Positions 1 through 59,865 of a DNA stretch of 59,865 bases are shown in pieces (positions within the stretch are counted from its first letter, which is position 1; every line of letters starts with the position of its first letter). The DNA lies in contig JAICJG010000003.1 of the NCBI GenBank assembly GCA_025928585.1, forward strand, positions 1-59,865. Direction: 5' to 3'. The stretch is from Rhodanobacteraceae bacterium (GTDB taxonomy: Bacteria; Pseudomonadota; Gammaproteobacteria; Xanthomonadales; Rhodanobacteraceae). The position numbers and the translations under genes were made by a program. Below the pieces are notes generated by a model. That model was not told where the DNA came from. It saw only the letters and a program-made list of their open reading frames with translations, and made no database searches.

Positions 1-1
1 C

Positions 2-535
2 GAAGTCATCGGCTACGCGGAAGTCGATTTGTCGCAACGCGACGATTGCGTGGCGGAACTCACCGGTTCGCTGGTGATCGACCATGCCCGCGGCATCGGC
101 TATTGCGGACTGTCCGAACGCTGCGACATGGCCGGCGCGCGTGCAATGCACGAGGCGTTCGGTTTGCGCCTCATGTTCTGTTTCGAACTCGCCGACGGTG
201 AATACCACACCAATGTGGTGATGGCATCGCTCGCGGGCCGCGCGGTATTGCTGGCTCCCGATGGCTTCCGGGATCAGGCGGTACCGGAGGCGATCGCGCA
301 AGCGCACGGCAATCGCGCAACCCGGCTGGCGCCGGAACAGAAGCGCGCCTACGCCGGCAACGCCATCACCCTCAGCGAAGATCGCGTGTGGATGAGCGCG
401 CGGGCGGCCGCCGCGCTCGACGATGCGCAGCGCGGGACACTCGAATCATGGGGCTTCCGCATCGGCACGGTGCCACTGGACGAAATCGAAAAGGCCGGCG
501 GGAGCCTGCGCTGCTGCGTCGCCGAGATCTTTTGA
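2..535 (+). CDS. ctlX: CtlX-like arginine deiminase-related hydrolase, 3' part
   Basis: The reading frame is open from the first bases of the window, so the 5' end lies outside it; about 177 codons are visible. The product belongs to the amidinotransferase / arginine deiminase superfamily, close to CtlX-type citrulline-utilisation hydrolases, which act on guanidino or ureido substrates in the cytoplasm. Visible landmarks are the YHTNVVM segment that carries the active-site histidine in this fold, an AGN segment, and the C-terminal GGSLRC motif that supplies the catalytic cysteine. The exact substrate (citrulline, arginine or dimethylarginine) cannot be read from the C-terminal part. The gene converges on gshA. 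Confidence 0.8.
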   Translation, partial: EVIGYAEVDLSQRDDCVAELTGSLVIDHARGIGYCGLSERCDMAGARAMHEAFGLRLMFCFELADGEYHTNVVMASLAGRAVLLAPDGFRDQAVPEAIAQAHGNRATRLAPEQKRAYAGNAITLSEDRVWMSARAAAALDDAQRGTLESWGFRIGTVPLDEIEKAGGSLRCCVAEIF

Positions 536-797
536 GCGCTCACCGGCCGCGGAAGCGCGCGACAGCGCTATGATCGCGACCGCGACGCTGACGCCATAGC
601 GACCTTCCAACGGGCGGGACATCCAGCCCCGGGACTTGGTCTCGGAATCCACGCGAACGCATCCGTGCCGAACCCGCAGAGCTTGTGGCGCCGCCGTCAA
701 ACCGCCGTGATCGCTCCCGCCGGCCCTCGCAACGTAGCCGAAATCCGGCAGCCACAAGGCTGTCCCCAACACGCCTCCGGCTTGCAGCGGGGGTCGA

Positions 798-2162
798 TCA
801 GTACGCGAATTCGCGGAAGACCGGATCGACGCTGCCGTTCCATTCGCCGCGGAACAGTTCCAGTTTGCGCTCAGCCGGCGTCTGGCCTGCCTCGGCGAAT
901 TCGACCAGCGGCTCGAGGAACACCGCTTCATCCAGCCCGTCCCGGTTGAGCTTCGCGCGGCGCTTCAGGCCCTGTCCCGCGATTTCCAGCGCGCGCAGCG
1001 CGAGCTCGCGCACCGTTTCGCCACGGAACGGCAGCTTCAGCGCATGCTTCGGCACGCCATCCCGAAGCGCGTTGCGTTCGGTCATGGAGAAGCCCTTGAC
1101 CAGGTCCCACGCGGCGTCCAGCGATTCCCCGTCATACAGCAGGCCGACCCAGAACGCCGGCAGCGCGCACAACCGGTTCCACGGACCGCCGTCGGCGCCG
1201 CGCATTTCCAGGTACTGCTTCAGGCGCACTTCCGGGAACGCCGTGGTCATGTGGTCCGACCAATCGCGCAGCGTCGGCTTCTCGCCCGGCAGCGCGGGCA
1301 GCCTGCCTTCGAGGAAGTCACGGAAGGACTGTCCTGCGCAATCGATGTAGCGGCCGTGGCGGTGCACGAAATACATCGGCACGTCCAAGAGGTAATCGAC
1401 ATAGCGCTCGAAGCCGAAACCCTCCTCGAACACGAAGTCGAGCATGCCGGTGCGATCGGCGTCGGTGTCGGTCCAGATGTGCGAGCGGTAGCTGAGATAG
1501 CCGTTCGGCCGGCCGTCGGTGAACGGCGAATCGGCGAACAGTGCGGTCGCCACCGGCTGCAGGGCCAGTGACACCCGGAACTTCCTGACCATGTCGGCTT
1601 CGTTCGCGAAGTCGAGGTTGACCTGGACCGTGCAGGTGCGGGTCATCATGTCGAGGCCGAGCGAGCCGACCTCCGGCATGTAGCGGCGCATGATCGCATA
1701 GCGGGCCTTCGGCATCCACGGCATTTCCTCGCGCTTCCACTTCGGCTGAAAGCCCATGCCGAGGATTCCGAGTTGCAGCGGCTCCGCCGCGCTCCGCACG
1801 CAGCGCAGGTGTTCGCGGACTTCGCTGCAGGTCTGATGGATCGTTTCGAGTGGCGCGCCCGAGAGTTCCAGTTGCCCGGCGGGCTCCAATGTCACGGAGG
1901 CCTGGCCGCGCGACAGCGCGATGACGTTGCCGTCTTCCTCGACCGGCTCCCAGCCGCAGCCGGCGATCCCGCGCAGCAGCGCGCCGATGCCGCGCTCGCC
2001 TTCATACGGCGGCGGTTTCAAATCGTCGGTGCGGAACACGAACTTTTCGTGTTCGGTGCCGATCTTCCACTGGTCCGCGGGACGGCCGCCGGCCGCAAGG
2101 TATTCCGCGAGTTGCGCGTGTCGCTCGAGCGGCTGTTCCTCAACTTGGCTGGGACCGGACAT
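798..2162 (-). CDS. gshA: Glutamate-cysteine ligase, plant/proteobacterial type
   Basis: The predicted 454-residue protein is a GCS2-family glutamate-cysteine ligase, which makes gamma-glutamylcysteine from Glu, Cys and ATP as the first step of glutathione synthesis in the cytoplasm. It starts MSGPSQVEE; the frame runs on upstream without family similarity, so this ATG was chosen. Motifs typical of the plant-like enzymes of Xanthomonads and alphaproteobacteria are visible: KIGTEHEKF near the N-terminus, a [10 protein letters not shown] segment and [11 protein letters not shown] in the C-terminal third. engB lies upstream on the same strand, 152 bp away. No gshB is present in the window. Confidence 0.92.
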
Positions 2163-2314
2163 GCACGGACCTTCACGAGGGCAAGGGCGAATAGATGGGG
2201 CGGCGCACCGCAATCCGCAAGAGCGAGAAGCAGCGGGCGGCCAAGGATGGCCACACCATCGCCAACCGCCATGGAAGGCTGCTTGGCTGTAGCTCCTGAC
2301 GCCGGCAGATGTCG

Positions 2315-2971
2315 TTACTCCAGCAGCGCCATCACCGCCGCGCGCGCCTCGGCGACACCAGCGCCGGTCGTGGCGGAAAACGCGATGGTGGCGCCGGGCC
2401 AGCCGTGTGCCGCGATGGCCCCATCGACCTCGCGCTGGCGCGTCCGGGCCTGCGCGCGCGACAGCTTGTCCGCCTTGCTGAGCAGCACCAGGCAGGGCAA
2501 CCCCCGGGTCGCGCAGAACGCCAGCATCTGCCGGTCGAACTCCGTCAGCGCATGCCGGATGTCGCTGATCAACACCAGCCCGCGCAGGCACTGCCGCCTG
2601 CGCAGGTAGGCGTCGATCGCCTGGCGCCAATGGTCGCGCAACGCGACTGGTACCTTGGCGTAGCCATAGCCGGGCAAGTCGATCAGTCGCCGACCGTCGG
2701 CAAGCGCGAACACCACGAGCTGCTGGGTGCGGCCGGGCGTTGCGCTGGTACGCGCCAGCTTTGCCTGTCCGCTCAGCGCATTGATGGCGCTCGACTTGCC
2801 TGCGTTGGAGCGGCCCGCGAACGCGATCTCCACGCCGGCGTCCGCCGGCAACTGGTCGGGCCGGTGCGCGGCCAGCACGAAAGCGGCGCCGCGCAACGGA
2901 TGGTCGGCCGCAGGATTCCCCTGTGGCGGGAGCCTGCCGGCTGCATGTCCGGGATGGTGTGTTTGACGCAT
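2315..2971 (-). CDS. engB: Ribosome biogenesis GTPase EngB (YsxC/YihA)
   Basis: The 218-residue protein is a small TRAFAC-class GTPase needed for assembly of the large ribosomal subunit. The P-loop GRSNAGKSS, the G2 threonine in SATPGRTQ, the G3 motif DLPGYGYA and the G4-type SKADKL (TKxD family) occur in the expected order. The chosen ATG begins MRQTHHPG, just upstream of the divergent cytochrome c4 gene. Divergence from cytochrome c4 is the arrangement expected in Xanthomonads and Pseudomonads and supports the call. Confidence 0.93.
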
Positions 2972-3052
2972 GTTTGTGGTCGCGGCGATAATCCGGCGGT
3001 TCACGTTGGCGCACGGCGCCGACGTCCACGCCTTAGGGAAAGAGAGGATTGT

Positions 3053-3868
3053 ATGGGTTCTCGGCATCTGCTTGCCTTCGCCGTCCTGCTCGCCGCCGCC
3101 GCGCCGCTCGCGGTGCTTGCCGCGTCGCCGGCCGGATCCGCCGCGTCCGCGCCGGCTGCAGCATCCACCGCCGCACCCGCGGCAAGCGCCAGCACGGCTG
3201 CGCCGGCAAGCTCCGCGAGCGCGGCCGAAGCCGCGGAAGCCGAATTCAGCAAGCTCGAGGCCGTACAGACCCAGCCTGGCGATCCCAAGGCGGGGCAGGC
3301 CAAGGCCGCCGCGTGCGGCGCCTGCCACGGCATGGACGGCAATTCCTCGAGCGCGCAATACCCGAAGCTCGCGGGCCAGAGCGAGCAGTACATCGTCACC
3401 CAGTTGATGCGCTTCAAGAGCGGCGTGCGCCAGAACGCGATCATGCAGGGCATGGCGGCGTCGCTGGCGCCGCAGGACATGCACGACATCGGCGCGTATT
3501 TCTCCCGGCAGAAGCGCTCGCCCGGCGTGGCCGATGCGAAGCTCGCGCAGGAAGGCGAGAAGCTCTACCGCGAAGGCGACCCCGGCCGCGGCATCCCGGC
3601 CTGCATGGCCTGTCATGGACCGGATGGCGCAGGCAACCCCGGCTGGCGCGTGCCGAACATCGGCGGCCAGCATGCCGACTACGTGCAGGCGCAACTCAAG
3701 GCGTGGCACGACGGCACCACCTGGGGCAGCGATACCCACGCCATGATCATGCCGGCGATCGCGCAGCGGCTGACCGAACAGGACATTTCCGCGGTATCGA
3801 GCTATGTCGAGGGCCTGCACGCCGCGCCGGCGCCGCAATCCTCGGCTGCGCCCTCGCCGATCGATTGA
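3053..3868 (+). CDS. Diheme cytochrome c4
   Basis: The 271-residue periplasmic protein carries two c-type hemes, at Cys88-Cys91-His92 (CGACH) and Cys184-Cys187-His188 (CMACH), in two homologous halves. Each half has a downstream Met that could be the sixth heme ligand. Cytochrome c4 shuttles electrons to terminal oxidases, which fits the cytochrome c oxidase cluster at the far end of this window. An N-terminal signal peptide is followed by an unusually long Ala/Ser/Pro-rich linker (about residues 23-60). A purine-rich GAGAGGA site precedes the ATG. The two dsbA-like genes follow on the same strand. Confidence 0.93.
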   Translation: MGSRHLLAFAVLLAAAAPLAVLAASPAGSAASAPAAASTAAPAASASTAAPASSASAAEAAEAEFSKLEAVQTQPGDPKAGQAKAAACGACHGMDGNSSSAQYPKLAGQSEQYIVTQLMRFKSGVRQNAIMQGMAASLAPQDMHDIGAYFSRQKRSPGVADAKLAQEGEKLYREGDPGRGIPACMACHGPDGAGNPGWRVPNIGGQHADYVQAQLKAWHDGTTWGSDTHAMIMPAIAQRLTEQDISAVSSYVEGLHAAPAPQSSAAPSPID

Positions 3869-3937
3869 ACCCGGCGCGGCTCGCGCGGTCGATTCAGGCG
3901 CCACACCGGCTCCCGTGAATTCGCCAGGAATCCGATC

Positions 3938-4639
3938 ATGAGAAAACGCATTGCCGCATCTCTGTTGCTCGCCGCCGTCGCCGGCGTCGCCTTCGGGCAG
4001 GCCGCGCCGCAGCAGTGGGTCGAGGGCAAGAACTATTTCGCGATCGTGAACCCGCAGCCAACCAACCAACCCGACAAGGTGGTGGTGACGGAGGTGTTCT
4101 CGTTCGGCTGCCCGGCGTGCAACCAGTTCGAGCCGTACGTGGACAAGCTGCGCGCCGAACTGCCCGCGGACACCGTCCTGCAATTCATCCCCGCGAGCTG
4201 GCACCCCGAAGAGGATTGGCCGGTGTTCCAGCGCGCCTACTTCACCGCCAGGGCCCTCGGCGTCGACACGAAGCAATCGCACGACGCGATGTTCCAGGCC
4301 ATCTGGGGACCGGCCGGCCCCTTGGCCACCTACGACCGGACTACCCAGCGCCCCAAGGCGGAGTCGGATCTGCCAACGATCGGGGACGTCGCGAAGTTCT
4401 ACGCCAAGTACGGCGCCAAGCCGGATGAATTCGTTGCGACCGCCAACTCGTTCGCGGTCAACATGGACATGAAGCGCGCCGACAAGCAGATCATCGCCTG
4501 GGGCGTCAACAGCACGCCGACCATCGTGGTGGACGGCAAGTGGCGCGCCGACACGAGCTCCGCCAACGGCTCACAGAACCTGGTGGACCTGACCTTGTAC
4601 CTGGTCCACCAGGAACTGGCCGCGAAGAAGGCGAAGTGA
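3938..4639 (+). CDS. dsbA: Periplasmic thiol:disulfide oxidoreductase DsbA
   Basis: The 233-residue protein has a signal peptide (cleavage probably near AFGQA) and a thioredoxin-fold DsbA domain. The active site is CPAC (Cys58, Cys61), and the cis-proline loop reads STPTIV. It would oxidise cysteine pairs in exported proteins. It ends one base before a second DsbA-like gene, so the pair is probably co-transcribed. The dipeptide between the cysteines is Pro-Ala rather than the Pro-His of E. coli DsbA, which should shift its redox potential; that is inference. Confidence 0.9.
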   Translation: MRKRIAASLLLAAVAGVAFGQAAPQQWVEGKNYFAIVNPQPTNQPDKVVVTEVFSFGCPACNQFEPYVDKLRAELPADTVLQFIPASWHPEEDWPVFQRAYFTARALGVDTKQSHDAMFQAIWGPAGPLATYDRTTQRPKAESDLPTIGDVAKFYAKYGAKPDEFVATANSFAVNMDMKRADKQIIAWGVNSTPTIVVDGKWRADTSSANGSQNLVDLTLYLVHQELAAKKAK

Positions 4640-4640
4640 C

Positions 4641-5396
4641 ATGAAACCCGCACTGCTGCTCCGTGCTGCATTGCTGGTCTCGGGGCTGCTGCTGACCGCG
4701 GCCTGTTCGGCGCACAACGACGGCGGCAATGCGCCGGGTGGCACTCCCACTGGCGCCGCCGTTGCGGTGACAAGCGCCACCCCGACGCCCGCGCCGGCGG
4801 GCCCGACGCATTTCACGGAGGGCCAGCAGTACGTCACCCTGAAATTGCCCGCCGGCCAGTCGATGCCGACCGGCCCGGTCGAGATCGTCGAGGTGTTTTC
4901 CTACGGCTGCCCGCACTGTGCGGAGTTCGCGCCGTACATGGACAAGCTGCGCGCGGCGCTGCCGAAAGGCGTCGAAGTGCGCTACCTGCCGGCCGTGTTC
5001 AGCCAGGCGTGGGTGCCGTATGCGCAGGCGTTCTACGCCGCCCGCCAGCTCGGTGTGCTCGAGCAGACCCACGACGCGATGTTCCAGGCAATGCTGGAAC
5101 ACTATCCGCTCAATTCGCTGCAGGACATGGCGGCGTGGTACGGCCGACACGGCGCGGACCCGCAGAAGTTCATCGCCGCCGCGACCAGCCAGGCCACGAT
5201 GCAGCAGATGGCGGCCGACCGGAAGACCGAAATGGGCTGGGGCATCGACGCCACCCCGACGCTCGTCGTGGGCCGCCGCACCGATGACGACAAGGACGCG
5301 CCGTTCGTCGCGCTGATGCGCAGCGCCGACATCGACAGTTACGCACAGTTGCAGCAACTCGGGTTGTGGATGGTGCAGCACGCCGCGCAACACTGA
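4641..5396 (+). CDS. DsbA-type thiol:disulfide oxidoreductase, lipoprotein form
   Basis: The 251-residue protein is a second DsbA homologue. Its signal peptide ends in a lipobox (LTAAC, Cys22), so it should be a lipid-anchored periplasmic enzyme. A Thr/Pro/Ala-rich spacer follows, then the thioredoxin fold with the canonical CPHC site (Cys90, Cys93) and a cis-Pro loop ATPTLV. It starts immediately after the preceding dsbA stop codon. Tandem soluble and lipid-anchored DsbA proteins are seen in other Xanthomonads, where they probably divide substrates or act at different distances from the membrane. Confidence 0.9.
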   Translation: MKPALLLRAALLVSGLLLTAACSAHNDGGNAPGGTPTGAAVAVTSATPTPAPAGPTHFTEGQQYVTLKLPAGQSMPTGPVEIVEVFSYGCPHCAEFAPYMDKLRAALPKGVEVRYLPAVFSQAWVPYAQAFYAARQLGVLEQTHDAMFQAMLEHYPLNSLQDMAAWYGRHGADPQKFIAAATSQATMQQMAADRKTEMGWGIDATPTLVVGRRTDDDKDAPFVALMRSADIDSYAQLQQLGLWMVQHAAQH

Positions 5397-5468
5397 AGGC
5401 CTTGCATCCGCCTGCTTGCGTTCCGGTGCAGGCGATGCCACATTTCATGGTGGTAATCTGATCAAGCC

Positions 5469-6260
5469 ATGAATGCCGAGCCCGCTGCCGCGCCGGTCGA
5501 CAATGTCCTGCGCATCCTGAGTTGCAACATCCTCGCCGGCGCGAGCGTGAAGCGTTACCACGAATACTTCACGCGCAGCTGGGGTGCGGTGCTGCCGGGC
5601 AAGTACAAGCTCGGCAACCTCGACCAGCTCGCGCGCTCGATTGCGAAGTTCGACGTGGTGGGGCTGCAGGAAGCCGACGCCGGCAGCATCCGATCGGGGT
5701 TCCTCAACCAGACCCGTTATCTCGCCGAAACCGCGGGCTTGCCGTACTGGAGCCACCAGCCCAACCGCAGGCTGTCGAACGTCGCCTATACCGCCAACGG
5801 ACTGATCAGCCGCTCCGCGCCGACCGAGGTGCTCGATTACCCGCTGCCGGGACGATTGGGCGGACGCGGGGTCCTGCTGGCCCGGTATGGCGAAGGCCGC
5901 GAGGCGCTGACCGTCGCGATCGCGCACCTGTCGCTCGGCGTACAGTCGCGCCTGCGCCAGATCGACTTCATCGCCGAGCTGCTGCACGACCGTCCCAACG
6001 CCATGCTGATGGGCGACCTCAACTGTGCGCCCGATTGCCCGGAGCTGCACGCGCTGTTCGCGCATACCGCACTGGTGCCGCCCGACGACCCGCAGCCGAC
6101 CTTTCCGAGCTGGCGCCCGCAACGGGCGATCGACCACATTCTCGTCACCTCGCAGCTGGTGATCGAGCGGATGTGGACCCTGCCTGCGGCGTTCTCCGAC
6201 CATCTGCCGCTCGCGGCCGAGATCCGGGTGCCGACCGCCGCGCTGAACGCCGCCGCGTAA
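5469..6260 (+). CDS. Endonuclease/exonuclease/phosphatase family protein
   Basis: The 263-residue protein has the metal-dependent phosphoesterase fold shared by DNase I, exonuclease III and inositol phosphatases. The family motifs appear in order: an N-terminal CNI strand, QEAD with the metal-binding Glu, the GDLN catalytic segment, an IDH motif and the C-terminal SDHLP. No signal peptide is evident, so it is probably cytoplasmic. The natural substrate (nucleic acid or phospho-lipid/sugar) cannot be deduced. It follows the dsbA pair at a 72-bp distance. Confidence 0.85.
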   Translation: MNAEPAAAPVDNVLRILSCNILAGASVKRYHEYFTRSWGAVLPGKYKLGNLDQLARSIAKFDVVGLQEADAGSIRSGFLNQTRYLAETAGLPYWSHQPNRRLSNVAYTANGLISRSAPTEVLDYPLPGRLGGRGVLLARYGEGREALTVAIAHLSLGVQSRLRQIDFIAELLHDRPNAMLMGDLNCAPDCPELHALFAHTALVPPDDPQPTFPSWRPQRAIDHILVTSQLVIERMWTLPAAFSDHLPLAAEIRVPTAALNAAA

Positions 6261-6364
6261 TCCGGCTGTCGCCAACCGAATCGATCGGACGCCCGCCAAC
6301 CGACGCCGCGCGGCGCGTTTTCCTATCCTGCGAGCCGCACCCGATCCACGCAGGGGAGTCCACT

Positions 6365-6704
6365 ACGCAACGCACCTTGCTTCTGGCCGCGGCGATCACG
6401 CTCGGCCCTGGATTTTGCATCGGTGCGCAGGCGCAACACGTACCCCCGGCGCCACGCCTGGGGCACGCCGTGCGCCATCCACCCGACGCCGTACGGAAAA
6501 AACGCATCCAGCAGGCCTGCAATCGGGCGAATTGTCGCCCGGCGAAGCACGCAGGCTCGAAGCTGGCGAAGCGCGCATCGACAAGACCGAGCAGCGCGCA
6601 ACGGTTCGCTCTCGGCGACCCGACGTGTGCACATCCGCAATGAGCAGAACCGCGCCAGGCGCCGCATCTATCGCGCCCGGCACAACCGATGCGGTCGGCA
6701 TTGA
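6365..6704 (+). pseudogene. Decayed gene for a small secreted basic protein
   Basis: Three consecutive reading frames together rebuild one short protein: a hydrophobic signal-like segment (LLLAAAITLG), a QSGELSPGEARRLEAGEARI segment, and HIRNEQNRARRRIYRARHN to the stop. This matches a common family of small exported Xanthomonad and Burkholderia proteins rich in GELTP..EA..LE repeats. Two single-base losses, near 6514 (a G in a G run) and near 6598, split the frame. The expected start codon reads ACG, 6 nt after a good AGGGGAG ribosome site. I infer a dead gene; sequencing error is possible but would have to strike three times. Confidence 0.7.
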
Positions 6705-6819
6705 AGCTTGCATTCCGCCACAGGTCGTGCAAAAGGCCGCGCGAGCGGCCTCGCGGTCATGCGTTCGCGCCTACAGGGCGTGAACATTTTTCGACGGATG
6801 ATTCGTCTAGAATCAATGG

Positions 6820-8895
6820 ATGAGTATCCGGTTCGGCGCCAGCGCATGCCTGCGCGCGTGCGCCATCATCGCCCTCGCCCTCTCCGGCGTTGCGGCAACC
6901 CGCGCGCAGACGACCTCCAGCGATCCGGTGCCGGACGCCACCGCGGGGTTGCAGCAGCAACGCGATGCGTTCCGCGCGGCGTACGTGGCCGCCCAGGCGG
7001 GGCAGGATTGGCGCACCCTCGCGCGGGGCCTCGAGGACTACCCGCTGTATCCGTACCTCCAGGCGGCGGCGCTGCAACACGACATCGAGTCCGCGACGCC
7101 GGCCGAAGTCGATGCCTACCTGCAACGCTACACAGGCTGGATTCCGGCCGACGACCTGCGCAAGGCCGAGCTGCGCTGGCTGGCCAAGCAAAAGGACTGG
7201 GCCGCGTTCCAGCACTTTTACCGCCCGGGCCTCGACGATGCGTTGACCTGCGATGCGCTGCAGGCGCGCCTGGCGCAAGGCCAGCCGCTCGAATTCGCAC
7301 GTGACCTGTCCGCGCTGTGGCAGAAAGCGAGCCTCCCATCGGCCTGCGACCCGGTGCTGGATACGGCCTTCGTGCAGGGGCTCCTGACCCCGCAACGGGT
7401 GCGGGACCGCGTCGAACGCGCGGCCGATGCCGGCAGCGCGACCACGGTCCAGCAATCCGCGGCGTGGCTGACCGGCGCCGACGCGCGCTGGGCGCAGCGC
7501 ATCGCCGAGGCGATTGCATCACCCGCGAGCCTGCTGAAGAAGGCCATGGCTTTCGCGGATACCGCGGAGGATCGCGAGGCCGTGGTCCGCGCATTGGTCC
7601 GCCTTGCTCGCCGCGACAGCGCGCAGGCGATCACCGATTGGCAATCGCTGTCGCCACGGTTCGCGTTCGATCAAGCGCAACGCAACCGCGTGCTCGCAGC
7701 GCTCGCCTTGTACAACGCGGTCGATTTCGGGCCCGATGCGATCCAACGCCTCGAGGCACTGCCGGCTGCGGCGCAAACCGACGCCACCCGTGAATGGCGG
7801 GTGCGGGTGGCGGTCGCGCAGCGCGACTGGAAGGCCGCCCAAGCCGGGCTTGCCGCGCTCGGCCCTGACGAGATGCAGCACGGCGAATGGCGCTACTGGC
7901 GGGCGCGCATCGCCCAGGAACTGGGCAACGATGGCGCGGCGTCGGACGACTATGCGGCGCTCGCGCAGCAGGCGACGTTCTACGGCTTCCTCGCGGCCGA
8001 CCGAGCCGACCTGCCCTACTCGATCTGCCCCGGGACGGTGACGGTCGATCCCGGCCTCGACCAACGGATCGAGGCGATCCCCGGTTTCCGGCGGGCCTTC
8101 GAATTGTTCTCGGTGGGCTTGCTCCACGCCGCGCGCCGCGAGTGGAACCGCGTGTTCCCGGACCTGCCGCCAACGGAGCAGCGCCAGGCCGCTGCACTCG
8201 CGTCGCGGCGGGGCTGGTACGACCGCGCGATCTTCGCGTTCGGCAAGTCGGGCGACCTCCAGTACTACGCCCTGCGCTTCCCGCTCGCGGACGACCACGA
8301 CGTGATCGCCGCCGCACGCGCCGCCGGCATCGATCCGGCCTGGACCTTCGCGATCATCCGCGCCGAGACCGCGTGGCAGCCGGACGCCCATTCCGGTGCC
8401 GACGCCCGCGGGCTGATGCAATTGCTGCCGTCGACGGCTGCGCGCGTCGCACGCCGCAACGACCTTCCCTACGAGGGTCCCGCGAGCCTATACGATCCCG
8501 CCATCAACATCCCGCTGGGCACGCGCTACCTCGCGCATCTCGGCCTGCGCTTCAACGGCAGCCCCTGGCTCACCTCCGCGGCCTACAATGCCGGTCCCGG
8601 CAACGCGCAACGCTGGCTGGATTCGCGCGGCGACCTCGACCCGGAGGCCTTCATCCTCGCGATCCCGTTCAACGAAACGCGTGACTACGTGACCCGCGTG
8701 ATGTCGTTCGCGACGATCTACGGATGGCGGCTGCATGGTGCACCGGTGCCGATGTCGTCGCGCCTGCCCGCGATCGGCACGCCCTACGATCCGGCGGTCG
8801 ATCCTCCACGCAAGCAGGTCGTCTGCCGTGCGGAAGCGCCGGCGGCGCCGACCGCGACTCCTTCCCCGGCCCCCGCAGGGAGTGTCTCGCAATGA
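6820..8895 (+). CDS. slt: Soluble lytic murein transglycosylase
   Basis: The 691-residue periplasmic enzyme cleaves the MurNAc-GlcNAc bond of peptidoglycan, forming 1,6-anhydro-muropeptides. It has a signal peptide, a long superhelical region of alpha-helical repeats (about residues 40-480) and a C-terminal lysozyme-like SLT domain. The catalytic Glu516 lies in IIRAET; ARGLMQLLPSTA and SAAYNAGPGN follow, as usual for Slt70. The residue after the catalytic Glu is Thr where many homologues have Ser. A Pro/Ala-rich tail ends the protein. Its stop overlaps the next start as ATGA. Confidence 0.92.
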   Translation: MSIRFGASACLRACAIIALALSGVAATRAQTTSSDPVPDATAGLQQQRDAFRAAYVAAQAGQDWRTLARGLEDYPLYPYLQAAALQHDIESATPAEVDAYLQRYTGWIPADDLRKAELRWLAKQKDWAAFQHFYRPGLDDALTCDALQARLAQGQPLEFARDLSALWQKASLPSACDPVLDTAFVQGLLTPQRVRDRVERAADAGSATTVQQSAAWLTGADARWAQRIAEAIASPASLLKKAMAFADTAEDREAVVRALVRLARRDSAQAITDWQSLSPRFAFDQAQRNRVLAALALYNAVDFGPDAIQRLEALPAAAQTDATREWRVRVAVAQRDWKAAQAGLAALGPDEMQHGEWRYWRARIAQELGNDGAASDDYAALAQQATFYGFLAADRADLPYSICPGTVTVDPGLDQRIEAIPGFRRAFELFSVGLLHAARREWNRVFPDLPPTEQRQAAALASRRGWYDRAIFAFGKSGDLQYYALRFPLADDHDVIAAARAAGIDPAWTFAIIRAETAWQPDAHSGADARGLMQLLPSTAARVARRNDLPYEGPASLYDPAINIPLGTRYLAHLGLRFNGSPWLTSAAYNAGPGNAQRWLDSRGDLDPEAFILAIPFNETRDYVTRVMSFATIYGWRLHGAPVPMSSRLPAIGTPYDPAVDPPRKQVVCRAEAPAAPTATPSPAPAGSVSQ

Positions 8896-9830
8896 ATTCC
8901 CCCCGTTACCTCGTCCTCGGCGGCAGCGGTTTCATCGGCAGCCGTCTGCTTGCGGCGCTGGCGCCCTCCGGTTGCCGCATCACCGTCCTCAGCCGCAACC
9001 GCGAAAAAGGACGCGCGATCAACCTCCTCCCGAACGTCCGCTCGTTCAGCGCGGACGTCTATGACCGTGCGGTGCTGGAGAAGCACCTGGCGGGCCAGGA
9101 CGCCGTGGTCAACCTGGTCGGCATTCTCAACGAAACCGGGCGCGCGACCTTCACCCACGCGCACGTGGACCTCACCGCCACCCTGATCGCGGCCTGCCGC
9201 CAGGTCGGCGTGCGCCGCATCCACCAGATGAGTTCGTTGAACGCCGGCAACCGCGCATCGAAATACCTGAAGACGCGCGGCGAAGCCGAAGCGCAGGTCC
9301 GCAACTCCGGGATGGAATGGACGATCTATCGGCCGAGCGTCGTGTACGGCGAAGACGACGGGCTGGTGTTCCGGTTCCTGAAGCTGCTGAAGATGGCGCC
9401 CGCCCTGCCGCTCGCGCAGCCGCACGCGAAGATCGCGCCGGTGTTCGTCGGCGACGTCGCCGAAGCCTTGGCGCGCGGCATGGCCGACCGCCGCAGCATC
9501 GGCAAGATCTTCGAGTTGTACGGACCGGACTCGCTGGAACTCATCCGGATCGTGCGGATGGTCCGCGATGCCGCGGGCCTGCGCCGCCCGGTGTTCCCGC
9601 TGCCCGCGCCGCTCGGCCGGCTGCAGGCAGCGCTCGCCGAAATGATCCCGGGCAAGCCGTTCTCGCGCGACAACTACGATTCGCTCGGCGTCGATGCGGT
9701 CGGCAGCCGCGACGGGCTTGCCGAACTCGGGATCGCGCCGCGCCGGTTCTCGGCAATGCTGCCCATGCTGCTCGGCGATTACGCCCGGGCGTACCGATTC
9801 GACATCGCGCGCGCGTCCCAGGAACGCTGA
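8892..9830 (+). CDS. NAD(P)-binding epimerase-like protein (NDUFA9 type)
   Basis: The 312-residue protein is an atypical short-chain dehydrogenase of the kind annotated as complex I NDUFA9 subunit family. The N-terminal GGSGFIGSR motif binds the dinucleotide, and IYRPSVVYGEDD is typical of this group. The usual YxxxK pair is replaced by a region around SKYLKTRGEAEA, so catalytic competence is unclear. Homologues are linked to quinone or NADH-dehydrogenase biology, but no reaction can be assigned here. It is translationally coupled to slt and followed 3 bp later by cca. Confidence 0.8.
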   Translation: MNSPRYLVLGGSGFIGSRLLAALAPSGCRITVLSRNREKGRAINLLPNVRSFSADVYDRAVLEKHLAGQDAVVNLVGILNETGRATFTHAHVDLTATLIAACRQVGVRRIHQMSSLNAGNRASKYLKTRGEAEAQVRNSGMEWTIYRPSVVYGEDDGLVFRFLKLLKMAPALPLAQPHAKIAPVFVGDVAEALARGMADRRSIGKIFELYGPDSLELIRIVRMVRDAAGLRRPVFPLPAPLGRLQAALAEMIPGKPFSRDNYDSLGVDAVGSRDGLAELGIAPRRFSAMLPMLLGDYARAYRFDIARASQER

Positions 9831-9833
9831 CGG

Positions 9834-11072
9834 ATGCCGGCAGCCGGCCACCGCATCTTCCTGGTCGGCGGCGCGGTGCGCGACGACTTGCTGGGGCGCG
9901 CGCACGGCGACCGCGACTACGTGGTGGTGGGCGCGACGCCTGCGGACATGCAGGCGCTCGGCTTCAAGCCGGTCGGCAAGGATTTCCCGGTGTTCCTGCA
10001 TCCCGCCACGGGCGAGGAATACGCACTCGCGCGCACCGAACGCAAGACCGGTCCCGGCTACCACGGCTTCTCGTTCCACGCCGCGCCCGACGTCACCCTG
10101 GAGGAGGACCTCGCCCGCCGGGACCTCACCATCAACGCGATGGCGCGGGACGAATCGGACGCGCTTGTCGATCCGTACGGCGGTGAAAAAGACCTGCGTG
10201 CGAAGGTGCTGCGACATGTATCGCCGGCATTCGCCGAGGACCCCGTGCGCATCCTGCGGGTGGCGCGCTTCCTCGCACGCTACGCACCGCTCGGCTTCCG
10301 CATCGCGGAAGAAACCATCGCGCTGATGCGTGGCATGGTGGAGCAAGGCGAAGCCGCGCACCTGGTCGCGGAGCGGGTCTGGGCGGAAACCCGTCGGGCA
10401 CTCGCCGAACCCGAGCCCTCGGCGTTCCTGCGGGCGTTGCGGGAGTGCGGGGCGCTCGGCGTTCTGTTTCCCGAAATCGACGCGTTGTACGGCGTTCCGC
10501 AAAGCCCCGAGCATCATCCCGAAATCGATTGCGGCGCCCACCTCGAACTGGTGCTCGACGCGGCCGCGCGGCTCGCGCCTGGCGACGACCTCGCCGGCTT
10601 CTGCGCGCTTACCCACGACCTCGGCAAGGCGCTGACGCCGCAAGAGGAACTGCCCCGCCACATCGCCCACGAGCACCGCGGACTCGCGCCGCTCGCGGCG
10701 CTCTGCGAACGCCTGAAGGTGCCGGCCGAACACGCCCAGCTCGCGGCGCTGACCTGCCGCTTCCACCTCGACGCGCACCGTGCGCTGGAGCTGAAAGCCG
10801 CTACGGTGTTGAAGTTGCTGGAAGCATTCGACGCCTTCCGGCGCCCCGCGCGCCTGGATACGTTCCTCGTCGCCTGCGCCGCGGACAAGCGCGGACGGCT
10901 GCATCACGAAAACGATGCCTACCCGCAGGCCGGCTTCCTGTGCGCGGCGCGTGGCGCGGCGGGTGCCGTGACCGCACAAGCATTCGTCGAACAGGGGCTT
11001 GCCGGCCCCGCGATCGGCGAGGCCATGCGCCGCGCGCGCATCGGGGCGATCGCGGCGCTGCCGCGCGAATAA
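9834..11072 (+). CDS. cca: Multifunctional CCA tRNA nucleotidyltransferase with HD domain
   Basis: The 412-residue enzyme adds or repairs the 3'-CCA end of tRNAs using CTP and ATP. The N-terminal nucleotidyltransferase domain shows FLVGGAVRD and the metal-binding DRDYVVVG motif; [14 protein letters not shown] and [12 protein letters not shown] follow. The C-terminal half has an HD phosphohydrolase domain ([15 protein letters not shown]), as in gammaproteobacterial Cca proteins with phosphatase and phosphodiesterase activity. It lies 3 bp after the epimerase-like gene and probably belongs to the same transcript. Confidence 0.93.
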
Positions 11073-11178
11073 TCCGTGGAGCGTGCTGGCGTCGGCGCGG
11101 GCCCGGCATCACGCAATCGCTTGCGCGCGGGACCCGGACGGCGTCTTCATGCGGGACGTCGCGGCGTGCCGAGTCGTG

Positions 11179-11394
11179 TCAGCCCACGACCAACCGCAAC
11201 CGCGCGACGCGCCGACGCTCCCGGTAGCGCTGGGCCTCCAGGTCTTCGAGGACCACGTCCCATGCGTCCGGCCCCAGCCACGATGGCCTCAGGCTTTCCA
11301 GTGCATCGAGCCCCTCCGGGTCACCAACGTGCCGCAGGCGCGCCAACTGCCCCAGCACGCGCTCGATTTGTGCAGCGTCGATACCGACATCCAT
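11179..11394 (-). CDS. Small hypothetical protein (71 aa)
   Basis: A 71-codon frame starts at an ATG preceded by a well-placed GGCGGAG ribosome site. The product is acidic in the middle and basic at the C-terminus (RYRERRRVARLRL), with heptad-like Leu spacing suggesting helices. No family was recognised. It lies alone between cca and a glutathione S-transferase remnant. Its codon choice looks like that of neighbouring genes, which is the main support for calling it real. Confidence 0.5.
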   Translation of the reverse strand: MDVGIDAAQIERVLGQLARLRHVGDPEGLDALESLRPSWLGPDAWDVVLEDLEAQRYRERRRVARLRLVVG

Positions 11395-11589
11395 CGCAGT
11401 CTCCGCCCTGCTGCTCGTGAGTCACCACGGAAAATACGATGCAACAGTCGTGCCAGCGCCCCGTTTTGGGCGCCGGTAACGCCGCCGTGCGGGCGGCCAA
11501 GGGGCCGAAACCGGCAAAGGATCCGTGCTGCTGCCGGCGCGAGGTCCCGCGGCGCGGCGCGCGATGGGGCGGGCGCCCCGGCCGGACCC

Positions 11590-11830
11590 TCAGCGGGCCA
11601 CCCGCTGGCCGGCGAAGACCGCCCATTGAGCCTCGAACGCACGCTGGAACGCGGGCCGCGCCTTGCCACGGGCGACATAGGCCGAGAGCTTCGGATACTC
11701 GTCCAGCATCCCCGATGTTTCCAACCTTCGCAGCACCTCGACCATCAGGAGATCGCCGGCGCTGAACCCGCCCTCCAGCCATTCGGCATCGCCGAGCCGG
11801 GCAGACGGCGCTCGCAGGGAAGGCCAACGG
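11590..11830 (-). pseudogene. Truncated glutathione S-transferase, C-terminal fragment
   Basis: The frame up to the stop at 11590 encodes only the last part of a GST C-terminal domain: LGDAEWLEGGFSAGDLLMV, then VLRRLETSG, LDEYPKLSAYVARGKARPAF and a short tail. These are recognisable GST helices. The thioredoxin-like N-terminal domain and the first half of the helical domain (roughly two thirds of a normal GST) are missing. The similarity ends about 70 bp from the signalling genes that begin at 11900. I infer that insertion or rearrangement bringing in those genes truncated this one. Confidence 0.65.
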
Positions 11831-11899
11831 ATGGATCGAGCTCTGGGTCTCGGGCAACCGTCCACCGCCTACCCCGAGACTACCTGCAGTCGGCATCCT

Positions 11900-13084
11900 T
11901 CAACCTTCCCCCAGCTTCACCGCTGGACCCAGCAGCCGACGGATACTCGCCAGCAACCGTGTCCGACTGAACGGTTTGGCCATGAAGTCCTCCGCGCCCA
12001 CGTGCAGGCTCTCGGCCACCACCGATTTCGTGCTGTTTCCCGTGATGAAAATTACCGGGGTCCGACTGAGCGCAGGCACGGCCCTGATGCGGCGGATCAC
12101 CTCGACGCCACTGATGTCGGGCAGCGCGACATCCATCAGGACGAGGTCGGGACGATGGCTCCGCAACTTGGCCAGTGCGTCGTTTCCGGTCAGGGTAAAC
12201 GCCAGCTTGAGCGGCAGGTCAGCGAGCATCCGACGCAGAAGCTGGTGCTGGAAGTGGTCATCGTCGACCACCAGCAGCAGCGGCTCCACCTCCCGCGCCG
12301 ACTCGGCCAGGGTGCGGACCGGTTCGAAGCGTGGCGCGACTTCTTCCTTGAGCGATGCGAACCATTGGCGAACGGGTTCGAGCGAATCCTGGACGTTCTG
12401 TAGTGGCACGCGGATCCCCTCGCCCCCAAGACGCTCCAACCCCCTGGTCAATCCTGCCCGGCGCGCTTCGGTGAGGCCCGCTCCAGCCAATATCTCCCGC
12501 GAAAGCCCGTCCACCACTGCATGCAGGTCGGATTCCGCCCTTGAGATGCTTTGGCTCACCGCCTCCACCCGTTGGCTTGCCGCCGCCGATTGCTCCTGCA
12601 GCAGTCCTTCCAGTTCGAGAATACGGTGCGCCTGCCTTGCCAGCTCCAGCCGGCTGGGCCCTTGGGCGACGGCAGCTGCCACTGCCCGCGCCGCGAGCAG
12701 GACGGACATTCCCAACCGGCAGGGATCGTAAGTGACGGGCCAGAATTCGACGTAGTCGTCGAAATGCTGCTTGAGGCAAAGTTCGTAGGCCCGCCTGCAG
12801 GCGCTGCGATCACAAAGCACGACGGTCCGGTGCGCGACCGTGTGGATCTTTGTGCTCAACCGGTAGAGGCCAAGGTAGAACTGTTCGGCGTGCGCAAGCT
12901 CCGGGAACGCAAGGACCAGTACCTGCGGGCTATGGCTTTCGAAATCATCCACCGCCTTTGCCGGATCGAACGTGACGCGTATGCCGTCGAAGTCCCTGCG
13001 CAGGAGGTCGGCCACCATTTCGGCGTTTCCGGCATCGGTGGAAGCCACCAGGATCCTGGCATCGACGGTTGCGGGGTACTTCAT
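11900..13084 (-). CDS. Response-regulator protein with N-terminal receiver-like domain
   Basis: The 394-residue protein starts MKYPATVDA. The C-terminal domain (about residues 268-390) is a canonical receiver: LLLVVDDDH supplies the acid pocket, LMDVALPD the phosphoacceptor Asp, ITGN the switch Thr and KPFS the conserved Lys. The N-terminal 120 residues (ARILVAST, VLVLAF) look like a receiver without a clear phosphorylation site. A helical linker lies between. No DNA-binding or enzymatic output domain is seen, so it probably acts by phosphorylation-dependent protein contact, like VieB or CheY-type proteins. It sits 29 bp downstream of the receiver-EAL gene. Confidence 0.85.
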   Translation of the reverse strand: MKYPATVDARILVASTDAGNAEMVADLLRRDFDGIRVTFDPAKAVDDFESHSPQVLVLAFPELAHAEQFYLGLYRLSTKIHTVAHRTVVLCDRSACRRAYELCLKQHFDDYVEFWPVTYDPCRLGMSVLLAARAVAAAVAQGPSRLELARQAHRILELEGLLQEQSAAASQRVEAVSQSISRAESDLHAVVDGLSREILAGAGLTEARRAGLTRGLERLGGEGIRVPLQNVQDSLEPVRQWFASLKEEVAPRFEPVRTLAESAREVEPLLLVVDDDHFQHQLLRRMLADLPLKLAFTLTGNDALAKLRSHRPDLVLMDVALPDISGVEVIRRIRAVPALSRTPVIFITGNSTKSVVAESLHVGAEDFMAKPFSRTRLLASIRRLLGPAVKLGEG

Positions 13085-13113
13085 CAACTGAAAATCAATC
13101 GACGCATCAAAGA

Positions 13114-14376
13114 CTAGTGGGGGCGGCGGTGGAGCTTGCCTGCCTCGGCCGCAAGATCCTGCCGGTGCCCTGCCCAATGCTCCAGCCAGCTTGCGAATTC
13201 GTCGCCCGGCATGGGTTTGGCAATGTAATAGCCTTGGGCAAGATCACACCCGGCCTGACGCAGGACATGCCAATCCACCCGGTTCTCCACGCCCTCGCCA
13301 ACGGTCTTCATGCCGAACTTGCGGGCCAATCCAATGCTTGCTTTCAGAATCGCATGACGAGACGGATCCGCGCCGGCGGAATGCACGAAACCGCGGTCGA
13401 TCTTGAGTTCGTCGAACGGCAAGTCGCGCAGTTGCGCCAGGTTCGAGTAACCGATGCCGAAGTCATCGATCGACAATCGGACTCCTTTCAACTTGAGCCG
13501 CGCGAGTATGTCCAACTGCGACCGCGGATCGGTCATGATCTGCGCCTCGGTGACTTCCAGTATCAGGCTGCTCAGCGGCAAACCGATGTCGCCGGCCAGC
13601 CGCGCCAATCGGTCGGGAAAGTCCAGAGAGCCAAGATTGCTCATCGATATGTTGACCGCCACGTCCAACTGCCGTCCCAGATCCATCCAGCAGCGCGACT
13701 GCCGTAAAGCATTCCGGATCACGCAATCGGCAAGCTCGTCCATCAGGCCGAACTCCTCGGCTACCGGGATGAACCATTCCGGCATGACCAGGCCGAATTC
13801 ACGGTGCTGCCAACGCACGAGAACTTCGACGCCGACGACTTCGCCGGTGGCCATGCGTACCTTGGGTTGATAGTGGGTGACCAGCTCGTGTTCGCGAATG
13901 GCGCGTCGAAGATCCTCAGGCGCCACTTCTGGCCCAGGTTCTTCAGGCTCGCCTTCGGCTTCGGGGAGGGTCCTTTGCAGCGCGCGCCGCAGATGCGCCT
14001 GCATCACCGGCTTGCGCAACGCGCCCAGCACCCGGAGTTTGTGGGCCTTGGCCATGCGCTCGGCGGCACGCAGGATGCGGCTATCCTCGCCACTTACCAG
14101 CAATATGCCGCCTCGATACTCCAGCCGCGCCAGGTTGCGGACAAATTCGACGCCATCCATGCCCGGCATCTGAAGATCGCAAACGATCAAACCGACCCGC
14201 CGCTGTCCCTTCTCCAGCAAGGCGATCGCGGCCTGCGCCCGGTCGAACGAAATCAGCTGTGGGCAGTCGCATCCTTCCGGTCGGGCGCCTTGGAGCTGGA
14301 CCGAGAGCACTTTCAGGGCGAAAGGATCATCGTCGATGACCACGACAGCCGCCGGACCCGAGTCATTCGCGCTCAT
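13114..14376 (-). CDS. Receiver-EAL cyclic di-GMP phosphodiesterase
   Basis: The 420-residue protein has an N-terminal receiver domain (VVVIDDDP, phosphoacceptor in LIVCDLQMPGMDG, Lys in ALRKP) and a C-terminal EAL domain that hydrolyses cyclic di-GMP. The signature reads EVL instead of EAL, a variant found in active enzymes. The other catalytic residues appear in place: NIS, LEVTE, the paired Asp of SIDDFGIGYSN, the Lys of LKIDRGFV, GEGVEN and QGYYIAKP. The architecture equals RocR of Pseudomonas and VieA without its HTH. The likely phosphodonor is the hybrid kinase at 16256. The ATG beginning MSANDSG was chosen because the receiver starts directly after it. Confidence 0.9.
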   Translation of the reverse strand: MSANDSGPAAVVVIDDDPFALKVLSVQLQGARPEGCDCPQLISFDRAQAAIALLEKGQRRVGLIVCDLQMPGMDGVEFVRNLARLEYRGGILLVSGEDSRILRAAERMAKAHKLRVLGALRKPVMQAHLRRALQRTLPEAEGEPEEPGPEVAPEDLRRAIREHELVTHYQPKVRMATGEVVGVEVLVRWQHREFGLVMPEWFIPVAEEFGLMDELADCVIRNALRQSRCWMDLGRQLDVAVNISMSNLGSLDFPDRLARLAGDIGLPLSSLILEVTEAQIMTDPRSQLDILARLKLKGVRLSIDDFGIGYSNLAQLRDLPFDELKIDRGFVHSAGADPSRHAILKASIGLARKFGMKTVGEGVENRVDWHVLRQAGCDLAQGYYIAKPMPGDEFASWLEHWAGHRQDLAAEAGKLHRRPH

Positions 14377-14478
14377 GTATCCAGTCCTCCCATCTGTCCC
14401 TGCCAGAGAATTACCGACATTCCCTCGCGGCGAGCAGGCCGTGTGCACGGTTCACGAACCAGTGGCGGCCGCAACGAA

Positions 14479-15516
14479 TCAATGCAGCGACCGAACGGCC
14501 ACGCGTTGCGCGGAATGCTGTTCCGCATGATAAGAGGGCGAGCGATGCGTCACCTTCCGGTTGCCGCTTATTGCCCCGGTGCTGACGAGAATCGCCTTTT
14601 CGGCCTCCCGCACGCATTCGCCAAGGGTACGGCTGGCGCCCCGCCAGCTGTAGCCGAAGCTCGCGGAAATACCGGCTTCCGCCAACGCGTTCGCTACGCG
14701 CGAACAAACAACGCCTACCTCGGAAGGCGCAAGCCCCGGAAGCAGCAACGCAAAAACTTGCGTTCCGAGGCGGCCCAAGGCGTCGTTCGCACGTATGACA
14801 CGCCTGATGGCTTCGATGCCCTGCAAGGCGAGCTGATCGCCCGCAGCCCGCGCGCCAGCGTCGTCGAGCGTTCCGAGGGTATCGAGATCGAATATGATGA
14901 TGCCCGCCACGCTCTGGTTGATCCTGCAACGTGTTTCCTCCCGGCGCAGTAGAAAACGCCAGCCCTGAAGGTTGAAGGCACCGGTCAGGTCGTCCGTCAT
15001 GGCCGCCGCCTCGGCGTGCTCGGCTCTGCGAGTCGCCTCGGTAGTGGCCACCTCATGGTCCCACATGGCGGAGAGCATGGCTGCCGCATCCCGCACCACC
15101 GCTACCTTGCGCGCAAGCCTTGGAACATGCGGTTCCACATCCAAACCGACGAGGTACCCACGGCCACGCGCGAGCGACAGCGGGACGGCCAGATAAGCGC
15201 CGATGGAAATCTCGTTCAGCGTCTGCGCCCCTGCTGCCTCGGGAAGGGAGGCAACGTCCGGCATCACTTGCGGAACCGCTCCGGCCATGATCCGTGACAG
15301 GAGCAATGTTTTCCATTCGAAGGACAGGCCCGAGACTTGCCCAAACAGTGGATCCTGACAGGCGACGATGACGCCATTTGCGCCTGCCTGGCGAATGAGA
15401 ATCCAGGTAGGGAGGCCCATCTTTTCACTGAGCTTGGAAAAAATCACTTGCGCAGCAGGAAGGAACCCCTTGAACCCTCGCATGAAGGTGGGCGCCGTCG
15501 GATGATTGTGTGACAT
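14479..15516 (-). CDS. GAF-like sensor with degenerate GGDEF domain
   Basis: The 345-residue protein has an N-terminal GAF-like sensory region (about residues 15-165) and a C-terminal diguanylate-cyclase fold beginning at MTDDLTGAFN. The active-site loop that should read GGDEF reads LGTQVF, and the upstream strand is IIIFDLDTLGTLDD. The catalytic and metal residues are therefore lost, and it should not make cyclic di-GMP. It may bind a ligand, GTP or a partner protein. It lies upstream of the receiver-EAL gene on the same strand (102 bp) and is divergent from the hybrid kinase. Confidence 0.82.
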   Translation of the reverse strand: MSHNHPTAPTFMRGFKGFLPAAQVIFSKLSEKMGLPTWILIRQAGANGVIVACQDPLFGQVSGLSFEWKTLLLSRIMAGAVPQVMPDVASLPEAAGAQTLNEISIGAYLAVPLSLARGRGYLVGLDVEPHVPRLARKVAVVRDAAAMLSAMWDHEVATTEATRRAEHAEAAAMTDDLTGAFNLQGWRFLLRREETRCRINQSVAGIIIFDLDTLGTLDDAGARAAGDQLALQGIEAIRRVIRANDALGRLGTQVFALLLPGLAPSEVGVVCSRVANALAEAGISASFGYSWRGASRTLGECVREAEKAILVSTGAISGNRKVTHRSPSYHAEQHSAQRVAVRSLH

Positions 15517-16255
15517 TCTGTTCTCTGATTCGCGTCAAATGTCCGCAAGGAAACCGATTCGGACTCACTGCACGCTCGGCGAGCAGCATCCCGGACCACG
15601 CGACCGGCTCTGCGCCGGTCACCTATGCGAAGCAAAGAGGATGCCACGTGCAGCTCTCGTGACGATCCTTGACAATCCTGCGGCCATAACGCGAACGACG
15701 TCCCGGTTTGGAAGGAACCGGCTGCCTCGCGGTTGGATCCACACGGATGGAAGCGGGCTGCACCGTCTTGGCGCTCAAATTGCATGTCGATCCCACGCCT
15801 CGCGTCTCGCCCGATGGGCGCGGCGCGGGCCGCCCGAATCGGGGTGGGCGAGGCATCCCGGCGATGGATCAAATGGACGTGGGGACAATCCCGGAAAGAG
15901 CGCAACAGGCTCCGCTCTCCTGCTGGGGCTTCGTCTCGACGCGCTGCGGCAGGTGTTGCCGCCGAACGCCCTCTGACGAATGGCATGTGGGGCGGCGCTC
16001 ACTGCGTCGGGATGAGCGCGCGGAGTTCCCGCGTTGGTCACATACCAGGAAAGGATTGATACGGATCCGCGAGCCGCAGCGACTTCCGCGAGCCTGCACC
16101 CGAGGAGGTTCGCCGCGACCACGGCTCGGAATGGAGCGCGTCCGTCCTCCATGGCATGCACGGCGCCCCGTCCTTCCTGGATGCGGCCCGCCACGTTCCA
16201 CGTCCAATAGCCGCCACATTGATGCATCTATCCAGACGACAACCGCTGAAGAGCG
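15517..16255 (+). other. 739-bp divergent intergenic region
   Basis: This region separates the GAF/GGDEF gene (minus) from the hybrid kinase (plus). Open frames exist on both strands but none has family similarity, a convincing ribosome site or a stable frame. I see no gene. It should hold both divergent promoters; GAAGAG just before 16256 is the probable ribosome site of the kinase. No confident promoter boxes were identified. Its length is unusual for this compact genome and may include decayed sequence brought in with the signalling block. Confidence 0.5.
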
Positions 16256-19200
16256 ATGAATGACATCCTGAAGAGATCCGCGGACGCCATCGAAATCCTT
16301 GTAGCCGAGGACCGTGGCGCGCAGGCCTTGGATCTGCAGTTTTTGCTGGAGAGCCATGGCTATGGCGTAGTGCTCTGCGAAAACGGAAGGCGGGCGCTGG
16401 AATCCGCGCGGCAGCGCAAACCGACGCTGGTCATCAGCGCCATCGTCATGCCGGAGATGAACGGTTACGACCTTTGCCGTGCGCTGAAGGATGACCTGGA
16501 GCTAGCCGATGTCCCCGTGCTGCTGGTCACGACGATGTCGGATTCCGGCGAGGTCCTGCGTGCGATCCACGCCGGCGCGGACAGCTTCATCCCCAAACCC
16601 TGCGACGGCCGTTTCCTGATCGACCGGATCCAGTTCTTCCTGCCGAGCCGGCGTGCGCCGAAGATCGAGCACAGCCGCACGGAAGCGGAAATCAGCGCTG
16701 ATGACGAAGGTCATCTCATCGACTCCGAGCACCAGAAGATCCTCAGCCTGCTGGCGTCAACCTACGATGCGGCGGTGCAATGCCATCAGGGGTTGCGCAA
16801 GTCCCAGCAGGAACTTCGGGAGGCCAATACCGCCTTGCGCGAGGCGAACGCACGTCTCCGGGAACAGGACAGGCAGCGCGCAGAGGCGGAAGCGGAGGTT
16901 CGCCGCCTGTCAAGTGAACCGCTCCAGGCAACGGACGCGAAACTGCAGCGGAGTGAACAGAGCTACCGGTTGCTGCTGGACATGCTCCCGTCAGCCATCT
17001 ACACCTCCGCATCGGATGGTGAAGTTCTGGAGTACAACCCCGCCGCAGAAGCACTGTGGGGGAAGACGCCCGCAAAGGGCGTCAAGTCCCAGGACCTTTA
17101 TGAGGGCTATCGGATCCGGCGCCAGCCCGGGGAGGGCTGGCTAGCGATCGACCGGCATCCGTCAGCAGCCGTGCTGCAAGCCGGCGCGTCCGCCCGAAAC
17201 GAAACCCTGGAGCTGCAGAGGCCGAATGGGACGTGCGTCGAGGTGCTGGTCAACACCGTATCGCTGACGGGCACCGATGGCAGTCCGGCCGGCTCGATTC
17301 ACTGCCTGCTCGATGTTACCGAGCGCTCGGCGGCGCGACGCGAACTGGAGGAAAGCCGGTGCCTGGCCCAAGCCACATTCGACGCGCTCCCCCTCCACCT
17401 GTGCGTGGTCGACGGCAACGGCGTCATCCTCGCCGTGAACAAAGCATGGCGCGACTTCGGCCAACGACACCCCAAGGCAATCGAAGCGGCAAACGAGGGC
17501 GCCGGATACCTGGCCGCGCGGGCAATCGGGCTCGCCTCGACCGGGGACCGCGACGATGCATTCATCGAAGGCATGTATGCGGTCCTGGAGGGCAGGCAAT
17601 CGCAAACGGTCATGGAATACCAGACGCTCCTCGACGGGGAGACACGCTGGTACGTCGCCCATGTGTCGCGGTTCGGGGTGGACGGCATGGTCCGATTCGT
17701 GATCGCGCACGAGGACATCACGGCCCGAAGGCTGGCCGAAAACAAAGCCAACGAACAAGCGGCCATGCTCGGGATTGCGGGCCAGATGGCACGCCTCGGC
17801 GGCTGGACCTATCGTGTTGACGACGGCGTGCTGAACTGGTCTGCCGAAGTCACAGCCATCCTCGGTTTGCCGGCGGATGCCGCCAGCCCGAGCTTGGAAC
17901 AGGCGCTTGCTTGTTGCCCCCCACCCTGGCGCGAACGGATCGAGGAACGCTTTCGGGCCTGCGTGAAGCAAGGGGAAGCCTTCGACGAAGAGCTGCAGAT
18001 CTTGTCCGCCGAAGGCCATCCCGTCTGGATCCGGACGATCGCTGCCGCAGAACGTGAGGCTGACGGCCGGATCGTGCGCGTGAACGGCGCGTTCATGGAC
18101 GTAACCGGCCGAAAACTGGCGGAAGAGCAGGCAGCGGAGACCAATGCCCGTCTGGCCCAGACCCTTGAAAGCATGACCGACGCCTTCTTGACGCTGGACG
18201 GCAATTGGCGATTCACATTCCTCAACAAGAAGGCGGAATACATCCTCCAGCGCCCGCGCGACGAATTGCTGGGGAAAAAACTGTCGGATGAGTTTCCCTC
18301 CATCACGGGTACCAAGTTCGAACAGGAGTACCGCCGCGCACTTGGCAGCAATCGTCCGGCGGCATTTGAAGAGTTCTACGAACCGTTGCAGTGCTGGCTG
18401 GAAGTGAACGCCTACCCGTCCGAACACGGATTGGGTATCTACTTCCGCGATGTCACGGATCGCCACGTCGCCGCTCGCGCGCTCCAGGACAGTGAGCAGC
18501 GCCTCAGGCTCGCCATCACGGCAGGAGGTCTCGGCACATGGCGCCTGGACGACGTGAGCCGGGAGATCGAATGTTCAACGCACTGCAAGGCCATGCTCGG
18601 CCTCCCCCCCGATGCGAGCGTCGATTACCCGACCATTCGCACGCTGATCCATCCCGAAGACAGGCCGGCAATCAACGCATGCCTGGAAAGCGCCCGCGAG
18701 GAACACCGGGAGTTTGTCTTCGACAATCGGGTGGTCTGGCCTGACGGCTCGGTGCACTGGATCGCGGTCATGGGACGTACCTTCGGCGACGCCGACGGCG
18801 AGCGCGGAATGGAAGGTGTCTGCTTCGATATCACCCAGCGCAAGGAGAACGAACAGCAGCTACGCGACTTGAACGAAAACCTCGAACGCTGGGTCGAGCA
18901 GCGAACCAAGGAACTGGACGACGCGAAACGCAACGCCGAAGCGGCCAACCAGGCCAAATCGGCATTTCTTGCGCAGATGAGCCATGAGATCCGGACGCCC
19001 ATGAACGGCATTGTCGGCATGATCGAGGTGCTGTCGCATGGCAGCCTTACCAAAAATCAAATGGATGCCGTCAGGACGATACGGGAATCAGCATTCACCT
19101 TGTTGGACCTGATCGACGACATCCTGGACTTTTCGAAAATCGAAGCGGGTCGCCTCGAACTGGAGCGGGTATCCGTAGACCCGCTGGATCTCGCGGAAGG

Positions 19201-20899
19201 CGTCTGCGAAATGCTGGGCCCGATCGCCCGCCAGCGCAGCGTGGATCTGCATGTATTCGTGGCGCCATCGCTGCCCGCGAGAATCTGGTCCGATCCGGTA
19301 CGCCTGCGCCAATTGCTGTACAACCTGGCGGGAAACGCCATCAAATTCAGCGGTGATCGCGATGGCATGCGTGGACGCGTGGCTGTACGTGTGGAGCGTG
19401 TCTCGTCCGCGCCGGCCCGGCTGCGCTTCTTGATCGAGGACAATGGCATCGGCATGACCCAGGCCACCATCGAAAAGGCATTCGAGCCTTTCAGCCAGGC
19501 GGAGGTCTCGACCACCCGGCGCTTCGGCGGCAGTGGCCTGGGCCTGGCCATCTGCCAGAGGCTGGTTGGGCTCATGCACGGGACTTTGTCCATCAAGAGC
19601 GAGCCAGGCTCTGGCACCACGGTAACCGTCGAGGTACCCCTGGAAGTAGCCGATTCGCAAACCGGCAGCGACCTGCCCGATCTTGCGGGGCTCGATTGCG
19701 TCATCGTCAACAGCTCACGCTTCATCCCCGAAGACATCCGCACGTATCTCGAAGAGGCCGGCGCAAGGGCAAGCGTCGCCGAGGATGCAAAGACCGCCGC
19801 CAGCCTCTGCATGAAGCTGGAGAATCCCATCGTCATCCGTGGCCATGAGGCACCCCACGGCGACTCCGAAAATCCTTTCGCTGTTGCCCCCCGGGCCCGG
19901 CATCTTGTGGTCGGCGCGCGTTTTCAGCAGCAGAGATCCCCTGCGTCGGGCGTCGTAGCCATGGACGGAGAAATCCTCCGAAAAAAGTCTTTCTTGAGCG
20001 CCGTCGAGGCAGCCGCCGGCCGGCTGAAGGTTGCCCCTCAGCCGGATGAAGGCGCCCCCGGATCGATCGCAGAAGAAGGCAGTGCGCTTCCGGTTGCCCA
20101 GGCACGTGCGCTCGGCCAACTCATCCTGGTGGCCGAGGACGACCAGGTGAATCAAAAGGTGATCCTGAGCCAACTGCGACTCCTCGGCTACACGGCGGAA
20201 GTTGCCGCAAATGGTGACGAGGCACTGCGACTATGGCAGGGTGGTGACTACGGATTGGTCCTGACCGATCTGCATATGCCGGTGCTGGACGGGTACGGCC
20301 TCACGAGAGCCATCAGGCAACAGGAAGCCGATGGCCGCCGCCTGCCGATCATCGCGCTCACGGCCAATGCGCTGCGAGGCGAGGCGGAGCGCACCATGGC
20401 TTGCGGCATCGATGACTACCTGACCAAACCAATCAGCCTCGCTGCCCTTCGGTCGGTGCTCGAAGAATGGATGCCTGCCGAAACCTCCCCCTTGCCGGCA
20501 CAGGGGCCCGGGACAGACGGCCACGGCGCCAATCCGCCGCCGCTCGATCTGGACGTGATGCGCGAGATCGTCGGCTCCGACGACGCCACGCTCGGCGAAC
20601 TGCTCGTCGACTACCGCGTGTCGCTCGTGGAGACCTGCGACGCCATGCGGCGGGCGTCCGATGCCGGATATTTCCCCGAACTGGCGGCGGCCGCCCACCG
20701 CCTCAAATCTTCCTCCCGCTCCGTTGGAGCTCTTCCCATGGGCGATTTGTGCGCTGAAATCGAAAACGTGGTCAAGACCGCCAACTGCGGCGTCGTTGTT
20801 TCGTTGATGCGCACGCTCGAATCGGCCCTGCCCGTCCTCCTTGGGGCAATTGGGGCGGCGCTGGAAAAGCTCGGCGCCGGGGAAATCGGCAGCCGTTAG
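16256..20899 (+). CDS. Hybrid sensor histidine kinase (REC-PAS x5-HisKA-HATPase-REC-REC-HPt)
   Basis: This is a 1547-residue soluble-looking phosphorelay kinase. In order it has a receiver-like domain (1-135) whose phosphoacceptor position is Ala62 ([12 protein letters not shown]); a coiled coil (about 165-225); about five PAS domains (235-870); HisKA with His910 in SHEIRTP; HATPase with N box ([10 protein letters not shown]), DNGIGM and GGSGLGLA; a degenerate receiver (about 1140-1250) lacking an Asp site; an intact receiver with Asp1338 in LTDLHMP; and an HPt domain with His1481 in [14 protein letters not shown]. No clear membrane segments are seen, so it probably senses cytoplasmic cues. 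Its HPt probably passes phosphate to the divergently encoded receiver proteins. Confidence 0.93.
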
Positions 20900-21045
20900 C
20901 GGTTGCGGGGCCACCCGGAAGGAGCCGGATCCGTAGCTCCGACCAGCCGGTCGCAGCAAACGGAGTCGCGGGCGGGGCGATCAGGCCGAGCGACGGAGGG
21001 CACGTCGTTCCGCTTCGGCGCGCCCGCTCCTGCCCCGCCTCGCCA

Positions 21046-22290
21046 TCAAAGCCGTTCGCTGCGGTCCACCTCGATCAGCGGCACGAACAACGCGTCGGCA
21101 TCGACGCCGCGGGCGAACAGCATCGCCTGAAAGCGTTCGCCCATTTGTCCCGGCAAGGTCAGCCGCTTGACCTCCTGGGCGAGCGCGTAGCGGGCTGCCT
21201 CATCCCCCGCCGCGGAGTGGGCGGCGGCGAACAGCTCGCCGAGCCCCGCGGCGATCAAAAATTCCGACTGGAAGCAGTACGCCACCGACCTGAACCCGGC
21301 GGCGATGCCGGCCTCGGCGAGCGAGGTGAAGTCGATCGAGGCGGTGATGTCCTGCAGGCCCGGCAGAATCAGCGGATCGGGATGCGCGCGGTGGCGGTAA
21401 TGGCAAAGCAGCGTGCCATCGCTGCGCTCGGGCAGGTAGTACTCGCGCCGCACGTAACCGTAATCGGTGAACAAGGCCGCGCCGCGGGCCTGTTCGCCGG
21501 CCACCGCCTCCAGCCACCACGGCAGTTGCGGCAGCACTTCCGAGCGATAGCCGTCGGCGAACTCGCGGCCGAGGCTGCGTTGCAGGTGCCGCACCGCGCC
21601 CGCGACCAGCGGGTCGGCCGGCCGGTCGGTGCGGACGAACGCGCCGTTGGCGGTGAGGTCGACGTGCTCCTCGAACACCTCGCCGTCACGAACGGTGAAG
21701 CGCGTCGTCGGCAATGCATCCAGCACTTCGTTGGCGAACAGCACGCCCGACCAGGCATGCTGCGGCGGGCGATCGAGCCATTCGCAGCGCGCCGACAGTT
21801 CGGTGGGCAGTTCGGCCCGCAGGCACTCGCGCTGGCGCTCGCGGAGGTCCGCCGAGGGTTCCAGCAACCAGTAGCGGGCCGGCACGCTTCCGAGCGACTC
21901 CAGTTCGCGCAGACAGTCCCGGGCGAAGGCCCCGCTGCCGCCGCCGAGTTCGAACCACACCGCGTCCTCGCCGCAGGCCGCCAACGCAGGTGCCATCGCA
22001 CGCGCGACGCAACGCGCGAACAAGGTTCCGAGTTCCGGCGCCGTCACGAAATCGCCGGCCTTGCCGAATTTCAGCCGACCCGCGCTGTAGTACCCGAGCC
22101 CGGGCGCATACAGGCAGCGCTCCATGAAGCGCGCGAACGAGATCGGTCCGCCCGCGCCGATTTCTTGTCGGATCGCATCGGCTAGGCGCGCGGAGTGCGC
22201 GGCTTCGTCTGCGGAGGGTTCGGGGAGCGCGGCGTCGATGGGAATGGTCGTTCGTCCTCGGTGCGCCCCCTTGGACAAGGAAGCTTCCAT
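21046..22290 (-). CDS. MidA/NDUFAF7-family SAM-dependent methyltransferase
   Basis: The 414-residue protein is a class I SAM methyltransferase of the DUF185/MidA family, whose eukaryotic member NDUFAF7 methylates an arginine of complex I. Visible features are FMERCLYAPGLGYYSAG near the N-terminus, GDFVTAPE, the SAM-binding ELGGGSGAFA, and VLFANEVLDALP. The start MEASLSKG was chosen because upstream codons show no family similarity and run toward the divergent gene. The bacterial substrate is unknown. It faces the pteridine reductase gene across 106 bp. Confidence 0.87.
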   Translation of the reverse strand: MEASLSKGAHRGRTTIPIDAALPEPSADEAAHSARLADAIRQEIGAGGPISFARFMERCLYAPGLGYYSAGRLKFGKAGDFVTAPELGTLFARCVARAMAPALAACGEDAVWFELGGGSGAFARDCLRELESLGSVPARYWLLEPSADLRERQRECLRAELPTELSARCEWLDRPPQHAWSGVLFANEVLDALPTTRFTVRDGEVFEEHVDLTANGAFVRTDRPADPLVAGAVRHLQRSLGREFADGYRSEVLPQLPWWLEAVAGEQARGAALFTDYGYVRREYYLPERSDGTLLCHYRHRAHPDPLILPGLQDITASIDFTSLAEAGIAAGFRSVAYCFQSEFLIAAGLGELFAAAHSAAGDEAARYALAQEVKRLTLPGQMGERFQAMLFARGVDADALFVPLIEVDRSERL

Positions 22291-22396
22291 TCGAAGCACA
22301 TCATACGATGCGCTCCGCTGGGAGCGCGCGGCAGCTTCGACTTCGCGCCCGGCCCGCGCTACGCTCGCCGCGAACGCATTGGGTCGAGCACCTGCC

Positions 22397-23137
22397 ATGG
22401 TCGAGCGGAACCGCCCCGTAGCAATGGTCACCGGCGCCGCCCGCCGGATCGGCGCGGTGATCGCGCGCACCCTCCATGCCGCGGGTTACGACCTGGCGCT
22501 GCACGGCTGGCGATCCCGTGACGAACTCGACTCGCTGGCAGCCGAGCTGCAGGCGCGGCGTGCGGATTCGACGCTGGTGCTTGTGGCCGATCTCGGCGAC
22601 CCCGGGTGTCTGCCGGAGCTGGTCGCGGCGACCGCGGACCGGTTCGGCCGCCTGGACGCGCTGGTCAACAATGCCTCCCTGTTCCACCCGACGCCGCTCG
22701 ACGGCACCACGGCCGCGCAATGGGATGCCCTGTTCGCGGTCAACGCGCGCGCGCCGTGGCTGCTGGCCCAGGCTGCGGCGCCGCACCTGAGCGCCGCCCG
22801 CGGCAGCATCGTCAACGTCACCGACATCTACGCCGAGCGCCCGCTGCCGCGGCACTCCGCGTATTGCATGAGCAAGGCGGCGTTGCGGATGGCAACGTCG
22901 GCGCTCGCGGAGGAACTCGGTCCCGGGGTACGGGTGAACGCGGTGGCCCCGGGCGCGATCCTGTGGCCGGAAGGCGACGCCGGCGCCGACCGCGCGCAAA
23001 CACTGGCCCGCATCCCGCTGGCGCGCACCGGCACGCCGGAAGAGGTCGCCGGCGCGGTGCTGTGGCTGATCCAGGGGGCGACCTACATGACGGGGCAGAC
23101 GCTGCGCGTCGATGGCGGGCGCCTACTCGGCCCCTGA
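22397..23137 (+). CDS. Pteridine reductase (SDR family)
   Basis: The 246-residue short-chain dehydrogenase has the TGAARRIG cofactor motif, whose Arg residues favour NADPH, the NNAS motif and the catalytic YCMSK (Tyr and Lys), with Ser-equivalent residues around VNVTD. TGxARRIG is characteristic of pteridine/dihydrofolate reductases of the FolM/PTR1 type. The nearby folK and folB support a role in reducing pterins or dihydrofolate. The start MVERNRPVAM was chosen at the edge of the fold. A generic SDR role cannot be fully excluded. Confidence 0.85.
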   Translation: MVERNRPVAMVTGAARRIGAVIARTLHAAGYDLALHGWRSRDELDSLAAELQARRADSTLVLVADLGDPGCLPELVAATADRFGRLDALVNNASLFHPTPLDGTTAAQWDALFAVNARAPWLLAQAAAPHLSAARGSIVNVTDIYAERPLPRHSAYCMSKAALRMATSALAEELGPGVRVNAVAPGAILWPEGDAGADRAQTLARIPLARTGTPEEVAGAVLWLIQGATYMTGQTLRVDGGRLLGP

Positions 23138-23207
23138 CGCCCGCGGCCGCGACTTGAAGGACACCCCGCGCGCCGGCATCTTGGTGCCGGAACGATCCGA
23201 GACGTCG

Positions 23208-23879
23208 ATGTCCGCAACCGCAGCCGCCGCCCGCAAGCCTTCAGCCCGCAAGATCGCGCGGCAGATCCTCGATTTCCTCGCCGACGTTCCGGCCAGCCGC
23301 GAACGGCCGCACGCCCATCCGCGTCGCCGCAGCCAGGCCATTGCGCGCGCGGCGCGCCGCAAGGCGTTCGTCGCCTCGTCCTCGCTGGCATTGCCGCCCG
23401 GGCCGCTCGGCTGGCTGACGGTGCTGCCGGAACTCGTCGCGATCTGGAAGATCCAGGCGCAGATGGTTGCGGATATCGCCGGTGCCTGCGGGCGGCGCAC
23501 GACCGTCACCCGCGAGCAGATGATGTATTGCCTGTTCCGCCACGCGGCCTCGCAGGCGCTGCGCGATCTCGTGGTCCGCACCGGCGAGCGCTGGTTCGTA
23601 CAAGCCACCACCGCGCAGGCAATCCAGCGAATGGCCCACCGGATCGGGGTCAAGCTTTCCGAACGGGCGCTGGGCAGCTCGCTCGCGCGGATGGTACCGG
23701 TTGCCGGGGCTCTCGGGGTCGGCATCTATGCGTGGTACGACACCCGGCAGGTCGCGCGCACCGCAATTGCAATGTTCTGCCCCGAGCCCGCAGCGGATTC
23801 CCCGCAACGAACGACCCAAATCCGTGCGCAACGCATCGAGCGCGACCCCGCACAGGATGCGCGCGAAGCGGGTTTGTAG
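23208..23879 (+). CDS. EcsC-like protein
   Basis: The 223-residue protein has a region resembling the EcsC family: LPPGPLGWLTVLPELVAIWKIQ followed by amphipathic helices and a hydrophobic GALGVGIYAWYDT segment. EcsC-like proteins are membrane-associated and have no firm biochemical role. The N-terminus is Ala/Arg rich; ATG 23208 was preferred to upstream codons that overlap the pteridine reductase. It converges on folK. Confidence 0.7.
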   Translation: MSATAAAARKPSARKIARQILDFLADVPASRERPHAHPRRRSQAIARAARRKAFVASSSLALPPGPLGWLTVLPELVAIWKIQAQMVADIAGACGRRTTVTREQMMYCLFRHAASQALRDLVVRTGERWFVQATTAQAIQRMAHRIGVKLSERALGSSLARMVPVAGALGVGIYAWYDTRQVARTAIAMFCPEPAADSPQRTTQIRAQRIERDPAQDAREAGL

Positions 23880-23945
23880 CTTGTGGGGACCGGTCCCGTT
23901 GCGGCGCTGCTTGAACCGGGCCACGACGGGCACGGACGGGCCGGC

Positions 23946-24452
23946 TCAGGGCCGATAGCAGGAGCCGGAACCACCAGGGCACGTCGTCGCCCTTTCAAGA
24001 CTCGGCAATCCGGACGCAAGTCGCTGCCAGCGCGCGAGCAGCGCTTCGCCGGCGAAGGGTTCGCGAACCTCCGGCGCGATGTCGGCGAGCGGCGCGAGCA
24101 CGTGCGCACGCTCGAATTCCTCGCGCGACAAATCGCTGCGGCAGTTGCCGCCTTCACACCAAAGCGCAATGTCGAGGTCGAGCGTGCGGTCGGCGTAGCG
24201 TGGCAGGCTGCGGTCGCGGCCACTGGCATCCTCGAGTTCGCGCAGCCATCGGCGCAACGCCACGTGCGCGAGATCGACATCGAATGCCGCCGCGCAATTC
24301 AGGAATGGCGCGCCCGCGAACCCGACCGCGTCACTGCGGTACACGGGCGAGACCAGCAGTTTGCCGAAGCGCGCCCGCAACGCCGCCAGCGCATCCCGCA
24401 AATGGCGCTCGGGCTCGAGGTTGGAACCGAGGCTCAGGTAAACCCGGGGCAT
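23946..24452 (-). CDS. folK: HPPK, 2-amino-4-hydroxy-6-hydroxymethyldihydropteridine pyrophosphokinase
   Basis: The 168-residue enzyme transfers pyrophosphate from ATP to 6-hydroxymethyl-dihydropterin in folate synthesis. Motifs are YLSLGSNLEPE at the N-terminus, SPVYRSDAVGF, PFLNCAAAFD and RTLDLDIALW, the last carrying the two metal-binding Asp residues. It follows folB by 13 bp on the same strand, so folB-folK probably form one operon. Confidence 0.93.
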   Translation of the reverse strand: MPRVYLSLGSNLEPERHLRDALAALRARFGKLLVSPVYRSDAVGFAGAPFLNCAAAFDVDLAHVALRRWLRELEDASGRDRSLPRYADRTLDLDIALWCEGGNCRSDLSREEFERAHVLAPLADIAPEVREPFAGEALLARWQRLASGLPSLERATTCPGGSGSCYRP

Positions 24453-24465
24453 GGCGTCGATGGAC

Positions 24466-24822
24466 CTAGGGTTTCAGCCCGCGCTCGACCACCACGCCCA
24501 CCGCACGCGCGCCGCGCACGGCCCCGGGCTTGGCGAGTTTCAGCCGCACCCACGCGACGCCGAATTCGTCGCGGATGATCGCGGCACAGCGCTCGGCGAG
24601 GGTTTCCACCAGTTGAAACCCCGATCCTTCGATGAAACCCGCCAGGCGCTTGGAGACGGCCTTGTAATCCAGCGTGTCGTCGATGCGATCGCTGGCGGCG
24701 GGGCGGGCGTTGTCAAAAGCCATCTCGACGTCGAGCACCACCGGCTGGCGCACCCGGCGTTCCCAGTCGTAGATGCCGATGATGGTCTCGACGGTCAAAC
24801 CTTCGATGAAAACGGTATCCAT
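24466..24822 (-). CDS. folB: Dihydroneopterin aldolase
   Basis: The 118-residue protein converts dihydroneopterin to 6-hydroxymethyl-dihydropterin and glycolaldehyde, the step before FolK. Family features are GLTVETIIGIYDWERRVRQP near the N-terminus, LDYKAVSKR and the LVETLAER segment with the catalytic Glu; Lys in KLAKPGAV completes the site. It lies 4 bp from the tsaD stop and 13 bp before folK, so the three genes are probably co-transcribed. Confidence 0.93.
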   Translation of the reverse strand: MDTVFIEGLTVETIIGIYDWERRVRQPVVLDVEMAFDNARPAASDRIDDTLDYKAVSKRLAGFIEGSGFQLVETLAERCAAIIRDEFGVAWVRLKLAKPGAVRGARAVGVVVERGLKP

Positions 24823-24826
24823 GGGT

Positions 24827-25888
24827 TCAGGCGACTTCCGGAAGTGCTTCGAGGTTCCAGCGCGGCCGTACCCGGATTTCCGGGCCGGTGTGTTGGCCGG
24901 CGGCGAGCCGGATCGAGCCCGCCAGCGCGATCATTGCGCCGTTGTCGGTGCAGAACTGGAGGCGCGGGAAATAGGTCGAAAATCCCTCGCGCTGGCCGGC
25001 TTCGGCGAGCTGGGCGCGCAGGCGCTGGTTGGCGCCGACTCCGCCGGAAACCACGAGCCGCTGGTAGCCGGTTTGCGCGAGCGCGCGCCGGCATTTGATC
25101 GCCAGTGTTTCCACGATCGCTTCTTCGAAACCGCGCGCGATGTCGGCGCGCGTCTGCGCGCTCTGGTCGCTGCCGCGCCAGGCCAGCAGCACCTGGGTCT
25201 TCAGCCCGGAAAAACTCATGTCGAGGCCGGGCCGGTCGGTCATGGGGCGCGAAAACCGGAAGGCATCCGGGCTGCCGGATTCGGCGATCTTCGCCAGTGC
25301 CGGCCCGCCCGGGTACGGCAGGCCCATCAACTTGGCGGTCTTGTCGAAGGCTTCACCCGCAGCGTCGTCGAGGGTGTCGCCGAGGATCACGTAGCTGCCG
25401 ACCCGTTCGACCCCCACCAGCAGGGAATGGCCGCCCGACACCAGCAGCGCCACGAACGGGGGTGCCAGCGGTTTCGTACCGAGGGCCGGCTCCTCCAGCA
25501 GCGGCGCCAGCAGGTGTCCCTCCATGTGGTGGACCTCGATCGCCGGGACCTCGAGTGCCCACGCCAGCGCACGCGCGGCCGCCGCGCCCACCAGCAGCGC
25601 GCCGACCAGCCCGGGACCGGCGGTGTAGGCCACCGCGCCGAGTTCGCGAACTCCGACGCCTGCATCCGCAAGTGTCTGGCGCACAAGGGGAAGCAGCTTC
25701 CTCACGTGGTCGCGGCTGGCGAGTTCGGGCACTACCCCGCCATATTCGGCGTGCAGCGAGACCTGGGAATACAGGGCATGGGCCAGCAACCCCCGCCCGG
25801 GCGCGGACGGGTCCAATCGGAGCAGCGCCACCCCGGTCTCGTCGCAGGAGCTCTCGATGCCCAGTACCGGGGCCTTTGAATCGATCAT
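24827..25888 (-). CDS. tsaD: tRNA t6A threonylcarbamoyltransferase TsaD
   Basis: The 353-residue ASKHA-fold protein transfers threonylcarbamoyl to A37 of ANN-decoding tRNAs with TsaB and TsaE. It begins [17 protein letters not shown]; a GTG three codons upstream is an alternative. The metal-binding HMEGH motif, [23 protein letters not shown] and CTDNGAMIA are all present. It is transcribed away from rpsU, and the rpsU promoter overlaps its first codons, a common gammaproteobacterial arrangement. Confidence 0.95.
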
Positions 25889-25905
25889 GGGAATCACGGT
25901 ATACT
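25876..25905 (+). promoter_or_regulatory. Probable sigma70 promoter of rpsU
   Basis: TTGAAT at 25876-25881 and TATACT at 25900-25905 are separated by 18 bp, close to the housekeeping consensus. They lie about 50 bp upstream of the rpsU start and overlap the divergent tsaD start region. This is a reading of the sequence only. Confidence 0.6.
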
Positions 25906-25954
25906 TCGCGGCTCGCCCGCGCCAAAGCGGGCCAGTTTACCAAGTGGAGCATCC

Positions 25955-26170
25955 ATGCCCAGCGTCAAAGTCCGCGAGAACGAGCCCTTCGAGATCGCCC
26001 TGCGCCGCTTCAAGCGCACGTGCGAGAAGGCCGGCGTGCTCGCCGAAACGCGCAAGCGAGAGTACTACGAGAAGCCGACCCAGGAACGCAAGCGCAAGCG
26101 CGCCGCGGCGGTGAAGCGCCATCTGCGCCGGGTCTCGCGCGAAGTCACCCGCCGCAAGCGCCTGTACTGA
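25955..26170 (+). CDS. rpsU: 30S ribosomal protein S21
   Basis: The 71-residue basic protein matches bS21: [19 protein letters not shown] at the N-terminus and an Arg/Lys-rich C-terminus ending RRKRLY. It is part of the small subunit and helps mRNA binding during initiation. It has its own promoter and intrinsic terminator. yqeY follows at 192 bp, but the dnaG gene often found next is about 17 kb away. Confidence 0.97.
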
Positions 26171-26196
26171 GTCGCTCCACGATACAAGATTCTCGA

Positions 26197-26226
26197 GCCG
26201 GTGCTGCCCTGCGGCACCGGCTTTTT
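26197..26226 (+). terminator. Intrinsic terminator after rpsU
   Basis: An 8-bp GC stem (GCCGGTGC paired with GCACCGGC) encloses a 9-nt loop and is followed directly by TTTTT. It starts 26 bp after the rpsU stop codon, so rpsU is probably a monocistronic unit with limited read-through to yqeY. Confidence 0.85.
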
Positions 26227-26362
26227 GCGTTGGCACGTAGGGTTGGCTCATGCCCTTGCCCCTTGGGTCAAGGGGACGCGCAAGGCGACCGTCTTGCGCG
26301 CGGTTGTGGAAGAATGATCAAGCACGATCGAAGCAAACGATGCACCCTCATTCGAGGTCCCC

Positions 26363-26812
26363 ATGAGCGCACTGAAAGCACGCCTGACCGAAGACATGAA
26401 AGCCGCGCTAAAGGGCGGCGACAAACAACGCCTGGCTACGATCCGGCTGGTCCTCGCCGCGATCAAGCAGCGCGAGGTCGATGAACGCATTGCGCTGGAC
26501 GACGCGCAGGTCCTGCACGTGCTGGAAAAGATGTTGAAGCAGCGCCGCGATTCGGTCGCCCAGTACGAAGCCGCCAAGCGCGAGGATCTGGCCGAACAGG
26601 AGCGCTACGAGATCGGCGTGATTGAATCGTACCTGCCGGCACCACTCACCGATGCTGAGCTCGACGCGCTGGTCGGGACCTGCATCGCGGATGCAGGCGC
26701 CAGTTCGCCCCGCGACATGGGCAAGGTGATGGCGCTGCTGAAGGAGCGCGCCGCCGGACGCGCCGACATGGGCGCGCTGTCGCAGCGCGTGAAGTCCCGA
26801 CTGGCCGACTGA
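26363..26812 (+). CDS. yqeY: GatB/YqeY domain protein
   Basis: The 149-residue helical protein matches the YqeY family, related to the tail domain of GatB of the tRNA-dependent amidotransferase. MSALKARLTEDMKAALKGGD at the start and YLPAPLTDAELDALV in the middle are typical. Its role is not firmly known; a link to tRNA or amide metabolism is suggested by the homology. It follows rpsU as in many gammaproteobacteria. Confidence 0.9.
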   Translation: MSALKARLTEDMKAALKGGDKQRLATIRLVLAAIKQREVDERIALDDAQVLHVLEKMLKQRRDSVAQYEAAKREDLAEQERYEIGVIESYLPAPLTDAELDALVGTCIADAGASSPRDMGKVMALLKERAAGRADMGALSQRVKSRLAD

Positions 26813-26991
26813 TTTCAAGAGTTTCACTCGCGCGAGCGAGCTGCCTTCTGTTTCGGCCGCAGGCCCGGGGCACACGGATGGGCGAGTTCGCACGGCTGCC
26901 GTCCGGCGAGCGCCACGGGCATTTCGCCGACACGATGTCGGTGAAACCGTCATGCCGGGCGCACTGGTTTTGGTGACTTTGCCGAAACAAC

Positions 26992-27015
26992 CGCCTCCCG
27001 GGCGCCCGGGAGGCG
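26992..27015. promoter_or_regulatory. Perfect 24-bp palindrome upstream of the arginase-KAS operon
   Basis: CGCCTCCCGGGC is followed at once by its exact reverse complement. It lies 61 bp before the first gene of the seven-gene operon and 180 bp after yqeY. No T-run follows, so a classical terminator is unlikely. It could be a dimeric-repressor operator, a structured leader or a processing site. A role is inferred from position only. Confidence 0.4.
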
Positions 27016-27075
27016 TGCAGAATCAAGAGACATGGGAGTCAGCAGCCACAAAGTGACTGCGGATACCATCGCGCG

Positions 27076-28011
27076 ATGGACAGGCGCGTCCACCTCCGGA
27101 TTCTCGACACCGACGGCAGCATCGACGTTGATGCGCTCACCGCCGCGACTCCATGCGCGTCGGTGACGCGCGTCGACCTGCGCGATCTCGCGCCCGCGCT
27201 GCGACTGTGGAGCCGCGCCAGAAACATCGCTGACGCGCGCGCGCGGATCGCCGCTGCGGGCGACCCGCGCCCCTCGGTCACGTTCCTCGGGTCGGGCGAT
27301 TTCCACCACCTCGCGGCGTTGCTGATCGAGCGGGTCGAGGAATGCTTCACGGTGCTGCATTTCGACAATCATCCGGACTGGGTGCGCTTCGCGCCGCGCT
27401 GGCACTGCGGGTCCTGGGTGAACCGCGTGCTCGCACTCCCCAACGTGCAGCGGGTGGTGACGGTCGGCCCGTGCAGCGATGACCTCGCCAGCCCCGGCCG
27501 CAAGGGCGGCAACCTGCGGGCGCTGGATTCCGGGCGGCTGGCACTGCTTCCGTGGCAACATGCGCCGTCGCGGGTGCGGCGCCGCATCGCCGACGGGCCG
27601 GGCCATACCTGGCGCGACGGCCGAATCGTCTGGCGAAACCTCGGCGAAAGGCAATTGGAGGATGCTGCCGTCCTGATGGTGGAGGCGATCCCGACCAATG
27701 CGGTCTGGGTTACCATCGACAAGGACGTCTTGCCGGAAGCTGAGGCGCTGACCAACTGGGATCAGGGCAGGATGCCGGTGGCGGTCCTGACCGCAATGCT
27801 GCGCGTGGTCGGGCAGCGCAAGCGGATTCTCGGAGCGGACGTTTGCGGCGAATATTCCCCGCCGCACCATGCCAACTGGTTGAAGCGGATCGAAGCGCGC
27901 CTGGACCAACCGACACGTGCCGCAACCGACCGGCGAAGAATCGAAGACAACGTTCGTACCGACTGCGAGATTGCGCGGGTGCTGTTCGATGCCTGCGCGA
28001 ACCCCACATGA
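27076..28011 (+). CDS. Arginase/ureohydrolase-fold protein
   Basis: The 311-residue protein has the layout of ureohydrolases (arginase, agmatinase, formimidoglutamase), which cleave guanidino or formimino compounds with two Mn2+ ions. The metal motifs are recognisable but divergent: SGDFHH (His77/78) for GGDH, FDNHPD (Asp97, His99, Asp101) for DAHxD, and TIDKD (Asp215, Asp217) for SxDxDxxDP with the last Asp replaced. Catalysis is therefore plausible but the substrate is unlikely to be plain arginine. It is the first gene of a coupled operon; its stop overlaps the next start (ATGA). It could supply an amine or ureido head group. Confidence 0.78.
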   Translation: MDRRVHLRILDTDGSIDVDALTAATPCASVTRVDLRDLAPALRLWSRARNIADARARIAAAGDPRPSVTFLGSGDFHHLAALLIERVEECFTVLHFDNHPDWVRFAPRWHCGSWVNRVLALPNVQRVVTVGPCSDDLASPGRKGGNLRALDSGRLALLPWQHAPSRVRRRIADGPGHTWRDGRIVWRNLGERQLEDAAVLMVEAIPTNAVWVTIDKDVLPEAEALTNWDQGRMPVAVLTAMLRVVGQRKRILGADVCGEYSPPHHANWLKRIEARLDQPTRAATDRRRIEDNVRTDCEIARVLFDACANPT

Positions 28012-28385
28012 CCGTCACCCTCGTCACCTTCGCGCTGCTGCTCGGCTCCGTCGCCTGCGACGTGGCCGGCCAGGTGTGCTTCAAGCTCGGCGTCGGCCAC
28101 GCCATCCCGGGGGCCAGCAGCGGGCCATCGCTCGTCCACAAGGTGCTGCACTCGCCCTGGATCGCGCTGGGCGTCGCGGTGTACGCGCTGGAATTCGTGC
28201 TGTGGTTCGCGGCGCTGTCGCGCACCGAGTTGAGCAACGCGTTTCCGTTCACGGCGCTCGGCTACGTCGGGGTGGTGCTGGCCAGCCGCCACATCCTGAA
28301 CGAGCGCATTTCGCTGCGCCGCTGGGCCGGGATCGGAACCATCGTGGCCGGGGTCGTACTGGTGACCGGGCAGCAGCTCGGTTGA
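28008..28385 (+). CDS. Small multidrug resistance/EamA-type membrane protein (first of two)
   Basis: The 125-residue protein has four predicted membrane helices and resembles single-domain DMT/SMR proteins such as ArnE/ArnF rather than drug exporters: SLRRWAGIGTIVAGVVLV near the end and ALSRTELSNAFPFTALGYV in helix 3. Single-domain SMR proteins work as dimers. A second, longer SMR protein is encoded four genes away in the same operon, which suggests a heterodimer that moves a lipid-linked product across the inner membrane. This function is inferred. Confidence 0.75.
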   Translation: MTVTLVTFALLLGSVACDVAGQVCFKLGVGHAIPGASSGPSLVHKVLHSPWIALGVAVYALEFVLWFAALSRTELSNAFPFTALGYVGVVLASRHILNERISLRRWAGIGTIVAGVVLVTGQQLG

Positions 28386-28411
28386 ATGCATCAGGCTAGG
28401 CAGGGGCGACC

Positions 28412-29287
28412 ATGACCCAATCGATGATCAAACAGGCGGATTTCCTGCTGCGCGGCGGACGCGCGGGGGTGCTGCTGATCCACGGCCTCACCGGCACGCC
28501 GGCCGAAATGCGCTTCGTGGGCAAGGGGCTCAACCGCGCCGGCTTCACCGTGTACGGCATGCAGCTAGCCGGCCACTGCGGCAGCGAGGCCGACCTCCTG
28601 AAAACCGGCTGGCGCGACTGGACCACGAGCGTGCGCGCCGCGGCCGACCGCCTGCGGCGCGATGTCGACCACGTGTTCGTCGGGGGCCTGTCGATGGGCT
28701 CGGTGCTGGCCCTGAACCTCGCGATCGAAGCACCCCGCTGGGTGGACGGGCTGGGGCTTTACGGCAGCACCTTCTTCTACGACGGCTGGACCATTCCGCG
28801 GCTGGCGCGGTTGTCGTTCCTGCTGCCGCTGGTGTGCGGCATGGGCCTGTTCCGGCAGCGCAACTTCATGGAAAGCTTTCCCTACGGCATCAAGGATGAG
28901 CGCATTCGCGCGCGCATCGCGGGGGCGATGCTGGACGGCCAGAGCGAGGCCGCGGGCCTGCCCGGCAATCCATGGCCCTCGCTCGCGGAATTCCACAAGC
29001 TTGCGTGGCGCGTGCGCGCACGCCTGCACGAGGTGCGCGCACCCTGCCTCATCATGCACGCGGCGGACGACGACATTGCCAGTGTCCGCAATGCGCGTCT
29101 GATCGAACGCCGCGTCAGCGCTCCCACCGAAACGGTGCTGTTGAACGACAGCTACCACATGATCACGGTCGACGGCGAACGCGACAAGGTGATTGCCCGC
29201 TCCGCCGACTTCTTCACCCGCATTCTCGCCAACAGCCCGCTGCGCGTGCCGCGCCCGCCGCTCGTTGCGGCCGCCTCGACTGCATGA
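28412..29287 (+). CDS. Alpha/beta hydrolase, carboxylesterase/thioesterase-like
   Basis: The 291-residue protein has the alpha/beta hydrolase fold. LIHGLTGTPAEMRFVGKGL forms the oxyanion region, GLSMGS carries the nucleophile (Ser94), an Asp in HAADDDIAS and His249 in YHMITVD complete the triad. It resembles Est30-type carboxylesterases and monoacylglycerol lipases. In an operon with ACP and ketoacyl synthase genes it may release or edit an acyl product. Its stop overlaps the start of the next gene (ATGA). Confidence 0.82.
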   Translation: MTQSMIKQADFLLRGGRAGVLLIHGLTGTPAEMRFVGKGLNRAGFTVYGMQLAGHCGSEADLLKTGWRDWTTSVRAAADRLRRDVDHVFVGGLSMGSVLALNLAIEAPRWVDGLGLYGSTFFYDGWTIPRLARLSFLLPLVCGMGLFRQRNFMESFPYGIKDERIRARIAGAMLDGQSEAAGLPGNPWPSLAEFHKLAWRVRARLHEVRAPCLIMHAADDDIASVRNARLIERRVSAPTETVLLNDSYHMITVDGERDKVIARSADFFTRILANSPLRVPRPPLVAAASTA

Positions 29288-30414
29288 CCGAAACGGTAGC
29301 GCACGCTTCCATCGACGCCATCGCGGCGGAAGACTGGAACCGGCTGTTTCCCGACGAACTCGAGGACCACGGGTACCTGCGCGCGGTCGAGCGCGCCGGC
29401 CTGCGCGGCTTCCGCTACCTCTATTTCGCGGTGCACGAGGAGGGCGGCCGGCTGCTCGCGGCGGTGCCTGCGTTCGTCACCGACTACCGGCTCGATACCA
29501 CCGTGCAGGGCGGCCTGCGCCGGATCACCGGTGCCCTCGCGCGGGTTTTTCCGCGGTTGCTGCGGATCCCGATGCTGGCGCTCGGTTCGCCGGTCACCGA
29601 ACGCTGCCGGGTCGGATTCGCTCCCGGCGTCGCGCCCGGGCAGCGCGAAGCGTGGCTGGACGCGATCCTCGCACGGATGGAAGAGGTCGCGGCGAACGAC
29701 AGGCTCGGGATGCTGGCGGTCAAGGACGCGGCGCTCGCGGATCCCTGGTGGCAGCACGCCTGCACCCGCCACGGCCTGCGTCCGCTGCCCGGGCTGCCGG
29801 GCGCGACGCTCGCGATCCGCTGGGGCGATCTGGAAGGCTACCTGGCGTCGCTCGGCCCGTCCATCCGCAAGGACCTGCGCAGGAAGCGCCGGCACGCCGC
29901 GGCGTTGCGCATCGAGTGGCGCACCGCCCTCGACGGCATCGCCGACGACGTCCAGCGGCTGTATCGCGAAACCCTTGCGCGAGCGGAGTTTTCGTTCGAG
30001 GAGCTGACCCCCGCCTATTTCGAAAACGTGCTGCGCTACCTGCCCGGCCGCGCATATTGCGTGACCTACCAGGAAGGCGATCGGCTGCTCGCGTTCAACC
30101 TGGTGCTGCGCGATTCCGGGCGCCTGCTGGACAAGTTCCTGGGCATGGACCATGCGGCGACGGATCACTACAACTTCTACCATGTGAGCTGGCTGGAAAA
30201 CGTCCGTTGCTGCATCGACGAGGGGATCGGCGTGTACGAGAGCGGCCAGGGGCTGCATCGCGAGAAGGTGCGACTCGGCAGCACGCTGCAATCCAACGCG
30301 CTGTGGTATCGCCACCGCAACCGGTTCGTGGACGGCGTGCTCGCGCGGCTGGAAAGACTCGCGCGGCTCGACCGGCGCGACGACCCGCAGTCCGCCACGC
30401 CGGCGCGGAGCTAA
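29284..30414 (+). CDS. FemAB/GNAT-like acyltransferase (PF04339-type)
   Basis: The 376-residue protein resembles the peptidogalycan biosynthesis group (FemAB-like, GNAT superfamily). It has a basic SIRKDLRRKRRHA region at about 190-205, an FSFEEL/YFENVL segment and a C-terminal YESGQGLHREKVRLG block where the family has its G-Q-G-x-HK-type motif. Such enzymes use acyl-ACP, acyl-CoA or aminoacyl-tRNA to acylate amines. Next to an ACP and a ketoacyl synthase, N-acylation of an amine from acyl-ACP is the most economical reading, but unproven. It is translationally coupled to the hydrolase. Confidence 0.72.
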   Translation: MTETVAHASIDAIAAEDWNRLFPDELEDHGYLRAVERAGLRGFRYLYFAVHEEGGRLLAAVPAFVTDYRLDTTVQGGLRRITGALARVFPRLLRIPMLALGSPVTERCRVGFAPGVAPGQREAWLDAILARMEEVAANDRLGMLAVKDAALADPWWQHACTRHGLRPLPGLPGATLAIRWGDLEGYLASLGPSIRKDLRRKRRHAAALRIEWRTALDGIADDVQRLYRETLARAEFSFEELTPAYFENVLRYLPGRAYCVTYQEGDRLLAFNLVLRDSGRLLDKFLGMDHAATDHYNFYHVSWLENVRCCIDEGIGVYESGQGLHREKVRLGSTLQSNALWYRHRNRFVDGVLARLERLARLDRRDDPQSATPARS

Positions 30415-30418
30415 GGAA

Positions 30419-30868
30419 ATGCTCAGCATGCGCGCACACACTCCACGCTGGCGCCGCTGGATGCCACTGGTCATTGCCTGGGCGATCCTGCTCGCCGTCG
30501 AAACGCTGGGCCAGATCGCGCTGAAGATGGCGGGTGCCAGGGTCGGCGCGTTCGAACTTGATGGGCCGTCGATCCATGCCGCGCTTTCCACGCCGTGGCT
30601 GTGGGTGGGACTCGCGTGCTACCTCGGCCAGTTCGCGGTGTGGATGGCCATCCTCGAGCGCTCGTCCCTTTCAGCGGCCTTTCCGACCAGCGCCATCGCG
30701 TTCGTCGCGATCATGTTCGCGTCCTGGGCGGTGTTCGGCGAGCCGATGGGATGGCAGAAGATCGCGGGCTCGGTGATCATCGTCGCTGGTATCCTGCTGC
30801 TCGGCGGCGACGCACAAAACAACCCGCCCATGCCACCGAGCCACGACGCCGAAGGAAGCCCGCCATGA
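30419..30868 (+). CDS. SMR/EamA-type membrane protein (second of two)
   Basis: The 149-residue protein has four predicted membrane helices and an Arg-rich N-terminus (RAHTPRWRRW). Helix 1 contains ETLGQIALKMAG, matching the Glu-containing first helix of SMR transporters. AFPTSAIAFVAIMFASW and GWQKIAGSVIIVAGILLLGG match the last helices. The C-terminal tail is Pro/Asn rich. It probably partners the protein at 28008 as an asymmetric pair, like ArnE-ArnF. The stop overlaps the ACP start (ATGA). Confidence 0.75.
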   Translation: MLSMRAHTPRWRRWMPLVIAWAILLAVETLGQIALKMAGARVGAFELDGPSIHAALSTPWLWVGLACYLGQFAVWMAILERSSLSAAFPTSAIAFVAIMFASWAVFGEPMGWQKIAGSVIIVAGILLLGGDAQNNPPMPPSHDAEGSPP

Positions 30869-31149
30869 CCGACGATGTCCAGAAGACCGTGTTTTCGATC
30901 ATCGCCCGGGAAGCCGGTATCGAGGAAAGCAGGGTCACCCTCGACTCGACCCTCAAGGACCTCGAGATTCCCTCGCTCGATGCCATCCAGATCATCTTCG
31001 AGATCGAGGATCACTACAAGATCCAGATGCCCGACCGCGATCCCAGCTTCGACACCGAATCGGTGAAGGGCCTGGTCGAGACCGTCGAGAAACTGCTGGC
31101 CGAGAAAGCCGCCAATCCGCCGCCGCCTGCCACTCCTCCCGCTGCCTGA
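30865..31149 (+). CDS. Dedicated acyl carrier protein
   Basis: The 94-residue acidic protein has the four-helix ACP pattern. The phosphopantetheine site is Ser37 in EIPSLDAI; the residue before Ser is Pro where most ACPs have Asp (DSL), so this is a specialised carrier rather than AcpP. The C-terminus ends in a Pro/Ala tail absent from AcpP. It lies 12 bp before a ketoacyl-ACP synthase, a pairing like NodF-NodE, which makes special acyl chains for a secreted product. Confidence 0.82.
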   Translation: MTDDVQKTVFSIIAREAGIEESRVTLDSTLKDLEIPSLDAIQIIFEIEDHYKIQMPDRDPSFDTESVKGLVETVEKLLAEKAANPPPPATPPAA

Positions 31150-31161
31150 CCTTCTTCCGCC

Positions 31162-32379
31162 ATGAACCGCCGTGTCGTCATCACCGGTGTCGGCGCGATC
31201 TGCGCGCTCGGCCACGACGCGGCCGCGGTGTGGCAGGGCATGCGCGAGGGACGAAGCGCCATCGCGCCGCTCACCGGTTTCGAGGCCGAGGAGATGCGGG
31301 TGCGGGTCGCCGCACAGGTGCGCGGCCATGATCCCGCGCGACATTTCGATCCGAAGAAACTGGTCCTGCTCGACCGGGTCACCCAGTTCGCGCTGATCGC
31401 CGCGCGCGAGGCCGTCGCCCAGGCCGGGCTCGATTTCCGCGCGGGCGACCTCGGCCGCCGGACGGCCTGCGTGATCGGCACCGGCACCGGCGGCGAGGAA
31501 ACCGTCGACGAATGTTCGCGGCGTCTCTACCGCGACAACAATCCGCGGCTGCATCCGCTCTCGATCGTGCGGCGGATGGTGAACGCACCGGCCTCGCAGG
31601 CTTCGATCGAATTCGGGATCACCGGCCCGGCCTTCTGCGTCTCCTCGGCCTGCGCGACCTCCAACCATGCGTTCGCGCAGGCGCTCGCGCTGGTACGCGC
31701 GGGCACGGCCGACGTCGCGCTCGCCGGCGGCACCGAGGCCTGCCTCACCCTCGGCGTGCTGCGCGCGTGGGAGGCGATGCGGGTCCTCGCGGATGACACC
31801 TGCCGCCCGTTCTCCAGGCAGCGGCGCGGGCTGGTGCTGGGCGAAGGCGCGGGCATCCTGGTGCTCGAGGAGTTCGACCACGCCCGTGCACGCGGCGCGG
31901 AAATCCTGGCCGAATTCGCCGGCGCGGGCATGAGCGCCGACGCCGGCGACATCGTGCTGCCATCCGCCGCCGGCGCCGCACAGGCGATTTCCGCCGCCCT
32001 CGCCGACGCCGGTCTGAATCCGGAGGACGTAGACTATGTCAACGCACACGGAACCGCGACGGCCGCCAACGACCCGACCGAAACCAGAGCAATTCATCTG
32101 GCGCTCGGCGGCCACGCGAAACGGGTCGCGGTGTCCTCCACCAAATCGATGCACGGGCACGCGCTCGGGGCCGCGGGTGCGCTGGAAATCGTTGCGGCGC
32201 TCGGCGCCCTGCGCGAGGGCGTGATTCCGCCCACCGCGAATTTCCTCGATGCCGACCCCGAATGCGACCTCGACTACGTTCCGAACGCCGCACGCGAACG
32301 CGAAGTGCGCGGGGTGCTTTCGAACGCCTTCGCGTTTGGGGGCTTGAATGCCGTCGTGGCGCTCAGGCGCGCGCCATAA
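31162..32379 (+). CDS. Beta-ketoacyl-ACP synthase, KAS II/NodE-like
   Basis: The 405-residue condensing enzyme has the Cys-His-His triad: Cys164 in SSACATSN, His296 in AHGTATAAND and His331 in KSMHGHALGAAG, with GGTEA before and FAFGGLNA at the end. It would extend an acyl chain on the neighbouring ACP with malonyl units. No ketoreductase, dehydratase or enoyl reductase is present, so it must borrow housekeeping FAS enzymes or add only one extension. It is the last gene of the operon. Confidence 0.9.
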   Translation: MNRRVVITGVGAICALGHDAAAVWQGMREGRSAIAPLTGFEAEEMRVRVAAQVRGHDPARHFDPKKLVLLDRVTQFALIAAREAVAQAGLDFRAGDLGRRTACVIGTGTGGEETVDECSRRLYRDNNPRLHPLSIVRRMVNAPASQASIEFGITGPAFCVSSACATSNHAFAQALALVRAGTADVALAGGTEACLTLGVLRAWEAMRVLADDTCRPFSRQRRGLVLGEGAGILVLEEFDHARARGAEILAEFAGAGMSADAGDIVLPSAAGAAQAISAALADAGLNPEDVDYVNAHGTATAANDPTETRAIHLALGGHAKRVAVSSTKSMHGHALGAAGALEIVAALGALREGVIPPTANFLDADPECDLDYVPNAAREREVRGVLSNAFAFGGLNAVVALRRAP

Positions 32380-32496
32380 CCACGTTTGGCGCCCCGCCTT
32401 TTCAGCTGCTAGAGACCGAGCAAGTACACGGGCAAACAAGCGGCCACAAACATCAAGCGCTGCGCTTGCACCTGGCAGCGGCGGCGCCGGCAATCG

Positions 32497-33453
32497 CTAC
32501 TGCTGCGCGAGCCACTCATCATCGCTGCCTTCGTTCATGCCTTCGAACAGGAATGTCGAGAGGTAGCGCTCGCCGGTGTCGGGCAGCATCGCCAGCAGCA
32601 CCGAGCCCTGCGGCGCCTTCTTCGCCGCCTCCAGCGCAGCGGCAACCGTCGCGCCCGATGAAATGCCGCAGAAGATGCCTTCCTCCCGCGCCAGGCGCCG
32701 GGCGGTGTCGCGCGCCAGCACTTCATCCACCGGGATGATTTCGTCGGTGATGGTGCGGCTGAGCACCGCCGGCACGAAATCCGGCGTCCAACCCTGGATC
32801 TTGTGCGAATGCCACTCGCCGCCGGCGAGCAACGATGCATTGGCGGGCTCCGTCGCGATGATCCGGATGTCCGGGCGCGCCCGCTTCAGCACCTCGCCCG
32901 CGCCGGTGAGCGTGCCGCCCGTGCCCCAACCGCTCACGAAATAATCCAGGCGCCGCCCGGCAAAGTCGCGCAGGATTTCCGGACCGGTCGTGTTGCGGTG
33001 ATACGCGGGATTGGCTTCGTTCTCGAACTGCCGGGCGAGGAACCAGCCGTGTTTCGTCGCCAACTCCTCGGCCTTGCGCACCATGCCGGTGCCGCGCTCC
33101 GCAGCCGGGGTGAGGATCACCTTCGCGCCGTACGCGCGCATCAATTTGCGCCGTTCGATCGAGAACGAATCCGACATCACCGCGACGAACGGGTAACCGC
33201 GGGCGGCACACGTCATCGCCAGCGCCACGCCGGTGTTGCCGGAAGTCGCCTCGACCACGGTCTGGCCGGGTTTCAGCGTGCCGCGCTGCTCGGCATCGAG
33301 GATGATCGCGATCGCCAGGCGATCCTTGACCGAGCCGCCGGGATTGAATGCCTCGACTTTTGCATACAGCGTGACGTGCGCGGGCGAGAGACGGTGCAGC
33401 TTGACGATCGGCGTGCCGCCGATGGTGTCGACGATGCTTTCGAACAGGGACAT
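32497..33453 (-). CDS. cysK: Cysteine synthase (O-acetylserine sulfhydrylase)
   Basis: The 318-residue fold-type II PLP enzyme makes cysteine from O-acetylserine and sulfide. NPGGSVKDR contains the PLP Lys, TSGNTGVALA binds the substrate carboxylate, GTGGTLTG holds the PLP phosphate and GISSGA is typical of CysK/CysM. The start MSLFESIVD was chosen; longer frames upstream lack similarity. CysK cannot be separated from CysM with certainty. Confidence 0.92.
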   Translation of the reverse strand: MSLFESIVDTIGGTPIVKLHRLSPAHVTLYAKVEAFNPGGSVKDRLAIAIILDAEQRGTLKPGQTVVEATSGNTGVALAMTCAARGYPFVAVMSDSFSIERRKLMRAYGAKVILTPAAERGTGMVRKAEELATKHGWFLARQFENEANPAYHRNTTGPEILRDFAGRRLDYFVSGWGTGGTLTGAGEVLKRARPDIRIIATEPANASLLAGGEWHSHKIQGWTPDFVPAVLSRTITDEIIPVDEVLARDTARRLAREEGIFCGISSGATVAAALEAAKKAPQGSVLLAMLPDTGERYLSTFLFEGMNEGSDDEWLAQQ

Positions 33454-33527
33454 GGCGGGCCTCGGTTGCTGCCCCATCGAACGCGGAGCGAACGTCCAGC
33501 CTAGCCGGGGGCGTGCTAAGAAATCGG

Positions 33528-34010
33528 TCAGCTCGGATTGCCGCTCGCCGGCGGGAAGCCCTGCAACGGCACCAGCGACATCAGTTTGCCCATGTCGAGG
33601 TACTGCAGCAGCGAGCTCATTCCGCGCGCGACCTGCGGTTCGGTGACGAGGCCGGTGACGGCCCAGCGGCCCCAGGCCCCGAACGCCGTCTCTACGGCGC
33701 CCGGACCGTCGAACATCAAGGCTTCCTGCACCGGCTGGCGGCACGACTTCACCAGCAGATCGGTGACCAGGGCGCCGGCCCTGCGGTTGATCGCATCCCG
33801 CTGCGCCGGGGTGATCGAAGCCAGCGGCGCAATGTCGGGGTCGAGCGACATGGTGGCGAATGCCCAGCGCAGCGCAATCCTGCGATCATCCGGCGTGGTC
33901 GCGCCGACCAGACACTTCGACAGCGCGTCCGCATAAGTGCCCGCGCGCGCAAACGCGGGCCACGCACAGGTCATGATCGGCAACACCAGCAGCAGGCAGA
34001 TACGTCGCAT
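33528..34010 (-). CDS. Small exported hypothetical protein
   Basis: The 160-residue protein has a clear signal peptide (hydrophobic LLLVLPIMTCAWPAFA, cleavage after Ala). The mature part is helical and contains two Cys residues (KCLVG and KSCRQ) that could form a disulfide. No family was recognised. It lies between cysK and pheA, 54 bp from the pheA stop, so it may be co-transcribed with pheA. Function unknown. Confidence 0.7.
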   Translation of the reverse strand: MRRICLLLVLPIMTCAWPAFARAGTYADALSKCLVGATTPDDRRIALRWAFATMSLDPDIAPLASITPAQRDAINRRAGALVTDLLVKSCRQPVQEALMFDGPGAVETAFGAWGRWAVTGLVTEPQVARGMSSLLQYLDMGKLMSLVPLQGFPPASGNPS

Positions 34011-34064
34011 CGCGCGTCCTCGCGGCAGCCACGGAGTTGGGACCGCGAAACCGAGCGCGGAGTT

Positions 34065-35228
34065 TCAGGCCACCGCGACCGGATAGGAACCGAGCACCCT
34101 CACCTGCGAGGCGAAATCGCCGAGTTCGGCCAAGGCATCCCGCAACGGCGGCTCGTCCACGTGGCCGCTGACGTCGATGAAGAACGCGTATTGCCACTTG
34201 CCGGTGTGCGCCGGGCGCGACTCGATGCGGTTCATGCTGACGCCGCGCCGCGCGAGCGGCTCCAGCACGCGGTACAGCGCACCGGGCTGGTCGTGCACGA
34301 ACACCAGCAGCGAGGTGCGATCGTTGCCCGACGGCGGGAACAGCGCGCGCCCGAGCACCAGGAAGCGCGTGGTGTTGTCGGGACGGTCCTCGATCGGGCC
34401 GGCGACGATCTTCAGGCCATACACATGCGCGGCGCTTTCCCCGGCAATCGCCGCGGCGTCATCGGCCTTGCGTGCGCGGCGCGCGGCCTCGGCATTGCTG
34501 GCCATGGCTTCGAGTCCGGCGCCCGGCAGGTTCTGGCGCAGCCACCCGCGGCACTGCGCCAGCGACTGGCCGTGCGAATACACCCGTTCGATATCCTCGA
34601 GGTGGCCGCCGCGCGACAGCAGGTACTGGTGCACGTGCAGTTCGACTTCGCCGCAGATCTTGAGCGGCGAGCCGAGGAACAGGTCCAGCGTGGACTGGAT
34701 CGTGCCTTGCCCGGAATTCTCGACCGGCACCACCCCGAAATCGGCGCGGCACTCGGCGACCTCGTCGAATACCTCGGCGATGCTCGCCAGCGGAAACCCC
34801 TTCGCCGAATGCCCGAAGTGCTTGAATACCGCCTGTTCGGAGAACGTGCCCTCGGGACCCAGGAACCCGACCTTGAGCGGTTCCTGCTGGGCGAGGCACG
34901 CCGACATGATTTCGCGAAACAGGCGCACCAGCACATCGTCGGCCAATGGACCGTCGTTGCGGTCGACGACCCGGCGCAGCACCTGCGCCTCGCGCTCGGG
35001 ACGGTAATAATCGACTGCAGCGCCCAGCTTGCCCTTGGCGCGGCCGACTTCGTGCGCCCACTGCGCACGGCGTGCGATCAGCGCCTGGATCTGGTGATCG
35101 ATGCCATCGATCTCCGCCCGCACCGCCGCGAGATCCGGCTTCGCGACCGACGCATTCCCGGTGCCGCGGGGGCGTCCGGTTTTCGTCGGCGCACCCGCCC
35201 CACGCGCCCGCTTCGTCCTGCCGGCCAT
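34065..35228 (-). CDS. pheA: Bifunctional chorismate mutase/prephenate dehydratase
   Basis: The 387-residue P-protein makes phenylpyruvate from chorismate. After a basic N-terminal extension (about 30 residues) comes the chorismate mutase domain (IDGIDHQIQALIARRAQWA), the prephenate dehydratase domain (VGFLGPEGTFSEQA, VPVENSGQGTI, DNTTRFLVLG) and a C-terminal ACT domain (HDQPGALYRVLEPLARRGV, ESRPA) for phenylalanine feedback. A GGTGGAGGA ribosome site precedes the ATG. The serC/aroA neighbours usual in Pseudomonads are absent here. Confidence 0.95.
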   Translation of the reverse strand: MAGRTKRARGAGAPTKTGRPRGTGNASVAKPDLAAVRAEIDGIDHQIQALIARRAQWAHEVGRAKGKLGAAVDYYRPEREAQVLRRVVDRNDGPLADDVLVRLFREIMSACLAQQEPLKVGFLGPEGTFSEQAVFKHFGHSAKGFPLASIAEVFDEVAECRADFGVVPVENSGQGTIQSTLDLFLGSPLKICGEVELHVHQYLLSRGGHLEDIERVYSHGQSLAQCRGWLRQNLPGAGLEAMASNAEAARRARKADDAAAIAGESAAHVYGLKIVAGPIEDRPDNTTRFLVLGRALFPPSGNDRTSLLVFVHDQPGALYRVLEPLARRGVSMNRIESRPAHTGKWQYAFFIDVSGHVDEPPLRDALAELGDFASQVRVLGSYPVAVA

Positions 35229-35376
35229 GCTGGTCCTCCACCGCGAATGGGCAGATTGCCGCTACCCGGGCGTTCGCGCAAGCACCTTCCGGCAGGACCA
35301 CGACCCGTCGTCCGCGCCCTGCGGGGCCGGACAGCGGCCGTGCCGGCAAATTCGCTGCAGCGCGGCGTAGAGGCGG

Positions 35377-36762
35377 TCAGGCGGTCCGCGCGAGATCCGC
35401 GGCAACTTCGCGGGCCGCCTCGAGCGTGGCGGCAACGTCAGCGGACGTGTGCGCGGTGGACACGAACAGGTTTTCGTAGGCTCCGGGATGGAACAGCACG
35501 CCCTTGCCGAGCATGCCTTGCCACCAGCGCCGGAACATCGTCTGGTCGGCATGCCGCTCGGCATCCCGGTAATTGCGGATCGGATTTTGCGTGAACCACA
35601 CCTGCATCAGGGGTCCGAGGCCGACCACCCGCGCCGCCAGTCGGGCGGCGCGCAGCACGTGTTCCAGTCCGAACCGCAGCTCGTTCGAGACGGCATCCAG
35701 CCGCTGGAACAGCCCCGGCGCCGCGAGTTCGTCCAGCGCCGCATTGGCCGCCGCCACCGCGATCCCGTTCGCGGTGTAGGTGCCCGCCATCGAGACCGTG
35801 CCGTCGGCGACCAGCGCCATGACGTCGCTACGCCCGGCCACCGCGGCGACCGGAAATCCGCCACCGATGCCCTTCGCGAAGACCGACAGGTCCGGGCGCA
35901 CGCCGAGGCGTCCCTGGGCACCGGAGAGGCCCAGCCGGAACCCGGTGATGACCTCGTCGAAGATGAGCACGATGCCGTGGCGATGCGTCAACTCGCGCAT
36001 CGCCTCGAGATAACCGGGTTCGGGCAGGATGCAGCCGGTATTGCACATTACGGGTTCGGTGAGCACCGCGGCGATGTCGGCGCCTTCCCGCTCGATCGTG
36101 TCGGCCAGGAGATCCGCGTCGTTCCACGGCAGGATGATGAGGTTCTGCTCGACGCCCCGCGGCAGGCCCGGGCCCTGCGGCACCGGCACCGGATGCCGAT
36201 CGGGACCGGCCTCGGCGATCTCCGGGTGCTTGCTCCAGTACACCTGATCCGAAAAGCCGTGGTACATGCCTTCGAAGCGGATGATCTTCGGCCGCCCCGT
36301 GAAGGCGCGCGCCAGGCGCGTGGCGTAGAGGACCGCCTCGGTGCCGGTGTTGCACAGGCGCACCTGGTCGACGCCCGGCACGGCATCGATGATCTTCTGC
36401 GCGAGGCGTGCCTCGTCTTCAGTGGGCAGCGCGAAGACGGTGCCGCGCTTCTGGATGAAATCGACCACCGCCTGGGTCACCCGCGGCGGGCGGTGGCCGA
36501 GGATCATGGGCCCGAGCCCGAGGAGATAATCAATGTACTCGTTGCCGTCGACATCGCGCAGGCGCGAACCCTCGCCGCTATCCACGAACAGCGGGTAGGG
36601 CGCCCAGCCGGACCAGGTCGCGCGCGCGGTACTGTTGACGCCGCCGGGGATGGAGCGGCAGGCGGCCTCGAACCGCCGCGCGCTGCCGGCGGTATCGACG
36701 CCAGGAATCAGCCGTGCATCGGCGGGACCAGTCAGGGCGGCTTCGGCTTTGGCGGCATTCAT
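35377..36762 (-). CDS. Class III aminotransferase, HemL-like
   Basis: The 461-residue PLP enzyme resembles glutamate-1-semialdehyde aminomutase and other class III aminotransferases: GGVNSTARA near the N-terminus, GNEYIDYLLGLGP, NTGTEAVLYA, FDEVITGFR, the PLP Lys in FAKGIGGG and GTYTANG. It is longer and more divergent than HemL, and it lies next to a HAD phosphatase, so a secondary role on another amino-aldehyde or keto substrate is more likely than tetrapyrrole synthesis. It sits 16 bp downstream of the phosphatase gene. Confidence 0.8.
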   Translation of the reverse strand: MNAAKAEAALTGPADARLIPGVDTAGSARRFEAACRSIPGGVNSTARATWSGWAPYPLFVDSGEGSRLRDVDGNEYIDYLLGLGPMILGHRPPRVTQAVVDFIQKRGTVFALPTEDEARLAQKIIDAVPGVDQVRLCNTGTEAVLYATRLARAFTGRPKIIRFEGMYHGFSDQVYWSKHPEIAEAGPDRHPVPVPQGPGLPRGVEQNLIILPWNDADLLADTIEREGADIAAVLTEPVMCNTGCILPEPGYLEAMRELTHRHGIVLIFDEVITGFRLGLSGAQGRLGVRPDLSVFAKGIGGGFPVAAVAGRSDVMALVADGTVSMAGTYTANGIAVAAANAALDELAAPGLFQRLDAVSNELRFGLEHVLRAARLAARVVGLGPLMQVWFTQNPIRNYRDAERHADQTMFRRWWQGMLGKGVLFHPGAYENLFVSTAHTSADVAATLEAAREVAADLARTA

Positions 36763-36778
36763 GGTTCGGCCTTCCCGG

Positions 36779-37477
36779 TCACGGAGCGATGGCGGGCACC
36801 AGCAGGCGCTGCGGCGTGTGCAACTGGCCGGCCAGCAGTGCGGGCAGCAATTCGAGCGCGTCGGCGAACCCGACGATGGGAACGTGGGGGATGCCCGCGT
36901 GCCGGCAATGTTCGAGCAGGCGGTGTTTGGCGAACACGTAATCCGCCTCGCCCGCCGCGCAGAAATCCGAGGCCCCGTCTCCGATCAGGAGCACGCGGTG
37001 ATGGCGGTTGTGCTCGCGCACCGCGCTCGCGCACTTGCAATGGCCGCTTCCGATCCGGCAATCCGGATCGGAGAATGGCGTCTCCAGCCGCCAGCTGCGC
37101 GGGCCCGCTTGTACCAGCCGGTTGGCGAGCAGCGGCAGGCCATCGAGCCGGTGGCGCGCAAGGATCGAGCGGATCGCGTAGTCGATCCCGTCACTGACCA
37201 CCCGCAGCGTGACACCGGCCGCGTGCACCGCCTGCACGAACATCGGAAACGCCGAGTCGATGCGCATCTCCGCGAGGTGCCGGTCGAGGTCCTCGCGCGA
37301 AGCATCGATCAACGCAACCTGCCCCGCCATGCACTCGGCGGATCCGATCTGGCCGGCTCGCCAGTCGCGCTCCAGCACTTGCCAGTCGGGGTGGGCAAAA
37401 CGTTCCAGCAGGGAGTCGGTGACGTCCTCGATGGCGATGGTGCCATCGAAGTCACACAGGATGTTCCATTGGTCCAC
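36779..37477 (-). CDS. MtnX-like HAD-IB phosphatase
   Basis: The 232-residue protein is a haloacid dehalogenase phosphatase: CDFDGTIA has the nucleophile Asp, RVVSDGIDYAI is motif II and IGDGASDFCAA is motif IV. Cys/His residues around SGHCKCASA occur in MtnX-like members. A GTG start (VDQWNIL) was chosen, five residues before the first strand; no ATG is close. It is the first gene of a two-gene unit with the aminotransferase, suggesting that the two act on one phosphorylated substrate. Confidence 0.8.
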   Translation of the reverse strand: MDQWNILCDFDGTIAIEDVTDSLLERFAHPDWQVLERDWRAGQIGSAECMAGQVALIDASREDLDRHLAEMRIDSAFPMFVQAVHAAGVTLRVVSDGIDYAIRSILARHRLDGLPLLANRLVQAGPRSWRLETPFSDPDCRIGSGHCKCASAVREHNRHHRVLLIGDGASDFCAAGEADYVFAKHRLLEHCRHAGIPHVPIVGFADALELLPALLAGQLHTPQRLLVPAIAP

Positions 37478-37619
37478 GGATGGTGCTCGGGAGACGGGGC
37501 GGCCGCAAACTGGGACGCATGCTAGCACCGGGCGGCTTTCGAATTGCTTTCCGGCGACTTGTCGCAGCAAGGCTGGGGATCAAGGCGGCCTTCCCTGCCT
37601 GTTTTTTCCATCCGAACCG

Positions 37620-38522
37620 CTACCGGCCGTGCCCCGGCAAACGCACCAGCACGCGCTGGCCGATCCTGAGCGGCGGCACCTCCCCGGGTGCCAGCGCGAG
37701 CGTGCAGTCGACTTCATTGGCGAGCGCACGCGTCAACGGGTCCTGGCTGAAGCTCGCCGATTGCAGGACCTGCCCCACCCACAGAACCTTGGCGTGGTAG
37801 ACCGGTCCGTCGCCCGAATCGCGCACGACTTCGGCCCGCAGGCCCGGCTGGATGGCGCCGGCGACATCCGCATCCACCTGCGCGCGCACGATGTGCGGGC
37901 GGTCCGGCAGCAGCTCGAACAAGGGCTGCCCGGACGCGGCGGCGACCGCTTGGCCCAGGGCGACGTGCCGGGCGACCACCGTGCCCGCGACCGGTGCGCG
38001 CACGCTGGTGCCGTCCAACTGCAGTTGCGCGGCGGCAAGCTGCTGTCGCGCCGCATCGAGCGAGGCCTTCGCGGCTCTCCGCTTGGCCTCGAGCGAGGCC
38101 ACGGCATCGCGTGCCTGGCCGGCGGATTCGCCGGTCGCGGCCCCGGCCTTGGCCGCCGCGGCGACCCGCGGCGCGCGCCAGCGGGCCTGCTCCAGGTCCA
38201 CCTGCAATTCGTCGAGTTGCGCCTCGGCCTGTTCGATGCCCGCCTTCGCGGTGGCGACCCGGATCCTCGCCCCGCGCGGATCGAGCCGCGCCAGCACCTG
38301 TCCGACCTTCACCGTGTCACCCGGCTTGACTGCGACCGACTCGACGATGCCGTCGCTGCGTGCGGACACCTGAACCATGCCGCCTTCGACGTCCACCGTG
38401 CCGCGCGCGACCGCGAGCCACTGCGAGCCTGGCGCGCCATCGCTCGCGGAGTGTTCGCCGCCGGCCGAACATGCACCCAGCACCAGCGCCAGCATGGCAA
38501 GCACGGGCCCCATCCAGCGCAT
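37620..38522 (-). CDS. Membrane fusion (HlyD/DevB-like) adaptor lipoprotein
   Basis: The 300-residue periplasmic adaptor has a lipobox (LVLGAC) after the signal peptide, a biotinyl-lipoyl domain split around an alpha-helical hairpin (GIVESVAVKPGDTVKVGQVL and SVRAPVAGTVVARHV), and a beta-barrel domain. It would link the inner-membrane ABC transporter to the outer-membrane channel of the same cluster. It lies 150 bp downstream of the ATPase gene and may also have its own promoter. Confidence 0.85.
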   Translation of the reverse strand: MRWMGPVLAMLALVLGACSAGGEHSASDGAPGSQWLAVARGTVDVEGGMVQVSARSDGIVESVAVKPGDTVKVGQVLARLDPRGARIRVATAKAGIEQAEAQLDELQVDLEQARWRAPRVAAAAKAGAATGESAGQARDAVASLEAKRRAAKASLDAARQQLAAAQLQLDGTSVRAPVAGTVVARHVALGQAVAAASGQPLFELLPDRPHIVRAQVDADVAGAIQPGLRAEVVRDSGDGPVYHAKVLWVGQVLQSASFSQDPLTRALANEVDCTLALAPGEVPPLRIGQRVLVRLPGHGR

Positions 38523-38672
38523 TGTTTTCAAGACAGGCCCTCCTTCCGGGTCCGATCGTTGCGCGGCAGCATGCGGCGGCCACGGGGCCTGTTCGCGCTT
38601 AGCCAAATCGACATGCATCCACCTCGCTCTTTCTTGTCGCGCACGCATGGGACCTGCGGCGCGGCCACTCGG

Positions 38673-39356
38673 TTACGCGTGAACAGGCCCAAGTATCGCG
38701 CCGTCTTCCATCTGCAGCACGCGGTCGGCGTGCGTCACGAGCCGCGGGTCGTGGCTGACGCACAGCACCGTGGTGCCGTGTTCGTGCGCGATCCGGCGCA
38801 GCGTATCGATCACGATCTGGCCGTTCGCGGCATCCAGCGCGCTGGTGGGTTCGTCCGCGAACAGCAATTGCGGCTGCTTCACCAGCGCGCGCGCGATCGC
38901 AACCCGCTGTTTCTCGCCGCCGGACAATTCCGCGGGCAGCAGGTGCATGCGCCCGGCGAGGCCGACTTCTTCCAGCGCGGCGCACCCGCGCTCCCTGGCC
39001 GCGGCATCGGCAACACCCATGTAGCCCAACGGCAGCATCACCTGTTCGAGCGCGGTCAGTGCGGGAAACAGGTTGAAGCCCTGGAACACGAAGCCGGTGT
39101 GCTGCAGGCGAAAGCGGTCGAGCGTGTGCCGGTCGCCCCGAAACAGGTCCTCGCCCAACGCGACCACGCTGCCGGCATCGGGGCGTTGCAGGCCCGAAAG
39201 GATCGACAGCAGCGTGCTCTTGCCGCAACCCGAGGGCCCGGCGATCAGGGTCAACTGCCCCGCGTCCACGGCCAGCGACAGTCCGCGCAGGATTTCCGTG
39301 CGCAGCTTGCCGCTGGTGTAACCCATGTGGATGTCGCTGGCCACCAGCGCGCTCAC
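38673..39356 (-). CDS. ABC transporter ATPase (LolD/MacB/DevA-like)
   Basis: The 227-residue ATPase has Walker A GPSGCGKST, the Q loop FQGFNLFP, the signature LSGGEKQR, Walker B LLFADEPTSALD and an H loop SHDPR. This pattern is typical of the FtsE/LolD/MacB/DevA group that works with four-helix FtsX-type permeases. A GTG start overlapping the permease stop (GTGA) gives a complete N-terminus; no ATG is better placed. Confidence 0.9.
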   Translation of the reverse strand: MSALVASDIHMGYTSGKLRTEILRGLSLAVDAGQLTLIAGPSGCGKSTLLSILSGLQRPDAGSVVALGEDLFRGDRHTLDRFRLQHTGFVFQGFNLFPALTALEQVMLPLGYMGVADAAARERGCAALEEVGLAGRMHLLPAELSGGEKQRVAIARALVKQPQLLFADEPTSALDAANGQIVIDTLRRIAHEHGTTVLCVSHDPRLVTHADRVLQMEDGAILGPVHA

Positions 39357-40477
39357 CGCAGCAGCAACGCCGGGTCGGCATGGCGCAGCGCGCGCACCGC
39401 CGCGATGCCGGAAACCAGCGCGATCCCCATCACCAGGGCCGCGCACACCAGCCATGCCGGCACGTTGAGCTGCACCGGTACGTCCTGGGTCCTGGCCAAC
39501 GCGATCAACCCGAAGCTCAGCACGGCACCCGCGACGAGTCCCCCTACCCCGATCCACGCGGCCTGCTCCAGCACCACCCGGCGCAGCGAACCCAGGCTGA
39601 CACCGAGTGCGTGCAGGGTCGCGTATTCGCGCACCGAGCCTGCGATCGCCCCCATCAACGTCTGGCTGGTGATGATTGCGCCAACGATGAATACCACCAC
39701 CGCGAGGAACACCACGCCGAGGCCGGCGCCGGTCTGGAACATCCAGTAGAGGATCGCGCGCCGCGCGAAACTCGATGCCGTCCAGGCGGCGTAGCCGTGG
39801 GCATCCGCATTGATCCGCGCGGCCACCGCGGCGGCGTCCGCGCCGGGCTTCAGCTTGGCGACGTAGTACGCGACCTCGCTGCCGCCGGTGTCGTTGTCCA
39901 ACGCACGCGCGGTGTCCAGCGAGGCGACCACGTTCACGCCACCGAGCGCGCGGATGCCGCTGGCGACCCCGGCGATCCGCACCAGTTGCCCGTTGATGAG
40001 CGCGCGGCCGCCGATCGGAACCCCCAGCTTGGGCAGGTCGGCGCGGTCGACGATCACCGCGAACGGCTCGCGCAACGCGGCGCGCTGCGCCGCGGTCAGC
40101 ACATCGGAGAAGATCATCCCCTCGGGCCGCGGGCTGATGCCGGAGACGAACACCGACACGCCGCCGGTGCCCGCCGGTCCGCGCCAGTCGCCGTCGATCC
40201 ACGCGAACGGCTCGACCCGCGCCACGCCCGGGTCCATCAGCAGCGCGGTGCGTGCGCGCGGCGTGATGGGGCGGCCGAGCTCGATGCTCTGGGTGCCGGG
40301 ATAGCCGACCCACAGGTCGGCATCGGAGGCCGTGATGTAGACCGCCGTGGCACCGAAGATCCCGAACACCAGCGCGGCCTGCATCAGCAACAGCAAGCCG
40401 GAGAACGCGACCGCCAGCACCGCCGGCAGGAAGCGCCGCCATTCGTGGACGAGGGTCTTGCGCGCGAGCGGGATCAT
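39353..40477 (-). CDS. ABC transporter permease, FtsX/DevC-like
   Basis: The 374-residue protein has one N-terminal and three C-terminal membrane helices with a large periplasmic domain between (about 45-250), the MacB/DevC topology. The C-terminal GSVREYATLHALGVS segment is the coupling region of FtsX-fold permeases. Start and stop overlap the OMP stop and the ATPase start, so the three genes are translationally coupled. With the adaptor and OMP it forms a tripartite exporter of unknown cargo. Confidence 0.88.
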   Translation of the reverse strand: MIPLARKTLVHEWRRFLPAVLAVAFSGLLLLMQAALVFGIFGATAVYITASDADLWVGYPGTQSIELGRPITPRARTALLMDPGVARVEPFAWIDGDWRGPAGTGGVSVFVSGISPRPEGMIFSDVLTAAQRAALREPFAVIVDRADLPKLGVPIGGRALINGQLVRIAGVASGIRALGGVNVVASLDTARALDNDTGGSEVAYYVAKLKPGADAAAVAARINADAHGYAAWTASSFARRAILYWMFQTGAGLGVVFLAVVVFIVGAIITSQTLMGAIAGSVREYATLHALGVSLGSLRRVVLEQAAWIGVGGLVAGAVLSFGLIALARTQDVPVQLNVPAWLVCAALVMGIALVSGIAAVRALRHADPALLLR

Positions 40478-42054
40478 GGTTGAACCGTCTGCTGCGCATT
40501 TCCCTTCTTCCCGCGGGAGAGGGGCAGGGGTGAGGGTACAGGTTTTGCGGGAACCGTACCCTCGTCCGGTCCTTCGGTCCGCCTTTCCCCGAAGGGAGAA
40601 GAAAAACCATTGCCTCCTTGCTTCCTGGCAGACGAATCGTTGCTTTGCTTCTCACCACGATCGTCGTCTTTGGGCAACGGCGCCCCGCCCAACGCCTTGT
40701 ACAACGCCACGTAGGCGAGGCCGTGCGCGAGCCGCGCCTGCTCCCGGTCGAGCTCAGCTTCGGTGAACGCGAGCCGCGCGTCGGCCAGATCCATCGCGTC
40801 CGCCTGCCCCAGGCCCTGCAATCGCTCGCGCGCCTGCAAGCCGCGGCGCGATGCCGCCGCCGCGGCATCCGCGTGGCGCGCGCGCTCCCCGGAAGCGTGC
40901 AGCGCCGCGAGATCGGTTTCGACTTCGGCGGCGCCCTCCAGCACCGCCTGTCGGTACGCAAGCAGCGCCGCCTGCAACTGATCGTCACGAGCGTCACGGA
41001 CCGCGCGCCGCCGGCCCCAGTCGAACAACGGGATGTTGACGATCGGGCCGATCGCGAAGGTGTTGTTGACGTCGCCGAGCTGGGTCTGGCCCTTCACCAG
41101 CGCGGCGAATGTGAGCGAACTGCCCAGCGCGAGCTGCGGGTAGAGGTCGGCTTCGGCGATGCCGAGTTCGCCCGCGGCCTTCAGCACCTGCGTCTCCGCG
41201 TAGCGGATTTCGGGGCGCGTGTGCAACAGCGCGGCGGGGACCGCCAGGATCTTGCCGGGCGCCACTCTCGGCAGCGGCTGCGGCTGCAGCCACGCCGAAT
41301 CGGGTTCGCTCTTCCCGAGCAGCAGCGCCAGCGCTTGTGCGTGCTGCACGATCGCGGCGTGCGGATCGGCGAGCTGTCCCTCGGCCTTGGCCGCCGCGGC
41401 TTCGCCCTGCGCGACTTCGGCTCGCGAGGCTAGCTGCAGGCGCTGGCGCACGCGCAGCAGATCGACCTTTTGTTGCGCGGCCTCGGCGGCGGCCTCGAGC
41501 AGGCCTGCGCTTCGCTGCGCCGCCCGCAGCTGCAGGAATTCGCGCACCACTTCCGCCACCAGGGAAACGCGCGCCGACTGCAATTCCGCCTGTGCCGCGC
41601 CGGCCTCCGCCGCGGCAACGTGGCCACTGGCATCGCGGCGGCCGAACAATCCCAGCTCCCAGGTGGCGTCGAACCCCGCCTGGAAGAAACTCGCGGTATT
41701 TTCGGGATTCGGCTCCTCGATGGTGTTGAACGCGAGTTGCGGCTTGAAGGCTGCCGCCGATGCCGCTTCCAGGGCACGTGCCGCGCGCAGCTTCCAGGCC
41801 GCCTGCTGCACGCCGAGGTTGCCATGCAGGGCCTGTTCGACCAGCGCGTTCAGTTGCGGATCGTGAAAATGCGTCCACCACCCGGTGAGATCCGGTTTCG
41901 CACCGAGCCCGGGCGCGTTGCGCCAGTGCGCGGGCAAATCGCCGCCCGGCAATTTCGGCACCTCGACGCTCGCGCAGCCGCCGAGCACGACGCACAAGGC
42001 CGCCGAAAAAAACAACGGCGCGCAGGACCGGCGGATTTGCGGGGCGGAAGCCAT
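40474..42054 (-). CDS. Outer-membrane efflux lipoprotein, NodT/OprM family
   Basis: The 526-residue protein is a TolC-like outer-membrane channel: lipobox VLGGCAS, a first W-W-FHDPQLNALVEQAL block and two OEP repeats with long coiled helices, including RPEIRYAETQVLKAAGELGIAEADLYPQLAL and PLFDWGRRRAVRDARDDQLQ. The family fold ends near KALGGAPLP. About 60 further residues, rich in Ser, Pro, Gly and charge, follow; part of them is encoded by a palindromic repeat. Its stop overlaps the permease start, so coupling survived that addition. Confidence 0.88.
   Translation of the reverse strand: MASAPQIRRSCAPLFFSAALCVVLGGCASVEVPKLPGGDLPAHWRNAPGLGAKPDLTGWWTHFHDPQLNALVEQALHGNLGVQQAAWKLRAARALEAASAAAFKPQLAFNTIEEPNPENTASFFQAGFDATWELGLFGRRDASGHVAAAEAGAAQAELQSARVSLVAEVVREFLQLRAAQRSAGLLEAAAEAAQQKVDLLRVRQRLQLASRAEVAQGEAAAAKAEGQLADPHAAIVQHAQALALLLGKSEPDSAWLQPQPLPRVAPGKILAVPAALLHTRPEIRYAETQVLKAAGELGIAEADLYPQLALGSSLTFAALVKGQTQLGDVNNTFAIGPIVNIPLFDWGRRRAVRDARDDQLQAALLAYRQAVLEGAAEVETDLAALHASGERARHADAAAAASRRGLQARERLQGLGQADAMDLADARLAFTEAELDREQARLAHGLAYVALYKALGGAPLPKDDDRGEKQSNDSSARKQGGNGFSSPFGERRTEGPDEGTVPAKPVPSPLPLSRGKKGNAQQTVQP
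40504..40601. repeat. Palindromic interspersed repeat inside the OMP gene 3' end
   Basis: Imperfect outer arms (40504-40522 and 40582-40601, CTTCTYCCC...GGGAGAAG type) enclose a perfect inner pair GAGGGTAC (40532-40539) and GTACCCTC (40556-40563). The look is that of the extragenic CCCTCTCC/GGAGAGGG palindromes common in Xanthomonads. Here it is read as protein and encodes a stretch of the OMP C-terminal tail. Confidence 0.65.
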
Positions 42055-42244
42055 GGAGGTCGGCAGTGTAGCGGCTGAACGAGACCGCACGCGCAGGGTG
42101 CGGCTGAAAGCGAATGGAAAGCAGGTGCCGTCACGCTTGCACCAGCACCCGGCCGCAACCGCGGCTTCACGCCCGCAAGCCCCCATCGCCGTACAATCAC
42201 TACGGTACCCATTCCGTCACGACGCAACCAGATTCCTCGCGTCC

Positions 42245-43159
42245 ATGAACCCCGCCCCACTCGAACGCCGCCTCGTTTTCGCCTACAGCACCTGGGACGC
42301 GCTTCCCGTCCTGATGGTGCTGGCCCATGCCGCATTCCTCGCCTGGCTGTTCTTCGGATTCCATGCGACGCCCTGGCCCGTCTGGCTTGCCTGCGCGCTG
42401 GTCTATTCGATCTCGATTTCGTGGTCGATCAACTCGACCAGCCACAACTTCATCCACAACCCGTTCTTCCGGTGGCCGTGGTTGAACCGCGCCTTCAGTT
42501 TCCTGTTCTCGCTGACCGACGGTTTCAGCCAGGAGTTCTACAAGCACGTCCACCTGCGCCATCATGTCGGCAACATGGACCGCATCGGCAAGGACGGCAC
42601 GACGATCGACCCGCTCTCGATCTATCGCCACGGCAAGGACGGCCAACCGGAGAGCGCGTGGACCTACACGTTCTACTCGTATTTCCGCGACGACATCGGG
42701 GAGTGCTACACGCGGGTCAAGAAGAAATGGCCGCATCTCGCGCGCTGGATCCGTATCGAAATCGCGACGGTGGTCATCGTCTACCTCGCCTGCCTGGTCT
42801 ACGACTGGCGCGCGTTCCTGTGCCTCGTGCCGTTCTACTACCTCGGCCACTCGCTGTCGTCGTTGAACGGCTACTACGAGCACCTGAAGGGCAATCCCGA
42901 CCAGCCGATCGCGTGGGGCGTCTCGACGTACAACAGGCTCTACAACTGGATCTGGCTCTACAACGGCTACCACGCCGAGCACCATTACCGGCCCAAGCTG
43001 CACTGGACGAAGATGGTCGGCCTGCACGATTCGATCCGCGACGAGCAGCGCGCGAAAGGCGTACACGTGATGAACTGGTGCCACGCGCTCGGCTTCATGG
43101 ACCGCTCACCACCGGCGCGCACGCGCATCGACCCTGCGGCCACAGCGCGCGTCGCCTGA
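42245..43159 (+). CDS. Membrane fatty acid desaturase family protein
   Basis: The 304-residue integral membrane protein has the three His boxes of the fatty acid desaturase/hydroxylase superfamily: HNFIHN, HLRHH and HAEHH, spaced by two pairs of hydrophobic helices. It would use a di-iron centre and O2 to desaturate or hydroxylate a lipid or carotenoid-like chain. The substrate is not determinable. It is divergent from the efflux operon and followed by a small DUF1328 gene. Confidence 0.85.
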   Translation: MNPAPLERRLVFAYSTWDALPVLMVLAHAAFLAWLFFGFHATPWPVWLACALVYSISISWSINSTSHNFIHNPFFRWPWLNRAFSFLFSLTDGFSQEFYKHVHLRHHVGNMDRIGKDGTTIDPLSIYRHGKDGQPESAWTYTFYSYFRDDIGECYTRVKKKWPHLARWIRIEIATVVIVYLACLVYDWRAFLCLVPFYYLGHSLSSLNGYYEHLKGNPDQPIAWGVSTYNRLYNWIWLYNGYHAEHHYRPKLHWTKMVGLHDSIRDEQRAKGVHVMNWCHALGFMDRSPPARTRIDPAATARVA

Positions 43160-43241
43160 CTCTTCCCCTGTTTACGCGCTCGTCACGGCTGCGGAATTAC
43201 GCTGCCGACTTCCTTTTTGATGCTGCACCAGGGAGGGCGCC

Positions 43242-43412
43242 GTGCTCAAGTGGGCCATCATCTTCGCCATCATTGCTTTGTTCGCGGGCGCGCTCGGCTT
43301 CAGCCGCATCCAGGGCATTGCCGCGACGATCGCGAAGGTCCTTTTCGTGATCTTCCTGATCCTGTTCATCCTTGCAGTGCTCGCGCTGGTCGGGATTTTC
43401 CACGCGCTGTAG
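43242..43412 (+). CDS. DUF1328 small membrane protein
   Basis: A 56-codon frame starts with GTG after a GGGAGGG ribosome site (43231-43237). The product begins [20 protein letters not shown], continues with [16 protein letters not shown] and ends GIFHAL: two hydrophobic helices typical of the DUF1328/YtjA family. These proteins are often stress-linked and of unknown role. It lies 40 bp before dnaG on the same strand. Confidence 0.85.
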
Positions 43413-43452
43413 CGGGACGGAAACGGCGCCGGGCGTGGCACACTAGGCGGCC

Positions 43453-45177
43453 ATGCCCGGCCTGATCCCCGAACGCTTCATCGATGAACTGCTGGCACGC
43501 GTCGACATCGTCGACGTAGTTCAGCAGCGCGTGCCGCTCAAGCGCGCCGGGCGCGAGTGGACCGCGTGTTGCCCCTTCCACGACGAGCGTACGCCGTCCT
43601 TCACCGTCAGCCCGGGCAAGCAGTTCTACCACTGCTTCGGCTGCGGCGCGCACGGCAGCGCCATCAAGTTCCTGATGGAGTACGACCGGCTGGAATTTCC
43701 GGATGCGGTCGAGGAACTGGCGCAGACGGTCGGCTTGAACGTGCCGCACGAAGGCGGTCCGGCGCGTCCGCGGGAGGATCGCACCGATCTCTATGCACTC
43801 CTGGACGCTGCGGCGCAGTTCTATCAGGAACAATTGCCGAACAGCGAAGCGGCGCGGGCCTATTGCAAAAGGCGGGGGCTGGGCGAGGACGTCATCGAAC
43901 GCTTCCGGATCGGCTGGGCGCCGGGCGGGTGGGATGCCGTCAAGCGTGCGCTCGGCACCGGCGACGCACGGTTGAAGATGCTGGAACAGGCCGGGATGCT
44001 CTCGACCGGCGAAGGCGGCAAACGCTACGACCGCTTTCGCGAACGGCTGATGTTCCCGATCCTCGACCGGCGCGGACGGGTGATCGCGTTCGGCGGAAGG
44101 GTTCTCGAAGGCGACGGACCGAAGTACCTCAACTCGCCGGAAACACCGCTGTTCCACAAGGGCCGCGAGTTGTTCGCGTTGTGGCAGGTGCGCCAGGCCA
44201 ACAGCAAGCTGGAACGCCTGATCGTGGTCGAAGGCTACATGGACGTGGTGTCGCTGCACCAGGCCGGCGTACCGCAGGCCGTGGCGACCCTCGGCACCGC
44301 GACCACGGGCGAGCACGCGGAGTTGCTGTTCCGCACGGCGCCCGACGTCTATTTCTGCTTCGACGGCGACCGCGCCGGGCGCAGCGCGGCATGGCGCGCG
44401 CTGGAGTCGGTGCTGCCGCGGATGCGCGACGGCCGCCAGGCGTTCTTCCTGTTCCTGCCCGAAGGCGAGGACCCCGACACGCTGGTGCGCAAGGAAGGCA
44501 AGGTCGGCTTCGAGGCACGGCTGAAGCAGGCGACGCCGCTGTCGGAATATTTCTACGGCTATCTGTCGCACGACGTGAAGGTGGCGACGCTGGACGGCCG
44601 CGCCAGGCTGGCCGAATACGCCAAGCCCCTGCTCGCGAAACTGCCTGACGGTGCGTTCCGCGACCTGATGTACGCGGAGCTCGAGAAGCGCACCGGCGTG
44701 CCAATGGTCGCCGCGATGACTCCGGCGGGTCGAGCCGCGGCATTGCCCAACGCGCCGCGGCGCACCCTGGTGCGCAGCGCCATCGCGATGCTGCTGGCGG
44801 AGCCCGCTCTCGCGGAACTTGCGGGGCGTCCATACGCATTCGCCGCGCTCGACAAGCCCGGTGTTCCGCTGCTGATCGAACTGCTCGACGTCGCGGGGAC
44901 CCGACCCGGGATCAAAACCGCGTTGCTGCTCGAACACTTCTCCGCGCGCGAGGAGGCCGCCGCCTTGCAAAAGCTCGCGACCACGGAATTCCCGGGCGAG
45001 CCAGAGGCCCTGCGCGCGGAATTCCTGGATGCGCTGCGCAAGCTCGCGGAGCAGACCACCCAGCAGCGGCTCGATGCCTTGATCCGCAAGCAGTCGGAGG
45101 GGGCCCTCGACGAAGCGGAAAAGAACGAATTGCGCGGGTTGCTTGCGCGCAAGGCCCAGCCGGCCTCGCCGATGTAG
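43453..45177 (+). CDS. dnaG: DNA primase
   Basis: The 574-residue primase makes RNA primers at the replication fork. It has the N-terminal zinc-binding domain (CCPFHDERTPSF, CFGCGAHG), the TOPRIM catalytic core (VVEGYMDVVSLHQAG, GTATTGEH, CFDGDRAGRSAAWRAL, DPDTLVRKEG) and a C-terminal DnaB-interaction region. Usually rpsU-dnaG-rpoD form one operon; here rpsU is about 17 kb upstream and no rpoD follows. Confidence 0.96.
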   Translation: MPGLIPERFIDELLARVDIVDVVQQRVPLKRAGREWTACCPFHDERTPSFTVSPGKQFYHCFGCGAHGSAIKFLMEYDRLEFPDAVEELAQTVGLNVPHEGGPARPREDRTDLYALLDAAAQFYQEQLPNSEAARAYCKRRGLGEDVIERFRIGWAPGGWDAVKRALGTGDARLKMLEQAGMLSTGEGGKRYDRFRERLMFPILDRRGRVIAFGGRVLEGDGPKYLNSPETPLFHKGRELFALWQVRQANSKLERLIVVEGYMDVVSLHQAGVPQAVATLGTATTGEHAELLFRTAPDVYFCFDGDRAGRSAAWRALESVLPRMRDGRQAFFLFLPEGEDPDTLVRKEGKVGFEARLKQATPLSEYFYGYLSHDVKVATLDGRARLAEYAKPLLAKLPDGAFRDLMYAELEKRTGVPMVAAMTPAGRAAALPNAPRRTLVRSAIAMLLAEPALAELAGRPYAFAALDKPGVPLLIELLDVAGTRPGIKTALLLEHFSAREEAAALQKLATTEFPGEPEALRAEFLDALRKLAEQTTQQRLDALIRKQSEGALDEAEKNELRGLLARKAQPASPM

Positions 45178-45264
45178 GTTGGGCTGACCCCCGGACTTGC
45201 TCCGGGGGAAGCCCGACGTGGCGGAGCGACCACCCGTTGGGCTTCGCGTTGCTCAGCCCAACCT
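45176..45264. repeat. Inverted-repeat element after dnaG
   Basis: AGGTTGGGCTGA (45176-45187) and its exact complement TCAGCCCAACCT (45253-45264) flank an 89-bp element with an inner hairpin of CCCCCGGA/TCCGGGGG. The dnaG stop codon overlaps its left edge. Elements of this AGGTTGGGCT type recur between genes in many gammaproteobacteria. It may serve as a bidirectional transcript end between dnaG and gpx. Confidence 0.7.
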
Positions 45265-45302
45265 CCGCAGGCGGGGCCCCGCGATCGCAGGCACGCCATC
45301 TT

Positions 45303-45782
45303 CTACAGCAGTTTCTGGATGTCGCCGTCGATCTTCTGCGGCGTGTCCGCCGGGGCGTAGCGCCGCACCACGTTGCCCTCGCGGTCGATCAGGAATTTGG
45401 TGAAATTCCACTTGATCGCTTCCGAGCCCAGTACGCCCGGAGCCGCCTGCTTCAGGAAGCGGTACAGCGGGTGCAGGTTCGTGCCGTTGACATCGATCTT
45501 CGCGAACAGCGGGAACGTCACCTCGTATTTCGTCGAGCAGAAGTTGCGGATCTCCGCCGCGTCGCCCGGCTCCTGATGTCCGAACTGGTTGCACGGGAAA
45601 CCGAGAACCGTGAAGCCTTCATCCTTGTGCGCACGGTACAGCGCCTCGAGCCCCGCGTATTGCGGCGTGAAGCCGCATTTCGAGGCGACATTGACGATCA
45701 ACAGCACCTTGCCGCGCCAGGCATCGAGCTTCTGTGGCGTGCCGTCGAGCAGGTCCGCTTCGAAGTCGTAGATGGCGGTCAT
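45303..45782 (-). CDS. Glutathione peroxidase family protein
   Basis: The 159-residue protein reduces peroxides using glutathione or thioredoxin. The catalytic Cys is in NVASKCGFTPQY, followed by GFPCNQFGHQEPG and WNFTKFLIDREGNVV, the three signature blocks of bacterial Gpx/BtuE proteins. No ribosome site is visible; a palindromic repeat begins 5 bp upstream of the ATG and may supply the promoter or leader. gshA at the other end of the window provides its cofactor. Confidence 0.92.
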   Translation of the reverse strand: MTAIYDFEADLLDGTPQKLDAWRGKVLLIVNVASKCGFTPQYAGLEALYRAHKDEGFTVLGFPCNQFGHQEPGDAAEIRNFCSTKYEVTFPLFAKIDVNGTNLHPLYRFLKQAAPGVLGSEAIKWNFTKFLIDREGNVVRRYAPADTPQKIDGDIQKLL

Positions 45783-45787
45783 GGCAC

Positions 45788-45870
45788 AAAACCGGGGTCA
45801 GAGTGGACTTTCGAATATTAGCCTGGAACGCTTGATCTCAACCATGAAAGTGCACTCTGACCCCGGTTTT
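45788..45870. repeat. Palindromic repeat between mgtA and gpx (GGGGTCAG family)
   Basis: An 18-bp perfect arm (45788-45805, AAAACCGGGGTCAGAGTG) and its complement (45853-45870) bound an 83-bp element. The arms extend imperfectly inward to ACTTTC. It contains the first bases of the mgtA stop codon and ends 5 bp from the gpx start. The arms share GGGGTCAG...ACTTT with the repeat inside ctaA, so both belong to one family, which I suspect is REP/RAYT-mobilised. On the minus strand TTGAGA and TAATAT lie 15 bp apart inside it and could form a weak promoter for gpx. Confidence 0.75.
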
Positions 45871-48532
45871 ACAGCCAGCGCGCGAACCGGCGCACGAACA
45901 TTGCCTTCACGATTTGCGTCAGTACGCAGTATGCGGCGACGGTGGCGGCCAGCCACGCGAAGTACACCGGCGGCAGTTCGACCATCCCCAGCTTGTGGCC
46001 GAGCAGGGTATAGGGCAATGCGATACCGACCGCGATGATCGCGCTGGTCAGCGCCAGCACCGGCGCCGAAGCCGCACTCTGCACGAACGGGATCTTGCGG
46101 GTGCGGATCATGTGCACCACCAGGGTCTGGGTGATCAGGCTTTCGACGAACCAGCCGGACTGGAAGAACGCCTGGTGCGCGGGCGCATTCGCGCCGAACC
46201 AGAACCACAGCAGCAGGAACGTGGTGATGTCGAACACCGAACTCGTCGGTCCGATCCGGAACATGAAACGACCAATGTCGCCGGCATCCCATTTCCTGGG
46301 TTTGCGAACGTATTCCTCGTCCATCCGGTCGAACGGGATGGACAACTGCGAAAGGTCGTAGAGCAGGTTCAGCACCAGGATTTGCAGCGGCAGCATCGGC
46401 AGGAACGGCAGGAAAATGCTCGCGACCAGCATGCTGAGCACGTTGCCGAAGTTGGAGCTAGCCGTCATCTTGATGTACTTGATGATGTTGCCGAAGGTGA
46501 CCCGCCCTTCCAGCACGCCCTCCTCCAGCACCATCAGGTTCTTTTCGAGCAGGATGATGTCGGCCGATTCCTTGGCGATGTCGGTGGCGGTATCGACCGA
46601 GATCCCGACGTCGGCGTGGCGAAGCGCGGGCGCGTCGTTGATGCCGTCGCCGAGGAAACCGACGGTGTGCCCCTGCCGCTGCAACGACGTCACCACCCTC
46701 GCCTTCTGCAGCGGCGACATCTTGGCGAATACCGTGGTGTGCGCGACCCGTTCGTCCAGCGCCGCATCGTCGAGATCCTCGATGTCGCGACCCAGTACCG
46801 ACTGTTCGACGTCCAAACCGACCTCACGGCAGATCTTGCGGGTCACCGCTTCGTTGTCGCCGGTGATCACCTTCACGTGGACCCCGTGCTGGTGGAGCGC
46901 GGCGATCGCGGTGCGGGCGGTATCCTTGGGCGGATCGAGAAAGGCAAGGCAGCCGATCGCCGTCAAGCCTTCCTCGTCGGCGACGCCGTAGGCGCGCCCG
47001 GGAGCGGGCTGGCGCCGGATCGCGACGATCAGCACCCGCAGTCCGTCCTCGTTCAATTCGTGGGTCATCGCGCGAATCGCGTCGCGACGTTCGTCGGTCA
47101 TCGGAATGTCGCGCCCGCCCTCGCGCGCGCACGCACATATCGACAGCATTTCCTCGACCGCGCCCTTGCAGATCAGGAGTTCGCCGTCGAACCCGGACGC
47201 AGCGTCCGCGGCACACAGCACCACCGACATCCGGCGGCGCTGGAAGTCGAACGGAATCTCGTCGACGACGCGCCACCTGGCGACGCTCGCTTCCAGGTCG
47301 CGGTGCGACAGCACCGCCTTGTCCATCAGGTTCTTGAGGCCGGTCTGGAAGTGGCTGTTGAGATAGCCGTATTCGAGCGCATCGTCGGATTCGTCGCCGT
47401 GCAGATCGAGGTGCTGTTCCAGCACGATCCGGTCCAGGGTGAGCGTGCCGGTCTTGTCGGTGCACAACACATCCATCGCGCCGAAGTTCTGGATCGCGTT
47501 GAGCTGTTTCACCACCACCTTGCGCTTGCTCATCGCCAGCGCGCCCTTGGCAAGGTTCGCGGTGACGATCAACGGCAGCATCTCCGGGGTGAGGCCCACC
47601 GCCACCGAAATCGCGAACAGGAATGCCTCCAGCCAGTTGCCCTTGCCGAAGCCCTGGATCAGGAACACGATCGGCACCATCACCGCCATGAAGCGGATCA
47701 GCAGCCACGACACGCTCTTCACGCCGCGATCGAAACTGGTTTCGGCGCGTACGCCGGTGAGCGTATGCGCCAGCGAGCCGAGGTAGGTGCGCGGCCCGGT
47801 CGCTACCACCACCGCGCTGGCGCTGCCACTGACCACGTTCGTACCCATGTAGCACACGCTCGCGAGATCCAGTGGCTCGACCGGCAGCTCGGAAGTCTGG
47901 CGACGGGCATGGGCGGCTTTCTCGACCGGGATCGATTCGCCGGTGAGGATCGCCTGCGACAGGAACAGGTCCTTTGCAGCCAGCAGGCGCAGATCCGCGG
48001 GCACCATGTCGCCGGCGGAAAGATGCACGATGTCGCCGGCGACGAGTTCGATCACCGGCACCTCGATGCGTTCCGAGTGGCCGTCGCTGGCCCGCCGCGT
48101 GACCGTCGCGGTATTGCGCACCATCGCCTTCAGCCTTTCCGCGGCCCGCGAGGAACGGAATTCCTGGGTGAATCCGAGCAGCGCGCTGATCCCCACCATC
48201 ACCGCAATGATGACCGGGCCGGTCAGGTCGTCGGTCGTGAACAGCTGGACGACGGCCAGCACCAGCAGCACGATGATGAACGGGTTCCAGAACGTGTGCG
48301 CAAGCTGAAACGCCCAGTGCGGGGGTTTCTCGTGGACGGCCTGGTTCTCGCCATCGCGGTCGAGGCGATCCTCGATCTGCTGCTTGTCGAGGCCGGCGGG
48401 GCCGGTGTCGAGCGCGTCGAACAGCGCCGGCTCGTCCTGCCACGCGTAGTCTGCCGCGGCCGGGCGCACATGCGCGCGAGGCGGCCTCGGCCCGGCCATT
48501 GCTTCAGAGGTTTGGGAGGAAGCACCGAACAT
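45869..48532 (-). CDS. mgtA: Magnesium-translocating P-type ATPase
   Basis: The 887-residue P3B-type ATPase imports Mg2+ across the inner membrane. It shows TGES in the actuator domain, the phosphorylation motif CTDKTGTLTLD, KGAVEEML, TGDN, GDGINDAPAL and about ten membrane helices, with the helix 4 segment VGLTPEMLP. The start MFGASSQ was chosen; ATG at MAGPRPP is an alternative. The stop codon lies in a palindromic repeat. Mg2+ limitation control is expected from family knowledge; an Arg-rich small ORF upstream could be part of it. Confidence 0.93.
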   Translation of the reverse strand: MFGASSQTSEAMAGPRPPRAHVRPAAADYAWQDEPALFDALDTGPAGLDKQQIEDRLDRDGENQAVHEKPPHWAFQLAHTFWNPFIIVLLVLAVVQLFTTDDLTGPVIIAVMVGISALLGFTQEFRSSRAAERLKAMVRNTATVTRRASDGHSERIEVPVIELVAGDIVHLSAGDMVPADLRLLAAKDLFLSQAILTGESIPVEKAAHARRQTSELPVEPLDLASVCYMGTNVVSGSASAVVVATGPRTYLGSLAHTLTGVRAETSFDRGVKSVSWLLIRFMAVMVPIVFLIQGFGKGNWLEAFLFAISVAVGLTPEMLPLIVTANLAKGALAMSKRKVVVKQLNAIQNFGAMDVLCTDKTGTLTLDRIVLEQHLDLHGDESDDALEYGYLNSHFQTGLKNLMDKAVLSHRDLEASVARWRVVDEIPFDFQRRRMSVVLCAADAASGFDGELLICKGAVEEMLSICACAREGGRDIPMTDERRDAIRAMTHELNEDGLRVLIVAIRRQPAPGRAYGVADEEGLTAIGCLAFLDPPKDTARTAIAALHQHGVHVKVITGDNEAVTRKICREVGLDVEQSVLGRDIEDLDDAALDERVAHTTVFAKMSPLQKARVVTSLQRQGHTVGFLGDGINDAPALRHADVGISVDTATDIAKESADIILLEKNLMVLEEGVLEGRVTFGNIIKYIKMTASSNFGNVLSMLVASIFLPFLPMLPLQILVLNLLYDLSQLSIPFDRMDEEYVRKPRKWDAGDIGRFMFRIGPTSSVFDITTFLLLWFWFGANAPAHQAFFQSGWFVESLITQTLVVHMIRTRKIPFVQSAASAPVLALTSAIIAVGIALPYTLLGHKLGMVELPPVYFAWLAATVAAYCVLTQIVKAMFVRRFARWL

Positions 48533-48704
48533 CGCTCGTTTCCATCGCGGAGGCTACCCGTCCACGGAACGAGCGGTGGATCGGTGGATTACATCGAAAG
48601 GGACCGCTGCGTTCGTTTTCGCCCGCGCAGCATGGCGCGCGCGAGGCAAGATCGCGCGTGTATTCGCGATGGAGGCCGCAGGCCGCGATGGATCGCGAGC
48701 GCGA

Positions 48705-48845
48705 TCATGCAGCTTCGGGACGGCCCGCGGCAACCCTCGGCGCAGGCACGGTCACGCTCCACTCGCGACGGCGCGCGTCGCGGCGGTTCGAATGCGCATG
48801 GCGGGCCGCCAAGCGCGCACGCAAGAAATTGCGAAGGAGGTTCAT
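48705..48845 (-). CDS. Candidate Arg-rich leader peptide upstream of mgtA (46 aa)
   Basis: A 46-codon frame begins at an ATG preceded by a strong AAGAGGAGAT ribosome site with 6-nt spacing, one of the best in the window. The product starts MNLLRNFLRARLAARHA and has about 12 Arg in 46 residues, followed by a Pro/Val/Ala-rich end. It stops 172 bp before mgtA on the same strand. Salmonella mgtA and mgtCBR have small leader ORFs (MgtL, MgtP) whose translation controls readthrough; this could be an analogue, though it lacks their Pro-rich core. It may equally be an unrelated small protein. Confidence 0.45.
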   Translation of the reverse strand: MNLLRNFLRARLAARHAHSNRRDARRREWSVTVPAPRVAAGRPEAA

Positions 48846-49240
48846 GGCCCATCTCCTCTTGCAAGCGGTGCCGCAGCACCGCACGAGGAGCGGACCGGAC
48901 TCGCCTAGTCGGGAGTACCGGCCGCCCGGGCGCGACTGCCGCGGACGATCGTTTCGATTGTGGCCGCCGTCACCCGATGCAAGCGGATGCCGGCGGTGCG
49001 ACTAGGGTGTACGTCCATGGTCATGATTGATGAAGGACAGTGCCGATGCGCGCTGCGCGCGCCGGTCGGCACGCAAATTGTCGTATGGGAGCCGCGCGCG
49101 GGTCAACCCCTCGGGGTGCGGGGCAATGTTCGGCCCGGGTGCCGGGGACAGCGTCCCGGCCGGAAGCGCGGCAGACGCCGGCCGGCGCAATGACCGGCGC
49201 GCTATCATCCCCGGTGGCATCGAATCTTCCAGGCATGGCC
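48846..49240. other. Gene-free divergent region between the mgtA leader and sco
   Basis: About 395 bp lie between two divergent transcripts. Open frames are present only as GC-rich noise. No known Mg2+ riboswitch (M-box) pattern was recognised, though I cannot fold it. The promoters of mgtA and of the sco operon should lie here; no confident boxes were found. Confidence 0.45.
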
Positions 49241-49843
49241 ATGACCCTTCCTCGCATTCCTTTGCGCTGGCTGCTCGCGGGCTGCGCAGCGGTCCTGCTC
49301 GCTGCCTGCGCCGCGCACCCGAACTGGCAGCTCGATGACGTGAGTGGCCACCTGCCGGACCTCGAGTTCAATCTCACCAACGACCTCGGCAAGCCGGTCA
49401 CGGCCGCGACCTTCCACGGCAAGGTGGTGGTGCTGTATTTCGGCTACACCCACTGCCCGGACGTGTGCCCGCTGACCCTGGTGCACCTGCACACGGTGCT
49501 GCAGAAACTCGGCAAGGACGCCGACGACGTGCGGGTGCTGTTCGTGACCGTGGACCCGATCCGCGACACGGTGCCGGTGCTCCACCAGTACGTCAGCGCG
49601 TTCGATCCGCGGATCGTCGGCCTGACCGGTACCCAGGACGCGCTCGCGAAGCTCGCCAAGCGCTATCGCGCGTTCTTCCAGCGGGAAACGCCAAAGACCT
49701 CGACAGGCGACTACGAAGTCACCCACAGCTCGGCGATCTACATCTTCGATCGCGAAGGGCGCGCGCGGCTGCTGGCGACGCCGGGCGCGACCAATGACGA
49801 GATCTTCCATGACCTGAAGATCCTGGTGGAGCAGCCGTCATGA
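49241..49843 (+). CDS. Sco1/SenC-family copper chaperone
   Basis: The 200-residue thioredoxin-fold lipoprotein (lipobox LLAAC) delivers or reduces copper for the CuA site of cytochrome c oxidase. The copper ligands are Cys72 and Cys76 in THCPDVCPLT and His162 in VTHSSAIYIF. An ATG two codons upstream is possible, but the chosen start sits better relative to a CAGG site. The stop overlaps the next start, coupling it to PCu(A)C. Confidence 0.92.
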   Translation: MTLPRIPLRWLLAGCAAVLLAACAAHPNWQLDDVSGHLPDLEFNLTNDLGKPVTAATFHGKVVVLYFGYTHCPDVCPLTLVHLHTVLQKLGKDADDVRVLFVTVDPIRDTVPVLHQYVSAFDPRIVGLTGTQDALAKLAKRYRAFFQRETPKTSTGDYEVTHSSAIYIFDREGRARLLATPGATNDEIFHDLKILVEQPS

Positions 49844-50301
49844 GAGTCCTGCGGAGCGTCCTCGCAGGCACCCTGCTCGCGATTGCCGCCGCGGCAGTCG
49901 GCGCCCCGCCAGCACCGCCCGCGGGCGTGCGGATCGAGCACGCCTGGATCCGCTGGTTGCCGGCCAGCCTGCCGGCCGCAGCCTACGCGGAGATCGTGAA
50001 CGACAGCGCTGCCAACCTGCGGATCACGGGCGCCAGCAGCCCCGCCTACGGCATGGCGATGCTGCACCACTCGCGCCTCGCGCACGGCGACAGCACCATG
50101 GAAATGATCGACCACGTGGATGTTCCCGCGCACGCGCGGGTGAAACTTGCGCCGGGCGGCTATCACCTGATGCTCAGCCACGCGACGCGCTCGATCAAAC
50201 CGGGGGATACCGTGAAGGTCACGCTCGAGTTCGCCGGCGGGGCGAAGCTTCAGGCGGACTTCCCGGTGCTGCCCGCCAATGCGTCCGGCCCCTCGCACTG
50301 A
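49840..50301 (+). CDS. Periplasmic copper chaperone PCu(A)C
   Basis: The 153-residue exported protein has a signal peptide and the PCu(A)C copper motif: MAMLHHS, then MEMI, then GYHLMLSHA, providing His and Met ligands. It works with Sco to load copper into cytochrome c oxidase. Its last 52 bp overlap the 3' end of the convergent ctaG gene. Confidence 0.9.
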   Translation: MRVLRSVLAGTLLAIAAAAVGAPPAPPAGVRIEHAWIRWLPASLPAAAYAEIVNDSAANLRITGASSPAYGMAMLHHSRLAHGDSTMEMIDHVDVPAHARVKLAPGGYHLMLSHATRSIKPGDTVKVTLEFAGGAKLQADFPVLPANASGPSH

Positions 50302-51170
50302 GCCGCAGCCGCCTGGCGCAGGCGCAGCAACTCGCGCTGGCGCCGGTTGCGCGGCAACCGGCCCTTGCTGTCCAGCCGGATCCAGTGCGCGAACCCGATC
50401 AGCGCCGCGAGGACGCTCATCATCGAGCTCGGAATCCACAGGATCAGGCCGCCGATGTGCTGGTCCATGATCGCCGGAATCCCCGCGAAGGCGCGCCCGC
50501 ACAGGCTGTAGATCGGATAGAGGTCGGTCTTGGTGAGGCTGATGTACGCGCCGATCAGGATCTGCGGCAGGATCACCGCGAGTGCCACGAACACGCGCAC
50601 GCCCGGCGACAGCCGCGCCGGCGGCCGCGGACGGTGATCGAGGATCAGCCACCAGAACAGCATGCCGTCGGCCGCCATGCTGAAGTTCATCACGCGGTAC
50701 AGCCGCCAGTCGAGCATCGCCTCGAAGTGCACCGCGGGCCACAGCCACAGGTAAATCAGCCCGACGAAGATCAGCGCAGCGACGAACGGATGCAGCAGCA
50801 CGGCGAGCACACTCCGGACCGGCCCCCATTGCAATGGGGGTTTCAGCCAGCGCGTACGGAACCTGACCGGCAGCCCGCGCCGCATCGTGATGCCCGGATA
50901 GCCGAGCGCAATCAGGAACGGGCCCATGTGGTGCAGCCCCATGTGCTGGATGCGGTGGATGAAGAACTCGTGCTCGGCGTAGTAGTCGAGCCGCGTATGC
51001 AGGCCAGTGTAGATAATCAGCAACCCGGCCCAGAACAGCAGTTGCCGATACCACGGCGCCGTCATCGGCGAGCGCCGCTGGCCGCGCCAGTACAGCCATA
51101 CGGCCCCGGCGAACACGACCACCACGACGGCCGACGGTTCCCAGGGAATCCACCAGCGCAAGAAGTCCAT
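50250..51170 (-). CDS. caa3-type cytochrome c oxidase assembly protein CtaG
   Basis: The 306-residue membrane protein has about seven helices and His/Met-rich segments (IHRIQHMGLHHMGPF, MDQHIGG) typical of the Bacillus CtaG/caa3_CtaG family, which is unrelated to Cox11 despite the shared name. It is needed for formation of active aa3/caa3 oxidase and may handle copper. The start MDFLRWW was chosen at the edge of helix 1. Confidence 0.88.
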   Translation of the reverse strand: MDFLRWWIPWEPSAVVVVVFAGAVWLYWRGQRRSPMTAPWYRQLLFWAGLLIIYTGLHTRLDYYAEHEFFIHRIQHMGLHHMGPFLIALGYPGITMRRGLPVRFRTRWLKPPLQWGPVRSVLAVLLHPFVAALIFVGLIYLWLWPAVHFEAMLDWRLYRVMNFSMAADGMLFWWLILDHRPRPPARLSPGVRVFVALAVILPQILIGAYISLTKTDLYPIYSLCGRAFAGIPAIMDQHIGGLILWIPSSMMSVLAALIGFAHWIRLDSKGRLPRNRRQRELLRLRQAAAAQCEGPDALAGSTGKSA

Positions 51171-51296
51171 CACAACGTTCAAGACATCACCTGACGCAAG
51201 CGGGACGCCGCAGCGCCCGGAGGGCCATCCGGCGCGGCGCCGGCCCGCTGGGTGCACACCCGCTCCCGCGACCGCCCATCACACCACAAACCGTCC

Positions 51297-53465
51297 TCAG
51301 CCGCCAGTCGCCGCGCTGGTCTCGCCACGCGCCAGCGCAGCGATGAACGGCGGCACCTGACCCGCGGTCAGCGGACGCGCATACAGATATCCCTGCAGGA
51401 GGTCGCAGCCGAACTCCTGGAGCATCTGCTGCTGCTCGCGGGTTTCGACGCCCTCGGCGACCACCTGCAGGCCGAGGCTGCGGCCCAGCGCAATGATCGA
51501 CTTCACGATCGCGCGGTCGCCGACCTCGGTCACCAGGTTGCGCACGAAGGTGCGGTCGACCTTGATCTGGCTGACCGCGAGGTTCTTGATGGTTTCCAGG
51601 TTCGAATAGCCGGTGCCGAAATCGTCGACCGACACCCGTATGCCGCTGGCGATCAGGCTGTCCAATATCGGCAGGCCGCCTTTCACGTCCTGCACGAGGT
51701 GCCGCTCGGTGATCTCGAGCAGCAGGTCGTCGTTGCCGATGCCGTGCGCGCCCATCGCGTCCGAAAGGTGCTGCTCGAATCTTCCGGCCTCGCGCAACTG
51801 CATCCCCGACACGTTCAGCGCCACGTAGAACACCGGCAGTCCGGCCTCTCGCCAGGCCGCCAACTGCCGGCAGGCCTCGTTGACCACCCACGCGCCGATC
51901 GGCTCGATCAGGCGCGATTCCTCGGCGAGGCCGATGAAGGATGCCGGTCCGACCGTGCCCATCCCGGGACGGTTCCAGTACAGCAGCGCCTCCACGCCGG
52001 CCATCCGGTGGTTGCGCAGGTCCACGATCGGCTGGTAGCACAGCACGAACTGCGAGCGGACGATCGCCACCCGAAGTGCGGCCAGCAGGTCGTGCCGCCA
52101 ACTGACCGCCTCGGCCATCCATGCCTGGAAACGCTGCACGTGGTTGCCGCCTTCCTCCTTGGCGCGGAACAGCGCGGTGTCGGCCTCGCGCACCAGGTTT
52201 TCGGCATCGAGCGCGTCGTCCGGAAACATGCTGAAGCCCGCGCTCGCGGCGACGTCCATGACCCGGCCCTCGATCTCCACCGGCTTGCAGATCTCCTCCA
52301 TCAGGCGCACGGCCACGGCCTCGGCGGTGCGTGCATCGGTATTGGGGAGCAGCAGCAGGAACTCGTCGCCGCCGAAGCGGCACAGGATGTCGTCCTCGCG
52401 CATGCTCCTGCCGAGGCGCTGCGCGACCACGCAGATCACGTCGTCGCCCACGCTGTGCCCGGCGGTGTCGTTGATCTCCTTGAAGTTGTCGAGGTCGAAG
52501 AACACCACCGCCAGCGACTCGCCCGAGTAGCGCGCGGCCGCCAGCGCCTGCTCGAATTGGCCGCGCAACTGGGTGCGGTTCGGCAGGCCCGTCAAGGCGT
52601 CGAAGAACGCGAGGTGGCGGATGCGCGCCTGCGCGTAGCGGAGTTCGGCGGTATCGATGCACACGTAGACGCGAAAGGTGACCTCGCCCGCGGCATCGCG
52701 CACCGCGACCACCGAGCTGTCGAGCGTCTTGCCTTCGCCGCCGGGGCGGCGCCAGGTCAGGCGGCCGCTCCACCCACCCGACTCCTGCAGCGCGGCCTCG
52801 AGCTCCGCGGTACCGTCCGTGGGCGCCTGCACGTCACGCAGGAACTGTCCGACCAGCTCGTCCCGGCCGAACCCGGTCATCCCGAGGAACGCATTGTTGA
52901 CCGACACGATGCGGTCGTTGGCGTCGCTGATCACGATGCCGTCGCTGCCGGCCTCGAACACGCTGGCGGCAACCTGCAACTGGCGTTCGGTACTGAGTTG
53001 CTCGGTGATGTCCGTGTAGGAACCCGCGACCCGAACGGCCTTGCCGTCCGGGCCGTACTGGGTGACGCTGCGGGCGAGGATCGTCAGCACCCGGCCGTCG
53101 CGGGTGCGCATCCGCATCACGCGGCGCAGCTCGCCGGTCCGGCGGGCCTCGATGTGCCCGTACAAGGCGCCGCGCGCCGCCTCGAGGTCTTCCGGCAGGA
53201 TGATGCGGCGGAGGTCTTCGGGCCCGGACAGTTCGCTCTCGTCGTAGCCCAGCATCTGGCGGACCCGCGGCGAGAAGAATATGTGCTGGCTGGCAAGGTC
53301 GAAGTCCCAGATGCCGTCGTTGGCACCTTCGGCCACCAGCATGTAGCGCTCGCGGCTGACTTGCCATTCGCGGGCGATCCGTTTTTGCCTGCGCAGGGTC
53401 CACGCCGCCAACGCGACGCTGGCCAGCACGGCGGCGAGGGCGACGACGAGCAGGACCCGGTCCAC
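51297..53465 (-). CDS. PAS-PAS-GGDEF-EAL cyclic di-GMP protein
   Basis: The 722-residue protein has an N-terminal membrane helix, two PAS domains (about 40-155 and 160-280), a GGDEF domain with intact RFGGDEF and an EAL domain with intact motifs (GVEALLYW, LEITERH, DDFGTGYSNL, KVDRTFV, AEGVET, QGYLYARP). It could make and break cyclic di-GMP; which activity dominates is not readable. It sits between ctaG and ctaB of the oxidase region, same strand, with no functional link evident. Confidence 0.9.
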   Translation of the reverse strand: MDRVLLVVALAAVLASVALAAWTLRRQKRIAREWQVSRERYMLVAEGANDGIWDFDLASQHIFFSPRVRQMLGYDESELSGPEDLRRIILPEDLEAARGALYGHIEARRTGELRRVMRMRTRDGRVLTILARSVTQYGPDGKAVRVAGSYTDITEQLSTERQLQVAASVFEAGSDGIVISDANDRIVSVNNAFLGMTGFGRDELVGQFLRDVQAPTDGTAELEAALQESGGWSGRLTWRRPGGEGKTLDSSVVAVRDAAGEVTFRVYVCIDTAELRYAQARIRHLAFFDALTGLPNRTQLRGQFEQALAAARYSGESLAVVFFDLDNFKEINDTAGHSVGDDVICVVAQRLGRSMREDDILCRFGGDEFLLLLPNTDARTAEAVAVRLMEEICKPVEIEGRVMDVAASAGFSMFPDDALDAENLVREADTALFRAKEEGGNHVQRFQAWMAEAVSWRHDLLAALRVAIVRSQFVLCYQPIVDLRNHRMAGVEALLYWNRPGMGTVGPASFIGLAEESRLIEPIGAWVVNEACRQLAAWREAGLPVFYVALNVSGMQLREAGRFEQHLSDAMGAHGIGNDDLLLEITERHLVQDVKGGLPILDSLIASGIRVSVDDFGTGYSNLETIKNLAVSQIKVDRTFVRNLVTEVGDRAIVKSIIALGRSLGLQVVAEGVETREQQQMLQEFGCDLLQGYLYARPLTAGQVPPFIAALARGETSAATGG

Positions 53466-53559
53466 GCGTTGCGACTGCCTCCTTGTAATGCCTGCTTACT
53501 GGGCGGGTCCGATCAACCAGACCGTACGCGTCGCCCCGGCATCGCGGCTCCGACCAAGC

Positions 53560-54555
53560 TTACCCGATCCTCTGGAACACGTAGCCGCCGACCCGCAGCA
53601 CCGGTTGCGTCAGCCAGTGGTCCGCGAGCAGGAAGGCGAACAGCGCGATCAGGTATACGATCGAATAGCCGAAGGCGCTCATCGCGAAGCGTTCGTCCGG
53701 CGGGCGCATCAGGCGGATCGCGTAGTACAGGTAGGCAACGCCGAGCACCAGTGCGCCGCCGAGGTACAACAGCCCGCTCATGCCGGTGAGGTAGGGCAGG
53801 AAGCTGACCAGCACCAGCAGGATCGTGTAATAGAGGACGTGCCAGCGGGTGTATTCGACGCCGTACACGACCGGCAGCATCGGAATGCAGGCGCGCCGGT
53901 AATCCTCGCGGCGGACAATCGCCAGCGACCAGAAATGCGGCGGGGTCCAGGCGAACACGATCAGCACCAGGAGCAATCCGTAGGCCCAGTCGGTCAGCGT
54001 CTGCATCCCGGTCACCGCGGCCCAGCCGAGCAGGGGCGGGATTGCGCCGGCCAGGCCGCCGATCACGATGTTCTGCGGCGTCGCGCGCTTCAGGAACGCG
54101 GTGTAGATCACCGCGTAGCCGATCAGGCCGATGAAGGTCAGCAGCGCGGTCAGCCAGTTGACCAGCAGCACCAGCACCAGCATCGAGGCCACGCCCAGCA
54201 CCGTCGCGAAAGCGAGCACCTGGCGGGTGGTCAAGGTGCCGGTCACCAGCGGCCGATGCGCGGTGCGCGCCATCAGGCGGTCGATGCGCTGGTCGATCAA
54301 CTGGTTCAGCGCGGCGGCCGACGACGACGCCATCCAGATGCCGAGCGTGCCGAACACCAGCGCGCGCCACGGCGGCACGCCGGGCGCGGCGAGGAACATC
54401 CCGATCAATGCGGTGAACACCAGCAGCGCCACGATGCGCGGTTTGGTGGCGGCGAGGTACTGGCCCGCGAGCGAAGGCGTCCGCCGCGCCGCGGGGCGAG
54501 GGGCCCCGGCCGCTACCGAGGCCGCCTGCCCTGCTCGATCGATACTGCTATCCAT
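53560..54555 (-). CDS. ctaB: Protoheme IX farnesyltransferase (heme O synthase)
   Basis: The 331-residue UbiA-family enzyme adds a farnesyl group to heme b, giving heme O, the precursor of heme A. The prenyl-diphosphate motif reads [20 protein letters not shown] and the second Asp-rich region is [15 protein letters not shown]. About nine membrane helices are visible. It lies 145 bp downstream of ctaA on the same strand, as in Pseudomonas. Confidence 0.95.
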
Positions 54556-54700
54556 CACGGCATTGTAAATGGTCCGCGCGAAGCGGCTGTTGTGACAAGC
54601 CAGGCCAGGGAAGGCCGATCTGGACTTCCAGGGTCCGGTGCCGACCGGGCGACCCGTGATTTCGAAGAACCAGCGATCAGGGATGGTCGCAAAATCACTA

Positions 54701-55957
54701 TCAGGTCATGGATGGCCGTTCTGGTTCCCCGGGCCTCCGGGCGGCACCGGCAATCGCGACGTCGGGGGACCTCGCGATCACGGAGGATCGCGCCAACAAC
54801 CCCACCAGCGCGAACAGCAGCAACGCGGCTCCTCCGGTGTGAGCGACCGCAACCCACAGCGGCAGGCCGAGGGTGACGTTGCCGATGCCCAGCGCAACCT
54901 GCGCGCACAGCAACACCGCCAGCGCGATGCCGTGCCAGCGCAGCCCGGCGCGGGCGGACCGGTGCGCGAGCCACGCCACGTACACGAACACCACCACGGC
55001 GCCCAGGCGGTGCACCATCTGGATCGCCGTGCGCGCGGGCGCATCGAGGATGCCGCCCTGGAAGTCGACCCCGATGTGCCGCCACAGGATGAATCCCTGG
55101 TGGAAGTCCATCGCGGGCCACCATTGCCCGAGGCACTGCGGGAATGCCGCTCCGCCGATGCCACAGGCGAGCGCTGTGTAATTGGTGGACGTCCAGCCGC
55201 CGAGGAAAATCTGGCACGCGAGCAAGACCAGGCCGACCGCTGCGGCGCGCCGCAAAAGAACGGGGTCAGGTTCACTTTTCATTGCCGACGGTGGGTGCCG
55301 CCGGAGCTTCGCTGAAAAGTGAACCTGACCCCGTTCGGAAAGCCGCCAGGCGAGCCAGGCCAGGAGGCCGAACGTCAGCAGCCCGCCCAGGAGGTGCCCT
55401 GTGACGACCAGCGGCAGCAGCAGCCAGGTGACCGTCCACATCCCGAGCAGGGCCTGGAAACACACCACCGCGAGCGCCAGCACGGCGATCCGCCGCCAGC
55501 CTCCCGCGCGCCAGAAGAGCGTGAGGCCGAGCAGCAGCGCTTCCCCGGCCGCGGCCACGGCGCTCGATGCCACGTAGTCCTTCGCCATGTAGAGCGGAAT
55601 GCCGACCCCGATCAGGACCACCGCCGCGAGCACCAGCCCCAGACGGCGTTTCTCCGCGAAGGTCGCGGCGAGCGCCTCGGCCAGCACCAGGAGGCCGAGC
55701 GTGCCGGCGAGGAAACGGTGTACCTGCTCGCGCCAGGCCCTGTGGGTCTCCACGGGGCGGTTGGGGAAGGCCTGGTCGGCTCTTGCCACTGCGGCCGGCT
55801 TCACGGGCCAGGTGATCCGTCCATAGCAGGTCGGCCAGTCGGGACAGGACAGGCCCGCGTTGGAGAGGCGCACGAAAGAACCGAACACGATCACGCAGAA
55901 GGCGAACACGCAGGCGATCCAGGCCAGCGCGCGCAGCGGGGCGGTCACCGATTCCAT
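54701..55957 (-). CDS. ctaA: Heme A synthase (COX15/CtaA) carrying a repeat-derived loop
   Basis: The 418-residue membrane enzyme oxidises heme O to heme A. It has two four-helix bundles, each with conserved His ([45 protein letters not shown]) and the [15 protein letters not shown] segment. Between the halves the sequence [12 protein letters not shown]...KSEPDPVLL is foreign: it is encoded by a perfect inverted repeat at 55258-55336. The reading frame is kept, and the insertion falls in the loop linking the bundles, so the enzyme may still work. Confidence 0.93.
55258..55336. repeat. Perfect inverted-repeat element inserted in ctaA (GGGGTCAG family)
   Basis: Two perfect 23-bp arms (55258-55280 and 55314-55336), each with a GGGGTCAGGTTCACTTTT-type core, flank 33 bp. 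The whole element is inside the ctaA coding sequence and in frame on the coding strand. It shares its core with the 45788-45870 repeat. Confidence 0.85.
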
Positions 55958-56505
55958 CAATGCACCACCTTCGCGAGATCCTGGCGCAGGCCGTCCGGAT
56001 CGAAGTCGGCGGCGTAGCGGGTGAGCGCCTTGCCGTCTGGCGTCACCAGCACCGCGCTGACCGAGTCGCGCGTGCGGGGGCGCAGGTCGGCGAGCACGTC
56101 GGAGGGCGTGGTCGCGAGCGTCCACACCTCGCCGAAACCGTGCGCGACGGCAGCCTCCGGGCGGGCGCCGAGATACAGCAGGCGCAGCTTGTCGGCATGC
56201 CGACCGAGCGCGATCTGCGCACGATGCACCAGGTCGAGCTGGCGCAGGCAGTGTTCCGCGCAACCAGGGCCGGGCAGCGCGACCAGCGTCCACACGGCGT
56301 CGTCATTGCGCCACGCAAACGGCTCACCGCTGGCTGCTTGCACCGGCATGGCGGCCAAGTCGCGCTCGGGCCGGACCGGATGGCCGTAGCTGCGGCCATC
56401 CGGAACCCAGCCCGTCGATGTCAGCATCAGCGCCACCACCACGGGCAACACGAACACCGCGGCGATCAGTGCCGCCTGCAAGCGGCGGCGATTGCGTACA
56501 TCCAT
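55957..56505 (-). CDS. Sco-like thioredoxin-fold protein of the oxidase cluster
   Basis: The 182-residue protein has one N-terminal membrane helix and a periplasmic thioredoxin-like domain with a CxxxC pair in GPGCAEHCLRQ, the spacing used by Sco copper proteins. A late His ligand is not obvious. It lies between SURF1 and ctaA as the PA0111-type hypothetical does in Pseudomonas; its stop and the ctaA start share a base (TGATG). A role in oxidase copper or thiol handling is inferred. Confidence 0.72.
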   Translation of the reverse strand: MDVRNRRRLQAALIAAVFVLPVVVALMLTSTGWVPDGRSYGHPVRPERDLAAMPVQAASGEPFAWRNDDAVWTLVALPGPGCAEHCLRQLDLVHRAQIALGRHADKLRLLYLGARPEAAVAHGFGEVWTLATTPSDVLADLRPRTRDSVSAVLVTPDGKALTRYAADFDPDGLRQDLAKVVH

Positions 56506-56511
56506 CTTCTT

Positions 56512-57255
56512 CTATTCCTCGTTGACTGCGGCATCATCACGCTTCACGCGATGCAGCACGAAAAACAACACGACCGCAGCGATCGCGAAACTGAACCACT
56601 GCAGCGCGTACGCACGATGCCGGGCGGGGGGCATCACGTTGGCCGTCCAGTGGCGCAGGTAGGCGCTGTGCGGGTCGGGATCCAGCAACAATACATGCGG
56701 GTAGAGCGGGCGATGCAGATCGGCCGCGATTTCGCGAAGGTCGATCCAGGTTACGAGCTTCGGCCAGGTCCGCTGGCGGACCAGCGGGTTGCCGCCCAAT
56801 TTGAGCCCCGGCAGCGGCGGCGGCGCGTAGATTCCGGTGAGGGTCACCTCGCCCGTCGGCATCGGCGGGAGATCCGGCAGGGTCGTCGAATCGGGACCCA
56901 TCTTGGCGAGAAACCCGAGGTTTACCAGCAAGGGATGCGGCGAGCCGTTGGGGACGAATGGCACGAACACCATCACGCCCAGCCTCCCCGCGCGCATCTG
57001 GTCGTCGAGCAGGTAGACGCGGCCACCCAGGATCCGGCCCGTGGCCTGCACGTGCGGATAGTCGTTGGACCGGGGGTCCGAAACCGCCTGCGTCAGCGGC
57101 ACCAGGGGAGCGGATGCGGCGCGGTCGAAGCGCGCGAGCACGTTCTCCTTGTACGCCGCGCGATCGAGTTGCCAGACGCCGAGCGCGCAGAACACCGCGA
57201 TGCCGGCGAGCGTCAGCAACACCGCGAAGGCGCCCGGACGGCGGATGCCGATCAT
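56512..57255 (-). CDS. SURF1-family oxidase biogenesis protein
   Basis: The 247-residue protein has a helix at each end and a periplasmic domain. GVWQLDRAAYKENVL, LLVNLGFLAKM and YALQWFSFAIAAVVLF are typical SURF1 blocks. SURF1 helps insert or retain heme a in CtaD. It lies 6 bp upstream of the Sco-like gene. Confidence 0.92.
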   Translation of the reverse strand: MIGIRRPGAFAVLLTLAGIAVFCALGVWQLDRAAYKENVLARFDRAASAPLVPLTQAVSDPRSNDYPHVQATGRILGGRVYLLDDQMRAGRLGVMVFVPFVPNGSPHPLLVNLGFLAKMGPDSTTLPDLPPMPTGEVTLTGIYAPPPLPGLKLGGNPLVRQRTWPKLVTWIDLREIAADLHRPLYPHVLLLDPDPHSAYLRHWTANVMPPARHRAYALQWFSFAIAAVVLFFVLHRVKRDDAAVNEE

Positions 57256-57306
57256 GGGCGCACGCGCCGCGCCGGTATACTTGTGGTTTCCGGCAACGCA
57301 CCGCCC

Positions 57307-57531
57307 ATGCCTCTCGCGACCGCATACCAAGCCGTCCTGGTCATCGTGTTCCTGGTGGTCATCTTCGAACTGGGACAGGCTTTGTACTTCATGATGACCG
57401 ATCGCAGCGGCAGCAACCGCACGGCCTGGGCGCTGACCCGGCGCGTGCTGTTCTCGGCACTGCTGATCGTCCTGATCATCGTGGGGATCGCCACCGGCCT
57501 CCTGCACCCGCACGGCATCTACACGCGCTGA
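57307..57531 (+). CDS. DUF2909 twin-transmembrane protein
   Basis: The 74-residue protein has two hydrophobic helices (VLVIVFLVVIFELGQALYF and LFSALLIVLIIVGIATGLL) linked by TDRSGSNRTAWALTRR, matching DUF2909 proteins encoded beside SURF1 and ctaE. The function is unknown; association with cytochrome c oxidase is by genomic context. It is on the opposite strand from its neighbours. Confidence 0.88.
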   Translation: MPLATAYQAVLVIVFLVVIFELGQALYFMMTDRSGSNRTAWALTRRVLFSALLIVLIIVGIATGLLHPHGIYTR

Positions 57532-57561
57532 GAGCAGGGGACAGGGAGCGGCCGGAGGTTC

Positions 57562-57648
57562 GTAGCCCGGATGAAGTGCAAGGGAATCCGGGACCGTTCT
57601 CGCGCGAATGTCCCGGGTTGCGCCGCTGCACGGTTCCATCCGGGCTAC
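57562..57648. repeat. Inverted-repeat element between DUF2909 and ctaE
   Basis: GTAGCCCGGATG (57562-57573) and CATCCGGGCTAC (57637-57648) are exact complements bounding 87 bp; inner segments (ATCCGGGA, TCCCGGGTT) can pair as well. This GTAGCCCGGATG palindrome is widespread in Xanthomonad intergenic regions. It lies between convergent genes and may act as a transcript end. Confidence 0.75.
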
Positions 57649-57726
57649 ACGGTGATCAACCGCCTGGAATCACATCGCGCAAACGGGGTCCACGGACACC
57701 TGTGCTTCTGCTCCTGAACCCTGCTC

Positions 57727-58623
57727 CTACAAGATATAAACAAACAGGAACAGGCACAGCCAGACCACGTCCACGAAGTGCCAGTACCACGCCACCGCTT
57801 CGAACCCGAAGTGGTTTTCGCGGGTGAAGTGACCGCGTACGCAGCGCAGCCACATCACACACAGCATGATCGTGCCGAGCGTGACGTGCAGGCAGTGGAA
57901 GCCGGTGAGGATATAGAAGGTCGCACCATAGATGCCGCTGTGCAGCGTCATGTTGAGGTGGACGTACGAATCCCAGTACTCGATCGCCTGTCCGCACAGG
58001 AACAGCGCACCCAGCACGATCGTCAGGCCCAGGAAGCCGATCAGGCGCTTGCGGTTGCCGCCACGCAGCGCATGGTGGGCGATGGTCACCGTAACGCTCG
58101 AGGAGAGCAGCAGCAGGGTGTTGATCAGCGGGATACCCCAAGGCGAGGTGGTGACGAATGAACCGCCGACCGCCTCGGGCCCGTTGGTCGGCCACGCGGC
58201 CGAGAACCCGGGCCACAGGTAGTGATTGGTCGCGAGCTGGGCCCCGTTCAGCAGTCCCAGCCCCTGGTCGGATCCGCCGAGCAGCGGCACCACCGCGTTG
58301 CGGATGTAGAACAGGCCGCCGAAAAACGCGGCGAAGAAGAACACTTCCGAGACGATGAACCACATCATTCCCATCCGGAACGAAGTGTCGACCTGCGGAT
58401 TGAAGACGCCCCTGATCGACTCCGCGATCACGTTGCCGAACCAGCCGAACATGATGCCGATGATGGTCAACGCGCCAATCGCGAGGACGATCTGGCCCGG
58501 TCGCTCGTAGCCGTTCAGCCAGGTGGCGGCGCCGACCATGAACATGAACATGCCGAACGTGATGAAGATGGGCCAGCGGCTCTTGTGCGGGACGTAGTAG
58601 ACGTTGGCGTCGAGTTGGTTCAT
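57727..58623 (-). CDS. ctaE: Cytochrome c oxidase subunit III
   Basis: The 298-residue membrane protein has seven helices. Family blocks include MGMMWFIVSEVFFFAAFF, NTLLLLSSSVTVT, AIEYWDSY, GFHCLHVTLG and YWHFVDVVWLCLF. It is part of the aa3-type oxidase core. The ATG inside MSMNQL was preferred to an upstream TTG. Confidence 0.96.
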   Translation of the reverse strand: MNQLDANVYYVPHKSRWPIFITFGMFMFMVGAATWLNGYERPGQIVLAIGALTIIGIMFGWFGNVIAESIRGVFNPQVDTSFRMGMMWFIVSEVFFFAAFFGGLFYIRNAVVPLLGGSDQGLGLLNGAQLATNHYLWPGFSAAWPTNGPEAVGGSFVTTSPWGIPLINTLLLLSSSVTVTIAHHALRGGNRKRLIGFLGLTIVLGALFLCGQAIEYWDSYVHLNMTLHSGIYGATFYILTGFHCLHVTLGTIMLCVMWLRCVRGHFTRENHFGFEAVAWYWHFVDVVWLCLFLFVYIL

Positions 58624-58743
58624 GGACAAGGTTCCGGTCGGTGACGGGCTTGGCGAAATACGTGGTGGCTGCGGGGCTGCGGCCCGCAGTCTGATCTGGT
58701 GGCGTCCCGCGGGGCCGCCGCATTGCCTTGGTCGAAGGACATG

Positions 58744-58929
58744 TCAGCGAGGGATGTGGGCGAGGTGCCCTTGCACCAGGCTGGCGATGAAGAACGCGAC
58801 CGCGATCGCGCCGATGATCCAGGCGGTCCGGCGCGCGCCGCTCTGGCGGTGCACCAACGCATCGGCCGCGGCATCGGACCGGTCCTGCGCGCGCTTTTCC
58901 GCGTCAACTTGTTCGCTCGTTCGCAGCAT
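58744..58929 (-). CDS. Small single-helix membrane protein between ctaD and ctaE
   Basis: A 61-codon frame ends at 58744. The charged N-terminus (SEQVDAEKRAQDRSDAAADAL) is followed by one hydrophobic helix (TAWIIGAIAVAFFIASLVQ). It occupies the place where Cox11 (CtaG) is encoded in Pseudomonas and Xanthomonas oxidase operons but is far too short to be Cox11. It could be a small oxidase assembly or accessory protein. The call rests on position and coding appearance. Confidence 0.65.
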   Translation of the reverse strand: MLRTSEQVDAEKRAQDRSDAAADALVHRQSGARRTAWIIGAIAVAFFIASLVQGHLAHIPR

Positions 58930-59036
58930 GCTTTCTCGAAAAATCAGGGCATCAAGCCCATTCTGGTGCCTATGACTCCGATAGCTTTGATCAATCTCAT
59001 CATCTACTGGAGCAGCAATCAGGGCCGATTGCACGA

Positions 59037-59865
59037 TCAATGCGTGATGTCGCCATGCGCAAGCTGGGTGTCGTCCACCACCGGCGGCACCGTGAAGCTG
59101 TGGTGCGGCGCCGGCGACGGCAGCGTCCACTCGAGGCCATGCGCGTTTTCCCAGGCGCGGGCGGCCGCCTTCTCCTTCGAGAAGAACACGCAGTGGATCA
59201 CCACGCCGACGAAGATCAACTGGGTGGCGCCGAACAGGAAGCCGCCGATCGAGGAAACCATGTTCCAATCGGCAAACGCCACGTTGTAGTCCGGAATGCG
59301 GCGTGGCATGCCGGCGAGACCCAGGAAGTGCTGCGGGAAGAACAGCACGTTGATGCCGATCACGCTGAGCCAGAAATGAAGCTTCGACCAGAAGCCCGAG
59401 TACATGTGGCCGGACCACTTCGGCAGCCAGTAGTACACCCCGGCGATGATCGAGAACAACGCGCCGGCGGCCAGCACGTAATGGAAGTGCGCGACGATGA
59501 AATAGGTCTGGTTGTACTGGAAGTCGGCCGGCACCAGCGCCATCATCACCCCGGAGAAGCCGCCGATCGTGAACTGCACGATGAAGGCGATCGCCCACAG
59601 CATCGGGATCTCGAAGCTGAGCGAGCCCTTCCACATCGTGGTGACCCAGTTGAAGATCTTCACCCCGGTCGGCACCGCGATCAGCATCGTCGCGTACATG
59701 AAGAACACTTCGCTGCCGAGCGGCATCCCGACCGTGAACATGTGGTGCGACCACACGATGAACGACAGGAACGCAATGCACGCGATCGCGTACACCATTG
59801 CCTTGTAGCCGAACAAAGGCTTGCGCGCGAAGGTCGGCACGATTTCCGAGATGATCCCGAACGCG
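59037..59865 (-). CDS. ctaD: Cytochrome c oxidase subunit I, 3' part
   Basis: The frame is open to the window edge, so the 5' part is outside. About 275 C-terminal residues are visible. SHHMFTVG contains the two CuB histidines, NWVTTMW and GFSGVMMA follow, and HFHYVLAAG carries the ligands of heme a3 and heme a. The C-terminus ends in a short His-containing tail. It catalyses O2 reduction and proton pumping. Confidence 0.96.
   Translation of the reverse strand, partial: AFGIISEIVPTFARKPLFGYKAMVYAIACIAFLSFIVWSHHMFTVGMPLGSEVFFMYATMLIAVPTGVKIFNWVTTMWKGSLSFEIPMLWAIAFIVQFTIGGFSGVMMALVPADFQYNQTYFIVAHFHYVLAAGALFSIIAGVYYWLPKWSGHMYSGFWSKLHFWLSVIGINVLFFPQHFLGLAGMPRRIPDYNVAFADWNMVSSIGGFLFGATQLIFVGVVIHCVFFSKEKAAARAWENAHGLEWTLPSPAPHHSFTVPPVVDDTQLAHGDITH

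Follow-up and report, generated by a model that had tools for sequence, protein, structure and literature searches.

The aminoacyl-phosphatidylglycerol synthase-flippase MprF/LpiA has partner lipid hydrolases, AhyD and AcvB. In the locus described here, as in MprF/LpiA, a tandem-GNAT synthase, of similar predicted fold and with a possible remote similarity between profiles, is adjoined by a hydrolase and accompanied by a flippase-type partner. It differs in that the FemAB-like synthase is a separate soluble protein of 376 aa, outside PF09924 and without a fused N-terminal flippase domain; the flippase would be a pair of SMR proteins, and the ureohydrolase, HAD and aminotransferase of the cluster have no counterpart in MprF, which was itself absent from the genome of the window (the whole stretch of 59,865 nucleotides analyzed) at E<=0.001. 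The OlsB-OlsA/OlsF ornithine lipid pathway may share with the locus an amide-linked head group of ornithine type, but the OlsB-type family PF13444 matched none of 41 FemAB-like members and nothing in the window genome, and profile similarity to it was lacking.

The sequence-only reading had proposed a run of seven genes joined by four ATGA overlaps or near-overlaps. All seven open reading frames were present on one strand (+) at 27076-32379, with three ATGA overlaps (28008-28011, 29284-29287 and 30865-30868) and remaining gaps of 26, 4 and 12 nt. Pfam and NCBIfam profiles bore out the families assigned to them: Arginase, two EamA/SMR proteins, an alpha/beta hydrolase, FemAB_like plus Acetyltransf_6, an ACP and a FabF-like KAS. 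The reading frames were kept in five further genomes of the same genus carrying the whole run, in segments 51-91% identical. That reading did not include four further components of the same conserved set, which lie downstream at 35377-43159: HAD phosphatase, class-III aminotransferase, exporter and desaturase; the conserved unit is real and bigger than the seven genes.

27076..28011, +, arginase-like (ureohydrolase-fold) protein, 311 aa (Pfam Arginase 21.6 bits; AlphaFold/Foldseek)
28008..28385, +, SMR subunit 1, 125 aa (EamA 42.4 bits)
28412..29287, +, alpha/beta hydrolase, 291 aa (Hydrolase_4 69.5 bits)
29284..30414, +, FemAB-like tandem-GNAT transferase, 376 aa (FemAB_like, Acetyltransf_6; AlphaFold/Foldseek)
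30419..30868, +, SMR subunit 2, 149 aa, start may be 30461 (EamA 28.4 bits)
30865..31149, +, acyl carrier protein, 94 aa, lineage-specific (PP-binding 37.7 bits)
31162..32379, +, FabF-like beta-ketoacyl-ACP synthase, 405 aa, lineage-specific (TIGR03150 441 bits, cut-off 493.75)
35377..36762, -, class-III (GSA-aminomutase-like) aminotransferase (Aminotran_3; HemL-like, under TIGR00713 cut-off)
36779..37477, -, MtnX-like HAD phosphatase (TIGR01489 89.2 bits, above cut-off)
37620..38522, -, HlyD-type membrane-fusion protein of the exporter (profile matches; adjoins the seven genes in genome G007)
38673..39356, -, DevA-like ABC ATPase (TIGR02982 216 bits, cut-off 295.8)
39353..40477, -, DevC/MacB-like ABC permease (TIGR01185 88.8 bits, cut-off 290.35)
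40474..41988, -, NodT/TolC-type outer-membrane channel (TIGR01845 217.5 bits, above cut-off)
42245..43159, +, fatty-acid desaturase (FA_desaturase 89.2 bits)

Conservation of the set, on whose absence the original proposal was to fall, was surveyed in 80 named loci, 59 of them with full flanks. The arginase-like, FemAB-like, hydrolase, HAD, aminotransferase and both SMR genes occurred together in 56 of the 59, and the HAD phosphatase in 57. In a phylum sample of 349 genomes, 14 carried the arginase-like gene; all 14 had a strong FemAB-like match, and in 13 the two genes lay on one contig within about 5.2 kb. Distances between arginase-like proteins correlated with those between FemAB-like proteins (r 0.95, 63 loci). 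The cluster, of roughly 7 to 14 genes, occurs in Pseudomonas, Rhizobium, Agrobacterium and Xanthomonas and is common to several groups of soil and plant bacteria. Although these are well-studied genera, no description of the gene cluster or its product was found in the one open-access library searched.

Our best explanation, held tentatively and at less than even likelihood, is that the cluster produces a cationic amine lipid and moves it to the outer face, the FemAB-like enzyme adding an amino acid, probably arginine, that the ureohydrolase trims to ornithine. Beside the observed gene content, co-conservation, fold classes, metal-ligand residues and SMR charge bias, we infer substrates, order of steps and product as follows. 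The HAD phosphatase and class-III aminotransferase would make an amino(-alcohol) acceptor, to which the FemAB-like tandem-GNAT enzyme, resembling FemX/MprF, would join an amino acid, most likely arginine; the arginase-like ureohydrolase would remove the amidino group, leaving ornithine, for which no tRNA is known. The lipase-like hydrolase may turn over the lipid, and an antiparallel SMR pair may flip it in the manner of the MprF flippase domain. In some lineages the acyl chain would be set by ACP/KAS, the desaturase or a cyclopropane synthase, and an MFP-ABC-TolC pump would carry the product onward. A more specific version, which we regard as rather doubtful, holds that ornithine lipids are made here without an ornithine tRNA: a soluble MprF-like transferase would take arginine from Arg-tRNA and load it onto an amino-lipid, where a lipid-specific 'arginase' would trim it, and an SMR heterodimer would stand in for the MprF flippase domain. 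An MprF-like function would then be divided among separate proteins, and alpha- and gammaproteobacteria would have exchanged it as a module. Should the arginine-to-ornithine step be right, it would show a way from a tRNA-dependent enzyme to an ornithine lipid. Working out the cluster's product might reveal a new envelope lipid and add a second example of lipid flipping by an SMR pair; it could also assign functions to proteins that now carry the labels 'arginase family', 'peptidogalycan biosynthesis' and 'EamA transporter'.

The sequence-only reading had instead cast the FemAB-like protein as an N-acyltransferase that acylates an amine with a fatty acyl chain carried by ACP, the amine being freed from a guanidino precursor by the arginase-like enzyme and the product flipped by the SMR pair; we consider this scheme a possible one, though doubtful. 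An amide-forming transferase fold was upheld. The AlphaFold model (pLDDT 93.6) matched Sbb17/Sba18 best in Foldseek, followed by MprF synthase domains and FemX; the CoA-dependent tandem GNAT 2wpw was within the first five matches (E 2.1e-11), and N-myristoyltransferases were also among them. The enzymes most like the predicted structure are aminoacyl-tRNA-dependent, and CoA-type GNATs follow closely; the latter, together with the N-myristoyltransferases, speak for acyl transfer, as does the match of Acetyltransf_6 to 35 of the 41 family members. FemAB (PF02388) matched only one of the 41 and PF09924 (MprF synthase) none at E<=0.1. When profiles were compared, the FemAB-like family aligned with the MprF profile, a shallow one of six sequences of the genus, at P 9e-6 over 194 columns, versus P 0.48 with PF13444; controls gave P 0.10-0.30 (unrelated folds) and 0.28 (reversed MprF). 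With the nearest structures aminoacyl-tRNA-dependent, and the family profile aligning with MprF and not with the acyl-ACP family PF13444, acyl transfer yields first place but keeps some probability. Taken alone, the FemAB-like sequence of the window gave P 0.052 against MprF, within the range of five other FemAB_like proteins compared singly (0.0078 to 0.16); as one profile, those five gave P 0.0095; the type-B FemAB-like protein aligned with PF04377 (P 1.3e-4) and not with MprF (P 0.049). An exosortase-A-associated FemAB/hydrolase set (TIGR03019, TIGR03101) was considered and rejected, as the FemAB-like protein had no NCBIfam match at E<=0.1 and the hydrolase scored 24.7 bits against a cut-off of 202.75.

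A dedicated acyl supply bears on the same choice. In the window, type-B loci and Xanthomonas sacchari, the operon itself includes ACP and KAS, and 36 of the 80 loci have a desaturase and 20 a cyclopropane synthase; the presence of ACP/KAS and desaturase suggests acyl chemistry, against our best explanation. ACP and KAS were each found, however, in only 5/80 named loci; they are lineage-specific and outside the wider core, which argues, against the original proposal, that the transferase is independent of a dedicated ACP. The pair resembles NodF-NodE in that a dedicated ACP and an adjoining KAS II-like enzyme lie next to an acyl-using pathway, but is optional here. The KAS match was full-length, and the window genome held two further KAS matches. 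The ACP site, originally called an atypical PSLD, reads (P/A/Q)-S-L-(D/E); with the phosphopantetheine serine kept in 10/10 aligned relatives, the preceding position is simply variable.

By its predicted fold, the arginase-like protein is a member of the ureohydrolase superfamily, as proposed. Its Pfam Arginase score fell just below the cut-off of 22 bits, but the profile matched 39/39 aligned relatives at E<=0.1, and with the AlphaFold model (pLDDT 95) 50/50 among the Foldseek matches listed were ureohydrolases, at moderate likeness (TM 0.49-0.59, 8-16% identity). Residues H77, H78, D97, H99, D101, D215 and D217, assigned as metal ligands from the sequence motif (His, DxHxD, DxD) shared with proclavaminate amidinohydrolase, agmatinase and arginase, were kept in 39/39 aligned relatives; E259 was replaced by Asp in 13 and H110 by Asn in 6. 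The family differs from these enzymes in its own invariant motifs GSGD(F/Y)HH, DNHPD and TNWDQG, and what we take to be the free-arginine recognition loop of arginases was not apparent. The moderate fold likeness and the substitutions at E259 and H110 count against our best explanation, as does the finding that 17 of the 31 fem-positive genomes in the phylum sample carried the FemAB-like gene without the arginase-like gene.

The head-group amine, first credited to the arginase-like enzyme, may instead come from the HAD/aminotransferase pair, outside the gene set then considered. The HAD gene lay directly upstream of the aminotransferase gene in 59/80 loci, the two were fused in one MAG, and the HAD enzyme was nearest to MtnX and phosphoserine phosphatases. 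The aminotransferase has relatives, at 73-78%, that adjoin the cluster in Labrys, Aureimonas and Ancylobacter. The nearest PDB sequences to the alpha/beta hydrolase, whose gene directly preceded the FemAB-like gene in 54/80 loci, were monoacylglycerol lipases and Est30-type esterases, making it lipase-like. These arrangements would also suit an aza-glycerolipid, in which the aminotransferase converts dihydroxyacetone phosphate to serinol phosphate, the HAD enzyme dephosphorylates this, and serinol is N-acylated by the FemAB-like enzyme to an amide analogue of monoacylglycerol, edited by the hydrolase of monoacylglycerol lipase type; a dihydroxyacetone-phosphate route has been described for Bradyrhizobium RtxA (PMC3222319). 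We consider this improbable: the scheme assigns no role to the ureohydrolase, class-III aminotransferases of two unrelated types occupy the same slot across loci, and a Bartonella plasmid trio had no HAD listed beside it.

Outward flipping of a lipid, as our best explanation has it, would fall to the SMR pair. The best NCBIfam matches of both proteins were the lipid-carrier flippase subunits ArnE and ArnF, far under the equivalog cut-offs of 92 and 99 bits, respectively (47.7 and 46.1 bits for subunit 1; 30.9 and 31.8 for subunit 2). By a simple hydropathy prediction of topology, and with some loci being the same record under two ids, charge bias was opposite in 78/86 pairs, the same in 5 and zero in 3, in keeping with the pairing first proposed and with the ArnE/ArnF heterodimer. 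For the window pair, opposite topology depends on the start chosen for subunit 2: subunit 1 had a bias of -3, and subunit 2 of +2 from 30419 or -2 from 30461. The seven-gene run differs from arn loci in having no arn sugar genes, and a DegT aminotransferase adjoins the SMRs only in type B and Roseomonas.

The exporter genes bring in a further reading: instead of a membrane lipid, the cluster would yield a cationic natural product, soluble or secreted (such as an acylated di- or polyamine), which would leave the cell through the SMR pair and the MFP-ABC-TolC pump. The window genus, type B and A. fabrum all have a full MFP-ABC-outer-membrane exporter linked to the cluster, and X. sacchari has part of one; the nearest transferase folds are those of antibiotic-pathway enzymes, the closest ureohydrolase among the matches listed was proclavaminate amidinohydrolase, and the spread of the cluster is patchy and module-wise. 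We judge this unlikely, as adaptor, permease and channel were each found in only 3/80 named loci, the desaturase, cyclopropane synthase and lipase-like hydrolase suit a membrane lipid better, and the SMR proteins score best, if weakly, against lipid-carrier flippase subunits. In the exporter, the genes for adaptor, ATPase, permease and outer-membrane channel follow one another, as in DevBCA/MacAB-TolC-type systems, but its DevA, DevB (33.7 of 129 bits) and DevC matches were all under cut-off. Two-component genes and sigma-54-type promoters were linked to the cluster in several genera, making its trigger testable.

All seven open reading frames that the sequence-only reading had described at 27076-32379 on the forward strand were present: arg (a ureohydrolase-fold protein), smr1, abh, fem (a FemAB-like tandem-GNAT transferase), smr2, acp and kas. 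ATGA overlaps occur at 28008, 29284 and 30865, and the remaining intergenic gaps measure 26, 4 and 12 nt; the gene caller had been trained on genes including these seven, so that its calls are no independent proof of coding. Against Pfam and NCBIfam models, arg scored 21.6 bits for the arginase family, just below the cut-off of 22, both SMR genes matched EamA/SMR, abh encoded an alpha/beta hydrolase, fem matched FemAB_like and Acetyltransf_6, and acp was an ACP. The kas product was a FabF-like KAS (441 bits versus the FabF cut-off of 493.75), and two further KAS matches were found elsewhere in the window genome, an assembly of 2.73 Mb in 183 contigs. A second block (35377-43159), which carries a class-III aminotransferase, a HAD phosphatase, HlyD-DevA-DevC-NodT exporter genes and a desaturase, is separated from the seven genes by cysM, one uncharacterised gene and pheA. 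At 33528-34010 on the reverse strand lies a 160-aa protein with a signal-like start and no Pfam match; three genus-set loci have it as a neighbour of pheA.

Used as a single sequence, the arg protein matched only the window itself among 274 class genomes; a profile search was needed to recover its relatives. Within the 16 genus genomes (G000-G015), fem gave a close match in 12, namely the window itself and 11 others at 64-79%; the match was distant (29-30%) in G006 and G013, a trace in G015 and absent in G003. Six genomes hold the complete seven-gene run (G000, G004, G007, G008, G010 and G012), and six hold a split arrangement in which arg and fem stand apart, adjoining the desaturase (G001, G002, G005, G009, G011 and G014); in the four split genomes examined (G005, G009, G011 and G014), smr1-abh-smr2-acp-kas is intact about 5-6 kb from yqeY. 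The hydrolase is present in 16/16 genomes, and G015 has retained hydrolase, ACP and KAS but no SMRs. Genome G007 (locus L047; L052 is the same record) shows a 14-gene row with no intruder, the seven genes being followed by desaturase, NodT-type channel, DevC-like permease, DevA-like ATPase, HlyD-type adaptor, HAD and class-III aminotransferase. The unit is larger than seven genes.

Other genera of the family carry an alternative form, type B, in which ACP, KAS, fem-like and arg-like genes face a DegT aminotransferase, a pair of SMRs, the hydrolase and exporter genes on the opposite strand; its gene content varies, and some loci lack the full complement. A Xanthomonas sacchari plasmid has an annotated set similar to type B. 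On the idea that MprF compensates for the cluster, MprF is encoded in 6/16 genus genomes and, in numbers too small in every group for a conclusion, in 1/6 with the full run, 4/6 split, 1/2 type B and 0/2 without arg or fem.

Profile searching identified at least 567 relatives of arg in species-representative genomes; the closest named ones among the matches listed were MAGs labelled Rhodanobacteraceae, Rhodanobacter or just Proteobacteria. From these the best 80 loci were compared, a sample that leans to the nearest relatives and in which a few loci are the same records as genus-set loci. Flanks of 10 kb were complete for 59, and in 56 of the 59, arg, fem, hydrolase, HAD, class-III aminotransferase and at least two SMRs occurred together, the exceptions being the split-type Rhodanobacteraceae loci L053 and L054, together with L061, where the aminotransferase is missing. 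The expectation that the complete seven-gene set would be conserved thus held for arg, fem, hydrolase and SMRs, but not for ACP and KAS, each found in only 5/80 loci; as a general rule, we rejected these two as the core of the pathway. Among the same best 80 of at least 567, a desaturase was present in 36, a cyclopropane synthase in 20, and exporter adaptor, permease and channel in 3 each, and tight same-strand pairs were formed by arg and SMR (71), HAD and aminotransferase (59), and hydrolase and fem (54).

The row is present on annotated plasmids of Agrobacterium fabrum and Rhizobium leguminosarum, and a Roseomonas plasmid carries a variant; Pseudomonas protegens, too, has strains with the cluster. 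A minimal set of three genes, encoding a class-III aminotransferase, a FemAB-like GNAT and an arg-like protein, lies at 9309-12807 of L135, a plasmid of Bartonella sp. HY328, adjoined on the opposite strand by an MBOAT O-acyltransferase. At L114:7998-9980, from a Rhizobiales MAG, HAD and class-III aminotransferase are fused in one 660-aa ORF, a fusion found only there among the best 80 of at least 567 loci.

A sample of 349 genomes from the phylum (E<=1e-10, with at most 5 or 6 candidates scored per genome) yielded arg profile matches in 14 and fem profile matches in 31. All 14 arg-positive genomes contained a strong fem (E<1e-89), and in 13 the two shared a contig and lay no more than about 5.2 kb apart; in the last, G493, they fell on separate contigs, with fem at the start of its contig and arg 1.4 kb from a contig start. 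A chance neighbourhood is ruled out by these 13/14 genomes together with the 56/59 full-flank loci. Protein distances correlated with those of arg for fem (r 0.95, 63 loci), hydrolase (0.78, 53 loci) and HAD (0.85, 46 loci), and 0/500 permutations reached the observed r in each case; these correlations agree with a non-chance neighbourhood, and shared descent alone can explain part of them. Fem occurred without arg in 17 of the 31 fem-positive genomes, in eight of them at E <1e-35, and the fem family is therefore wider than the pathway. Loci L156, L157, L158 and L160 come from genomes that have a distant fem-like gene and no arg-like gene; the fem-like gene adjoins one or two SMR genes in L157 and L158 and lies directly 3' of a large kinase gene in L156 and L160. 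The position of fem beside argD-argF in L157, from one of these fem-only genomes, was taken as coincidence, and in L158 the aminotransferase close to fem is BioA.

The genes of the window differ in their nearest relatives: arg (48% to Pseudomonas versus 35% to type B of its own family), fem (45% versus 29%) and the SMRs (44/39% versus 33/30%) are nearer Pseudomonas, whereas hydrolase (63% to type B versus 45% to Pseudomonas) and HAD (60% versus 48%) are nearer type B. On this pattern, arg, fem and the SMR pair appear to travel together as one module. In the Pseudomonas-type genome G534 (L219, L162), arg and both SMRs are missing from the main locus, and a type-B fem-arg with an SMR pair is present on a different contig, a natural exchange of the module.

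The predicted arg model (pLDDT 95) matched ureohydrolases in all 50 of the 50 Foldseek matches listed (TM 0.49-0.59, 8-16% identity), with proclavaminate amidinohydrolase at their head. Residues H77, H78, D97, H99, D101, D215 and D217 and the motif TNWDQG were invariant in 39/39 sequences; position H110 was His in 33/39, and E259 was Glu in 26 sequences and Asp in the other 13.

For fem (pLDDT 93.6), in which R195, R200, K284 and K328 are invariant residues, the top fold matches were Sbb17/Sba18, peptide synthases that depend on aminoacyl-tRNA (E 8e-13 to 4e-12). Close behind came an MprF-type synthase domain, 2wpw, which is a tandem GNAT of the CoA type, and FemX (2e-11 to 4e-11), and, further down, N-myristoyltransferases. 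Profiles were compared locally with hhalign, using trimmed sets of 16/20 PF04377 and 9/15 PF13444 sequences and, for MprF, six sequences from one genus; all P-values are single comparisons. The fem profile gave P 9e-6 over 194 columns against the MprF synthase domain, 0.0044 against PF04377, the Arg-tRNA-protein transferase C-terminus, and 0.48 against PF13444; unrelated folds gave 0.10, 0.11 and 0.30, and reversed MprF 0.28. The 33 type A sequences gave P 2.2e-5 versus MprF and 0.24 versus PF04377, the eight of type B 0.049 and 1.3e-4, respectively. Against MprF, window fem as a single sequence gave P 0.052, and five other FemAB_like proteins gave 0.0095 when combined in a profile and 0.0078 to 0.16 when taken one by one. 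Among 41 fem members, Pfam assigned FemAB_like to 41, Acetyltransf_6 to 35, ATE_C to 4 (best E 0.015), FemAB to 1 and PF09924 to none. Taken together, the profile tests lean towards aminoacyl transfer, and we tentatively read fem as transferring an aminoacyl group in the making of a cationic lipid; the acyl transfer originally proposed for it is a somewhat doubtful alternative, close behind. The classic ornithine-lipid route (OlsB) and an exosortase-A set were considered and rejected.

The sequences closest to the hydrolase are monoacylglycerol lipases and Est30-type esterases, and HAD comes closest to MtnX phosphatase and, second, phosphoserine phosphatase. The aminotransferase of the window is as follows:

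35377-36762, reverse strand: class-III aminotransferase, assigned to HemL by the subfamily model, under the HemL equivalog cut-off

It is unlikely to be the cell's only HemL, as another, partial HemL-like gene in the genome scores better (456.8 versus 426.6 bits, the higher score covering just model positions 108-421); it is likely a paralogue misnamed HemL in annotation. In the window, as in Labrys, Aureimonas and Ancylobacter, this slot is filled by a GSA-aminomutase paralogue (73-78% identical); in the examples tested from Pseudomonas, Rhizobium and Bosea, another class-III enzyme stands there, closest to members of the acetylornithine and racemase types. Both SMRs scored best against ArnE/ArnF, far under the cut-offs. 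Predicted charge bias was opposite in 78 of 86 SMR pairs, the same in 5 and zero in 3, as for an antiparallel SMR heterodimer; in the window, the opposite bias is conditional on an SMR2 start at 30419.

Since the ureohydrolase is closely tied to an aminoacyl-transferase-like enzyme, we suggest that they have an arginine-derived group in common. The fem enzyme would load arginine, its putative substrate, in a tRNA-dependent manner, and the ureohydrolase would then trim it; to our knowledge no ornithine tRNA exists, so that the two steps would yield an ornithine-bearing product. MprF has its own flippase domain and partner hydrolases, roles that the SMR pair and the hydrolase, respectively, may take here. 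The acceptor would come from HAD and aminotransferase, and the acyl side may be set by lineage-specific genes, either ACP-KAS, as in the window, a desaturase or a cyclopropane synthase; every substrate along this pathway is one that we infer. We class the cluster as a putative module that aminates and flips a lipid by means of an unusual set of enzymes; if true, the ornithine route would make it more than a variant of such modules. In one open-access library, which mostly lacks subscription journals, none of the titles and abstract openings listed describes the cluster, a result short of proving that no description exists; a term search of the main text of a 2024 review of bacterial aminolipids found no arginase, FemAB, flipp-, transport or serinol (PMC11631085).

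In other genera, a -24/-12 consensus (at least 9/11 positions) was found upstream of arg in 27/36 and HAD in 40/63 testable regions, and of desaturase in 3/8 and mipA in 2/51, compared with 1.3-2.5% of mononucleotide shuffles. The counts are dominated by Pseudomonas; Labrys, Bosea, Aureimonas and Ancylobacter also carry the consensus, and Rhizobium loci had none at that threshold in front of HAD. No such site lies close to the operon in the window, and the regulation of other genera is therefore not carried over to it; sigma-54 sites with at most two mismatches numbered 29 in the window, no excess over the chance mean of 33.1. Sigma-54 control of the window operon is unsupported, the sole perfect consensus being at 11441-11455 on the reverse strand. 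This zero-mismatch site, TGGCACG-N4-TTGC, lies just upstream of a short ORF (11179-11394, reverse strand). Kinase, sigma-54-type regulator and MipA-family protein were counted in 61, 62 and 54 of the best 80 loci, numbers that are loose because kinase and regulator families are common. A sensor kinase and a sigma-54-type response regulator lie directly 3' of the cluster in L062-L092 (Pseudomonas), L069, L093 and L098, where a MipA-family outer-membrane protein often accompanies them.
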